Positions 1-64,000 of a stretch of DNA of 64,000 bases are shown one piece after another. Location: contig CM067367.1 of assembly GCA_034401795.1 (NCBI GenBank), forward strand, positions 50,842,363-50,906,362, given 5' to 3'. Origin of the DNA: Chaetoderma sp. LZ-2023a. Taxonomy: Eukaryota; Mollusca; Caudofoveata; Chaetodermatida; Chaetodermatidae. The notes under the pieces were generated by a model that made no database searches, was not told the origin of the DNA, and saw only the letters and a list, made by a program, of their open reading frames with translations. The translations under genes were made by a program, and so were the position numbers. Position 1 is the stretch's first letter. Each line of letters starts with the position of its first letter.

Positions 1-492
1 CACGCACACACTGACTCACACACTGACTCACACACTGACTCACTCACTCCTTCACTCACTCACTCACTCACTCACTCACTCACTCACTCTCTCTCTCTCA
101 CTCACTCACTCACTCACTCACTCACTCACTCACTCACTCACTCACTCACTCACCCACCCACCCACCCACCCACCCACCCACCCACCCACCCACCCACCCA
201 CCCACCCACCCACCCACCCACCCACCCACCCACTCACTCACTCACTCACTCACTCACTCACTCACTCACTCACTCACTCACTCACTCACTCACTCACTCA
301 CTCACTCACTCACTCACTCACCCACCCACCCACCCACCCACCCACCCACCCACCCACCCACCCACCCACCCACCCACATACCCATACACCCACCCACCCA
401 CCCACCCACCCACCCACCCACCCACCCACCAACCAACCAACCCACCCACCCACCCACCCACCCACCCCATCCACCCACCCACCCACCCACCA
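1..492. repeat. Tetranucleotide microsatellite (CACT)n/(CCCA)n
   Basis: Alternating blocks of CACT (and some CTCT) and CCCA units with few interruptions. On the minus strand this follows directly after the last recognisable reverse-transcriptase codons of the LINE at 493-4905, so it sits where that element's 3' end should be. LINEs of the CR1/L2 group often end in short tandem repeats, so this may be an expanded tail. It could equally be an unrelated microsatellite that replaced the 3' end. Confidence 0.95.
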
Positions 493-1928
493 TGTTTTGA
501 GGTTTATTCTCTTAGCCAATGTAGTCCAGTTCAATTGTTTATACAGTTGTTCAGTTGGTTCTCTAAAAGGGGCATCTAGTATTATACGAGCTGCTCTCTT
601 TTGTAGTTTTCCCAGCTTGTATAATAATGTATCAGTTGAATGATAGTAGATGAGAGAGCAGTAATCTATATGTGAAAGGATGTAAGCTTTATATAATAGA
701 TTCATTTGATCAACATTCATATAATTCTTGTACTTTTTCAACATGTATATTAAGGAAGACGGGGTTTTTTTTACAGAATTTACTTATGTGTTTCTTGCCA
801 TGAGAGTGTACTATCAATGTGTGGGCCAAGGAGTTTATCCGATTTTACAGTATTTAAGTTTCCATTTTCAGTAGGTATTACAATATCTGTTGTTATGCTC
901 TTCAATTTGTGATTAGTGCCAAGTATCATCAGTTTACTTTTATCCTCACTAAGCAACATTTTGTTATTTAAACACCATTTCTGTACAGATTTCATATCTT
1001 TTGTTAACTGTTCTTGTATTTCAGAGGTGTTTTGGGATGTTAACATGCAAAGTAGTATCATCAGCATACATATCTATATTACTAGATGTACAGAGTGGAA
1101 GGTCGTTAATATATAAGATAAATAAGAGTGGACCTAACACTGATCCCTGCGGGACTCCGATGTGGGTTGATACATGTTTAGAGATCTTTCCAGCAATTGA
1201 GACATATTGCTGCCTATCGGTTAAATAAGACGAAAACCATTTTAGTGATCCTGTTTCAAATTTATATATGGCAAGCTTTTGCAAGAGAATATTATGATTT
1301 AAAAGATCAAAGACTTTTCTTAAATCTATCATGATAGCTCCTATGAGATCACCATTGACTATTGAAAATCGCCACTTTTAACAAGTTTTAATAAAGCTGT
1401 TTCGCATGAGTGTTTTTGTCTAAAGCCTGACTGTGACGCATTCAGTAACCCATTTTGACAGAGAAATTTATAAACATGATCATGTACATGGCGTTCAATA
1501 ATTTTAGATATAGCTGGTAGGATTGACATTGGCCTATAATTGCATACATTGTCTTTGGAGTCGGATTTGTGTAGGGGTATAACTTTAGCATGTTTCCACA
1601 CTGCTGGAAAGGCTCCAGAATCTATACTCTTGTTTGTGATGCTTGTGATAGGTGGGGCTATGACATTTGCTGCGATTTTAAGAAAATAAGCATTAAGATC
1701 ATTATATCCAGCTGATTTATTTGTCTTTAGATTCTTTAGTTCATTATGTACGTAATCTACTGAAATACATGGTATTTGAAATTTGATGCATTCTGACACT
1801 TTACTATTTACATGTTTTCTTAGTTCACTAAATTCTGTATCTGCTTGTGGTATGGATTCAGCTTCCTTACCGTCATTATCGCGTAGAAAGGTAGGACATT
1901 TGTTAGCCTTTGGGTTTATGCTCTTCAA
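493..1928 (-). pseudogene. LINE ORF2, reverse transcriptase region (frameshifted)
   Basis: The reverse transcriptase is spread over several frames on the minus strand. Residues from 1359-1928 give the fingers (NKSAGYNDLNAYFLK, IPLHKSDSKDNVCNYRPMS, SQSGFRQKHSCETALL). 1021-1332 gives the palm (DLRKVFDLLNHNIL, GVPQGSVLGPLLFILYIND, and the catalytic YADD at about 1057-1068). 780-1067 gives the segment after the active site (KWCLNNKMLLSEDKSKLM). 493-744 gives the thumb (SHIDYCSLIYY, LQKRAARIILDAPF). After NLKT the frame enters the microsatellite. Order and motifs fit a CR1/L2-type enzyme. At least three frame changes are needed to read it through. Confidence 0.88.
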
Positions 1929-1966
1929 GATTTTCCATATATTGGCAGGATTGTGTTTACCTTCAT

Positions 1967-3879
1967 CTAGCTTTGCCCTAAATAGTCCTTTTTAAATGTT
2001 TCTATCTGTGCCATAACTTTATTCTTTAAGTCTTTGTAGTTTGAAATATTTCCTGATACCTTCTGGCGATCTCTTTCTTTCATTGTATTAAAAATATCTT
2101 TGTTTATCCATCCTGGTTGGCAAAATCTTTTAACCTTCCGTTCAATGATGGGTGCATGTTTGTTTAGTATATTTGTGAATATTTTCTGCCATTTTTCAAG
2201 AGCCTGATCAGGGTTATTTAATTCATCCACAAAACTCCAGTCATATGCTCGAAGATGTTGGACAAACATATTCTCGTCAAAGTGCTTAATGCTGCGATAC
2301 TCAATAATTTGATTTACATTTTGATTCTTGGAAACTTTACTGTTGCGTACTGTGAAGACTGGATAGTGGTCACTAAATGCTAGTGTCCCTACTTGTGTTG
2401 AATGATATTTGTCCTTGTTTGTTACATAAACATGATCTATCAGTGTCGCTGTTTTGCCAGTAACCCTAGTAGGTATATTTACAAGCTGCTCAAGGTGATA
2501 AATTTTTGTCACTGATTGCCATTTAGTGTTTGTTTGCTTCAAAATATTAAAATTAAAATCGCCTATGAGTGTAATATCAGAGTTTTCTGAATAAGCAGCT
2601 TCTAGCAGTGATTCAAATTCATCTATCCAACTAGCTGGACTGTTGGTGGTTTGTAGACACAGCTAATTAGAAACGGTTTCATTTTGTATGGTCTAATTTC
2701 TAACCAGGCAACTTCTATGTTGTGTGTTTCTAAGTCAGCTCGTCTAATATATGACAGGTTGTCAGCTATATACACTACAATACCCCCACCGTCACACTTA
2801 ATTCTGGCTCTGCGCTGTGTATTATATCCCTGTATTTCAATTACTGTGTCCGGGACTGTATTACTTAAGCAAGCCTCTGTGAAACAAAATATTTCTAATT
2901 CTCTCCTACGGTTCACCATTATAATAATTTTTAATTGTGAAATTTTGGGAACTAAGTGTTGAACATTTAGGTGGCCAATACGAAGACTCTTACTATTAAT
3001 ATTGAAAGATGGAAAGTCAAGGGACATAACTGTTTCTATAAATTTGTCATTGCATCTCGTCAGTAGAATTGATTCCAGTGCATTATTAGAATTATTGTCT
3101 AGTTGACCAATTTCTCCACTGGTTATGCAGTAGGAGAAGACATTAAAATAGTTTACAAAGCTATAGCCTACATGCATATAATCAAGGATGTTTATATAGT
3201 TCAAATATGAATTAGCATTATTATTATTATTATCATCATCATCATCATTACCACCACCACCACGACCACTACCACCACCACCAACACCACCACCCACCAT
3301 TCCCATCCCCACCACCACCACCGTTACCACTACTCCCATCCCCACCACCACCATCATTATCATTGTTATTATAACTGTTATCATCATCATCAGCATCATC
3401 ATCATTATCATCATCATCATCACCATCACGACCACCACCACCACCACCACCACCACCACCACCACCACCACCACCACCACCACCACCACCACCACCACCA
3501 CCACCACCACCACGACCACCGGCACGTATTGATTACTGAGTATTATATTAGAATCATTTGGATGTACAATACACAAAGTAGACTCATCATTACATATGAT
3601 AGATACTGAGTTAATATTGAAAATATTATTAGAGGGGCTCACATCAGGAAAATCTACATTGTGTTGTTTCATACATAATAGAGTATCAGTGCTTACATTT
3701 GTGGTACAGTCAGTGGCAACATTTAAATCTGTGTTAATCTGTACATTACCGTCGCGGTTATTTATGCTGCTAGCATGATAATTGTTCACAGTTATAGTTC
3801 TATTAGGGTTGATAGGCGTGAATACATCTGTAGCACAAGCAATGTGGCTGGCGTAATATTCAGGATTGTTGGCTGGCAC
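1967..3879 (-). pseudogene. LINE ORF2, AP-like endonuclease region (frameshifted)
   Basis: The first part (frame 2623-3879, 418 codons) has a linker, then long poly-Val/Met/Asp/Asn tracts that are translated triplet microsatellite, then the N-terminal half of an exonuclease-endonuclease-phosphatase fold: RIGHLNVQHL, FCFTEACL (catalytic Glu), and a DGGGIVVYIAD segment. A frameshift near 2623-2640 moves the frame, in which GDFNFN can be read at about 2560-2600. The second half continues in 1967-2542 with ATLIDHVYV and FSDHYPVF, the SDH block that ends this nuclease. The remaining ~120 residues are the linker to the reverse transcriptase. Such endonucleases nick target DNA to prime reverse transcription. 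At least one frameshift makes this copy inactive. Confidence 0.85.
3210..3520. repeat. Triplet microsatellite (ATC/ACC)n inside the LINE
   Basis: Runs of ATT, ATC and ACC triplets occupy the linker between the zinc knuckle and the endonuclease. Because the unit is three bases, the reading frame stays open and encodes long Val, Met, Asp and Asn runs. It is almost certainly a secondary expansion and not native LINE sequence. Confidence 0.9.
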
Positions 3880-4023
3880 AGCTTCTTGACCACATTGCTA
3901 ATGATGTACTGTACACCGGTTTGACTTATGGCCAGATTTGTTGCATCTCCAGCAGTGTACAGGCTGACCATGGCGACACTGTGAATGTTTGTGGTTTGGT
4001 TCACCACAAAATTTGTACGTTGG
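3880..4023 (-). pseudogene. CCHC zinc-knuckle segment between LINE ORF1 and ORF2
   Basis: After the ORF1 stop the same minus-strand frame encodes a clean C-x2-C-x4-H-x4-C knuckle, CWRCNKSGHKSNRC, at 3913-3954. Just upstream is a second knuckle in which the first Cys appears to be Tyr (YKFCGEPNHKHSQC). A TAG stop at about 3898-3900 separates it from the endonuclease frame, which is also in phase. Zinc knuckles bind nucleic acid in gag-like and ORF1 proteins. One frame therefore spans ORF1, knuckles and endonuclease, interrupted only by one TGA and one TAG. Confidence 0.75.
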
Positions 4024-4923
4024 ATTTCAGATGATCGCTACATAGTCATTAATGCACTTTACTAGAACAGATATCCCATATTTATTTAAGTGGAGTATGT
4101 CCGCATAGTATAAGAAGCTGTCTATCAAACCAGGTTTATATAAGGAATAGAAATATCCACTAGACTGAATCATTGAAAAGTTAAGGAAATGCTGTCGAAC
4201 CTCAATATGCTTGTTAAAATTTCGAATGAAATCCTGTCGACCGCGAACATCATCACGTGGGCACAGCTGGCATACATGTATCGTACACTTAGGGACGAGA
4301 GACTGAACGTCGCTAATCAAGTTCTCCATCGCATTAAGTCCATCGCTTAATGCGCCATCACAATTGTTAGTGCCGGCCATTATAACAATATCCTTATATG
4401 TGTGCAAGTCAATGCTCAGAAGAGTTGAATGAACATCTTCAATTTTTGCACCTCTGAGGCATATCACTTCCACCGTATCCTGTAGTCCCTTGGAATTTAC
4501 ATGTTTTATTATAGAGCTCCCTATAATCAGAGTCTCTTTGGAGTTGTCATTGCTTACTAGTGGTGGCTGTGTAGCATTCTTAGCCACATTTCTGCTATAT
4601 TGTGGTTTACGCATATGGTATGACGGTTGTGCCTGTGTAGGTGGTTCATGCACATTTATTGTAGCTTGTCGTTTCTGAAATTGTTTTGAGAGCCTTGGTG
4701 CTGGGACCGGTTTGTCTACGACACAATCTGTTGGTGATTTCCTAGAAGCAGCTTTACAATTAGCAACAGGTTCTACTATAGTAACTGTTTCTGATGTAGC
4801 AACTGTTTCAGGAACAGCTACTCTAGGTTCACCAATGACTTCTGTCATAACACCTACATCTGTTGTTGTTTTAGTGACATTTGTTTGAGTCAATAATAGC
4901 AGGACACTGCAGGACGATTGCAT
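4024..4923 (-). CDS. LINE ORF1: SGNH/GDSL-esterase domain protein
   Basis: This is an open frame of 298 codons ending in TGA at 4024-4026. The N-terminal ~125 residues are Thr/Val/Pro-rich and probably disordered. Residues 130-298 carry the blocks of an SGNH hydrolase fold: LIIGSSIIKHV (131-142, nucleophile Ser137; the usual Asp of GDS is Ser here), MAGTNN (182-187), and a C-terminal D-x2-H pair (Asp275, His278). Such esterases occur in ORF1 of CR1/L2 LINEs, where they are thought to act in the ribonucleoprotein or at membranes. The ATG at 4923 lies at or just beyond the junction with hAT sequence, so the first ~10 residues may not be native. The same reading frame continues past the TGA into a zinc knuckle. 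The product name is secure; activity is not. Confidence 0.8.
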
Positions 4924-6570
4924 CGTTGTTTTCTACGAGTTGGAAGAAGCGACGTGAACTAAAGGAAGCTCAAGAGGACCTCAATTTGCCACAGCATCAA
5001 TTGATCACGGTAAGATATTAATCGTTTAATGTGATAGATAAATTGGAAATAGTCAATGACAGCAACATCTTTCAGTCAAATTATTTCCGAAATATTCAGC
5101 AGATCATACAGGCAAAAGCTTTGATATAATGGTTATGGGGTTTGGGTTTTAGGATTGAAAGGGTAGTAAAGCGTTGCGACTACTCGTCTTGTGTTGATAT
5201 CTGCTCTATATATATTGAATGCGCCTAATTAGGCATTAAGTGTTAACCCATTTATGCCCAAGTTAAGCTATCAAAATTTCAATTTACTAAAAGAAATATC
5301 AATCGAGAACAATAGGAGATTATTTTTCAAAGTTTACGACTAATGTGACTGGTTCGATTATCAAGCCAGTCATTCCAGTCGTAAAATTTCAAAAAATATT
5401 CTTTCTCTGTAAAGCGATATTTCTCAAGGCTCGACCTGGCAGTGTATAACCAATAACCGTTATTTGAGTAATTTAAATGCTAATTTTCTCAGAGAAAATG
5501 TCTATTTACAGACTAGGAGGATACAGTTTACGACTGTAACGACTGGCTGGATCAGCGAATCGGTCATTTCAGCGGTAAAGATTAAAAAATGGCTTCTTAG
5601 TCTGTAAATATTCATTTCCTACAGTAAGTTCGGACAGCCAGTGTATAAACAATGTTACTTAAGTCTTTATTGCTCTATTGTTTGCAGGATTGCCAGACTC
5701 GCTGGGGATCAAAGTATTCCATGATCAAGCGTATTATAGAACAGGAACCGGCAATACGTCGTGTGCTGCGCGATGACCGTAATACAGCACATTTGTCCCT
5801 AACTTGTCATGATATACAAGTACTAGACGACGTGTCTGCTGCCCTGGAAACTGTAGGAGAATTTACAGATGTGCTTTCACAGGAGAACCACGTAAGCGTG
5901 TCAACGTTAAAACCATTATTATCGTTACTTTCCAATGATATATTGGATTCAAGTTCGCCGGAAGAAAAGGTGCACGCGTTGACAAAGCGTATCAGGGGTG
6001 CGATTAAGATATCCATAGAATCGCGTTATTTCGGCCAGGATGATAAAATTGTGATGATCGTATCAACATGTGTACATTCTTAGACCCAAGGTTTAAAACT
6101 CAATATTTATCTGATAGTGAGTTTAGTCAGGTTAAAGAGCGCATAATTCAGGAAACCGATTTACATGTTCATAGTGACGATTCCTCAAACGAGCAAGCGA
6201 CGCAGAAACACACCCCGTCAAAGAAAACTTTGTCAAGCTTACTCTGGAAATTGTCCAAAGGTCGCACTGAGAGTTCACCAAATGAAAATCCTGTCATTAG
6301 TCCGATCGAAAGAGAAATTCTTTCATATCTCGCCGCTTCACAACCTGACGAAGATGCGAACGTTTTGGAATGGTGGAAGGGTCATAAAAACTTTTCAGAG
6401 TCTTAGCACATTTGCTAAGAAATACCTATGTATAACGGCAACCAGCTGCCCGTCTGCACGTCTTTTTAGTTAAATCTGGTCAGATTGATACACCCAAACG
6501 GGCATGCTTAAAACCGGATCTAGTTAATCAGTTATCGTTCCTGTCCTGTAATTTAGTACAGTATTAGATA
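4905..6570 (+). pseudogene. hAT transposase, C-terminal two-thirds, spliced and frameshifted
   Basis: An upstream exon (about 4905-5009) encodes TIASLFSTSWKKRRELKEAQ and continues to HQLIT. A GTAAGA donor at 5010 and a TTTGCAG acceptor ending at 5687 define a 678 bp phase-0 intron. The next exon starts DCQTRWGSKYSMIKRI and continues through AALETVGEFTDVLS, then TFLDPRFK (after a frameshift near 6068), EREILSYLAA..VLEWWKGH, SLSTFAKKYLCI (after a second frameshift near 6388) and ATSCPSARLFS, the hAT C-terminal dimerisation block. A third break lies at about 6473; the end KRACLKPDLVNQLSFL follows in a shifted frame to about 6565. This matches ZBED1-like hAT transposases. The N-terminal BED finger and first catalytic part are missing, apparently because the LINE at 493-4905 sits there. 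Three frame breaks make it a pseudogene. Confidence 0.88.
5243..5640. mobile_element. Palindromic TTAA-ended MITE (family P), two units, in the hAT intron
   Basis: Two imperfect palindromes, 5292-5426 and 5487-5622, sit inside the hAT intron. Each has a stem of about 55-60 bp with a core of the type GACTGG..GAT..CCAGTC, A/T-rich flanks and outer arms ending near TTTCTC. The left flank begins TTAACCCATTTATGCC at 5243, which resembles piggyBac-like MITE ends. Related units are at 6821-7032 and 45050-45242. No coding capacity. Confidence 0.65.
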
Positions 6571-6820
6571 TGTTCTTGATTCATTGTTGTATATTTGGAA
6601 ATTAATTTAGCTGTAAGCTTTTGCTGGGTAATGCAGCAGCAGCTTTCAGTCACATTAATTCCCAGATATACAACAGCTTTCATGCATCATGAAAGACTGG
6701 TTTGAACCCGTTATGGGAACAAATTATCATGTTTGATTATCAGAGCTATAATATGGTCTTCCCGATTATTGATTATGTTCATAATAAATAAAATGAAACC
6801 TGTCGATAGCGACCACGTTA

Positions 6821-7032
6821 TCGGCTTCTATAGTGGTCTTGAGAAATGTCCATTTGCAGACCCAAGAGAAGAATGTTTTTGAAAATTTACCAATGGAATG
6901 ACTGGCTCGGTTATCGAGTCAGTCAGTCCAGTGGTAAAATTGAAAAAATAGTCTACTCTTGGGTCTGCAAATGGACATTTCTCAAGATCGCTGTAGAAGC
7001 CATTTTAGCTGATATAAGTGTTAAAGGGTTAA
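6821..7032. mobile_element. Palindromic TTAA-ended MITE (family P)
   Basis: A near-perfect hairpin. GAGAAATGTCCATTTGCAGA at 6841-6860 is mirrored by its complement, TCTGCAAATGGACATTTCTC, at 6964-6983. The loop-proximal core is GACTGGCTCGG..CGAGTCAGTC. The arms extend outward through GGCTTCTATAGTGGTC / GATCGCTGTAGAAGCC. The right end TTAAAGGGTTAA (7021-7032) matches the end of the 45 kb copy and mirrors TTAACCCATTT at 5243. Confidence 0.75.
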
Positions 7033-7139
7033 TATAATCAATTAATGCAGCTTCATACCATGATTAATCTTCATTCATTGTATCTTTTGTGTTAAAGACA
7101 AAACTTCGTCTTTTTGACATGAAAAAACAAGAATTGTTT

Positions 7140-7266
7140 TATCCGTCTCTCTCACCCTCCCTCCCTCCCTCCCTCCCTCCCTCCCGCCCTCTCTCTCTCG
7201 CTCTCGCTCTCTCTTGCTCTCTCTCTCACTCTCTCTCTCCCTCCCTCCCTCCCACACACACACACA
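7140..7266. repeat. (CT)n/(CCCT)n microsatellite ending in (CA)n
   Basis: A pyrimidine-rich run of CCCT, CTCT and CT units followed by a short CACACA stretch. Long low-complexity frames on both strands here are artefacts of the repeat. Confidence 0.95.
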
Positions 7267-7439
7267 GCGCGTGCGTATAGCCATGTGATTATAATCGTCC
7301 AGGCATATACACAATTTATTAAATTAATTTTGAGTCAAACCTACCTCATTGACCCACACCCACCCATCAAAACCGATGTACGGTTTAAACCGGTTTGAAA
7401 AGTGCCATCGACACCGATTTGACAATAAGCCACATCGCG

Positions 7440-8085
7440 CAGCCTTAGCTGAAGTATTCAATGTCCCATAAGGCAACCAGACAAATTCAAATAGACCAAA
7501 TTTGGCTATGAACGCAAGCTTAGACCAATCTTCTCATTCGATCTCCACCTAGCGGCATGTCTAGTGTACTTCTGTAGTTCACGCCCGCCAAGGTATTAAG
7601 ACAAGTCACAATATTTGGTAGACGTTGAACACGAGTTACTTTGTTGACTGCTCATAAATTGGTGGTATCATCACAGATTTCAAGGGGACTAAAATACACT
7701 TTTCCTTCACGTCAGCCAAATGTTTCTCTTCCACTTCCTCGAAACCAATCATTGTGTGGCTGAGCCCCGCCTGTACCAACTTGGCATATTCAGTGTCGAC
7801 TCTATGTTTGATTTCTTTAGGCAAACAGAGGTAAAACTCATGCTTAGCAAAAGCATCTTGTTAGTCAACTAGAATACATTTTACCTGTGCACACTGTTCT
7901 TCAGACAAACCTGGAGTGGATCCTTAAAACAAGTCCTATAAGAAAGCTGGTAACCCTTGATCTTCAGTAGTGCACGGTGGACGCCCACTTTGTGTCTCAT
8001 AAGTAGTGGCCTTGCTATTAGTAGCCGGTGTCCACTCATATACCGTAACCATATCATTAGCAACGCCAAGACTATGACAGCCATC
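7440..8085 (-). pseudogene. Gypsy Pol: protease-RT linker and first RT blocks
   Basis: In broken frames the minus strand encodes GSTPGLSEEQCAQVKCILVD, an AFAKHEF segment, then LPKEIKHRVDTEYAKLVQAG and IGFEEVEEKHLADV (7636-7824). The IKHRVDT and F-E-E-x-x-K-H-L pattern is the entry to gypsy reverse transcriptases. After further breaks, WSKLAFIAKFGLFEFVWLPY (about 7450-7525) is the block before the G-L/T-x-N-x-P/S motif. The catalytic YxDD region is not reached. Stops and frameshifts show decay. Confidence 0.75.
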
Positions 8086-8369
8086 TAGGGTGATATATTT
8101 AGGAGAAATGTATCTTAGCATAACAGGAACCAGTGCGTCTTTAGTTGCCACTATGGCATGTGGTGTTAACATACCATCGAGGACAGGAGAAGGTTGAAGT
8201 ACCAGGTCATTAGAAATAGCTCACTCCCGAGAATGACTGTGGTGTTAATAGCTTCGAAAGGCCCAACTATCACATTTTGTTTTAATGTTACCTGGACACA
8301 CTGTCTTCTCCACCCTGTGTCTTAATCATTAAAGCATGGATGGCTGCAACATTGACTGTAAGATGTAAT

Positions 8370-8660
8370 TTGGTTAGGTCAATTGTAGTATTATTGGCTC
8401 TAAAGAAATCCAAACCGAGGATAACAGGGTCACTGATAATATCCAAACGCATGCGACAATCTGATATAGTGGAGCCACTTGAAAGGTTACATGATCTACT
8501 GTTTTCGCATGTATGATAATCTCCTTATCAACACCTTTTAGGGAAATGACATTTTGTGCAACCAAAACATTTTTTCAATATTTAACCAATGGCATTGACT
8601 TGAGCTGCATTGTCAGCCTTTACTGGAATGTGGTTGATCTCAATAGGTACTACTAATGGC
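8370..8660 (-). pseudogene. Gypsy retropepsin-like protease, decayed
   Basis: On the minus strand VPIEINHIPVKADNAAQV (about 8595-8650) corresponds to the start of a retropepsin; the catalytic D-T/S-G-A box reads DNAA. The flap and end follow (HVTFQVAPLYQ, then in another frame RLDIISDPVILGLDFF and NNTTIDLTK), where ILGLDFF is the usual C-terminal block. Retropepsins cleave Gag-Pol. The altered catalytic box and the frameshift make this copy inactive. Confidence 0.7.
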
Positions 8661-8787
8661 ATTGGATCGTAATGATATTACATGCGAGTGTCTTAGAATT
8701 GCTTAATAGAAGGATTATGAGAAGGCGAGCGATTATGATTACGATTACATTAAAACATTTGCATCTATGGCCGATAACTGCCTCTAG

Positions 8788-8957
8788 TAGTGCAGTCTGT
8801 TAGCACGAAAACTGGTAGAATTATGCAAAATGTGATACCAGCAATACGCTTGGCACAAAGTAAAGGCACTCTGCCTAGAATATATTTAGCTACAGAGCCA
8901 AGTTAGGTAAGCCACCATTTAGGAGTATGACGTCATCATTCAAGATGTCCGCCATCT
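8788..8957 (+). repeat. Left terminal inverted repeat of the unclassified transposon
   Basis: It begins TAGTGCAGTCTGTTAGCACG. Shared blocks with the right end, read inward, include TGCAAAAT-TGATACCA, CTTGGCACA, TTA/TTAAGCTACAGA and TATGACGTCATMAT. There is a ~12 bp indel near position 20. Identity is about 70 percent by eye. Confidence 0.8.
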
Positions 8958-9121
8958 AGGACAAACAAGTTTTAAAAAGACCACATATCCCTTATCTTGC
9001 ATCTACTAGATGTTGTATTTTGCTGTATATGTATGTGCAGAATACTTTCTGTAACAAATCCTTTAATATAAAAAGGATGTATGACCAAATTTAATGATTT
9101 ACCCACTTCCAAACCCATTAG

Positions 9122-9325
9122 GGGCGTGTGATTTCTTTATATTTCGATATATCGGGATATGATAAAATATTGCGATATTTTACTGTACAACGGCTTCCAG
9201 TCAAATAAATTTCTTAATGCCCTATAGAATATAGTCTCATGATACCATAGCATATGATATATTAGTATATTTTCTGTATGATATATCGTGCTATTGTATG
9301 GCAAAATATCGCACATCCATACCCC
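9122..9325. mobile_element. Possible small hAT-like MITE
   Basis: GGGGCGTGTGAT near 9122-9133 is roughly mirrored by ATCGCACATCC near 9307-9320, with an A/T-rich interior full of CGATAT and ATATCG words. hAT-type MITEs often start with a similar GTGTGCGAT word. The target duplication is not clear, so this is only a candidate. Confidence 0.3.
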
Positions 9326-9540
9326 AGCACCATCTGTATGTCTATCCTTGAGTTTTCTATAACTGTAACGTGTTAAATATGTTTACAATGTGTGACCCAT
9401 CCAATTCTCGTAAGCCATGTTGTCAAATGTTATAAATGTTAAATACTAACTGCATAGTGGGTATCTCAATATATGGCAAGTCAAATGTTGAGGTTAAATA
9501 GAACAGTTCTTGATTAATGGCCTGCCGTGATGTCCTAGCC

Positions 9541-9875
9541 AATGAATCGTGATAATGAAGTGTTATTTAAATCAATCTACAGCACGGAGTATGATACTGA
9601 AGGTTAGAAGACTTTAGAACAAGATGCATACTTAATATAATACAATTACATGGCCCCTACACTAGTACATCCTCACGAGAACACTGGACGTCACGTGTAC
9701 ACAGATTGGTACACAACGAATCGTGATAATGAAGTGTTATTTAAATCAATCTACAATAAGAAGTAGAACACCATCTGCATACTTAATGTAATACACTTCT
9801 ATTTGCCCTACACGAGCACATTCTCACGAGAACACTGACCGTCACATGTGCGCAGATTGGTACACAGAAGAGCTG
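9541..9875. repeat. Two-unit direct repeat (~175 bp period)
   Basis: Both units begin GAATCGTGATAATGAAGTG (near 9544 and 9720), continue ATTTAAATCAATCTACA, and end with CTCACGAGAACACTG followed by GATTGGTACACA. The second unit has a short internal deletion. It lies inside the unclassified transposon, downstream of its gene. Confidence 0.88.
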
Positions 9876-9976
9876 GATTTACACATTTACACAACTTAGT
9901 ACACCACACTTTATAAGTGCAATGTATCAACTCATAACAGTGACTAGATGCTTCTGGCAGGTTTGTCCAGAGAGGC

Positions 9977-12900
9977 CTAAATCCAGATCCACATTGTTGC
10001 CATCACCAGGTGGTAACATTTGGTATTGTAGGTAATCTGCGTGAGACAATGTGACCAGACGTAGCCGGTTTGTAAAACAGCTTGCATGTTCCACCAGTGC
10101 TGCTTCAGTTGGAGGTATATTGTATATCTGACGATTCTTCTACGTAAACAGAATTTGTCTGCATTTGTTGACTTTGTTTGACGAAATTGTTCTGCCATAC
10201 AGGAGGACGACGATATACCGTTCTATCTTGTTCATGTGGCAATCCTGAATTTCTGTTGGACACTGTGACAAAAGACTGAATGTATCCGTAATCTCAGAAA
10301 ACACCTTCTAGACATCCATGCTGTTTTCTTGCCACGTCCTGCAAATATGGAGACGGTGTCGCAGGCGGTAAATGCATGCCAAAATGGCATAGCTGCACAA
10401 ATGCAAGGACCGAACGTCTGGAAATGCTGGTGAACTGGGAGGTATCGTCTATTCTTATCTGCACCAAAGTCAACCCACAACTCATCTATATTCAATCTGT
10501 GAAAGACCAACACCGCCAAAACAACGACACCTGAGTAAACAGTTATAATGAGGATTTTTCGATGACCATCTTTGGCTGCATGTCCAGTACATCTTTGGCT
10601 GCATGCCCAGAATGCAAGAGGATATGCGTGTCCTCTTCTCCATGCTGACATGGTGACAGTTCTTCGACGGTACGAATAGTGGAGGATGATATAACTGTGT
10701 CAACATAAGTACAAACAATGGTCCATGTCTGGGATTCCACTTTAGCCATGTCTTCTGCTAGTAGCTTGAACAGAGCTCTCTTCTTTGTTTTCTTCAATGT
10801 GCAGAAACACCTTCCAATCGTTTGGAACTGGTGATGTACGTGTTACTTTAAATCGTTTTCCATTACCCCGCTTTTCTCTCGACTCTGTCTTCAAGCTTCC
10901 TGAAAGATACCTATCAAATATGATATCAACACGAGATGCTGAGCTACACAGTTTCAAAATAACTGGTCGGAAGACACTCGGACTATATTGACCAAAAGTG
11001 CCAGGGGCTGTCATGTGTATGGCAGCTTGTTCATCTATTATAACTGCACCTGCCTGCGGCGCCAAAGTCGCTGTTGTCCCGGAATTTTGTGAACTGATCA
11101 TGATATCAGAATTGTTGCCCTTTCTTAGTTTTCCATAATCCGAAATTGACGGCGGGTATGAGTGATTTTCATGGCTGAAAAGATCAGACAGATTCCCTTG
11201 TCTTGTCTGACAAGCAACAAACAATCGCGAAAACAACTGCCAATCTTGGGACAAAACAGCAACCTTAGACTTAGCCTTTGAAGTCAATCGCATGCTTGGT
11301 TCTCTAAACAAAGACAGTTTGTTCTTATGGATTACATCATGAACAGAGCTTTTACATTCTATTAGTCTATCTTAAATATATGTATGGTACTGATCCTATC
11401 CAAGTCTATCTTAAATATATGTATGGTACTGATCCTGTCCAAGTTCTTCAGCTTCTCTAACAGACTTAACCGCTCCATCACTCATTATCCTTTTACTCAC
11501 TAACGAAACTAGAATGTCACTTTCTTGAAAAGGATTTCCTTCACTCTCAAGAACATTCACAAAGTTTGTTACATGCTGTTGGTAACGCCTTTCAAATGCG
11601 TTGGTATCTTCATGCAGTGACTCATCTGATCTTCATCTGACGTGACAGGTTTCTCTCGGAATTCATTTACCATTTTAGCAATTTGTGGTCCTGCAACCAT
11701 CCACTTTAAGAGTGCACCTGGGCTGTCAAGCAAACCAATAGCATCACCATCAGTCTTGACGGTCTTGTTATTCTGCTCGTGGGCATGATCATCTGATATA
11801 TAGAAAAACGGTCGATCTGTCTTCTGCGTTACAAACTTCCCATTGATGAACTTCTCATGAGCACCAGGATGTCGTACTCTTAATTTCAGCAACGTTTTGA
11901 TAAACACTGGCAGCCATCTAGTATAGTGGATATGATCAAGTGCAAAGATCCATTGGCAGATTTGTATCAAGTCATCCAAATACATCATAAAATCTGCTAT
12001 CCGCAAACTGTTCACCAAGATTAGGAGCAATGTCTGTAACAAAATGATTTGATACCAGAATAAGATTGGACAGAATTACTTGATCTTTTCTCAATCCATT
12101 CACTGAAACATAACCCACTCTCACTATCAGCGTCCAGGTCTTCATAAGAAGGGTGTATAAGCCGGCAACTTACACCTGATGCGCGTACCTTGCACATTTA
12201 ACATGGGATCGGCATAGAAACGTTGCAATATCTGCCTGGTCACTCGTCACCACAATGGTTAATTTGGGTTCACCTTGGAAAGTGCTGATTGGATTAAATT
12301 CATTGTATGGCGAACCATCGCCGGTGTCTGTACATGTTCGTTCAGCAGAAGCAGCATAACGGATAAACACATTATGCTGTTTCTCTATCTTCCTGCTGTG
12401 CATAAAATGCAGCCCACGAAACTTTGGAATCGTCACTGTTCTCATCACTCAAGACACATTTTAACCGACCAAGCTATTCTGAAGATTCGCTGAAAGGTTC
12501 GGAGTGTGCAATAAGAACTGGGGTGTTTATCATTGGAACGGGCGACTCAGCTTTGATTAGTCCAAACATTGGAGGTAAGCTTGTGTATGACTACGGAAGA
12601 AAAGCATTCGAAGTTGTACATGACATTAGATCGACATGTGAGTTGTTTGTTATTGCATGATCAGAATGCTGGATGAGTGATATGCCGTACCATGGAATGA
12701 CGCAGTGGATGTAGCAGAAGGAGGATTGTGATCTATATTATCTATCGCAACTGTAGTGAATACTCCGCTTTGATGCTCAGGTGGGCAAAAAATGTTGCGT
12801 TTTGAGTATTGAACACAAAGGGCATTTGTAACCGTTGATGAGATTTCTTGCACACGATTATATGAGACACAAAGACCAAGTTTAGAAAATTTGTCAATGA

Positions 12901-12987
12901 CTCCCCGTTTTCTGATTTTTGTATACAGCATCAATGCAATGTAAAGAGCCACTGGCGTTTCTACATTGTTACCATGTAGATATATAT
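9977..12987 (-). pseudogene. Unassigned multi-copy transposon gene, C-terminal part (copy 1)
   Basis: Pieces in several minus-strand frames line up in one order. 12987 (after a TTTCATTGCAG acceptor) to ~12660: ALYIALMLYTKIRKRGVIDK, GLCVSYNRV, CPPEHQSGVFTT, AIDNIDHNP, SFHGT. ~12170-12280: FLCRSHVKCARYAHQV. 11569-12130: FSEWIEKR, FALDHIHYTRWLPVFIK, DHAHEQNNKTVKTDGDAIGL, KWMVAGPQ. 10742-11442: LFSRLFVACQTRQGNLSDLF, HENHSYPPSISDYGKLR, SRVDIIFDRYLSGSLK. 10232-10797: GEEDTHILLH, VVVLAV, FHAFTACDTVSIF-like WHAFTACDTVSIFAGRGKKT. 9977-10198: a Trp-rich tail. From memory this order matches large uncharacterised predicted proteins repeated in cnidarian, mollusc and lancelet genomes. The E-E-D..H, hydrophobic VVVLAV and H-A-F-T-x-C-D motifs resemble PIN/FEN-like nuclease spacing. 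The expected D-T-D before VVVLAV reads Y-S-G here. It is a pseudogene lacking its N-terminal half. Confidence 0.7.
11365..11442. repeat. 39-bp tandem duplication inside the unassigned gene
   Basis: Two nearly identical 39 bp units (one substitution) abut. 39 is a multiple of three, and on the minus strand each unit encodes LGQDQYHTYI followed by a stop and DR, so a 13-codon segment including its stop was duplicated. Confidence 0.9.
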
Positions 12988-13465
12988 CTGCAATGAAATA
13001 TAAATTCAGTTAGATTTGGCTTATAGTCAAAGTTATAATAATAATAATATGTAAATTGTTCAGGTAGAGATATAGTATAATGATCTGTCAATATTCATCC
13101 ATGTTGTACTTACAATGAGCTCCAAAATGGAGGGCAAGTCTTCACATAACCGGGCAGAATATTGACAAATCATTATAACGCATGTGCACACGTACATGCA
13201 TACATCTGCATACACACAGACACAATGAACTCCAATGAATTTATGGTTTGGAGCCTGATACTATTAGATGAAATGTTTCAGGTGAAATGGCGAAAAGATA
13301 CAATGTTCATTCGTTTCAACATTTGACCTTGACATGTGCTTGACCTTTGATATGACACCGACGCTAAGGCATATGATGATGTTCATGACACAGGACCCAC
13401 ACTATATGCACTGGTTTAATTCATATATTTGAACAAATATTGAGATATGTATATATTTTTATCAC
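12988..13465. other. Transposon interior without recognisable coding
   Basis: Between the right terminal repeat and the splice acceptor at 12988-12990. A/T-rich, with a short (ATA)n run near 13030-13048. It is probably the remaining part of an intron whose upstream exons were deleted. Confidence 0.5.
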
Positions 13466-13626
13466 GTACCACAGCCATATTGGATTATGACGTCATACAG
13501 CCAAAAGGAGGATTGGTTAGCTTGGGTCTGTAGCTTAATTTCATCCTGCCCACGTGCCCTATCTGTGTGCCAAGTGGCATGTTGGTATCATATTTTGCAC
13601 GATTCTTATGTTAACAGACTGCACTA
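13466..13626 (-). repeat. Right terminal inverted repeat of the unclassified transposon
   Basis: Read on the minus strand from 13626 inward it begins TAGTGCAGTCTGTTAACATA and continues through TGATACCAACATGCCACTTGG, AGCTACAGACCCAAG and TATGACGTCATAATCC, paralleling the left end. A TAG target duplication follows at 13627-13629. Confidence 0.8.
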
Positions 13627-13639
13627 TAGGGGAGGGCTC

Positions 13640-14870
13640 ACGAGAAAAAGATCTCCCAATCTCTTTTGGAGGAGAACGTCCCTCATCTAGGAAGGAGGTG
13701 AAAGATTTTGCTAATATTGGACATGATGTCTGCTACATCTGTTCGAAGGGAACCAGCTTCTTTCTCCACCTCATGGATTCTTCTATTGCATTGATACTCC
13801 ACACGGACTATTCTACACTCCCCACTTATCTCCATCATCAAACATCTGGACGTTACTTTCCCAAAATAAGCCTTTGGTTGTGAATGGAAGCAGTAACCAT
13901 TTGTAAAACCTCCTCTAAGGAAGATACATTTTTATCCGTCGCAATAAGTGCAGCTCGCTTATTTTCTATGCCAAGGAGGAAAGTATCTATGGCAATTGTC
14001 TCGCCAAGACTTTCTGATGCATCTGGGTAGCTTTCCATAATCAGCTCCTGAATGATTTTGGAAAACTCCTCTGATGATCCCTCCTCTTGCTTGATATCCT
14101 ACAGTTCCTTTCTAACGATATGTGGCAGATTGTGCTTTCCGAATTGGGACACAGATTTGGCACTTAATTTATCATAATTATTCTGCACTAGTACAGGAAA
14201 GTGCAAAGCAAATTGAGTTCCTATCCATTAAGAGTTGGATTGACATGACTAAATTGTAAGCGTCTTACCAGCAATACTTAATAGCAGCTAACTAAAATTG
14301 TATGAGGAATGCCTTGTATTCTGTCTTGCCATCAAATGCCTCTAATTTATATTGAGGATGGCCATCTGCAGGATGTGATGGACATCTCTGATTATGGAGA
14401 TGTGACATTTTGTCACCGGAGTTATATAAAGAGAAATTTGCCCCACCCCTTCAGATACATGCTGCCATAGACACGATCAGGTGCTAATTTGTCTAATTTG
14501 TAAGCGTCTGACCAGTGATAGCTAATATCTGCTATCTGAAATTGCTTGAAGAATGGCTTGCATTCTGTCTTGCCATAAAATGTCTCAAATTTGGTTGAAC
14601 GACGTCAGGGATATCTCTGATTATGGAGACGTGGCATTTTGACACATAAGTTATATACAGATAAATCTGCCTACCCCTTCACGCCCTGCTGCCATAGACA
14701 CCAGCAGGTGCTAATTTTCTGACAAAACTATGATCAATGCGAGGCTTATTGCGACCAGGGGTCAATTTTATTCTGTTGAACCATTGAGCGCTCCAGTAAT
14801 AATTTGTAATTCTCATTTTGGCTTTTAAGCTCTATTTGTAGAGTAGCTAGGGTTAGCTCTTTAACACTTG
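13640..14870 (-). pseudogene. Gypsy Gag remnant with an internal tandem duplication
   Basis: The minus strand encodes a coiled-coil start (KELTLATLQIELKSQNENYK, about 14790-14850), then the capsid N-terminal motif twice: KFETFYGKTECKPFFKQF within 14494-14722 and FDGKTEYKAFLIQF within 14251-14493. Downstream come NNYDKLSAKSVSQFGKHNLP, EEGSSEEFSKIIQELIMESY and DAFLL-type IAIDTFLLGIENKRAALIA (13853-14110), the capsid C-terminal domain. A coiled-coil RRIHEVEKEAGSLRTDVADI and a basic linker RSPPKEIGRSFSREPSP end at the insertion site at 13627. Stops and frameshifts are present. Confidence 0.75.
14251..14722. repeat. Direct tandem duplication (~235 bp units) within gag
   Basis: Units 14251-14493 and 14494-14722 share long stretches, for example TCTGATTATGGAGA, GCTGCCATAGACAC and GCATTCTGTCTTGCCAT or close variants. 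They diverge at roughly one base in four to five, so the duplication is old. On the minus strand each unit encodes one copy of the G-K-T-E-x-K-x-F capsid motif. Confidence 0.8.
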
Positions 14871-15077
14871 AGAATCGCTATCACTAGGACATCCACTGGT
14901 GGCACCTTCATCTGGGGGATCAAATATGATCAGCCATGCAAGGAGCAGCTTCTCGAGTATAGCTGCTGTTGATGGTGTCTCCGTATCATCTTTGATACCA
15001 GCTAATTCTAAGCATCGAGCTTTTGAATTGTGCCAATTTATACTACCTGCAACTCTAATTTTGCCAATATCTTTCAA

Positions 15078-16425
15078 AACAGTTAGTTCATCTATATTAA
15101 CAATATTGATACATGCAGGTGGAGCAATTATTGAAGATTTGACTAACTTTGAACGGGAGTTACTGCAACAAATCTACATCTTCATGTGAAGGGTGTAAAT
15201 TTATAACATCATTTACAGGGACAGAGGGATAACAATTTATGATATTCAGGTGCATTTACGAAGCCAAACTATCAAAGTCAAAGTCAAACTTGTACCAGCA
15301 TCAACGCCATCATATAGACATTGAAAACGATATGAATGGCAAATACGGCTAGGTGGATCATTATCCTTATGACATATGATGATTTCAATGCTGAATTTTA
15401 TGGTATTTTGATTGGGATAGGCATTAATCTACCAAATATGTGTCTGTGTAGGTGCATTATCTTCTATAAAAATGATGTGTCTGCCCTGTATTTTTCTATG
15501 TATTATACAACTGAAGAGAATATGCCGGGATAACTATAAATTTGATTTCTTGACCATGCTTTAATAATATATCACCATTCTTGATGTAGCTTTCACAAAC
15601 CTTGATAAATACTCTACCATCATCACTAGTAGTCAAAAGAGAAAAATTGCCTTCTTTGGCTGTCAAGTCACAAGGTGACCCCCCCCCCCCCAAAATAGAA
15701 GGTGATGTTCCCATCCATTTCCATAGCTTCAATGATTCTAGATTTCAAGATTACAGTTAGTTTAGGAGCAGTAGTCCCACTCTCATATCAGTATTGTGTG
15801 CAGCTTGTTGTGGTCCAAAGTAACTAATTTTCTATGAATCATCCACACGTAAGGCCCACTTTGGGTCAATGAAACCACACGAGCAAAATTACGTTAGGCC
15901 AACGAATGAAACTTGCATTGGACCAATGAAACAATGTTTGCTGAGGTGCACCAGATATACTCCTGACACCAATTTAGTGGTTCTGCCTGTAATATAATAT
16001 GGTCAGAACACTCACTCGTAATCGATGGCTCAGATAGTCCCCGGCCACCAGGCGGATGAACCGAACATGGCCAGAGCATGACAAAAGGTTCCTCTTTGCA
16101 CGGGATCCAGAAATAGCATAGCCACGGATATGGGGACTTTCAAGAACAAGAGAATCCCAGCACCAGACAGTACCGCAAAGCTAAAACTCCCAATTAATGA
16201 CATAATTAACTATATTTTTGTCAATGACAGATAGTATTTGATGACGGCAAATGGCATCACATGAAATTGTACTGACTATGTTTATATCTCTTTTGAGTTC
16301 TTATGAAAAGGGCAGATTTGCGCTTTCATTTGATGATGAAAAACATTAACCAATGAAATTTCAGAAGAAATCTGGTCCCAGAAGAAAAACTTTCAAAATC
16401 GAACAGAGTGTCCCACGGCGAAGCT
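15078..16425. other. No recognisable gene; short minus-strand frames of unknown origin
   Basis: Frames at 14853-15077 (74 codons) and 15496-15732 (78 codons), both minus, are not recognised. They could be decayed 5' parts of the gypsy element. A C11-type homopolymer lies at about 15680-15691. Nothing else stands out. Confidence 0.4.
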
Positions 16426-16429
16426 CGAG

Positions 16430-17060
16430 TTAGTATAGGATTATATAAAGAGAATGGATATGTTATACAGGCGATCAAATGGCTAATGAGTAATCGGTGG
16501 AAACATAGGTAATTTCCTTCACTCAATGATGCTGCGTCATTCCCATGGCACGTCCTTAGGAGGGGACGTAAAGCCGTCGTCAGAGCAACCCTTTGGGGGA
16601 AGCACCTCAAAGAAAGAGACATGGCTCAAATATACCTCGGTGTGAGCGGGCAGAGCGGCCAATAAAACCAACTGAACAAAACAACCGTTGTGGTAGCGTG
16701 GTCGTCTGGTAATTGGGTTCAAATCCTGTTCGGCTGACAGACGATCAGATGGCTGACGGCAATCGGTGGATACATAGGTAATCTACTTCACTCCCTGATG
16801 CTGCGTCATTCACATGACATGTCCCTCGGGGGTGGTGTGGGGGGGGGGGGAGGGGCGTGTTGGGTGTGGAGGAAGTAAAGCCATCGTCCGAGCAACCATT
16901 CATGGCTCAAATGCACCACTGACCTCTGGGTAAGCGGACAACACACACATTAAATTCGGATTAGCAGTTGTACGTTGTTGTTGACACATTGTTAGCATTC
17001 GGCACCAGAGTCGGTTGTACGATGGCTGTAAAGCAGTGCATAGAGTAGGGTCTATCGAGC
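16430..17060. repeat. Dispersed duplication (~310 bp) with a tRNA-like box
   Basis: 16465-16670 and 16740-16945 share ATCGGTGGA-ACATAGGTAAT, CTTCACTC--TGATGCTGCGTCATTC, GTAAAGCC-TCGTC-GAGCAACC and ATGGCTCAAAT. Between them, near 16690-16740, GTGGTAGCGTGGTCGTCTGG and GGGTTCAAATCCTG look like tRNA-derived A/B-box sequence, so a SINE origin is possible. A G-rich run follows at 16833-16855. Confidence 0.55.
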
Positions 17061-17755
17061 AAAAGTTGGAACCCTTAAAGTGAAAGTGCCCCATATATTT
17101 ACAAACACAACATCCTGTTATCTCAGCATTAAATTAGTTTTAGGTTGTCGTTTTATAATTTCCAGGAAAAGATTATTATTATTAGAATAATTTGACAAAG
17201 TTGTTGCTGCCCTAGTCAGCAACGACTGGCAATGAAATTGCTAGAAATAGCTGCAGTAAGTCTTATTACATTGCTGCTTATTTTGAGAATAATTTGATTA
17301 AAAGTTGTGATTTTTAGTCGAATTGTTATCAAAATATTAGCTGGTGACAACTGTAGTATCTGCTAGATTATTTTGAAAACAATTTTACCGAATGGTCTTG
17401 CTGCTATAAGCAGCAATAACTGTCAGCCAACTTGCTTTATGGATAGCTAGCCTAGCAGGTTGCACATTATCGACTCGACGAACACGGCTCAACTAAGATG
17501 TGTTACCTGTCTAGTCCGTTATATAAATGGAATTTTTACGCCACAACTGGATGCAAGATTGCAGAGCGGCTCTTAGAAGCAGAACTCTGAGCATTTTATT
17601 AGCCTAATCTGGTAGTTTTATCGGCTTACGATAGCTTTAAACCTAAAATACCACCAGCACAAGGATATAACATAATTTGCAAGGGTTTAATGCATGTGTG
17701 CAATGATATACAAGCTTGCCTATGTGATAATTTCACTTATCAAGCGCACAGTAAT
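17060..17755. other. No recognisable gene; degenerate MITE-like words
   Basis: Three segments between 17160 and 17450 carry words such as TTTTGAGAATAATTTGATT and GCTGCT..AGCAGCAA that resemble the B-type MITE core. They are too decayed to bound. Confidence 0.35.
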
Positions 17756-18008
17756 ACATATATTTTGTGCGACCATGATGTCTCGCTACGGCGGTGGACA
17801 CGGCAAACCACAATCTTTTAGACCCAAAATGTGGTGTTGTTATGCATAACTACACCACAAATCCTTTCTCAAGAGACTGGCGAGTTTGATTGCTACGGCA
17901 AAAAGAACTACAGGAAAGGATACCACATTTTGTGTCTAAAAGATTATGGTTCGCCGTGACCACCGCCGTAGCGAGACAACATCATGTTAGCACAAAATAT
18001 ATTTATTA
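17752..18008. mobile_element. Palindromic MITE, ~255 bp
   Basis: Arms of about 80 bp. ATATATTTTGTGC, TCTCGCTACGGCGGTGG and AATCTTTTAGAC on the left (17757-17838) are mirrored on the right (17922-18004) by GTCTAAAAGATT, CCACCGCCGTAGCGAGA and GCACAAAATATAT. The outer ends read CAGTAATA / TATTACAG. No coding capacity; autonomous relative unknown. Confidence 0.85.
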
Positions 18009-18039
18009 CAGTGGGCTTGATATGTATCAAAGCTGAACG

Positions 18040-18770
18040 CTCATTAAGAAATCAAGAAATCGTTTTGGTAAAAAAAAATAGTACGTGAATTCATTATTCA
18101 TGTTTGCAATTTGTATCATGTTGTTTTGCGGTGGCCATTTTCTCACCACCACCACCACCCCCACCCCCACCCGAACCTCCAGCATAATAAAAGAGCTCGG
18201 CAGTTCTAAATCCGTCCCCCATTCACCTTTTGATGCATTGTTCGTAAGACATCTAGTGACCACCCGATATCAACGTTTCTTCACATAAAATACAGAGAAA
18301 TCACGAACTGAGGATGCACGAATGAAATGAATATGTTTATAATTACGTTCTCTCCCATCCGTCATAAATATCCATTCAGAAATGTATATACATGCGTAGT
18401 TATTCTCTCTCAGACGAGATATGCCGCCTTGCACGAACGCCAAGTCATTTTGGAAGCAACAATAACGCGGACCTCATTGATTTATGTGTAGATAAATTCA
18501 ATTTAATCCAATTAGTTTTTTTGCATATCAAAGCGAAGGAGTTACACAATATAGTCGCGGAACTATTGCCTCTAAAAGGTTTGTATATCTGATAGGACGG
18601 CGATAAGACGCATGATTTCACGTTTTTACGCCAAGCCACTGAGAAGAATTCCCAATAGTATAGGGGAGATCAAAGTAATATGTAACACATACATTATATA
18701 TGGCAAAGTCAGATTTTGGTGAAATGCAAAATGATTTGGTTTGGTGTGGCAGTGAGCTATTACTACGACC
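18040..18770 (+). repeat. Dispersed repeat R, copy 1
   Basis: Colinear with 19345-20055 over about 700 bp. Shared blocks are TTATTCATGTTTGCAATTTG, TAATAAAAGAGCTCG, ATCAACGTTTCTTCACAT, AATGAATATGTTTATAATTACG, TTATTCTCTCTCAGACGAG and TTTGCATATCAAAGCGAA. It ends in a triplet-repeat tail. Not recognised as a named family. Confidence 0.85.
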
Positions 18771-18892
18771 ATCACTACCACCACCATCAACAACAACAAC
18801 AACAACAACAACAATAAAAACAAGAACACCACTACTCACACCCCACCCAACCCGGTAGTGCCACTACCACCACCACCACCACTACCACCACC

Positions 18893-18960
<68 letters not shown>

Positions 18961-18962
18961 GC
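18770..18962. repeat. Triplet microsatellite (ACC/AAC/ACT)n, tail of R copy 1
   Basis: ACC, AAC and ACT triplets with short interruptions, starting after the shared GTGAGCTAT word that also precedes the tail of R copy 2. Adjacent serine- and glycine-rich frames are artefacts. Confidence 0.92.
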
Positions 18963-19344
18963 GTGGGTGCGTGCGTGCGTATTATAAGAATAGTGCACTT
19001 GCGGACAAAAGTGTCAATTTTAAAATGACCGCCAGAAAACGCTATTTTCTTTAATAGCTCAACTTCTAGAAAACATAGAAAGACGATCTTGTTTCCTAAC
19101 CAATTATTTTCTTGGCCAAGGAATTCATATTTACTATTCTCATTATCGACAGATGACAAATAAATTTGATTTCAACACGCGCGACCATTTTTAGTTATTC
19201 TTCAAATTTTTTTACGTAAAACCAAAATATAAATATTAATTTGTGTTTCATGTATATAACTGAACACGATAATTCCAAGTATTTACTTATATTAGCTATA
19301 TTATTACTTATGTGCGCTTTAAAGCTTACAATAGATAAGCTTAT
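18963..19344. other. No recognisable gene
   Basis: A/T-rich spacer between two R copies. Starts with a short GTGC run; nothing else identified. Confidence 0.5.
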
Positions 19345-20055
19345 GGCTGAAGGGTCATTATGAAAATAAGAAATATTTATAGTAAAAAAAAAGTAAGTGA
19401 ATTAATTATTCATGTTTGCAATTTGTATCAGGTAAGCGTCCGCCATATTGTTTTGCGGCGGTCATTTTCTTATCCCCACACCTCCAACGTAATAAAAGAG
19501 CTCGTCAAATCTAAATCCGCCCCCATCACTTTTGGTGCCTACCCTGTAAGACGTCAAGCAAGCACCACAATATCAACGTTTCTTCACATTAAATACAAAG
19601 AAATCACGAACTGAGGACGCAAGAAGGAAATGAATATGTTTATAATTACGTTCTATCCCATCCAGCATACATATCCATTCAAAAATGAATATAAATGTGT
19701 AGTTATTCTCTCTCAGACGAGGTAGTCCACCTTGCACGATCACCAAGACATTTGGGAAATATCAATCACGCTGACGTCATTGATCTATGTGTAGATCAAT
19801 TCAATTCAATCCTATTATTTTATTTGCATATCAAAGCGAATGAGCCCTAACAATATAGTCACGGAAAGTCTGCCTCTAAAATGTATGTATATCTTATACG
19901 ACGGAGATAGGATACATGACTTTATGTTTTTACACCGAGACACTGATAGGAATTCACAGTAGTATAGGGGTGATCTGGGAAATATGTGCATATACATTAT
20001 ATTTGGCAACATCCGATTTTGGTAAAATGCAAAATGATGTGGGAGTGAGCTATCA
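19345..20055 (+). repeat. Dispersed repeat R, copy 2
   Basis: Direct copy of 18040-18770, lying about 1.3 kb downstream. The left part adds GGCTGAAGGGTCATTATG, which is also found (inverted) at 24683-24710 next to R copy 3, so the native repeat extends at least that far. Confidence 0.85.
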
Positions 20056-20219
20056 ATACCAGTACTTCTACGACTACCAATATCGCTCCACTCCCGCTAT
20101 CACCATCACCACGACAACCACCAACTCCGCCACCACCAACACCAACAACAACAACCCTACTCCCACCCCCACCCCCCGCCCATTAGACCCCCACACCCAC
20201 CCTGCCCCCGGCACTACTG

Positions 20220-20274
<55 letters not shown>

Positions 20275-20279
20275 CAGAT
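20056..20279. repeat. Triplet and C-rich microsatellite tail of R copy 2
   Basis: CACCACC, AAC and CCCAC words followed by about 20 ACT units to 20276. Same position relative to R as the tail at 18770-18962. Confidence 0.9.
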
Positions 20280-20358
20280 AATGAATGAGCTACATCCTAG
20301 TGCCAGTGCGTCGTCAAAAATAGGGTTCATAGAACTATTGCTTGACAATAATAAAAGC
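20280..20358 (+). mobile_element. SINE 3' part, 5' truncated
   Basis: ATGAATGAGCTACATCCTA through GCTTGACAATAATAAAAGC matches 20637-20716 at nearly every base. It is the 3' part of the SINE at 20505-20720 without the tRNA-like head. Confidence 0.6.
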
Positions 20359-20504
20359 TACATACTTGCGAGTACCTAGTTATGTAGCAGGAGAGATCTC
20401 AGAAACGTAAAAGTAAAAATATCTGTAATGTACACAATCAATTCCAGTCAATTCGTGTGGTTGTGAGTCGGGTGGTTGAAAGCTGGTCCGGTGAAAGAGG
20501 ATTC

Positions 20505-20720
20505 TTGTCCTCTTGATGGTAGGCCAGTGGGTAGAGCACTCGGCTCCCAAACGCTAGGCGGAAGGTGCCTGAGAATTGCTAGGTTTGAACCCCACTCGGG
20601 TCGAAAGTTGAAAAGGGTAAAATTACATTCCAGGTGATGAATGAGCTACATCCTATTGCCAGTGCGTCGTCAAAGACACGGTTCATAGAACTAGTGCTTG
20701 ACAATAATAAAAACTACTAT
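20505..20720 (+). mobile_element. tRNA-derived SINE
   Basis: A tRNA-like head carries an A-box-like word GGCCAGTGGGTAGAGCA (20522-20538) and a B-box GGTTTGAACCCC (20582-20593), the two internal RNA polymerase III promoter elements. The long middle segment (AACGCTAGGCGGAAGG) suggests a type II tRNA ancestor or insertion. A body of about 110 bp follows, with the tail TTGACAATAATAAAAACTAC. A truncated copy of the same body lies at 20280-20358. Confidence 0.65.
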
Positions 20721-22385
20721 GACGATGAAGACGACGACTGCTGCTACTAGTACTACCTCGGTGCCACGACCGCACCCATGACCGCACCCATGACCGCAAA
20801 CGCAACAATGGCAATGATGATAATAACGACGGCGATAACAACAGAGGTATATTCAGGAGTTTGGAAGTCTTTATGGGATCGAGATCCGTCCTTGTTTACA
20901 GTGCGCCATTTTTTTCCCATCATTATCAACATCACCATCAGTCATCGTTATCAGTCATCGTCAGTGTTGTCGTTGTTATCCTCGTCCCCATAACCACCAT
21001 CACCACCAGGACCGCCAGCTCCTCCTTCACCATCCATCGCCACCACCATCTCACTTTCTTTTCCTGTCAGTATTTTTTGTGTTAGCAGTCTTCCCCCATC
21101 ACCCTAGTGTTCTGATTGGGGTTATATTGTTTTGAGGTTGATTGTGGTTGATAGTTATGCATCACATGTTGAAACAAACTCGATATAATGGATTTTGGCG
21201 CATCACACCCAAAGTACTGTGTTAAGATGTGAGCCAAATCGGACCATTAGTTCCCGAAATATCCACAGATCCAGTGTTTATCCGACCTGGATCAGGATTC
21301 TTTTATCTGAATATGGTCAAAGTCCGCAAATCCTCTTGCATGGCAACCTCGTTCGATGTGTTAAAATTTTAGTCAAATCGAGTAGTTTTTAGATATTTTC
21401 CGGAATATTCTTTTGTGATTGGCTAACTGACTAAGAAGATGGTGGTTTATTGAACTGTGATCTGCAGCTAAACACCCATAAGATTTAATTACTACCCGCC
21501 TGTTTGCCTGCCTGCCTACCTGCCTGCCTGCCTGCCTGTCTGTCTGTCTGTCTGTCTGTCAGAACCGTTTGGTAGAATTCAACCAAATTTGTTATGTGAG
21601 CTAACCATATGATTACAGATTAGATGAGAACATTTATATTCGGCTCTGTCTCCTATGGTCAGGGGTGTGGTCAACAGTTTACCTATAAACATCTCATTCT
21701 TTGCGATATCTCGACCAAAATCGTTCAGTGAAATTCAACCGTATTTGTTATATGCGTTATCCATATCATTATCTCAGAAATGCGGGAAGGGTGGGCTGGC
21801 GGGGTGGGGAGAAATTTGACGCATCAAAAACAGGGTGCGGATTTCAAATGAGGCAATTTAGTTTTTCTTGTTGCAGTGGTGTGTCGTGATGGTGATGGCG
21901 GATGTGGTGGTGGTGGCTATGGTAGTGATGGTTTGTGCTGATGTGTTTCTTTCAGTAGTGGTGGTGTTTACTATTGCAGGTGTTCTATTGGCATTGATGC
22001 GGGTTGAATTTGTTAGTATGATGATGGTGGTTCTGAGAACCTTTTACAACAGCGCCACGACTGGTCGTAGCTGTTACTGTTGGTGGTTATGTCGTTATTG
22101 GCAGCAGCATCAGTGGCTGCCGTGTCAGCAGCGATGGTGGCGGCGGTGGCCACGGCTGCGGCAATGGTGTGTGCTGGCATATGCGTGCTAGCGTGCATGT
22201 ACGCGTGCGAGCGTGCGTGTGTGTTTGACGAAGGAAGAGGCATAGAGTTGCTTATTTGTTCCCTCTCACCAAACTACAATATCCTTTTTTATGTTTAGAA
22301 AATCACGCATAGTATATGAAAATGATTACTCATTGCCCTACGCAGATTGCAAAGTCGCTCAGTTAACTAGACCTTACTATTTGGC
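20721..22385. other. Low-complexity DNA, no recognisable gene
   Basis: Triplet-rich segments at 20703-20850 and 20920-21055; a (TGCC)n/(TGTC)n run at 21496-21560; a GTGGTGATGG-rich tract at 21885-22190 and GCGTGC words at 22185-22225. No frame here has recognisable motifs. Confidence 0.6.
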
Positions 22386-22389
22386 TGGC

Positions 22390-22837
22390 ACGCATATCTT
22401 TGATATGCAAATGCATATCTTTGATATGCAAATAAACTAATTGAATTTATCTACACGCAGATCGATGACGTCAGCGGTGTTGGCATTTTCAAAATATCCT
22501 GGAGTTCGTGCAAGGTGGAATAGCTTGTCTGAGAGAGAATTACTAATCGATTTATATCAGATTTTGAATGGATATTTATCCTGGATCGTACTTGGATAGA
22601 ACGTAATTATCAGCATATATATTTCTTCTTTTTTTCCCTCTGTATTTTATTTGAAGAAACATTGACATTGGCGCTCTCCTTAGATGCGTTACACACACGG
22701 CATCAAAAAGTGAATGGGACGGATTTAGATGTGACGAGCTCTTTTAATAGACTGGAGGTGTGGGGAAGAGAATAAGGCATCCACAAAACAATATGGATTA
22801 CTTGATACAAATCGCAAACATGAATAATTAATTCACT
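22390..22837 (-). repeat. Dispersed repeat R, copy 3 (inverted), interrupted by a LINE
   Basis: Reverse complement of the R sequence (AATTAGTTTATTTGCATATC, GAGAGAAT, GAGCTCTTTTAATA, CGCAAACATGAATAATTAATTC). Homology stops at 22845 and resumes at 24655 with CAAAAAAATTTC..CATAATGACCCTTCAGCC, so a 1.8 kb LINE was inserted into it. Confidence 0.85.
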
Positions 22838-22845
22838 TACTATTT

Positions 22846-24646
22846 TTAGCAGATGAAATCACTGCCACGGATGACTGTCACAAAATGTTTCGGGCAGCCC
22901 AGGCTCCGAGAGTTACTGACTACACACCACCACTCATTGTAGACAACTCTGAAGGGAAAAGCCGAGGCGATCCGAGAATGGTTCAAGGAACAGTTCACAG
23001 ACAACGATGATGAGCCCTTGCACCCGTTCTCAGGAAACCCCAGGCCATTACTAACACCAATTAAAACAGCAGAAGTTGAGAAGGCACTTAAAGCCCTGAA
23101 GAATGGGCGTGCATCTGGACCTGATGGCAAGAGTAATGAACTATTCAAATATGCAAGTAACATTACCTCAAAACCGATCACGCACCTAACCAATTAAGTT
23201 TTTATGCACCACCTTCCCATCGACGCTGTAGGCCAAGGCACCCTTATCGCACTACCCAAATCCAAGAAGCCATCTGGCCCCCAGCCAATCTGCGGCCCAT
23301 TGTGCTCCTCAACAGCATACGGAAAATCCTATCGAATGTTACTCTATGCTGCATCCGAGACAAGATCAATTACTTCACCGAATCATGTCAAAGTGGCGTC
23401 AAACGTTGACGCAGCTGCGCCGACATTGTATTGGCTCAACGCATGCTTGTGTCGGTAGTCATGTCCAAGCACTGGGGTTTCCACAAAATGGGCATTACCA
23501 TGTCGCGAGCCTTCGACATACCTAAACGCTCAAAGATCCTAGATGTACTACGGCAGGCCAGGTGCAATGAAGATGAGCTACGACTAGTGAGACTACTGCT
23601 TGCAGACACCAAGCTGAGAGTACGAGTCAAGTCAGTGAAGTCTGTAGAGTTTGAGACATCAATCGGCTCCCCACAGGGAGATGGTCTATCTCCGGTGCTT
23701 TTCACCTGCTACCTTGCTGCTGCATTGAAATCTGTGCGGAAAAGTTTCACAAAACCAAACCCCAACCCACCAACCCCCACCCCCACCCCCACCCCAGTGT
23801 CAATACTGGGCATGCCACTAGAGATGGAATATGCCGACGATGTGGACTTCATAGACGAGGAAAAGAAACCTGTTGACTAACTTCTCCCAATAGTTGCAAG
23901 CACCCTAAAAATCTCTTTATGAATGAATCCAGAACAGAGTAGTTCACCTACATATACCTATCTACCATTCATGAAACTCTAGAAAATTACGTGGCAGCGA
24001 ATCATGGAGGAAAAGTAAAATCCTGGGCTCACTGCTTTGCAGTACTGCTGACATTTCTGCATGCTGCGTCATGGGGAACATCGCTTTCCAGTCCTTCTGG
24101 AAGCCATGGATTCGTAGATATAAAGAGGCTACGTTTATACAATGCAACCTGCGTATCCGCGATGCTGTATAACTGTAACAGCTGGGCAGCGCCAAACGCA
24201 GCTCTAGACAAACCCGATGCCTGCCACCGCAAACACCTACGCACCATCACTAGACACCGATGGCCAGACAGCATAATTTTCAACGATGCACTGTACAATA
24301 TGTGTATTACGTCGCTGCTGTCTGTAAATGTCGCCCAGCAAAGATGGTCCATGTTTGGCCATGTGCTAAGGATGCCAGAAGAGACACCAGCACAGAGAGC
24401 CTTTTATTCGCCCTACTCGGAGCCAACAAATACAAAGCCAGGAGAGGACGTCATTGAATGAATCTGCTAAGCGTGCTCTGAGGTGACCTCAAGAAAGCAG
24501 GACTCGGTACAGTCAAGGCAAGAATGAATCTGAGGAAGCTAAGGATTTTGGCTGAGGACAAGACGCAGTGGGCAAAAGCGAAGAAGGACTGATTGCAGCT
24601 GTAGGATGTTTCTACTACTACAGCCGCAGAATACAGTAATCATACA
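22846..24646 (+). mobile_element. Non-LTR retrotransposon, 5' truncated, with TACTATTT target duplication
   Basis: Bounded by the 8 bp direct repeat TACTATTT at 22838-22845 and 24647-24654 and inserted into repeat R copy 3. The 3' end reads TACAGCCGCAGAATACAGTAATCATACA, with no poly(A). The same 3' end occurs in the copy at 55157-55893. Contents are a decayed reverse transcriptase. Confidence 0.85.
22880..24595 (+). pseudogene. LINE reverse transcriptase, frameshifted
   Basis: Plus-strand pieces in order: EAIREWFKEQFTDNDDEPLH and ALKNGRASGPDGKSNELFKY (fingers entry), NLRPIVLLNSIRKIL, TMSRAFDIPKRSKILDVL, LRLVRLLLADTKLRVRV, FETSIGSPQGDGLSPVLFT, and the catalytic EYADDVDFI at about 23829-23855. 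After more breaks come KSKILGSLLCSTADI, FQSFWKPWIR, RLYNATCVSAMLYNCNSW, HRKHLRTITRHRWPDSI and VAQQRWSMFGHVLRMP (thumb and C-terminal domain). A Pro-Thr repeat (PNPNPPTPTPTPTPV, ~23758-23800) is inserted in frame just before the active site. The class (Nimb/RTE-like or I-like) is not certain. At least four frame breaks. Confidence 0.8.
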
Positions 24647-24654
24647 TACTATTT

Positions 24655-24710
24655 ATTTACAAAAAAATTTCTTAATTTCATAATGACCCTTCAGCCTTAA
24701 TGTAGCCGAT
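24655..24710 (-). repeat. Dispersed repeat R, copy 3, part beyond the LINE
   Basis: Inverted match to 19336-19390 (GGCTGAAGGGTCATTATG, then AAGAAATTT words). Together with 22390-22837 it rebuilds one R copy. Confidence 0.75.
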
Positions 24711-25230
24711 AGGCCTATGTGGTCCAGCATAATACCGTAGACCTACGTAATATACTATTTTCAAATAATGTATGTTCCACGATAATTTACAAAACCGCTA
24801 ATGAAAGTAAATCGAAATGTTTTTTAGTGAACATAACTAAAATTACTAATGTTTGTGTCGTCTGCTCAAACTAATCTAATCATATTACATAAAATAATCA
24901 AATGAGCTAGAATAGATGCAATATTTTTCACACACAATTAAAGCAAAGTAGCCGACATATAATAGAATAGCGCTAGGGATTTAGAGTTTTCTGTCATACG
25001 TGCATACCGTATTGTGTTTTATTACTGGTAATCTAGTCATCTATCAAAAAATGGATGAACGATGGCTGTTTAAGTTTATTATATAATTTCCATTTATTGA
25101 ATAAGACGTCACCCCACGCACCCACCTCCCACTATGGTCATTTTACCATGTCTAAAAGCTATACATTCGTGACTCCATCGACATCACGGGACACACAATA
25201 TCGCGTAGATGGCGCTATCAGACAAACTGG
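24711..25230. other. No recognisable gene
   Basis: A/T-rich DNA upstream of the second unassigned gene copy. It was searched for the terminal repeat of the 8.8 kb transposon (TAGTGCAGTC); none seen. Confidence 0.5.
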
Positions 25231-25233
25231 AAA

Positions 25234-28200
25234 ATGTGCGTGCTCTGTCAACTGGACAGTTATGAAAGGCTTGTCTACCCAGATAAAAGTAGAAAGAAGT
25301 CACCAGGATATGAACATCTTGCACAAAATATAATCCAGTTCCACACCCTGAGCGCTGTTCTTATAAATATTGATACATCTGGGCTCGATGACGGTTCACG
25401 TGTCTGTCAGACATTTCAAATTAGCAATGCTTGTTGGCATAAATCTTGTTGGTTGCTATTTTGTTACATGAAATTGCAGCGTGCTCTGAATATTGCCACG
25501 AGAAAGAGAAAGCAAACTGAAAATATTGACAAACCTAGTCCGGTTAAGACAAGAGTAGTCATGGCAACAACGGTTGTATAGTGCTCAACAAGATACAAAA
25601 ATGTTTTTCTGTCACAAGACGGATGAGAAAGAACATCTGCACAGTGCTGCTACAGCCAATATAGATGCAACAGCTAGGGAATGTGCTACAGAGTTAGTTA
25701 CTTTTAGCAAAGTTGGCAGCTAGTGATATCGTTGCAGTCGACGGCATGTATCATTTGACTTGCCTAACTGAGTTGCGAAAGCGTCTAAGAGCTCATAAAC
25801 GTGAGTGGTATAGAGAAAAGACAGAGTCATCTGTAGAGGCTTTGGTGTTCGGGAAACTAGTTGTCTACATTGAAGACATTCGCCTGGATGAAACAATAAT
25901 TCAAACTTTCGGAACTTGTAAAAACGTATCAAACTAGGTTGAGTGAACTAGGATCAGACGAGGTGCAGACTAGCCATGTCCATTCCACAAGATTGAAGGG
26001 CAGGTTATTATTTCAGATTCCAGATCTAAGAGCAGAGCAACAAGATAGAGGCGTTTTGTTACTTTTCAACAATGACATCGGACCTGCGATCAAACGGGCT
26101 GTAGCAGAAGATATGGACAGGGATGCAATGCATTTAGTTAGGGCAGCACAAATTATACGCAAAGACATGTCTGAGAAAGCATATGAATTTACATGCTCTT
26201 TGGAACAGGTGTGAACGTGAAGCAGTTCCTCAGTCCCTTAATGCACTTGTGCGAATGATTCTCGAGGGCTCGAATATTTTTTGAACATCAGAGTCACGCA
26301 CATACCACAAAAGAGAGAACTGCGCTAGCTCTTTCAGAACTTTTACTGTTCAACAGTGTAAAGCGATCACGCATTTCATATGGCATCCGACACAATAAGG
26401 CAAGAGAGGCACCATTGCCTATCTATCTCAGCATGCTCATCCATGCTAAAACGCGAAAAAGAGATCTGATAGATAGACTTCACCAATTGGGATTGTGCAT
26501 TTCATATGATAGATTAATAACAATCTCAACTAACATCACAAACGCTATCTGTGCCAAGTACCATACAGAACAGCGTGTGTGTCCTCCTCAGCTCAAGGGC
26601 GGTCTATTCACTTGCAGTGCAATCCTAGTGCTCGTACTTCACAGGACTCCTTTCACGAGACAGCGATGTCGTTGATGCAGTTCGCAACAGAAGACATACC
26701 AGGGGATCACAGTAGAGCTGGGCGGTATTGATATTTACATGACGGTATCGGTACCATGCAAAAATACCGCGGTACCACGGTATGCCGTCATCTGAGCTTG
26801 AGGCATGCCACGAAATTAGAAAAAAAATGTCCATTTCCTTTTCACTTCCATCTCCAATCAACGGTAAACATAGGTAAAATAAATAAATCGGCTTCCTGAT
26901 TTAGAGAAGAAAAACATGGCTGTTTAGTTTCACGATTTTATTAGGTCACTATTTTTATTGACGTAATGTCATTCACGGGAATATCGGTCAAAGGGTGTGG
27001 TCGACTCGCTAACTATAACCCGCTGTTTGAGACATTGGGGTGCACTATTTTCAATCTCGATTGTTCTTGCTATTAATGCGTGCGACCAGCAAACGGTAAA
27101 TTGTATTTTGGAAATCGAGAGCTTTGATAAACAGAGTCCAGACAAAATCCGCGAGTATTTAAACGGGGCGAGTGTTGTACTCTTTTATTTCTGTTGGAGT
27201 CGTATATTCTGTTACTCGCGAAAACAGGCCTATACACATACAAATAACACGACATTGAATATAGCCAATTCCAAAGCTTCTGATAATTACCGAGTAACCG
27301 ATGTGCAGACCCGTTACTAGCCATGCTTCACGTGAACAATGCGTGTAAAAAGCTATTTCCGCGAACAATGAATTACAAAAACTAAAACACTATAATTTTA
27401 GGTGTCGTTACTTAAACTGGATTTAATCCTTAAAGAAATTTTTTTAAACAAGCCACAAAAATAAAAAAAATAACGACTTCAACGCTGCTCGTTGTTAATA
27501 AATTAGCACGTGATCAAAACGGCGCGAGCAAATACTACGTTTCAGCAAATGTTCATTGATAAATTGAGCATAGTAATGTATTTTTCCACGGTCTAGTTCA
27601 TGAACAACCAAAATTCTGTTCAAAAAAGCTGTTGTGTTTGAATAGCACGCAGTTTGTATGTTATTTTGTTATTCTAGCGTGTTTGTTCGGTGACACAATG
27701 CTTGGAGTAATACATTACAAATAATAGAAACTGGAATAGGGAATATATTATCGTGTAATTACTACCGGCGGACGGCCAGAGAAACAAAGCAATTTTACCG
27801 TGAGACTTTCAAGACGTACGTTTGACATACAATTCTGCCTGTCATTATTTTGTAATTGACGTCTTGATGTTTGTTTTTACAACGACCCTCTCACCTCAAC
27901 TCGGCTAATAGTTTGGGATGCCTGTATTTTTTACACTATTAGCACCTGTTTACCCTTGGTCAAGTAAGATTTTATGAATATATTTCTCAAATATTGCTCA
28001 AACATTATGGACGGTATTCACGGTATTTGGAAATGTCAACGGTCACGGTATCGGTTCACGGTATACCGCGGTCCTCACGGTACTACCGTCAGACCGCCCA
28101 GCTCTAGATCACAGTCTGGTTAATGAAAAGACAATTGCTCCACTTCCAGCCAGTTATACCATAGAGTTGTACCTCCAGCTACTAAAACTTCTGATGCTAT

Positions 28201-29136
28201 TGTGCCTGTCAGACAAGGAGCCCTAAACCCTGACCCAATCATGATCAGTGAAGATGATGAGGAATGGGCTGCATATCATATAAGTCAACAGCCTCAACTG
28301 AACAAAATGTTAACACATGTAGCGCTTCTTCCTCTGTTGTGTGAGAATGCCCACTCAACGTGTTTGATATTACATGCAATGAACATAATTAAACATGCAG
28401 TACATCACCTAAACCCGGAACAGATTCCAATAGTTGCTGCAGACAAGCCACTATTTGCTATTGCTAAACAAGTACAGTGGTCATGTCCAGATACTCATGG
28501 AGAGGACAAAATCGTGGTGATGATGGGTGGCATACATATGGAAATGAACGTTTTCTAAAATTACTCGGAGATTGGCCTCAGAGAAGTAGCTGGACAACAT
28601 CGCTAGTACAGGCTAACATTGCGACAACTGGGCGCACGGATTCTATGCTAACTGGCGCACATGTTACGCATAATAAACATGCGCACCACGTGACAGCAGC
28701 TAGTTTACACATACTACAACAACGTGCATATCAAAAGTATCTGCTAAGAGTACCAGTTGGGAAAATTGCGCTTTCCTTTGATGAATGGATCATTCTACAA
28801 TGTTCAGAGTAACCCCATTATAAACATTGGGCACTGACTCTGCAGTTGGAATTGATGCTGCTACAGTATGTTAGATCAATCCGTGAAAGAAATTTCCAGA
28901 TGTATGTCCCAATGCTTGTTACAGATAATTCCCTGGCTTTTCGCACTAAATCACACCACCTATGCTAGGTGGTTACCAGTGCATATCAGTGACATGACTA
29001 ATCTTTCTACAACACATCCTGAGGTGTACAAGCAGTTTGATAATGGACATTTTGCAATACAGAAAACCCAACATGTTTTTTTCAGCAATCTCCATCGACC
29101 AATGTCATAAACAAACCAATGCACTCATACCCTCTA
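25234..29136 (+). pseudogene. Unassigned multi-copy transposon gene, N-terminal and middle part (copy 2)
   Basis: Plus-strand pieces line up as one protein. 25234-25581: a Cys/His start (CVLCQLDSYERL and later CWHKSCWLLF) and a basic stretch. 25713-26214: HLTCLTELRKRLRAHKREWY, VYIEDIRLDETIIQTF, SHVHSTRLKGRLLFQIPDLR, GVLLLFNNDIGPAIK, HLVRAAQIIRKDM. 26415-26640: PLPIYLSMLIHAKTRKRDLI, GLCISYDRL, VCPPQLKGGLFT, the part shared with copy 1. A hAT element splits the gene at 26713-28106. It resumes APLPASYT, EEWAAYHISQQPQLNKML, NPEQIPIVAADKPLFAIAKQ, GEDKIVVMMGGIHMEM, GDWPQRSSWTTSLVQANIAT, HNKHAHHVTAASLHILQQRA, FALNHTTYARWLPVHISDM and ends SIDQCHKQTNALI at 29136, where DIRS sequence starts. Several stops and frameshifts. 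The role is unknown; the C-terminal nuclease-like part is missing here. Confidence 0.7.
26713..28106. mobile_element. Non-autonomous hAT element with perfect 8-bp TSD
   Basis: Starts TAGAGCTGGGCGGTATTGAT at 26713 and ends with ACCGCCCAGCTCTA at 28106, so the first 14 bases are perfectly inverted. It is flanked by GATCACAG at 26705-26712 and GATCACAG at 28107-28114. An 8 bp duplication and this end sequence are diagnostic of hAT. Subterminal regions are full of CGGTA/TACCG words, likely transposase-binding repeats. The 1394 bp interior has no transposase; a 107-codon plus frame at 26997-27320 has no recognisable motif. The insertion splits the copy 2 gene between codons for GDH and SLV. Confidence 0.93.
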
Positions 29137-30095
29137 CCATCTACCCTCCCTGGGCATTCCGACGCCTATCGTTGGTGGAAGGCTAATACGTTTCATCAAG
29201 GCATGGCGAGGTGTGACGTTAGACAGTCTGGTCATGGGATGGATATCTCATAGATACATAGCAGAATGGTGGGACATCCCTCCACAAAATCTGTCTTTGG
29301 CGCCAGTCACAACTCCCATACCAAGGGAACCAGACAAGTTAGAAGCCATTCAATACGAAGTGTCAGGCTTGCTTCTGAAGGGAGCAATAAAGCCACCAAA
29401 CCAGCACACTCCGCACTTCTATTCAAACATGTTCCTTGTTCCCAAGAGCACAGGGGGTGGAGATCCCATACTCAATCTCAGGCCATTGAATTGGTTCATC
29501 CATATGCCTCGATTTAAAATGGAAACACCTAGGATGCTAATGGCGGGATTGAGGAAAAGAATGTGATGTGTATCAATCAATCCGAAAGATGCATATTTCC
29601 ACATTCCAATAAACAAGAGCTGTCACAGGTTTCTGCGATTCACGTTTCAGAATCGTGTCTGTGAGTTTGTTGTGCTCCCATTTGGCCTGTCGACAGCTCC
29701 AAGGGTTTTCACCAGAGTGGTCTTAACAGTGCCAGCGCTTTTCAGAAAAGAGAATGGGGCGCTTCACACATACATAGACGATTGGCTTGCGATTCGATCT
29801 GGAGAAGGGCATTGTTTATCCATCAGAGCCGAGGCTCGGCTCGTTGCACGCCAGTCTCCAGAATTTCGAGTGGAAAAGCATATTCAGACAAGGAAGTTTC
29901 TTCAGATGCTGGGCATGATGGTCTCCATGGAGCAAGTGTTCCCGTACGCTGCTCTAATGCAAAGACCTATCCAGTTGTATCTGATGTCTCTGGGGAAACA
30001 GAAAACAGACCTCTTGTCAAAACCCGTACCAGATTTGGAGTCGATTATGACGCATCTTGCATGGTGGAAGGAGCGTCAGAATCTCCTAGTAGGAG
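29137..30095 (+). pseudogene. DIRS reverse transcriptase
   Basis: From about 29145: SLGIPTPIVGGRLIRFIKAW, WWDIPPQNLSLAPVTTPIPR, GAIKPPNQHTPHFYSNMFLV, KSTGGGDPILNLRPLNWFI, FKMETPRMLMAGL. After a TGA near 29564 and a frame change come SINPKDAYFHIPI, RFLRFTFQNRVCEF, LPFGLSTAPRVFTRVVL and the catalytic TYIDDWLAI (about 29770-29796, Y-I-D-D). These are DIRS-type RT blocks. The sequence continues TRKFLQMLGMMVSMEQVFPY. The stop and frameshift indicate decay. Confidence 0.85.
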
Positions 30096-30725
30096 TTTCA
30101 CTTCACCCATCCACCCCAAGCTGTCCTTGTACACGGATACATCGCTGGAGGGGTGTGGGCCTGCCTGTGAGAACACCAGGTGTCGGGCACATGGACTCCC
30201 TTAGAGAGTCGGCTGCAAATCAATCTGTCACGGGAGGCACTATCACTGGAGAGGTTTCTTCCAGAAATCAGGGGCACGGTGATATTGATGCAGTCAGACA
30301 GGGGTGTCTCCGACACTGTGTATGAAAGTGTGTAACTTGATTCAATGGTGCAGGAATTACTCAGTTGTTTTGAAAGTAGCTCACATTCCTGGGTGATTGA
30401 ACATTCTGGTGGATGCTTTGTCTTGCAGACAGAGAATTCTGCCAAGAGAATGGTCTCCCAACCCTCCAGTTCTATAAAGGATCTTCGAGCATTTGGGGCA
30501 ACCACAACGTGGACTTGTTCACCACAAAGGAAAATTCTCAAATCATGGCTTATGTCTCGCTGATTTCGGAACCAAATGCTGTCGATACAGATGCTCTGCC
30601 GATAAGCTGGAAAGGGATGCACACGTACGACTACCGACACACCATCCTTCTCCCTGTTGGTGAAAATTTGAGAGGACCCTTGCCTGGTCCGGTTCACGGA
30701 GCTTCTGGATCTGTTGGTGGATAAT
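30096..30725 (+). pseudogene. DIRS RNase H and connector
   Basis: HPKLSLYTDTSLEGCGP (30111-30161; the D of YTD is the first catalytic Asp) opens the RNase H. The middle is badly broken. The end resumes as VLKVAHIPGWLNILVDALSC (about 30370-30425), PREWSPTLQFYKG, NHNVDLFTTKEN and NAVDTDALPISWKG. The last three are typical of the domain following RNase H in DIRS elements. RNase H would remove the RNA template during reverse transcription. Confidence 0.75.
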
Positions 30726-30794
30726 CCAATACAGCTGCCCAAGATTCCGAACATAATCTCACAAGCCAAGGGCCGCTTCCTACACGAGGGCCCA

Positions 30795-31835
30795 AAATTT
30801 TCAATTTGACTGCATGGATGTTATCAAACAACGTTCCACGTCAGAAGGCTTTTCTCAACATACTGCGAGTTTCATCGCAGCCGTGAGAAGGAAGTCAACT
30901 TTCAAGTCATATAACAACAAGGTTAGCAAATTTGCAGAATGGTGTAAAGGAAAGGATCTCGATCCCCTTCAAACCACTGTTTAGCAAATAGCAGACTTTC
31001 TCTGTGAGCTATTCTTTACTGGATTATCTCCCGTCACGATCGCTGGATATAAGTCAGCTTTGGCATCAGTTATCCCTTGTCTAGCCAACAGGGATCGTTC
31101 AGAGGTGACCAAGTTAAACGTGATGGTGAAGAGAATGCGCAATCTCCAATCGAGACAACCAGTAGTTATTCCAGCCTGGAGTCTATCTTTGGTGTTTAAT
31201 GTGCGAACCAAGCACACTTTCGAACCCATGGGGTCAGTTAGTCTAAAGCATTTGACTCTTAAGGCGGTCTTTCTAGTGGCAGCTTCCTCAGCAAGAAGGT
31301 GCAGTGAGATCCATGCGCTTTCAGCAGAGAATGACCGATTTATTTCTCTGGAGGTCTGTGACCGCTTCCAAGAGCAGAATTTCTGTCAAAGAACCAATCT
31401 TTGAAATATCCCGGCAAACCGATCATTTTACTGAAATTAAGTCGGTTTGATCATGATGTCAGTGCCTGATGTCCGGACCGTGCTTTGACTAAGTACAAGA
31501 AACGGATGGACTCTCTATGGTCAGATGATAGGCATCTGTGGATCTGCCATAAAAAGCATATGGCGTAGCACCCATGGATACAATATCTCGTTCGGTAGTC
31601 GAATCCATTCAGACTACCAACGAAATCGGGACCGGTCACCACGGGCAATGTGCCAGAGCCCATGATGTCAGAGGAAAGGCCACCTCGACTGCCCTATACA
31701 ATGGACAGCATGGCCCTTGCACAATGGCACTGTGAGTCCTCATTCACGGACTACTATATGAGGGATATGTCAGACTCAGCCAATCCTCTCACTTTAGCAG
31801 TATTAAACGCTAGATAATGGACCACACTGATCGTT
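30795..31835 (+). pseudogene. DIRS tyrosine recombinase
   Basis: The N-terminal core-binding part reads SFKSYNNKVSKFAEWCKGKD (about 30898-30955), QIADFLCELFFTGLSPVTIA, YKSALASVIPCLANRDRSEV and MVKRMRNLQSRQPVVIPAWS. The catalytic part continues KHLTLKAVFLVAASSARRCS (SARR contains the first catalytic Arg) and, in a shifted frame, ARAHDVRGKATSTALYNG (H-x2-R box, about 31650-31705) and FTDYYMRDM (likely nucleophile Tyr, ~31745-31775). This enzyme integrates the circular DIRS intermediate without target duplication. Stops and frame breaks show it is inactive. Confidence 0.8.
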
Positions 31836-32299
31836 CTCCTTTGGTAGCATATTGCTAATTAATTAGAGATTGAGAGACATGGTCAGCGAGAGGCTACCAA
31901 CCGGGAAAAGTCATGATGCGCCATGGTGTGACGGATGCAGTGTTGTATCTGAAATCCAAACGTCATAAGGTAATCCAAGTTTGATTGTTTTTTGCATTAT
32001 GTTTATATATCATGCTCATTCATCCTATATATTCATGCTCATTCCCAGGCTATTGTGTGTCAAGAGCTTTTAACCCTCTTGGCATACTTGTGTTTTCAGG
32101 CGAGATACATGTTTGTTAGTTCTCTTCCATTGCTGGAGAAAGGGGATGGGTGGTGGTGGGGTGGGGTGGGCGGTTATGCGAATGTGAGTCGATCTTAAGC
32201 GTATCTGTTCTCTTGGAGAAGTTCCTTGTGACAAGTCCAATTTCAATCTTTCACTAGGGGCACTGAAGTTTTGCATGACTTGCCCCATCCCACCAGGTT
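31836..32299. other. DIRS 3' untranslated zone, no gene
   Basis: Between the recombinase and the inverted terminal zone. Contains a G-rich GGGTGGTGGTGGGG stretch at 32145-32170 and two TTCATGCTCATTC/TCATGCTCATTC words at 32009-32045. Confidence 0.5.
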
Positions 32300-32662
32300 A
32301 CTGATCAACTCTGGTGTTATCAATAAGGTAAGTATTGATCGAAGGAGAATGAAGGAAATTTCAATTTCCCTTTCTCCGAGATTTAACAATACTTACCATT
32401 ACATTACGCACCCTGCCTCCCAGCCCCGTGGAGGCAAGCCATGTGTCGGTCTCGTTTGTGCTTAAGCCATGCAAACTAGTGGCCGGTTCATGGTTACGGG
32501 TACCCGGTTATTGGGGCGGGTACCTATTTCCAGGAACCGGCTAGAGCTCTGTAAAACTCAGAAGACTCTTAGGTCGCAGCCGCCATTGTGGCTGTTATCA
32601 ATAAGTAATGTAATGGTAAGTATTGGTAGATCGCGGAGAAAGGGAAATTGAAATTTCCTTCA
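32300..32662. repeat. DIRS terminal zone with 57-bp inverted repeats
   Basis: GAAGGAAATTTCAATTTCCC..ACTTACCATTACATTAC at about 32350-32407 is inverted at 32604-32661 with only a few mismatches. Both are preceded by GTTATCAATAAG-type words. Between them are GCCTCCCAGCCCCGTGGAGGC and CCGGTT words. Such inverted terminal/internal complementary regions close DIRS elements. Confidence 0.75.
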
Positions 32663-32825
32663 GTTAACACTAGCACTAAAACTATGTTTGGTGCTAACAC
32701 CGGGTGCTAACACGGTATTATCACTAAATCCGGTGTCAACACTAGCATGAACGCCGATGTCAAGTGTTCATGTTATCTCGGTGTTAGTCATATACACTAA
32801 ACTAACACTAACACCAAAGGCCGAA
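32663..32825. repeat. Degenerate CTAACAC-rich repeat cluster
   Basis: Variants of (A)CTAACACC / GGTGTTAG occur about a dozen times at irregular spacing on both strands immediately after the DIRS end. Confidence 0.6.
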
Positions 32826-32923
32826 ACAGACATCTAGAGAAAATTAGTGTTCTGTGCACATACTTTGCCAACTGTCTCTTCTAGCATATGCGGAACACCT
32901 CAACATATGTGTGAACGTTCAGA

Positions 32924-33354
32924 CAATGGACCTGTCTACTTTTAGCGATGCCCGCCCGTCTCGAGCTAAGCACCACCCCCACATCGCTCGTGTTGGGATC
33001 AATCGATCACTGAACTCCCTTTCCAGAAAACTATACAGGTTAGTTGTTAAATATTTTGAAACTAATTTGCCTGGTGGCTGTTGCTGCCTATGGTAGCAAC
33101 AGCGCCCGGATGGTTTTTGTTGCATATGGCAGCAACAGCGCCCAATCAAATTAATTTCAAAACATTCAACAGAATGTTTTTTAAATGGTAAAGACATACA
33201 ATTCGTACAACGTGTCAGACTATTAAGCGTTAAAGACGAACTAAATCGAGCATGCTGGCCATAATTAGGTATGACGTCATCATACATGTCACTTAGTTTA
33301 TTATGACGCTATATGACGTCATATGATGGATGGATACAGTGGAAATGTCCATTG
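32924..33354 (+). mobile_element. Palindromic MITE family A, copy A1
   Basis: Full-length (431 bp). Ends CAATGGACC / GGAAATGTCCATTG. The outer left arm carries GAGCTAAGCACCACCCCC; the centre is a stem AAATATTTTGAAACTAATTTG..CAAATTAATTTCAAAACATT with GCTGTTGCTGCC loops (one extra loop unit here). The right arm carries ATTCGTACAACGTGTC and TGACGTCAT words. Defines the family consensus used for the other copies. Confidence 0.88.
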
Positions 33355-33663
33355 GCAAAGTATGCGCACTCATTTTTTCGCTTCGCTCAGCTTAGGACAG
33401 CTCGCCAATGCAGCTGTCTGTTTCGGCATTTACGGCAAGACTAGACTAGCCAATCTCCTTCGCCGCTTGCTTCTGTCCACCCATGAATTAAAATGGGTAC
33501 CGGTGTTAAAACAGGGGAAGCTACCTAAATAGACTGAAATAAATAGCTGCCTTAGATATGGCGGGAATGGGACCTGGAAACAAGGACTCGATAGACGACA
33601 GTAAAACCAAGACATAACCAGTTAATCTTGTTCGCGCATCTCACCATAACGCAACCCTCATTA

Positions 33664-33706
<43 letters not shown>

Positions 33707-33992
33707 TGTTGTTGTAGTAGCGGTGGCGGCGGCGGCGGCGGCGGCGACGGCGGCGGTGGCGGCGTTGAGCCAGTACATATAAACAGTGTAGGCTACTTGT
33801 AAAACTTATGAATGGAACACGAGCCCGGTATCTTCGCCCATTTATGCTGCCCCGCCTCCCTCCTCTCCGCGACGACATACCGCCAAATCTGATTGATCGG
33901 GAGATTGTCACTTGACCTCATTCGGGCATGACCATCATGCCTTTCACCTGTAAGTCATCCTAGATCCAAAACACGGTCGGCGGTGTGTGCGC
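33355..33992. other. No gene; triplet repeats (GTA)n and (GGC)n
   Basis: 33664-33706 is (AGT)n and 33719-33765 is (GGC)n-like. Arg- and Tyr-rich minus-strand frames across it are repeat artefacts. Confidence 0.8.
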
Positions 33993-34232
33993 AAAGCTCA
34001 CTGGCTGAGAGTTGTGTTACGTCATCTCATTTGCAAATTAAGACACACACACCCCCCACCCTTTGTTCCTGCCAAAAATACTCGAATCTAATTGGTCGAG
34101 AGCCAAACAATTGACGTCTGCTGTCGAACAATCAGATTCTAGTATTGTGACGGGAATAAAGCATTACCATATATAACATAGGGGGTGGGTGGGTGGCACT
34201 AATATGCTAATGAGATGACGTCACAGAGCTTT
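33993..34232. mobile_element. Palindromic MITE, ~240 bp
   Basis: Ends AAAGCTC / GAGCTTT. Arms share TTACGTCATCTCATTTGCA / TGCTAATGAGATGACGTCA, a CCCCCCACCC / GGGGGTGGG pair, and ATACTCGAATCTAATTGG / CAATCAGATTCTAGTAT with some mismatches. Not related by sequence to family A except for the TGACGTCA-type motif. Confidence 0.8.
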
Positions 34233-34892
34233 ATCAAATCTTGCCAAGGTGGGAGCTAAAATTATATGTAATGTTTTAATGAATGTTATGTAGTGGAATA
34301 CAACCTTGCTTATGTTCTAAATATTCTGCTATCCTTACAAGGGAACGCGAGTTGGGCGGTTTTCTGTATTCAACATTCAGAGATCCAGATTATTGCTGTA
34401 CTTCATATCCGCTTGACACTTTCCGACATTACCAATGTTAAGCTCACCGCTCGGTAGGTTTGACAGTTTTAGACTTTATCGATTGGATAATGGCAGCTGA
34501 TTTCCAGAATGTGAGTACAGAGCTCGTATAGCCGAGTGCTTGCATAGCAAACTGACTGAAATCCGCTCATTGAAGATTATGTGTAGAGACAAGGCGAGAC
34601 AGACATTATACCACGTGCCACATGGCTCAGAGATAAGAGCAATCAAGGCTTTTCTCAGCCGTGAAGGGCTCGACTGCGTGTTGTCTCAGACAGATTGTGT
34701 GTCTTTAGAACCATTCAAGCCTCACACGTGTAGCGCTTCGATGACAACGATTATTTATAAAAACACAATCAAATCAATAGTAGCATTCAAGCATCACGCG
34801 AACGATACACATACCATTTCTGGGATTAGGATAATTTTTAATAAAATTGCATTCGTCTACTTGTCACTATCTGCTTTGCCAATCATAAACGG
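34233..34892. other. No recognised gene; 126-codon plus frame
   Basis: The plus frame 34540-34920 (126 codons) has no motif I recognise and runs into a MITE at its 3' end. It is probably chance. Confidence 0.4.
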
Positions 34893-35295
34893 TTCACCTT
34901 TCCAGACTATCCATCGGTGATCTGCCGTCATATGACGTCATACTCAGCGAAGCGGCGTGTAGGACGACGTCACAGTCATCACGTCATACATGATTCTGTA
35001 TGGCCTGCCTTTAACTCGTAATAGTCCGACACGTTGTACTAATTGTATGTCTCTACTATTTAATAAAAGTGGTGTTGAATATTTTGAAACTAATTTGACT
35101 GATCGCTGTTTCTGTCATAGGCAGCAACATCACCCAGTCAAATTTGTTTCAAAATTTTCAACAGCATACCTGTATAGTTTTCAGGAAATTGATAGTAAGG
35201 AAGTTCAGAGATCTATCGATCCCAACACGAGCGAGGTGTGGGTGGAGTTTGGATAAAGATGGACGGGGCATAGCCAAAAATGGAAAGGACCATTG
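34893..35295 (-). mobile_element. Palindromic MITE family A, copy A2
   Basis: TTCACCTTTCCAGA..ATGGAAAGGACCATTG ends; reverse orientation to A1. Core GTTGAATATTTTGAAACTAA and its inverted partner are intact, with GTTTCTGTCATAGGCAGCAAC loop. Confidence 0.88.
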
Positions 35296-35838
35296 ACTGA
35301 CCTTTAACAGTACCTTGAGAATATTGTAAAAATTACAATATGTTGGAACTCACACGCATTTGGTCTGAATGCTATTTTCTCCCGTAGGATACATATGCAC
35401 AGTTCCAATGACATACACGGCGCACACGCGCACACGCGCGCCCCAACTCCCCCCCCCCCTCATCACCCCACCCCCACCACTCTATAGGTAATCCTATTGC
35501 TAACACCATATGACTTCGATATATGCCTAATGCTCCGTCTTACTTTTCTAATGTGAGTCATACAGGAATGTGTCCTTCCAAGTTGAATGCAGAATGCGGA
35601 AATCTGAGGATGCCATTGTCGGATTCAACTTCCAGAGATTTGCTTCTGTCGTCAGTGCTCTATTGTCATCTAGAAGCAGAACTGCCTGTAGATCCCAACC
35701 TTAGCACGATGTTCCATAGAATCAAATGCATCAAAACATCAATGCAATTGCGTAAGATGGCTGGCTCTGCATACTCATCCATTTGCGAAACGAAAAGACA
35801 GAGATCTGAGCTTCCACTGTTTTACTTTCTCCGCCACT
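35296..35838. other. No recognised gene; plus frame of 125 codons
   Basis: C-rich and CACGCG words at 35428-35480. The plus frame 35523-35900 overlaps, in another phase, the start of the decayed gene at 35842; it may be part of the same remnant, but I see no motif in it. Confidence 0.4.
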
Positions 35839-35841
35839 CGA

Positions 35842-37048
35842 TATGTTTTGTGGCGAAATATGTGAACTTGACAAGGAAAAGAAAAATGCATCTCCATTAA
35901 GACGTGTTGTAGCTGGGCCGAACAGCCGAATGCGGTGCACATGAATCATTCAAAGACATTGTCTTAGAGACAAGTTATTCACGAGGAGATAAATTGCCTG
36001 ATGTCTGGTAGCAAGTGCAGAGGGCTGTTAGTGACTGACAGGCAGCCGATGAACGTTACAACTACGATTGCAGAGCAATATGTATGGCTCTAATTGCTTT
36101 CCAATGTGTAGCTTCAATTAGCAGCAAAATTCAGGATTCTGACAGCATTGACAAATAATTCTCTAAAGCTGTAAACGATATAAATGAAGATAGAATATTA
36201 GAAAACAATTGCGATCAATACCTATGAAGTTTACAACAATTTTGGTGAAATGTTATTTTCAACATAACAGTGATCTCTGACTTGGCAAACCACATAGGCA
36301 AAGAGCTTCTCTCAGAGTGGCAGTCTGTGCTATTCTTCTCTGGTTTCGTCGTAGAACTCACGAAGACTTCAGCTAAGAGTCCTATTGAACATTATATCGG
36401 TAGATCGGCTGTTTATTGACATGAAGCCGTCGAATCATGATACAATGCTGACAGTCACAGTAGAAACGGAGCGATTAACAAATATGGTAGCATAGTGTTC
36501 ACGTGTATCTAATAGCTGTATAAGATTGCGGTCAACCTATCTAGGGCACAACCTGACAGATTCACCAACATGGTGTTAGGGCTTCGGAAAATGCACTTCC
36601 TCGTGGGCTTTATTGGCTGTGTCGAAAGGCTGATGACAGAGGTGGCCTGTGCTTTAGGTGGTGTTGAACATAGGTTGGCAGGGAAGACGTCTTCTCAGAA
36701 TACCCATGCCTTGCAATTTCTCAATGAAGCAGTTACACCATCCTTTCGAGGTATAGCAAAGGTTCCTTTGGTCATCATGCTATCACATTCAAACCCAATA
36801 CGAGGAGACCCTATGTTCTGTCTCTACACATGGGTGGCCGCATACAAAATGTCATCGAAGATATGACCCAGAATGAGACGTCGATAGAAAACCCACAAAG
36901 GGTAAATGAATTTACACATGGTACCAGATGCAAAGAGCTGGGGGATCCATTGGACCGTGCACATCATAATGCAGAGGACATCCTCAACATAGTGAATTGT
37001 AGAATCTCACCAGATGAGGTCAATATTGGCAGAGGTCTGCAAATTTGA
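35842..37048 (+). pseudogene. Remnant of a second unassigned multi-copy gene family
   Basis: Pieces in different plus frames: MFCGEICELDKEKKNASPLR (35842), SFKDIVLETSYSRGDKLPDV, then VQRAVSD and QAADERYNYDCR (~35945-36090), and AQPDRFTNMVLGLRKMHFLV followed by GFIGCVERLM and LAGKTSSQNTHALQFLNEAV (36549-36735). Later DILNIVNCRISPDEVNI (~36990-37025). From memory, a Cys/His start, a Gly-Ala-Val-Ser-Asp / Ala-Ala-Asp-x-Arg-Tyr block, and a R-F-x-N-x-V-L-x-L-x-x-x-H segment occur in uncharacterised multi-copy invertebrate proteins often auto-named 'TSO1-like CXC domain'. Their general architecture parallels the copy 1 / copy 2 family here. Assignment is tentative and the copy is dead. Confidence 0.45.
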
Positions 37049-37160
37049 AATTATAGCCGTTCGAACGAAAACTGTCACATGCTGATGTGATGACCTGGTA
37101 AAGGATGTGATTATCGTCAAACGAAATTTACATCATATTCCATCACATTGACACAAATCG

Positions 37161-37460
37161 CAATGGATGAATTCAATCTGTCACTCAATTATATCATGTC
37201 AAAATCAATTACGTCACATGTAGGCTGGTGTGGCAATCATAAGTGGCAGATAATACTCCGTTATGAGGCTGGACTAGGTCGTCAAGCGCACGAGTTGTAT
37301 GCCTTTGATTCCCCAGTCAAATTAGGTTCAAAATATTTCAACATCGTACCTGTATATTTACCTTAATATTGGGATTCTGAAAATTCAGAGTTCGATCATA
37401 ACACGTGCAAATGGTGGGTTGATCTTAGCTAGAAATGGGCGTGGCATTGCTGGAAATCAG
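37161..37460 (-). mobile_element. Palindromic MITE family A, copy A3 (one arm)
   Basis: GGATGAATTCAATCTGTCA at the left and CCCAGTCAAATTAGGTTCAAAATATTTCAACA, CTTAGCTAGAAATGGGCGTGG to the right. The first half-core is missing, so it is a partial copy. Confidence 0.7.
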
Positions 37461-37673
37461 TCAATCTACTACACAGCATTGTGCAATGCGTCTTTACGTC
37501 ATCAGTATCTCCTTAAATAGTTTGCTCGTTCTTGTTGTGCTGCCAAAGCCATGTATTTTGATGTGAGCATGATCCGATCCGCCATGTACTCGGCTCATAG
37601 AGAAACAACTCGACATGCCACATTGTCCGGTATTTTAGGATGTGCTTGGCTGAAGGACAACCGTCTCAGAAAC

Positions 37674-38053
37674 GGATGAATCCAGTTTTAGCTATTCCCC
37701 GCCCACCTCTAGCTAAGCTCCTTCCACGCTTTGCTCGTGTTGAGATCGATAGAACCCTGAACTCCCTGAATCTGAATTGCCATGGAACTATACCGGTAAG
37801 CTGTTGAATATTTTGAAACTAATTTGACTGGGTGCTGGCTATGGCAAAAACAGCGCCCAGTGAAATTAGTCTCAAAATATTCAACATAATGTTTATTAAA
37901 TAGTAACGGCATACAATTCGTACAACTTGACAAACTATTAACCACATATGACGGAATTATACACGACATTCAAGGCGTAATTGATTGTGACGTCAACCTA
38001 CATGTGACGTATTTGTTTATGACGGCATATACTTGACTGACAGACTGGATTCC
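37674..38053 (+). mobile_element. Palindromic MITE family A, copy A4
   Basis: Ends GGATGAATCCAGTTTTAGC / GACTGGATTCC. CTATACCGGTAAGCTGTTGA precedes the stem; TGACGTCAACC and TGACGTATTTG in the right arm. A variant with the ATCCAGT-type end, shared with A14. Confidence 0.85.
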
Positions 38054-38318
38054 ACTATTAGCAAGGTGGGTGGCTATTTATCTCTTCCGGTATACTGCGA
38101 CATATAAAATATGATACAACAGTTGAAATGGTTTCCTATCGCTTTGGACGAAGGAGAAACATAAAATAAAATCTCGTTGTAGTTCTTTTACTCTCCTAGC
38201 CAGACACTATACGTATAGCAGAAATCAAGATTGAGATTAATATCATATACATTATTGATAGTATACACCCGACTTACAGTTCTTGTGACTTTCCTCTAGG
38301 ATGCCAATAATTAGATTT

Positions 38319-38423
38319 ATTTCTAGCTATGCGACCGCCATTTCTAGCTATGCCACGCCCATTTCTGCCTATGCCACACCCATTTTTACATATGCCACGC
38401 CCATTTCTGTTTAAGCTCCGCCC
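38319..38423 (+). repeat. 21-bp minisatellite derived from the MITE A end
   Basis: Five tandem 21 bp units of the form ATTTCTAGCTATGCCACGCCC with 1-6 changes each. The unit equals the outer-arm sequence of family A (TTTTAGCTATGCCCCGCCCA), so a MITE end has been tandemly multiplied. Confidence 0.85.
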
Positions 38424-38711
38424 ACGTTTTACTGGAATTGGAATCGATTTGAAACATTGAAACCTGAATTTACATATATTAATTTCCAAGGTAACTATAC
38501 ACGTAGGCCGTTGAATATGGCTAAACTGGTCTATTCAGGATATCTACTTTAGAGGAAGAAAAATTGTGGTTCTATATGGCAGGTGGTAATAGAACCAGGC
38601 ATCTTAATTACCTACCGCAAGTCAGTTGTATTAAGCGACAGCCTGCCTTTTGTGACCTAATTTTGATGATCCCTTACCGGGCGTTTTGACTTTATTATGT
38701 ATCTGTTCAGT

Positions 38712-39101
38712 GTATTCATCCATCGCATGACGTCATAATCAACTAGGTGACGTGTAGGATGACGTCGTGATAAATGGCCTAATAAATGACGTAGATTCGT
38801 GCGTTGCCAACGCATAATTGGTGACGGACTAATCGTTGTTGTACGAATTGTATGTCTTTACTATTTAATAAGTATGCTGCTGAATATTTTGAAACTAATT
38901 TGACTGGACGCTGTTGCTGCCATAGGCAGCAACACCGTCCAGTCAAATTAGTTTCAAAATATTCAACGGATTACCTATGTAGTTTTCTGGAAATTGATAG
39001 TCAGGGAGTTCAAGGATCGACTGACCCCAACACGAGCGAGGTGTGGGTGGAGCTTAGCTAAAGTTGGGCGGGGCATGGCTAAAACTGGAAAGGTCCGTTA
39101 G
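38712..39101 (-). mobile_element. Palindromic MITE family A, copy A5
   Basis: Stem is nearly perfect here: CTGAATATTTTGAAACTAATTTGACTGGACG is mirrored around GCTGTTGCTGCCATAGGCAGCAAC. Right end ACTGGAAAGGTCCGTTAG. Includes TGACGTCATAATC. Confidence 0.88.
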
Positions 39102-39464
39102 AAATGTGTTTTCCGCTTGAGAATGTGGGGAATGGGTGGTATGGTACAGAGGGCTGAAAACACGCACATGCACAAAGACACATACACATTTAAAACACAC
39201 GATGGACCGCACGATTCATAAACAGACATATACCACATGTCTGCCGTGACACGGGATATGGACAGCACACTCAGGACAGAAACGGACATTCATACACGCT
39301 CAAAGAGGGGCACAATGACTACCCCCAGGCACACACGCACAGGACAGTCACACCACATGCATGAACGATTTAACAAGCCTCGCCCTCTGATAAATGCACG
39401 GATGAACTTCCACACGGACACTGACTTACACACACTACATGAACTATATACACGGTAGATTTAT

Positions 39465-40165
39465 ATTGGTCCAGGAGCCAATTTTCAAAAGAAGCCTAGA
39501 AAATGGGTTGTTGCAACACCGTTGGTTTGTCACTTCTAGCTGTTTGCGGCGTGCTTCTGGAACATTTCTAGCTCTAACGTACAGTTCAACGGACCTTTCC
39601 GGTTTTAGCTATGGCCCGCCCATCTCTAGCTAAGCTCCACCAACACCTCGCTCGGTTTGCGATCGATCGATCTCTGAACACCCTGACTATTAAGTTCCCA
39701 AAAAATACACAGGTAAGCTGTTGAATATTTTGAAACTAATTTGACTTAGGCAACAACAGCGCCCAGTCAAATTAGTTTCAAAATATTCAACAGCATGTTT
39801 ATTAACTAGTAAAGAATTACAAAGCCATACAATTTATACAACGTGTCGGACTCTTTAAGATTTGATGACGGTCTATATGGAACCCTTTGTGACGTAATGA
39901 GTGGAACGTCATCATACACGTGCTGAGCTGATTATGATGTCATACGAAGTCATACGATGGATGGATACTCTGGAAAGGTGAACTGTGTCAGAAACATTAT
40001 ATAACTTCGAATTTTCTATTTGTTTGGTGGCGGCCGAGTACAAATCTGAAAAAATTGGCTGATTATTTTCTCTGCTTCTAAAGCTTAGATTCCTGCAACA
40101 AATGTTATGCAATACGTCTTTGTATTGCTACTTCAGTAGTTCAGGTTTTCCAGAATATTATGCTA
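39465..40165. repeat. Left copy of an inverted duplication (filled site)
   Basis: 39465-39580 and 39985-40165 together are the reverse complement of 41640-42000 (shared GTTGGTTTGTCACTTC, TTCTGGAACATTTCTAGC, AGATTTGT, TTCAGTAGTTCAGGTTTTCCAGAATAT or their complements). MITE A6 sits between the two parts here but not in the other copy. Confidence 0.8.
39585..39982 (+). mobile_element. Palindromic MITE family A, copy A6
   Basis: TTCAACGGACCTTTCCGG at the left, TCTGGAAAGGTGAA at the right. ACACAGGTAAGCTGTTGAAT followed by the stem. Its insertion site can be compared with the unoccupied inverted copy near 41855-41880. Confidence 0.88.
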
Positions 40166-40169
40166 CGTA

Positions 40170-41635
40170 ATGTTAAAAAACCCTCAAAGTTTCATGAAAA
40201 TCGTCGTGTTTTTCAAAGATTTTGTTATGTAATTCTGCGATCATGTGTCTGATTGAATAATCAGTTTGCCAAAGCGGTTAAAGGTAGTAATTCGATCAAT
40301 CTACAGTTCATGAAAATAAAATGTGTTCACATTCTTAGACTTGATCGAAAATTATTTGGATTACCCACCCCCTATCCCCAAACCACAAAAGCCCAGTAAT
40401 CGCAAGAAAGGTAGCTCATAACGTCATATCTGTCTCCATAAGATAATTATAGTCACGCTCTCAATATTAACGTCAGAATTATTGTTGACAATGTATTCAC
40501 TTTGACTGGGTTAATCAATAAAACTTCCTGCTGAAACATGTTTGATAAGTTCAAATCAAAATATCACAAGATTATCAATATATTATTAATCATCGTCATC
40601 GTCATCGTCATAACTTGGTGGAAGACATTCACTCTTCTGTCTTTTCTGGCAGAACATCAAATACTCGACTTCATCTGCCGTATCACAGCTGCCAGATCTG
40701 TTGCGTACCGGGAGCACAGAAACGGTTCGCGTGCACGGATTGTGGCATATGTCAAGGTTTCTTCATCCACTCCATTATCTCCATGGTGCCACTGTATTTT
40801 GCCAGCATGTAGATTGCCACGTCGAAAGTCATAAGACTGTTGTGTTGGCCATGGCTTGGCATTGTCTTCTGCACCTGCTTCATCACTGTATACACGGTAC
40901 TAGGCTCAATCGGTGAACCTTTGATAATCAGACAATAACCAACTCAGTGATGGATGTTGACACACGTGATACCATGGTATTGAACCCATTTCAGCTTGAG
41001 AGTGTTTGTTGTACAGCTACATGCATAATGCTCTTACCATCTAATGTATCCTCGTTAATGCCTTTGTTGTCTGCTTATGCTTGTATGAATGGCAGATCAG
41101 ATAGGACTTGGAAATAACTTCCATAGTCAGGCTGGTATTGACTGCTTCAACGTCTTCATAGAATGGACAGTGACAGATGCGGTTGAGTATGTTGATGATA
41201 TGTTCCGATACAGTTAAGTGACACACACATATGGCGAGACTGGCATGTGTGGTTGTATTCAATCATCGATGTGAATGACAATACACAATGCTCGGACAAC
41301 CGTGATTACATGTCATTTATTTGCTGCGTTTTGATTATCCCCATTGTCTGAAGTTGGGCCTGACAACCCAACGTAGGAAGATGTATAGGCTCTGAGCCAG
41401 CTCAGATTTAGACTCAATAATTGGCGGTCGATACCCACACAGTCATGCAAATTCGACCTAATAATTTGACCAGTCTGATACATGATGTTGATTGGTCTGC
41501 CGTATGCATCCGCATGTCAACATTGTTTGTATTCCTGAAATGTATATAGATGGAATAAACAGCCTTAGCCGCATTATTAAACTGATGGGTCATTGAAATG
41601 CACTCTTGCAGAATTACTGTCCAAAATTTAAAAAA
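40170..41635. other. Spacer of the inverted duplication, no recognised gene
   Basis: Contains short frames, including a Cys-rich plus frame at 40615-40812 and a minus frame at 41041-41262. Neither has a motif I can name. (CATCGT)n-like words at 40590-40610. Confidence 0.45.
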
Positions 41636-41639
41636 TATG

Positions 41640-42000
41640 ACTTATTTTCATGGAGTTTTGTGTATTTCTTCATTACATAACATTATATTCTGGAGAACAT
41701 GAACTACTGAAGCAAAAATACAAGGACTTTTCTCATATCAACATGGTGAGGACATTTGTTTTCGGGATCTTGACTTTAGAAGCGGAGAAATACAAAATGA
41801 TTTTTCGAGATTTGTTCCCGGCAGCCACTCCACTAATAGAAAATTGACTATTTTATGTTGTTGCTGCCACAATTTAACTATGCATTAGGGCTAGAAATGT
41901 TCCAGAGGAATTCCCCAAACAGCCTGAAGTGACAAACCAACTGTGTAGTGGGTGTTGCGCTAAACAATTTAGCTGGTCTTAGCTCCTGGACTCTATACAT
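41640..42000. repeat. Right copy of the inverted duplication (empty site)
   Basis: Reverse-complement partner of 39465-40165 without MITE A6. The junction region AGTTAAATTGTGGCAG (minus strand, near 41860-41880) corresponds to the two flanks of the MITE in the other copy. Confidence 0.8.
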
Positions 42001-42701
42001 GAAAGAGGAGTATTTAAGATTTAGTGCCCACGCTTATAATGTTATATTTAATCTATCAATATGTACTGTATAATTATACTAAATGTGAATTGTTTGTGTC
42101 ACCAAGGCATGTGACATGGGAATGACGTCACATGTTTGTGGCATTGGGCACGGTCACTTGTGGTTTTAGATAGTTCATAGCGAATATCAAACTGTCCATT
42201 GTGGCCAACTGTGCAAACGAATCGGTGACAATCTCCCAGCGTAAGTTATATTTTAACAAAGTAATACCGTAACTATTAAGACGCGTACGTGTTATCTCAC
42301 CAGCCAAATAAACGACCCTGGTGTATAGGACAACGAACAGTACGAAATATGGCTGTCTTCACATTTCGAAATGAATGCTTCAAAGAGTTTGCTGCCCCCG
42401 TCGATGCACTGTCGAGTTATATTTGTCATTAATCTCTTTCATTGTCAGCGCTAGAGTCTTCAAATCCATACTTCTTTCCGCTAGCTCAAGTAGAAAGTTG
42501 CAAAGTGATTACAGAATTTCAATGTGGTAATGTGTCAAATATGGTTATTCTCTCCGCTGCACTGGAGATATTCAATTGTTCAGCGATTGCAAGCAAGCTG
42601 AATGGGGCACTATAGCCATCAGGGTATGTACTTAATACATTACACTACCACTAATGAGTCGACAATTAGTATTAACGAGTATCTTTCTGAAGTTATGACC
42701 T
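42001..42701. other. No recognised gene
   Basis: A/T-rich, unannotated. No frame with recognisable motifs. Confidence 0.5.
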
Positions 42702-42824
<123 letters not shown>

Positions 42825-42881
42825 TCCAGTTGGTATGATAAATGGTGTAATTCTGAAGAATTCTTTCTGAAAGTGGTTAAC

Positions 42882-42975
42882 CCTTTGAACCTGACTCCCA
42901 GACTCTCAATTTCAAGGTAGCTCTACAGGTAAGTTGCTGAATATTTCTAAACGAATTTGACAGGAACATGGGTTA
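42882..42975 (+). mobile_element. Family A MITE fragment
   Basis: TCTCAATTTCAAGGTAGCTC followed by TACAGGTAAGTTGCTGAATATT and AACGAATTTGACAGG: the region around the splice-donor-like word and half the stem only. Confidence 0.6.
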
Positions 42976-43345
42976 TGGGTTAAATAATCCTTCCAAACTC
43001 ACTGAGAGGACACCCCCTCAACACCCCACCCCTTTCCCCTCGTGACATCGATCTACCCGCAAGAGGTACTTAGTTCGCTAGCGTTGAAGCAAACCAAAGC
43101 ACGTGTTTAAATGGCATGATTAGGTTTCGCGAATGAATATGAAATACATCGTGTCTTCGAGGAATACAAAAAACATCCACAGTAGCACACTTACCTTACA
43201 GCTTAGATATAACTTAACATGTTTCCAAACCAAAAATCGAAACATGTTAGTTAGTACAATTTTGAACACGGAGTAAGTAATGTTCTGTTGACTATTTAGA
43301 ACAAAATTGGATTGGAAGACATTTCTGCCTGAGTAGCATAGTTAA
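42976..43345. other. No recognised gene
   Basis: C-rich stretch at 43010-43040 then A/T-rich spacer. AACATGTT words repeat at 43215-43250. Confidence 0.45.
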
Positions 43346-43349
43346 GTTG

Positions 43350-43627
43350 AAGACGGACTAATTAGGCGGTGTTGTACGAATTGTATGTCTTTACTATTTA
43401 ATAAACACTCTGTTCACCATCTTGAAACTAATTTGACTGGGCGCAGCAACAGATGGCAGCAACAACACCCAGTCAAATTAGTTTCTAAATATTCAGCAGC
43501 TCACCTGTATTGTTTTCTGGTAATTAAGATTCAGAGAGTACAGGGATCTATTGATCCCAACACGGGAAACGTGTGGGTAGAGCTTAACTAGAGATTGGCG
43601 GAGAATAGCTAAAACTCGATTCCTCAA
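43350..43627 (-). mobile_element. Palindromic MITE family A, copy A7
   Basis: Begins AGACGGACTAATTAGG, then GTTGTACGAATTGTATGTCTTT, the core (TTGAAACTAATTTGACTGGG), and ends GCTAAAACTCGATTCCTC. The outer left TGACGTCA arm is missing. Confidence 0.8.
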
Positions 43628-43789
43628 TTCCCTGTCATATTTGTACAGACATGATTTTATTCGAACTGATGTTGACCTCCAAAATAGTCAACAACTTTTT
43701 TTAAATCAATGCATATCATTTAAAGGAAGTCTCACCTTATCTTATACTAACCAATCATGTGAGAGAGAATTTGCCACACATAATCTGAC

Positions 43790-44105
43790 ATTTTTAGCTT
43801 TTTATCATGCTGACAACGAAAGCTATTCAGGCTTTAGTAGCTAAATGTTGATACATTTCTACAGCATATGATGGCTGTCATGATTTACTTTTCAACCAAT
43901 CAGGCAAAAATACCTGGCATGACTGCCTCAGTAGGCCTACATACGCTCAGTCATAGAGGTGCCGGCTATAGTTTGACAATGTGCTCTAAAAGCAACCATA
44001 CAGGTAAGCTGTTGAATATTTTGAAATCAATTATACTGGAAATTGTTGCTGCCTATGGGAGCAACAACTTCCAGTGAAATTACTTTCAAAATATTCAACG
44101 GGATG
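43790..44105 (+). mobile_element. Palindromic MITE subfamily B, copy B1
   Basis: CATGACTGCCTCAGTAGGCC, CTCTAAAAGCAACCATACAG, GTAAGCTGTTGAATATTTTG, then stem loop AATTGTTGCTGCCTATGGGAGCAACAA. The core is shared with family A but the left arm differs (CTCTAAAAGCAACCA instead of TTTCCAGAAAACTA). Confidence 0.75.
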
Positions 44106-44356
44106 AGTATTACATCATAAAGAATGTCGTGCATTAGCACTTACATGACATCCCACGCTATCGCTTGATGAGACAAAATGGTGGCGATCACTGTTCAACA
44201 TTTACGCGATATTACAAGGCAGATAATTGTGATACAGATGAGGAAATATGACAGGATATGAATGATATGGAATCTATAAACCATAATCTATTGGTGGAAT
44301 ACAACATTTGAGATGAGAAGAGCATTCCCTTTAAGCCAGCGTCCTCCTCCACACAT

Positions 44357-44468
<112 letters not shown>

Positions 44469-44482
44469 TGCTAAAGGTCAGT

Positions 44483-44797
44483 CAATGCACCTTTCAATTT
44501 TTAGCCATGCCCCGCCTATCACTAGCTAAGCGCCACTCACACCTCGATCGTGTTGGGATCGATCGATATCTGAACTCCCTGACTATCAATTTCCAGAAAA
44601 CTATACATGTAAGCTGTTGGATATTTTGAAATTAATTTGACAGCTATGTTCGTACAACGTGTCGGACTATTACGAGTTAAAGACGGGCCATATAGAATCA
44701 TTTATGACGTAATGATTATGACGTCATCCTACACGCACCTTAGCTGATTATGATGGCATATGACGTCAGATGATAGATGGATACTCTGCACAGGTGA
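44483..44797 (+). mobile_element. Palindromic MITE family A, copy A8 (internal deletion)
   Basis: CAATGCACCTTTCAATTTTT start and CTGCACAGGTGAATT end are present, but the second half of the stem is deleted: TTAATTTGACAGC joins directly to GTTCGTACAACGTGTCGG. Confidence 0.82.
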
Positions 44798-45049
44798 ATT
44801 ACCTTACGTGACAGGACAACGCTGATTATAACCAGATTGTATATTTTGAAAATATGTTCACTGCAAGAAGAACGAAGGAAAGCTATCTATTGCATATTAA
44901 ACGTTTACACTATGTAACACTGCACCACCTGGTCGCTTCAGACAAATGGTTAATTAGTAGAACTTTCGAAACGCAATTAAAGGTCACGTGATAGTAATTC
45001 TTTATGATCGGTGGTTAAGGGTTTCGTCCATCATCTGATCAAACGAAAA

Positions 45050-45242
45050 GCTATAGAAATGTCCATGTGCAGGCCAAGAGAAGGCAAATAGTGAAAATTT
45101 ACCACAGAAATTATTGGCACGGTAGCCGAGCCAGCCAATCCCGTAGTAAATTTTCAAAAATAGTCTTTTCTTGACCTGCAAATTAACGTTCAATAAGGAA
45201 ATATTTTGATTTTCTTTACCAAATTTAGACATTAAAGGGTTA
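45050..45242. mobile_element. Palindromic TTAA-ended MITE (family P)
   Basis: AGAAATGTCCATGTGCAGGCC at 45055 is mirrored by GACCTGCAAATTAACGTTC at 45173. The core is GGCACGGTAGCCGAGCCAGCC. The end ATTAAAGGGTTA at 45231-45242 matches 7021-7032. Confidence 0.75.
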
Positions 45243-46089
45243 CAGATCGTGACAATGGCATACTCCCCTCTAAGCGGAAACGTGTTGCGAGTAGTTCATG
45301 CTTCACGTGGGCCAGAAATCAGGTTGAAATGTGTGTGGATAATGGACAAAAATAGCTTTTCCAGACTGATATTGACGGCATTTGAGACGTACAGTTTTAA
45401 ATGACATAATTTGTGAATGCGATTTGTCAATCAAGCATATACTAGTTGCATAATCTAAGAGATGTCTCTTCACCTGAGGTTAAAACTTAGATGTCGTAAC
45501 CAAACGACGCGTTTAGTGTGCTCTAAACGTAAAGCTTCGCATTTTAAACCACAGAAATCATTACCTAGTTGTGATTATATGATCAAATAATGGTATTTTC
45601 GTGACAATTTTGAGTATATTATGCAGATTACGCATATTTCCCTTACTTAGTTCTAGACTTTTAATTTGCTAAGCTAGGGGACTTTCTGAAACGCACAGTG
45701 AGGAAAAATCATACTTCAATTTGTAATGAGTTAACTCCTAAAATCTCATGATTGACTGAACTATAAACAACATTCATTGTCTGCCGGCTTAGAGCATGCT
45801 TACTAGTTGGCCCTGTTTAAGAATATTCCGGTCCGATAATTGCTTCGCAAACAACTCACGGATTGCATTCCGTGGTCGCAATACCTTATGCCTTCTTCAA
45901 ACTCCTTAAACGCGTTCTAACATTGGATAGTGTCGTAAATATATCATCAAACGGGCTTAGGATAGCGCCTTAGGCTAGGGAGTTTGTCTTTCGTCCTCAG
46001 AAAAATGTAGTCGTTTCTACCCCGCCGGATCATCGGACCTAGCCCAAGGATCTCATTAAATAGGTAGCGGTAAGGGTCTATAAGGGAGG
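45243..46089. other. No recognised gene
   Basis: No frame, repeat or palindrome of note detected by reading. Confidence 0.5.
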
Positions 46090-46323
46090 CAATGGACCTT
46101 TCCAATGTTAGCTAAGTCCCTCCCATCTCTAGCTAAGCTCCACCAACATCACGCTCGTGTTGGGATCGATCGATCCCTGAAATCCCTGACAATCAATTTC
46201 CAGAAAACTATACAGGTAAGCTGTTGAATATTTTGAAAGTAATTTGACTGGGTCAGTCAAATTAGGTTCAAAATATTCAACAGCATCTTTATTAAATAAT
46301 AAAGACATACAATCCGTACAACA
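46090..46323 (+). mobile_element. Palindromic MITE family A, copy A9 (right arm lost)
   Basis: CAATGGACCTTTCCAATGTT start, AACTATACAGGTAAGCTGTT, shortened loop (TGACTGGGTCAGTCAAATTA), ends at CATACAATCCGTACAAC before the CRE-rich arm. Confidence 0.85.
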
Positions 46324-46359
46324 ACGCTTAGCTCATCGGACTCTATCGAATATTTGTTT

Positions 46360-46625
46360 GCAAGTGAAAGTTGGCAATATTCAAACAAATCTGGTATAAT
46401 CTGGTATATTACATTGTGGATTGCGAGACAATATTTTAATTAAGCTCCAGCCCCATGGTGGGGGTGGCGTATGGTGTTTGGACATTTGGTGAAAGCAAGT
46501 AAAAGTTGGCAATATTCAAACAAATCTGGTATATTATATTGTGGATTGAGAGACAGTATTTTAATTAAGCACCAGCCCGGTGGGCGGTGGGGGCGGGCGT
46601 ATGGTGTTTGGACATTTGGTGAATG
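46360..46625. repeat. Two-unit tandem duplication (~135 bp)
   Basis: Units start GCAAGT-AAAGTTGGCAATA at 46360 and 46495 and share TGTGGATTG-GAGACA-TATTTTAA and GCGTATGGTGTTTGGACATT. They differ mainly by small indels in a G-rich segment. Confidence 0.9.
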
Positions 46626-47231
46626 CGTGATGTGTTTGCGTAGGCATGCCATCGACTGCGCGTTGTAGTTATGAATTGTAATTATTACTATGGTGTTGAA
46701 AGTTTATATAACTCCTATCGAAATTGATCATATTTAGTTAGCAAATATGCACGTACATAACTGATTCTGTCAACAACAAAAAATGAGTGAATTTGATATG
46801 CTTGATGGCCAGAATGTATCATGGGTTGTTGTAAATACATCGATTCACATCAGCTAGTAGGCCCTATGCAGAGCCTTTAAAAGCATATACGACAAAGCCA
46901 TTCTAAGATGTGAAATAATTGCACTTCAAAAGCCTAAGTGATACATGGTGAAGGTTTACGCTCAGCTTTGTTTGAATGTATATTACCGCTTAAGCTATCA
47001 AAACATAGGATTCAAAGGGAATGGTTGCGGTGCAGTATGCATCAGTGATATCTTGGGAAACAAAGAACATATGTCAATAGCGTTATCTATTTAAAAAAAA
47101 TTGAAATTGGTATATTAAGAGCAGTGTACGAATGTTTGAAAACATTCAAGTAACCGAATCTTACAGAAGCCAAAGTTTTACTGAGCTTACCAGTGTGAAC
47201 TAAGACCGCACACCTTCTTGGACAACTTTAA
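46626..47231. other. No recognised gene
   Basis: A/T-rich spacer without recognisable motifs. Confidence 0.5.
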
Positions 47232-47593
47232 TTCACCTTTCCAGAGTATCCATCTATGATCTGACGTCATATGCCGTCATATTTAGCTAAGTGACGTGTA
47301 TGCTGTCGTCATAATCATAACGTCATGAATGATTCCATACCTCCCGTCTTTAACGCGTAATAGTCCGACACGTTGTTTGAATTGTATGTCTTTGCTATTT
47401 ACTAAACATGGTGTATAGGCAGCAACAGCAACCAGTCAAATTAATTTCAAAATATTCAACAGCATACATGTATAGTTTTCTGGAAATTGATGGTCAGGGA
47501 GTTCAGCGATCGATCGATCCCAACACGGACGTGGTGTGGGTGGAGCTTAGATTGAGATGTGCGGGGTTTACCAAAAACTGGAAAGGTTAATTG
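47232..47593 (-). mobile_element. Palindromic MITE family A, copy A10
   Basis: TTCACCTTTCCAGAGTATCC start, TGACGTCATATG and TGACGTGTATG words, AACTGGAAAGGTTAATTG end. The first half-stem is deleted at GGTGTATAGGCAGCAACAGC. Confidence 0.85.
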
Positions 47594-47651
47594 CTATGTT
47601 GTCCCTAATCGTATACGTGTGTATAATCATTAGCGAAGCAGTGGCTGATAA

Positions 47652-48707
47652 GTTCATAGGGTGTTCCTAACAAACCGACAGCGGACAGAATTACATTTTA
47701 AAATTGCAGAGCACCCTTTCGAGATTGTGGATGAATTTATTTATGTAGGTGTCTGTCTCAAACAAAACGGAAGCTTTGTTAGCTGTAGGACTCGGAACGT
47801 TAAACAGGCAACCAAAGCCACTTTCTCTTTACTAAGTAAAATAAAAGAGCATGACATCCCAATAGACTTACAAAATTATTTATTCGACACAATGATAACA
47901 CCTATCTTACTGTATGCCTCGGAAGTGTGGGGATTCGAAAATGATCGCCAGATAGAAACTTGCCAAACAAAATTCTTTAAAAATACATTACACCTTAAGA
48001 AATCCACACCAAATGTCATGATACATGGCGAATTGGGCCGACTGCCACTCAATGTAACTATAAAATGTAATATGGTCAGGTTCTGGGCGGGGTTGGTAAA
48101 CGCTGGGTATGGGAAACTGTCATCAACACTGCACTACTTAGCATTACAATTCTCAAGAGAACGAAATATTGAAATCAAATGGATTAAAACCATCAAATTC
48201 ATTCTAGAATTAACTGGTCAGGCAGACTTGTTCTACCAGGAGGAAATATACACCGCACAAGTAATCACCAAAACAAAAAGAGTCCTCGAACAACAATATA
48301 CCGCTGAGTGGAAAGCAACCATAAACCAATCGTCACGTCTGACATTCTATAGACAGATCAAAGAGAATATAGTTTTTGAGAAATATTTAAAACTCCTACC
48401 GTACCGAGAAGCTCTTATCTTATGTCATTTCCGAACACTTAACCACAAACTAACGATTGAATCCAAAAGATGGCTAGGTATTGACAGATCAGAAAGATTG
48501 TGTTCTGAATGCAACTGCATAGAAGATGAGATGCATTTTCTTTTCTCATGCTCTAAATTCAATAGACAAAGGCAGAAATTCATACCACGATTCTATACAG
48601 AAAACCCTAATACCGAGAAAACTAAAGGATTGTTTGCAATATGCAATAAACCGCTCCTTATCAAACTCTCCAAATACTTGTTAGCATCCAAAAAATTAAA
48701 CAGCTAG
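47652..48707 (+). CDS. LINE reverse transcriptase C-terminal part, intact frame, 5' truncated
   Basis: An uninterrupted frame of about 350 codons opens after a TAA at 47649-47651 and ends with TAG at 48705-48707. There is no genuine start; the first candidate codon is GTG, so the 5' part of the element is missing. Residues near the N-terminus (IVDEFIYVGVCLKQNGSF) are the strand after the RT active site, YLGV-like. MITPILLYASEVWGFEN and FFKNTLHLKKSTPN are the RT thumb of jockey/CR1/I-type LINEs. HGELGRLPLNVTIK and MVRFWAGLVN follow. A C-terminal Cys/His cluster, CSECNCIEDEMHFLFSC, is the usual nucleic-acid-binding end. No frame breaks over 1 kb suggests a more recent insertion than its neighbours. 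The 3' limit was not determined. Confidence 0.82.
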   Translation, partial: VHRVFLTNRQRTELHFKIAEHPFEIVDEFIYVGVCLKQNGSFVSCRTRNVKQATKATFSLLSKIKEHDIPIDLQNYLFDTMITPILLYASEVWGFENDRQIETCQTKFFKNTLHLKKSTPNVMIHGELGRLPLNVTIKCNMVRFWAGLVNAGYGKLSSTLHYLALQFSRERNIEIKWIKTIKFILELTGQADLFYQEEIYTAQVITKTKRVLEQQYTAEWKATINQSSRLTFYRQIKENIVFEKYLKLLPYREALILCHFRTLNHKLTIESKRWLGIDRSERLCSECNCIEDEMHFLFSCSKFNRQRQKFIPRFYTENPNTEKTKGLFAICNKPLLIKLSKYLLASKKLNS

Positions 48708-49009
48708 ACTAATTCATCCATCTTCTCACCCAATCATACATCCGAGTTATCTATCAACCCAAGTATCCATCGTCATCATTGTTAAAGCGATGCTAATCTC
48801 ATCTCAAATGCGATAGATTGTACGATAGATTATAGTTTATGGATTCCATATCATTCACATCCTGTTACATTCCCTTACATGTATCACAATCATTTGCTTT
48901 GCAACATGGTGTAAACATTGAACAGTGAGCACCGTGATTTTGTTTGCTCAAGAGATAGTGTATGGTGTCATGTAAGTGCCAATGCATTACATTCTTTTTT
49001 ATGCAAATC
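48708..49009. other. Probable 3' UTR of the LINE and spacer
   Basis: No coding. Several GATAGATT words near 48815-48835. No poly(A) or short tandem tail was recognised. Confidence 0.4.
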
Positions 49010-49320
49010 ATCTTGGCGAATATTTTGGGGATAATTTGATTGGAAGTTGTCATTGCCTATGGCAGTAACGGCTTCCGGTCAAATTGGTCTCAGAATAGTC
49101 ATCAGCTTACTTGTATGATTGTTTTCATATCATATTGCCAAATTATATGTGACACCGCTATGACTGAGCGTATTGACCAAGGCAGATACGCTAGTTTTTC
49201 CTTCTGATTGGTTGAAAAGTAAGGCATGACAGCCACCATAGGCTTTGGAAATGTACCAACGTTAAACTACTCAAGCCTGAATAGCTTTCTTTAGCGGCAT
49301 GATAATAGGCTTAGTATTAT
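49010..49320 (-). mobile_element. Palindromic MITE subfamily B, copy B2
   Basis: ATAATTTGATTGGAAGTTGTC-TTGCCTATGGCA stem, CATCAGCTTACTTGTATGAT and CTGATTGGTTGAAAAGTAAGGC words match B1, B3 and B4 in inverted order. More diverged than the others. Confidence 0.65.
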
Positions 49321-49514
49321 AGTATAGTTTACGAATGACGTGTTAGATCAGCTGAACAACTATTATATGAAGTTAGTTCTCCTTTAATACTGCCTGAAAC
49401 ACTGCAGGGGCAAGTGGCCCAAAATAGTTAATAAATTGATTATTGTTGTTATCATTATTATGTAAGCGATCCCACTGTCGTAGCCCTCGTCGGCAGCGCG
49501 GCGGAGATGGTATG

Positions 49515-49556
<42 letters not shown>

Positions 49557-50025
49557 TTGTATTTCTACCGCCACTGTCAATGTACAAATAATCCTCATAT
49601 GCCGTTGTCACGGCCTGAGTGTAATAAAGAAAATACGAAAAAATACGAATACGATACTCGCAGTATCCTAGATTCTTGAAACGTGCTCTTTGCTGTCTCA
49701 CTGAAAATAATACACCTACTATTCAAAAGGTATAACTGTCGGATTAATATAGCCAATATAATTTTATTTATGATAAAGATATGTAAATATGCGTCTTGTT
49801 AAATTTCTCTTCAAATTAAAAAAAAATAATTTAGTCATTTTTGAAGGCTATATATGCAGCTAATCGTCTGTGTCAGCCAGTAAATTAATACCCAGTTATG
49901 CGCTATTGCTATTTACTGAACTCTCGTCACCGGCGTTCGCGACAACTAGCCGCGTGGTGAGTGTATGCGCATGAGTCATCTCGCCAAAATATACGATATC
50001 TATAGTCCGATCATTGTGTACAGCT
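49321..50025. other. No recognised gene; (AAT)n microsatellite
   Basis: 49514-49556 is (ATA)n. The rest is A/T-rich spacer. Confidence 0.7.
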
Positions 50026-50429
50026 GATGGACCGTTCCAGTTCATCCATCAATCATATGACGTCATAATCAACTACTCATTGATTATAACGTCATCCTAC
50101 ACGACACGTGTAGGATGACGTTATAATCAATGACGTAGATAAGTTCGTCACGAACGCTTAATTGATATCGGACTAAGCGTTGTTGCACAAATTGTATGTC
50201 TTTGCTATTTAATAAAGATGCAGTTGAATATTTTGAAACTAATCTGACTAAGCATCAACAGCACCCAGTCAAATTAGTTTCAAAATACTCAACAGCTTAC
50301 CTGTATAGTTTTCTGTAAATTGATAGTCAGGCAGTTCAGGAATAGGTCAATCGACCCCGACACGGTGAAGTGTGGGTGGACTTTATTTAGGAATGGGCGT
50401 GGCATGGCTAAAACTGTATTTCTCCATTA
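50026..50429 (-). mobile_element. Palindromic MITE family A, copy A11
   Basis: GATGGACCGTTCCAGTTCAT start, ACTGTATTTCTCCATTAG end, core stem with shortened loop, and CAGCTTACCTGTATAGTTTTC (complement of the donor-like word). It ends 51 bp before the ATG of the receptor gene and carries an additional perfect palindrome at 50077-50133. Confidence 0.87.
50077..50133. repeat. Perfect 27-bp-arm palindrome within MITE A11
   Basis: TCATTGATTATAACGTCATC.. through ..CTACACG (50077-50103) is followed by ACA and then its exact reverse complement (50107-50133). No mismatch in 27 pairs. Confidence 0.95.
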
Positions 50430-50480
50430 GGAAACTGATCACACATCAATGTAGCGAGGCATCTTGGATCGTCTATCATC

Positions 50481-51507
50481 ATGGGCGAGAAGGTGGCCTA
50501 TATGAGCGTGCGACTGCCTAATAACACAACAAAGCAATACACTGCCCAGTATGATGTCTTCCTGAATGTAAGCCATGCTCAATCTAACAATATCTACATC
50601 GACTACCTAGACTTGTACGGTTATTTATCGTGGTATATCACCAAGCTAGTACCGTGTGTTGTCTTGATTATCGGAATCCCGGCCAATCTGTTAATCCTAA
50701 CTTATGTGATGCAGTCCGGAAAATATAGATCACCAACATTTCTCGCTATATCTGGCTTGGCTTTATGTGATTTACTCGGTTGTATTTCTGGAGTAATTTG
50801 GGCGAGTTTAATATTTCCGGTCATGCTTGTTCCTAAGCTGCCTTTCTTGTGTGGTCTTACTGTATTCTTCACGTATCTATCTTATTGCGCTAGTCTTCAT
50901 AACGCAGTGCTATTTTCTATACTAAGGTTTGCACAGCTAGCATATTCATTGAAGGCCCGCGCCAGGATAACCACGCGTCTGGTCTTGTCAGTATGTCTCG
51001 CTATATACGTTGCAAATATTTTAGCCACGATACCATTCGGCATATTGTTTAGACCACTGGAAGTCACGCGTAATGGTCACAATGTGTATATATGTGGGGT
51101 TTTCGGTGATTATTACATAAAGGATACAGTTCAGACAACACTATATGTTCCTGTTTCTATATTCCCAATGGTTTTCTTTCATGTTTTGAAATATTGTTCG
51201 CTAAAGCTCCGAGGGCAAGATCGATAGAGTCCCATCTTCCCGTAGTGGCAGTGGAGCAACTGGCGGACGCGCACTTAGTATTATTGTCATATTTGCCATC
51301 TTGACTAATCTGCTTGGATGTATACATGATTCTATGCACACTTACTTCAAATATTCATACCAGGCATCGCATCATCCGCTCTATGTTGGAGAACTGTATC
51401 TGGGTTTGTCCAACCCAACCCTTGATCCATTCGCACACTTGCTGTTTTCAAGAAGCATGCGAAACAAGATCTGGGCAATGTTTTGTCAGATTAAAGGTAA
51501 AAACTAA
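50481..51507 (+). pseudogene. Intronless rhodopsin-like (class A) GPCR with one frameshift
   Basis: The ATG at 50481 opens 248 codons. Extracellular N-terminus with N-glycosylation sequons at Asn14/15 and Asn29. TM1 ~57-78 (IIGIPANLLIL, the N of the GN motif kept), TM2 ~86-110 (LAISGLALCDLLG, Asp97 at the conserved TM2 site), Cys124 before TM3 and Cys205 in loop 2 (likely disulphide). TM3 ends ILRFAQLAYS where D/E-R-Y is usual, so Arg149 is kept. TM4 ~167-190, TM5 ~217-238. The frame stops at 51225-51227. A shifted frame (+1) continues from about 51205 with RALSIIVIFAILTNLLG (TM6) and LYVGELYLGLSNPTLDPFA (TM7, NPxxDPF for NPxxY) and ends at 51507. One indel in loop 3 separates the halves. It could be a recent pseudogene or an assembly error. 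The ligand is unknown. Confidence 0.8.
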
Positions 51508-52850
51508 TTTCAATTCGTCTACTATGTTGCTGTTGCCTCGATATCCATCTTCTAATGGATAGATTCGGTAGCTTGCTTTCCGAATGTGCAACTGTGTATA
51601 CTTACCCGGTGTTCATCTGAAATGACAAGTGGCAAAGGCGTATCGATGATCATTACCATCGGCAATATGATCAGCAGTACCAGGACCATTGTGTTAATTG
51701 TGTAAGGATGGACGGTGATGATAGATGTAGTAGTAGATGTAGTAATAGATAGAGTATAGTAGAACTTGTTGTTGGTCTTTCTTTATTCGTAGGCAGGGTT
51801 CGGGTAAATGGCACGCAGCAATTCTGAGACTGAGTACGAGTACTTTAGCAAATTACTCGAGTACGATTACAATTACGTCACGTGTACTTTTTTTAGCAAT
51901 AGTATTGTGGCTGGGTACGAGTACATTGAGTACGAGTACATTGAGTACGAGTACGGTGTATGGAGTGGATTTGCTATGAATTATATTGCTAAAAATATAA
52001 ATATAAAACACCTTCAAAGGGATGGGTGTAAGCTGTGATATTAACCCTCATCACGTTAAACCGACCAGATCAACCTCTGTAGTAGTGTTGGGAAGTGTCT
52101 CTTTGCAAATCATGAGAATATTTTCAAAAGATTATTAAAGGTACTATGTCACACCAAGTAGTCTTAGATGAAAAATAATAGCAAACTTACGATATTCCAG
52201 GCGTATTTAGCGTACTTTTATGCAATCTAAAAGAATGTGAAATGATTTTCCATGTTGAGCGCCCTATCATTGAAATTGAATTGTGCATAAAAACTATGCA
52301 ACGTGGATGAGTTTTATTTAAAATGTGTAGGTTGTGCCCCGTGAAATGGTGGAATAAACCATTCAATAAGAAGAAGGGCTTCCCCCGTCGCAAAGTATTC
52401 ACAACGCATAAACAAATGTCTCGTGACAGCAACGAGTTTGTGAATGTTACGCTACATATTTTTCTTCTCCTACTCGCGTGTTTTAGCGTGTTCACATGTA
52501 TCAACTTCTTGGTGACACTTGATATTGAATCATATGAAGATATTTGTGCGTTATAATAAGAATATTCAACAATATTTAGCGCGATTGGAAGCGGAAAACC
52601 CTCCCGTCAAGGGGCGTTCGGCCCGGGGCCAATTCGCCAAGGTTACCGTTGTTATTATGGGGCAATTGTAATACGCTGGCGGCTTATTTTAAAGTCCAGG
52701 TGATTTCCGCGATATTACGTCATATTGTACACACCTACGCCAGTTCCATAGCACTATTCTATGCATTGGGCATAAGAAAATGTAGGATATAGGTGAACTA
52801 TTCACGTTTTGCTTGTAGAATACGCATGCACGAGTCTTACAGCTTCATTC
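51508..52850. other. No recognised gene; small GAGTAC and GTAGTA repeats
   Basis: Short repeats: GATGTAGTAGTAGATGTAGT at 51723-51745 and a 15-16 bp unit GTACATTGAGTACGA at 51917-51957. Frames at 52187-52504 (minus) and 52323-52556 (plus) have no recognisable motif. Confidence 0.55.
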
Positions 52851-52854
52851 GTCG

Positions 52855-55140
52855 CTAAGTCAGTCATCCAGACAGTCAGTTGGTCGGTCTGTCAGTGGGT
52901 GGGTGGTTCGGTCTGTCAGCCTGTCTGTCTGTCCGCTACTCATGCAGTCATCTGACCTATCAATCAAGCAGTCGGTCAAGCTGTCACTCATGCACTCATC
53001 CGATCTGTCACCCAGACTGTCAGTCTCTATTTATCATGCCACGCAGCCAGTCCGCCAGTCTGTCACTCATGCAGTCAGCTGATCTGTTACTCATGCAGTC
53101 ATCTGATCTGTCACTCAAGCAGTCATCCGATCTGTCACTCATGCAGTCATCCGATCTGTCACTCATGTAGTCATCCGATCTGTCACTCACGTAGTCGTCC
53201 GATCTGCCACTCATGCGGTCGCTCGGTTGGTCACTCGGTTGGTCGGTCAGTCGGTGGGTGGGTGGTTTGGTCCGTCCGTCAATCAGTCAGTTATGCACTC
53301 GTCCGATCTGTCACTCATGCAGGCATCTGATTTGTCATTCAGGCAGTCCATCAGTCTGTCACTCATGCAGTCATCCGATATGTCACTCATGCAGTCCATC
53401 AGTCTGTCACCCATAGTCATCTGATCTGTCACTCATGCAGTCATGTGATCTGTCACTCATGCAGTCCATCAATCTGTCACTCATACAGTCAACCTATCTC
53501 TCCCGCATGTAGTCATCCGATATGTCACTGATGCATTCTGTCAGTCCGTCACTCATGCAGTCATCCGATCTGTCACTCATGCACCAATCTGATCTGTCAC
53601 TTATGCAGTCCATCAGTCTGTCACTCATGCTGTCATCATATCTGTCATGTATGCGGTCCATCAGTCTGTTACTCACCCAGTCATCCTATCTGTCACTCAT
53701 GCAGTCCGTCAGTCTGTCACTCATGCAGTTATCCGATCTTTCACTCATGCAGTCATCTGATATGCCACTCATGCAGTCATCCGATCTGTCACTCATGCAG
53801 TCTGTTACTCATGCAGTTGGTCGGGCAGCCGGGCGGTCGGTTGCTTGCTCAGTTGGTCAGTCAGTGGGTATTGTCAGTCGGTGGGTGGGTGATTTGTCAC
53901 ATCAGCCTGTCCATCAGTCCGTCACAATGCAGTCATCATATCTGTCACTCATGCAGTCCATCAGTCTGTTACTCATGCAGTCATTCTCTGTCACTCATGC
54001 AGTCATCCGATCTGTCACTCATGCAGTCTGTCACTCATGCAGTTATCAGATCTGTCACTCATGCAGTCTGTCGGGCCGTCACTCATGCAGTTGCTCATCT
54101 GATCTTTCACCCGAACTATCGATCATGCAGTCGGTCGATCAGTCAAAAACAAACCAGCCTGCCCGTCAGTCCATCACTCATACAGCTATCAGAGCTGTCA
54201 CTCATGCGGTCTGCCAATCCGTCACTCATGCAGTCATCCGCTCTGTCACTCATGCATCCGATCAATCCATCACTCATGCAATCAGTCATCAGATTTGTCA
54301 CTCATGCAGTCGGTCAGTCATCCGATCTGTCACTCATGCTGCTGGTCAGTCGGTCGATCGACCGGTCATTATGTCTGTCAGTCCATCGTTCAACCGATCT
54401 GTCACTCATGCAGTTCATCATTCATGCAGTCGATCAGCCGATCTGTCACTCATGCAGTCAGTCAGTCATCTGCTCTGTCACTCATGCAGTAAGTCGGCCA
54501 GTCATTTGATCACTCATTCGATCGGTTGGTCGGTCTGTCAGCCTGTCCATCAGTCCATCACACATGCAGTCATCAGATCTCTCACTCATGCAGTCGATCA
54601 GTCCATCACTCATCCAGTCAGTCATCTGATCTGATGCAATAGGTTGGTCGGTCAGTCAGTCGGCCTGCCCATCAGTCCGTCACTCATACAGCTATCTGAG
54701 CTGTCACTCATGCAGTCTGTCAGTCCGTCACTCATGCAGTTGGTTATCCGATATGTCAATCATGAAGTCAGTCGTTCGGTTAGTCGGACTGTCTGTCAGT
54801 CCGTCACTCAGGCAGCCATCCGCTCTGTCACTCATGCATCCAGTCAGCCCATCAGTCATGCAGTCATCAATCATACGATCTGTCACTCTTGCAGTCGGTC
54901 AGTTATCCGATCTGTCACTCATGTTGTCGGTCCATTGGCTGGTCATTATGGCCATCAGTCCGTCCGCGATTCAGCCAACCTGTCACTCTTGCAGTCCGTC
55001 ACTCATGCAGCCCGTCAGTCTGTCAGTCATGGAGTCGCTAATCCGATCTGTCCCCCATGCAGTCGGTCGGTCATTCGATCTGTCCCTCATGCAGTCAGTC
55101 GGTCAGTCGATCGGTCAGTCAGCCATTTGTCATGACCGTC
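52855..55140. repeat. ~2.3 kb minisatellite based on a 24-bp unit
   Basis: The clearest unit is CTCATGCAGTCATCCGATCT plus GTCA (24 bp), in strict tandem at 53070-53215 and as 19-24 bp variants throughout. Interspersed GTCAGTCG / GGTCGGTC tetramer-like blocks suggest growth from a GTCA-type ancestor. Because 24 is a multiple of three and the unit lacks stops in some phases, it stays open for up to 370 codons (53522-54634), giving Ser-Leu-Met-Gln-rich repeats. Not a CRISPR array: no unique spacers and a eukaryotic context. Confidence 0.9.
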
Positions 55141-55156
55141 ATTCAACATATCTGGT

Positions 55157-55893
55157 CGGAAAAGTTCACCCACATATAACTAGCTACAAGGCATGAAACT
55201 AAGGAAAATGACAATCCACTTCGTGGCACCGAACCATGGAGGAAAAGTACAATCCTGGGCTCACTGTTTTGCAATACTGCTGACATTGCTGCGCGCTGCG
55301 TCATGGGGAGCATAGCTTTCCAGTCCTTCTAAAAGCTCTGAATTTGTAGATCAGAGATTTCCTTGATAAAAATACTACGTTTATACAATGCAATCTCCGT
55401 ATCCTTGATGCTGTATAGCTGTAACAGCTGGACAGGACTAAAGCCTGCTCTAGACAAACTCGATGCTTGCCACTGCAAACACATACGCACCATCATTGGA
55501 CACCGATGGCCAGACAGCATAATTTCCAATGATGCACTATACAATATGTGTAATACATCGCCACTTTCTGTAAAGGTCGCCCAGCAAAGATGCTCTATGT
55601 TTGACCATGTGCTAAAGATGACAGTAGACACACCAGCACAGAAAACCTTGGCCCGACTCGGAGCCAGCAAATACAAAGCCAGGAGAGGACGTCATTGCAT
55701 AAATCTGCTAAGCATGCTACGAGGTGACCTCAAGAAAGCAGTACTTGGTACACTCAAGTCAAGAATGGCCCTGAGGAAGCCTAGGATTTGGACTGAGGAC
55801 AAGATATAGTGGGCAAAAGCAAAGAAAGACTTATTGCAGCTGTAGGATGTTTCTACTACTACAGCCGCAGAATACAGTAATCATACATAGAGA
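55157..55893 (+). mobile_element. Non-LTR retrotransposon, second copy of the 22.8 kb family, 5' truncated
   Basis: Colinear with 23945-24646: ACCATGGAGGAAAAGTA-AAT, CTGGGCTCACTG, CTTTCCAGTCCTTCT, through to the shared 3' end CAGCCGCAGAATACAGTAAT + CATACAT. Encodes the RT C-terminal domain: RLYNAISVSLMLYSCNSW, HIRTIIGHRWPDSIISNDAL, VAQQRCSMFDHVLKM, LGASKYKARRGRHCINLL. The frame 55363-55809 is open for 148 codons. It begins at the edge of the 24-bp minisatellite. Confidence 0.85.
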
Positions 55894-57124
55894 GAATGCT
55901 GCAGAATGAAGTCATTATGTTGAAGGTCACGTTAATCGTGTCCTTCGACACAATTATACATATTTTTAATTATTCTTTTTGTTTAATTTTTCTGTTTAGT
56001 TTAACATGTGACTTGACCATGTTGTGACTAATCATGGATATATTTTACCTATATGGTTTAACCTTCTGACAAAATATCTTTTTTCAAATTAGGTTTTTGG
56101 ATAAGTTTTCTGTTTTGCGCTACGTATTTTCTTATACCTCAAGATTGTTCCACCATATTGGGAAAAGACGTACACGTGCTTTGTTTACCCATATCACGCA
56201 GAGTCAATGCGATGACATGGATGTAAGAAATTAAATGATGGAAGTTGGTGTGACTTTCTTGAAAACTTCTTTAGATGGAAGTTAGGTTTTTCTCTTATGT
56301 GTATGTCTTATATGTCATGATTGCTGTGCCAACGTGGGATACATGTTTAGATTTGCCTTGAGGACTCAACATAATAACATCGAGATAATAAACCAAGGCA
56401 CTCTGACTTTGGTACACAACTTGGTTTTTCAAAATAAGTGTGATGTTTACCTCCTCTGCTTAATGTCGAAGATTTGCCTACGAGAAATAAGAAAAGCAAT
56501 TTCTGCCAAAATGCGCAGAAATCTGAAATACCATAGTTCGTAAATACAAGATTATCACAGCGTAACACTCGTACTCATTTTTATACACGATTATTAGACC
56601 TATATAATCTTTGAAGCTAATATTTGAGTTTCGATGAAATGTCGATTCATCGCATCATGCATACGCCCAGTCGTCCACTAACGTCCAACTGCGGCTCATT
56701 GTTTTATCATTCGTCTTCGGTGGCTGATCTAGACTTACTTTTAGGGGTGGGCCCTCGGTATGTCGTCTATCAGTTGCATCCCCTCCAAAGTGAGAAACAG
56801 CACCATTAGTCATTATTTGATTCTTGCCTGACTCTCAACTTCACCCTCCACTTGTGACGGATATGACCATGGAAAGACACGTCTGGCGCACCCGTCCCGT
56901 CACGTATATCAAAATATCGATCACAGGGCCGATAATTGATAATTTATGGTATATTAATTCGATACCAATATCTTCTGGTCCTATTCCTTTATCTGTACCA
57001 GCATCATTTAACATTCCGTTGCTGTTTATCTTTGGTCGCCACCATTTTGGCTATTCAGGCGACATTGGTAGAGTGTGATGCCATGCAATGCCAATCCAAA
57101 CACATTCTTTATTATATAGCAATG
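55894..57124. other. No recognised gene
   Basis: Small frames only (for example 56347-56568 minus, 56824-57078 plus), no motifs, repeats or palindromes of note. Confidence 0.5.
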
Positions 57125-57240
57125 AATGAATCCAGTTTTAGCTATGCCCCGCCCATCTCTAGCTAAGCTCCACCCACGCTCTTTGCCGGTGTTGGGATCA
57201 ATTCATACAACAATGCTTAGTCCGTCATCAATTAAGCGTT
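57125..57240 (+). mobile_element. Family A MITE fragment (A12)
   Basis: AATCCAGTTTTAGCTATGCC, CTCTAGCTAAGCTCCACCCA, TGTTGGGATCAATTC, then a jump to CAACAATGCTTAGTCCGTCA and TTAAGCG. Both outer arms are present with the whole central stem deleted. Confidence 0.8.
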
Positions 57241-59943
<2,703 letters not shown>

Positions 59944-60044
59944 GGATTACCGGTTCCAGTTTGATTGCTCGTTCCCGTCACCCGATCACATTGCCGAACT
60001 TACCTAGGGCATTCATAACGTAATTGATTATGACGTCATAATAT

Positions 60045-60430
60045 GTGTCACGTAGTTGACTATGACGTCATATAATTGATGGATAAACCGGGATCCATCA
60101 TTAGCGTGTTGAATATACGGAGACTAACCTGACTGGAAACTGTTGCTGTCCCATAGCGCTCTAGTCAAATTAGTTTCAAAGCATCAAACAGCTTACTTGT
60201 ATGGTTGCTTTTAGACAACGCTGTCAATCTATATAACACCCGTAAGATTAAGAATATACTGAAGCAGACGGCCTAGCTATTTCCGGATCGGTTGAAAAGT
60301 AAAGTAGATTTCATAGAGCGGAGTCATGTATTAGCATATAGTTGCATATATCTTTATCGCACGATAAAATGCTGAAAATAAAATATTTATGGTGTGTGTG
60401 GCATATCAGATCATATGAAAAGATAGTATA
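60045..60430 (-). mobile_element. Palindromic MITE subfamily B, copy B3
   Basis: TGACGTCATATAATTGATGG and ATAAACCGGGATCCATCATT start, GTGTTGAATATACGGAGACT stem, CAGCTTACTTGTATGGTTGC, GATCGGTTGAAAAGTAAAGT. Mirror copy is B4 in the other arm. Confidence 0.75.
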
Positions 60431-60520
60431 AGATGAGCTGAGTCTTCCATTAAAAAGCTTTAATTCAATCACACGTAGCCTATATATGCCTTACAACCTG
60501 ACAATAGATAACGTCTATCA

Positions 60521-60745
60521 CAATGGACCTTTCCAAGTTTATCCATCCATCACATGACATCATAATCAACTAAGTGACGTGTATACTGACGTCATAATCA
60601 TAGCGTCATGAATGATTCTAAATAGACCGTCCTTAGCGCTTAATATTTCGACACGTTGCGTGAATTGTATGTCTTTACCATCCAATAAACATTCTGTTGA
60701 ATATTTTGAAACTAAATTGACTGGGCGCTTTTGCTGCCATAGGTG
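60521..60745 (-). mobile_element. Family A MITE, copy A13 (half)
   Basis: CAATGGACCTTTCCAAGTTT, TGACGTCATAATCATAGCGT, GACACGTTGCGTGAATTGTA and TGTTGAATATTTTGAAACTA, stopping at GCTGCCATAGG: exactly the right half of the consensus. Mirror of A15. Confidence 0.85.
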
Positions 60746-61202
60746 GATACAATGGAATCCTCCATTGAGCGCTATTCATAGGCTATAGTGTGACAGCGAT
60801 ATTGGAATTTTCAGGATTGGTAACAGAATGTAGTTTTGCTAGAAGCTATAAAATGTGAAATAACGAGAATAAATACTCCTGGACATCAAAATCAGGCAAT
60901 CCGTATTACGCCGCTGGGCCAATTAATTTTGTCTAGAACATAAATCACTCTAAAACTCTAGAACTCTAGAACATAAACCACTGATATCCGCCGATGATGC
61001 CTCTCAACATTGACAGCAGTAACAGACTGTCGGCATATTCGCTTTCATCCGAGGGCACTAATTCTTAGTTACATCATACCTAAACAGCACTGCGACTGAT
61101 ATTATGCACATCACATTAGATAAGGACCATGCATGGCAGACACTCCTCACCTGCAAACTAAACGCAACAACATAATGTCCTCGGCGTTACAGGTATGGAA
61201 TG

Positions 61203-61211
61203 TATTATGTG

Positions 61212-61267
<56 letters not shown>

Positions 61268-61275
61268 TGTGCGCC
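61203..61275. repeat. (GTGC)n microsatellite
   Basis: About 16 GTGC units; Arg-Ala-Cys-Val frame is artefactual. Confidence 0.97.
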
Positions 61276-61916
61276 CGGTGCTGTATCTAAACAAACTACT
61301 TGATACGATTTGGCTCAGTTGTAGTATAGTAAATGATCTTCTCATAAGAAAGGATTTTTCCGATTCTGTCCGTGATCCTGATTGTTAAGATCGGTTTGAC
61401 TATGTAAATATCTTGGAAACTACCCGTTGTATTTGGCTCGCCTTGTAACACAAGAAAGGGCAGGACCGTGCATTAGGATATCACAAATGTTAGCGTGAGT
61501 TGTAAAATCCGAAAAATTCGGGAAAGTTGGAGAATAATGTACAATGTAAGTATGTGACAAGCGTGAAAGGGTTGGCGGTCTCCAATCTATGACTGCTCTT
61601 GTTTCAGATTTTAATTATTTAAAAATTTTAATTGATCATTTAAAATTTCCGGGCTTTATATTCAAATTTCTAAACATATTATTTCATCTTACGCGATTTT
61701 AACTGTAATAAAATGGTGCTCTAGTCAGCATTATTACGCCATGACTGCGAGCCAACAATGGATGTAGTAATACAGTAGCTCACTTGAGAAGTACCGTACC
61801 TTCTTAGCGCGTGAATATAGGCTTTGATCCCACACTTTAGATGGATATAACATGAAACAATGACCGTTATGTAATGGAATATGCGCTTGTGTATGTGGTA
61901 AATTGATTATTTCTAA

Positions 61917-62274
61917 TGGATGAATCCAATCTATCTGTCAAGTATATGGCGGCATAAACAATTGCACCCTAGGTAGGCTGACGTCACAGTCAAAATGTGA
62001 AATCAATGATATAACTAGGTCCGCCGTGAAGCTTGAATCGTCCGTCAGTTATAAGACCTGTATGTCTTTACTATTTACAAAACATTCTGTTGAATATTTT
62101 GAAACTAATTTGACTTGGAGAAAAAATATTCAACAGCTTTCCTATGTAGTTACCTTGAATTTTGGATTCTGGGGATAAGGGTTCAAAGTATATAAATCGA
62201 TCCTAACACGCACAAAGCATGGGGCGAGCTTAGCAAGAGATGGGCGGAGCATAGCTAAAAGTGGATTGATCCAT
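61917..62274 (-). mobile_element. Palindromic MITE family A, copy A14
   Basis: TGGATGAATCCAATCTATCT start, TGTTGAATATTTTGAAACTA with a collapsed loop (TTGACTTGGAGAAAAAATATTC), AGCTTAGCAAGAGATGGGCG and GTGGATTGATCCA end. ATCC-ended variant like A4. Confidence 0.82.
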
Positions 62275-63054
62275 TTCTTATTGATGAATTTCTGAACGGC
62301 AGTGTTCGTTTCTAACGTCAATAATCATTTTCGAAGGTTGATTCGACGACTTATTGGATTCCTGTCTACGAGTGGTGCGCTATATTGCAAAACCGTGTCT
62401 ATAAATTGTTAGTGGCGGACCTTCATTCACGTCTGGTGACAATGCTTGATTGGGGTGCTAATACGCTTCATCGGTATCAGTAGTTACTACTGTACACCAT
62501 GTGCCTCGATAACTTTAGTTACATTTGATGATATATTTACGACGTGATTCAAAGTCGTAACATGTTTAGGCGCAGACGATAGAAACGACTGCTGTCTCAC
62601 AGTAAAATACTAGTGTAGCATTGGCGTCCAGCCCTATCACTTGTGATGCAGACCAGAAATGACAAATTCTTTATGATGTAGGGGATATTATGGTGAATAT
62701 TGTGAGACTAGTTTGCAAGGGAATTGTTGCTGTTATAGGCACCAACAGGCCCCATTCAAATTAGTTTCAAAATAATAACAACGTTCCTGTACGGTTGCCT
62801 TGAAATTGAGCCACTGGAATTTCACCAGTTAAAGGGTTTATGTTATAGACAAAATTGTCCCAGCAGCGTAATACGGATTGCCTGATTTTGATGTCCAGGA
62901 GTAATCTCATCCGACATACACACAATGTATTTTATTCTCGTATTTCACATTTTATAGCTTCTCGCAAAGCTTCATTCTGTTAGCAGTCTTGAATATTCCA
63001 ATAACGCTGTCACACTGTATGAATAGCGCTCAAAGGAGGAGTCGAATGTATCCA

Positions 63055-63276
63055 CATATGGCAGCAAAGCGCCCAATCAAATTAGTTTCAAAATATTCAA
63101 CAGGCTGTTTATTAGCTGGTAAAGACATACCATTAACGCAACATGTCTGACTATTAAGCGTTAAGGACGGACTATTTCGAATCATTCATGACGTTGTGAT
63201 TATGACGTCAGCATACACGTCACTTAGTTGATTATGATGTCATGTGATGGAAGGATAAACTTGGAAAGGTCCATTG
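63055..63276 (+). mobile_element. Family A MITE, copy A15 (half)
   Basis: ATGGCAGCAAAGCGCCCAAT, CAAATTAGTTTCAAAATATT, TGACGTCAGCATACACGTCA and CTTGGAAAGGTCCATTG at the end. Mirror of A13. Confidence 0.85.
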
Positions 63277-63339
63277 TAATAGACGTTATCTATTGTCAGG
63301 TTGTAAGGCATATATAGGCCACGTGTAATTGAAATAAAG

Positions 63340-63740
63340 CTTTTTACAGGAAAACTCAGCTCATCTTATATTATCCTTTCATATGATACGATATGCCACA
63401 CAAACCATAAATATTTTCTTTTCAGCATTTTATCATGCCATAAAGATATATGCAACTAAATTCTAATACATGTCTCCGCTCTATGAAATCTACTTTACTT
63501 TCCAACCGATCTGGAAATAACCTAGGCTCTCTGCCTCAATATATGCTTAATCTTATAGGTGTTATATAGATTGACAGCGTTGTCTAAAAGCAACCACAAA
63601 AGTAAGCTGTTTGATGCTTTGAAACTAATTTGACTAGAGAGCTATAGTACAGCAACAGCTTCCAGGCAAGTTAGTGTCCGTATATTCAACACGATAATGG
63701 AGGATCCCGGTTTATCAATCAACCACATGACACTAGTATG
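63340..63740 (+). mobile_element. Palindromic MITE subfamily B, copy B4
   Basis: GCCTCAATATATGCTTAATC, GTCTAAAAGCAACCACAAAA, GTAAGCTGTTTGATGCTTTG, AACTAATTTGACTAGAGAGC stem, GTGTCCGTATATTCAACACG. Mirror of B3. Confidence 0.75.
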
Positions 63741-63833
63741 ACGTCATAATCAATTACGTCATAAATGACGCAGCTAAGTTTGTCAATGTGATCGGGTGAC
63801 GGGAAGGACTAATCAACCCGGAACCGGTAATCC

Positions 63834-63875
63834 TACCCCCACCCCACCCCACTCACCCACCCCACCCCCAGGACG
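63834..63875. repeat. C-rich (CCCCAC)n run
   Basis: CCCCCACCCCACCCC-type repeat immediately outside the right arm of the long inverted repeat. No gene follows up to the end of the window. Confidence 0.9.
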
Positions 63876-64000
63876 CGTTAGGACCGTCATGAGATTTATT
63901 AACTCTTACCACTATGATGTCAAAATTTTACATTCTCAAATTAAATTAAACGATGAACTGGTGTTCATTTTAAAACAAATTTGGTGAAATATGTTGCTGG

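What the first reader, a model, noticed from the sequence alone, without database searches (positions are those of the whole stretch)
8788..13626. A TIR DNA transposon of unassigned superfamily, nested in a gypsy gag-pol with a clean 3-bp target duplication
Seen directly: TAGTGCAGTCTGTTA ends in inverted orientation, similarity continuing about 160-170 bp inward on each side, TAG duplicated on both flanks, and a host reading frame (gag linker REPSP / RGSYRP) that rejoins without extra bases when the insert and one TAG are removed. The only gene inside belongs to a family that also occurs at 25.2-29.1 kb and does not carry transposase motifs I can name. This makes an otherwise unexplained multi-copy gene the probable passenger or transposase of a cut-and-paste element.
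Basis: partly seen in the sequence, partly recalled or inferred. Interest (0 to 1): 0.9.

Follow-up and report, generated by a model that had tools for sequence, protein, structure and literature searches.

The report
Dead copy of AcademX-type DNA transposon
This is a decayed copy of a cut-and-paste jumping gene whose protein joins a DNA-inserting enzyme to a DNA-trimming nuclease, a combination that fits the already known Academ group of transposons, so it looks like a new family of a known kind.

Summary
Window 8788-13626 is an inverted-repeat element: 15 bp perfect ends (TAGTGCAGTCTGTTA), about 130 bp of 73% similarity further in, TAG on both flanks. Uninterrupted copies of the host repeat carry a single TAG there, so 3 bp were duplicated. 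The ends recur genome-wide. Of 13 independent insertions with both ends, 6 have an exact 3-bp duplication (mismatched flank pairs: 4 of 156). All 15 examined copies with one end of each kind carry the same gene, in one orientation. Four insertions share one deletion junction, so defective copies probably moved too.

"Unassigned superfamily" does not stand. Relatives (about 1,370-1,570 aa; Hydra, Capitella, Mytilus, crab, beetle, thrips) have a DDE set on a predicted RNase H fold (best match P-element transposase), then an EXO1/FEN1/XPG-like nuclease with its catalytic acids conserved, then a cysteine-rich CXC-like tail. A 3-bp duplication plus DDE enzyme plus nuclease is the published AcademX pattern (AcademH: helicase, 9-10 bp). 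The window copy is dead: deletions, frameshifts, lost nuclease residues. No reference Academ sequence was available for direct comparison, and Pfam recognised neither nuclease nor CXC. Verdict: new family of a known kind; low interest.

The parts
8788..13626 (-). whole element, 4839 bp; strand given is that of its gene
   Evidence: ends and duplication; recurring ends; empty paralogous sites
8785..8787 (.). target-site duplication TAG, left
13627..13629 (.). target-site duplication TAG, right
8788..8957 (+). left terminal inverted repeat (L end, the 3' side of the gene); the family's L ends average 88% identity
13466..13626 (-). right terminal inverted repeat (R end, the 5' side of the gene); the family's R ends average 88% identity
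9832..12961 (-). remains of the transposase gene, broken by frameshifts; relative to copy L016 it lacks about 1.1 kb of the 5' gene part (at about 12960) and about 190 bp (at about 12222-12232)
12731..12742 (-). DNID motif, putative first catalytic D
12239..12241 (-). putative second catalytic D (TSDQ), just before the 190-bp deletion
11776..11778 (-). putative catalytic E (DxxHEQNN)
11033..11035 (-). first nuclease acid (the D of LDGA-like IIDEQAA)
10529..10537 (-). nuclease motif decayed: TVDSD of relatives reads TVYSG here
10358..10360 (-). last nuclease acid, D of GCD (here ACD)
9832..9921 (-). C-terminal cysteine-rich CXC-like tail
   Evidence: motif by eye on the translation; relatives P0040 and P0046 are named 'Tesmin/TSO1-like CXC domain-containing' by a source, but Pfam did not match a CXC family

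Best explanation
An inactive copy of a cut-and-paste DNA transposon of the AcademX kind. [quoted passage not shown] Steps: (1) the protein recognises both TIRs (inferred); (2) the DDE core frees the element and joins its ends to the target with a 3-bp stagger, filled in by repair as a 3-bp duplication (the duplication is shown, the chemistry is inferred from fold and residues); (3) the nuclease trims flaps or gaps left at excision or insertion (inferred); (4) internally deleted copies are moved in trans by protein made elsewhere (supported by shared deletion junctions at different sites, not proven). The window copy inserted into an older repeat and then decayed.
Confidence: 0.88

Rival explanations
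1. A separate superfamily, not Academ, that joined a DDE transposase to a flap-type nuclease on its own.
For: No sequence-level comparison with reference Academ was possible; no named Pfam transposase matches.
Against: Duplication length and the DDE-plus-nuclease make-up both agree with the published description of AcademX.
Confidence: 0.06
2. The gene is a passenger, or a captured host gene with CXC and XPG parts, and another transposase moves the element by its ends.
For: None of the examined copies has an intact gene, so protein from elsewhere must have moved some of them.
Against: The gene is the only one found in the ends-bearing copies, in 15 of 15; its core has the fold and residues of a DDE transposase.
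Confidence: 0.04
3. Another superfamily with 3-bp duplications: CACTA/EnSpm, PIF-Harbinger or Zator.
For: 3-bp duplication; the ends TAGTG...CACTA look at first sight like CACTA ends.
Against: CACTA elements start CACTA and end TAGTG (recalled); here the order is reversed in the copies with intact termini. Targets TAG, AAA, ATA, TTT, GAC, TTT are not the TWA of Harbinger (recalled). No Pfam transposase family in 34 relatives at E<=0.1. A FEN/XPG-like nuclease is not known to me from these groups.
Confidence: 0.02

Closest known systems
Academ superfamily, AcademX lineage (Kapitonov and Jurka 2010; Kojima 2020; both seen here only as citations)
   Same: TIR DNA transposon; 3-bp duplication (AcademX: 3 or 4 bp, PMC10045372); DDE-type transposase plus nuclease; element size in the range of bivalve Academ (mean 5565 bp, PMC10294476; the fullest copy here, L016, is 6195 bp)
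   Different: No direct sequence comparison made; whether other AcademX families have the same ends or the CXC-like tail was not tested
Academ superfamily, AcademH lineage
   Same: same superfamily by name
   Different: 9 or 10 bp duplications and a helicase (PMC10045372); no helicase family among the Pfam matches of 34 relatives
P element, Transib, Hermes and RAG1 (DDE transposases with a helical insertion)
   Different: no sequence match to PDB chains; other duplication lengths (recalled); no FEN/XPG-like part (recalled)
EXO1 / FEN1 / XPG nucleases
   Different: here one part of a transposon protein; Pfam does not recognise it
Pfam DUF6589 (PF20231)
   Same: 13 of 34 relatives match (best E 1.1e-8); the P0023 match covers residues 752-944, profile 222-407 of 410
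   Different: a family of unknown function; its link to Academ is my inference

Membership tests
Academ, AcademX lineage | target duplication of 3 or 4 bp | tested here: met
   6 of 13 insertions exactly 3 bp, control 4 of 156; empty sites; defining value from PMC10045372 passage
Academ, AcademX lineage | DDD/E transposase | tested here: met
Academ, AcademX lineage | nuclease (XPG type, recalled) in the element's protein | tested here: met
   EXO1/FEN1/XPG fold match and conserved acids; Pfam gave no nuclease match
Academ, AcademX lineage | transposase sequence similar to reference Academ transposases | not testable with these tools
   Repbase not on hand; papers not held
Academ, AcademH lineage | 9 or 10 bp duplication | tested here: not met
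   0 of 13 insertions match at 9 or 10 bp
Academ, AcademH lineage | helicase | tested here: not met
   no helicase family among the 10 Pfam families matched by 34 relatives at E<=0.1
CACTA/EnSpm | 5' end CACT(A/G) (recalled) | tested here: not met
   the copies with intact termini start TAGTGCAG or a close variant and end in its complement
PIF-Harbinger | TWA target, 3 bp (recalled) | tested here: not met
   duplications TAG, AAA, ATA, TTT, GAC, TTT
Zator | 3-bp duplication with an ISAzo13-related transposase | tested here: inconclusive
   duplication would fit (definition in PMC10045372 passage); no such Pfam match in 34 relatives, no direct comparison made
Kolobok | TTAA duplication (recalled) | tested here: not met

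The most novel reading that the evidence does not exclude
The lineage (DDE core, FEN/XPG-like nuclease, CXC-like tail, 3-bp duplication) is a superfamily of its own that acquired a flap-type nuclease independently of AcademX.
Probability: 0.06. Interest if true: 0.5.

Novelty: new member of a known kind. Interest (0 to 1): 0.22.

Why it matters
Mainly for annotation. An animal protein family whose members are filed as 'uncharacterized' or 'Tesmin/TSO1-like CXC domain-containing' (and twice under unrelated names in thrips) is, on fold and residues, a DDE transposase joined to a FEN/XPG-like nuclease, and this family supplies ends, duplications and empty sites to go with it. It makes one question concrete: what a flap-type nuclease does in transposition, and whether it helps to set the 3-bp stagger.

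Tried and rejected
CACTA was considered because of the TAGTG/CACTA ends and dropped on their order. A passenger gene was considered and dropped on gene content and fold. Inverted repeats round the second gene copy (24.0-29.2 kb): none found. Pfam on four pieces of the window gene gave nothing useful. PDB sequence search with the 34-member profile gave nothing at E<=1. Foldseek gave nothing at E<=0.001. The VIA list for the core also holds 16 HIV reverse transcriptase rows (RNase H fold), 2 condensin, 1 Argonaute and 1 CtsR row beside 30 DDE rows. Pfam on 8 host pieces did not confirm gypsy. A search of the own genome with the protein P0002, to count gene copies and other families, never got an answer. 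The species was not identified. Papers seen as passages only: PMC10045372, PMC4455052, PMC10294476, PMC10799480, PMC9587614, PMC3627910. Kojima 2020 (AcademH), Kapitonov and Jurka 2010 and Yuan and Wessler 2011 were seen only as citations. Seven paper searches; no held paper has both whole words 'Academ' and 'XPG'.

Full report
What was checked. The window lies at G000:C9:50842363-50906362 of an unnamed assembly of 2.44 Gb. The insert 8788-13626 has perfect 15-bp inverted ends and about 130 bp of 73% inverted similarity behind them, with TAG on both sides. The element itself also starts with TAG, so the duplication could have been an accident of the ends; copies flanked by AAA, ATA, TTT, GAC and TTT show that the element starts TAGTGCAG and that the duplication is separate from it.

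Copies. The left end has 38 matches and the right end 40 (55 candidates, 40 scored) in the assembly. I fetched 27 stretches (10, of which two are halves of one copy; 17), which with the window makes 27 loci. Fifteen of the 27 have one end of each kind; one of these (L029) has lost its R terminus. L031 has two R ends. Eleven show only one end in the stretch fetched. L015 and L016 share flanks and are counted as one insertion. That leaves 13 independent insertions to score. Exact identity over 3 bp: 6 of 13 (window TAG, C13 copy L009/L010 AAA, L011 ATA, L014 TTT, L018 GAC, L027 TTT). Not exact: L012, L013, L015/L016, L017 (caa/taa), L028, L030 (gac/gat), L040. Over 4 to 10 bp: 0 of 13. Pairing each left flank with the other loci's right flanks: 4 of 156 at 3 bp. 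L ends and R ends are each on average 88% identical between 13 copies (L030 is the outlier at 72-75%), so this is not a recent burst.

Empty sites. The 350 bp left of the insert match 10 places, the window included. In nine of the nine others a right-flank match lies downstream of the left-flank match. Of five printed across the junction, four (L047, L048, L049, L052) have one TAG and L045 has TAT where the window has TAG, insert, TAG. The host is a repeat; gypsy was not confirmed by Pfam on eight pieces.

The gene. All 15 copies with one end of each kind carry pieces of one gene that reads from the R end towards the L end; of the 11 one-ended loci 7 do and 4 do not, in the stretch fetched; L031 has a 64-residue piece. 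Four insertions on different chromosomes (L012, L013, L014, L040) share one internal deletion junction, 650|2776 in L016 element coordinates (646 in L013); the C13 copy and L029 share 707|about 2994. The simplest reading is that deleted forms were themselves moved in trans; gene conversion or duplication is not excluded, and of these six only the C13 copy and L014 have an exact duplication. No examined copy is intact: the fullest, L016 (6195 bp), has frameshifts and lacks about 165 bp that other copies have.

Classification. PMC10045372 states that AcademX generates 3 or 4 bp and AcademH 9 or 10 bp duplications and relates this to 'helicase and nuclease' (passage). Academ elements are among the richest DDE groups in bivalves, mean length of curated ones 5565 bp (PMC10294476, passages). 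The family here fits AcademX in each point that could be tested; comparison with reference sequences could not be made. Confidence 0.88.

The window copy. Relative to L016 it lacks about 1.1 kb of the 5' gene part and about 190 bp just after the second D, is split by frameshifts, and reads TVYSG where relatives have TVDSD or TVDTD. It cannot make a working protein. Its two ends are still good, so it may still be movable by protein from elsewhere; that is inference.

The second gene in the window (25.2-29.1 kb) is 41-45% identical to its best relatives among the fetched proteins and has no DNA match to this element: a different family of the same protein kind, without visible TIRs.

Noticed in passing
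window 25219-29086: Second, truncated gene of the same protein family but of another element family; no inverted repeats found round it.
   Followed up: partly
window 29111-31404: Reverse transcriptase piece (Pfam RVT_1) directly after the second gene, with a tyrosine-recombinase-like frame downstream by eye: probably a DIRS-like element that cut the second gene short.
   Followed up: partly
L009/L010 (C13 copy): A nested element with open frames of 681, 802 and 989 aa inside the transposon copy; one scanned piece has a weak match to a phage-integrase N-terminal domain below its cut-off: DIRS-like by eye.
   Followed up: partly
both ends, about 140 bp inside (window 8925-8935 region and 13480-13490 region): TATGACGTCAT, a palindrome containing TGACGTCA, sits at the same distance in both ends of the window copy and in several others; possibly a protein-binding site.
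   Followed up: no
window 5649-6473: By eye an hAT-like transposase fragment; two pieces tried gave no Pfam match.
   Followed up: partly
window 50439-51227: Rhodopsin-family receptor frame (7tm_1, E 1.4e-11).
   Followed up: no
window 1359-4932: Pieces of a LINE-like element on the minus strand: weak RVT_1 match and a weak GDSL-lipase-like match, both below cut-off.
   Followed up: no
window 52956-55196: Long tandem-repeat frames reading as 'SVTHAVIRSVTHA'-like repeats in several frames; a minisatellite, not a gene, by eye.
   Followed up: no
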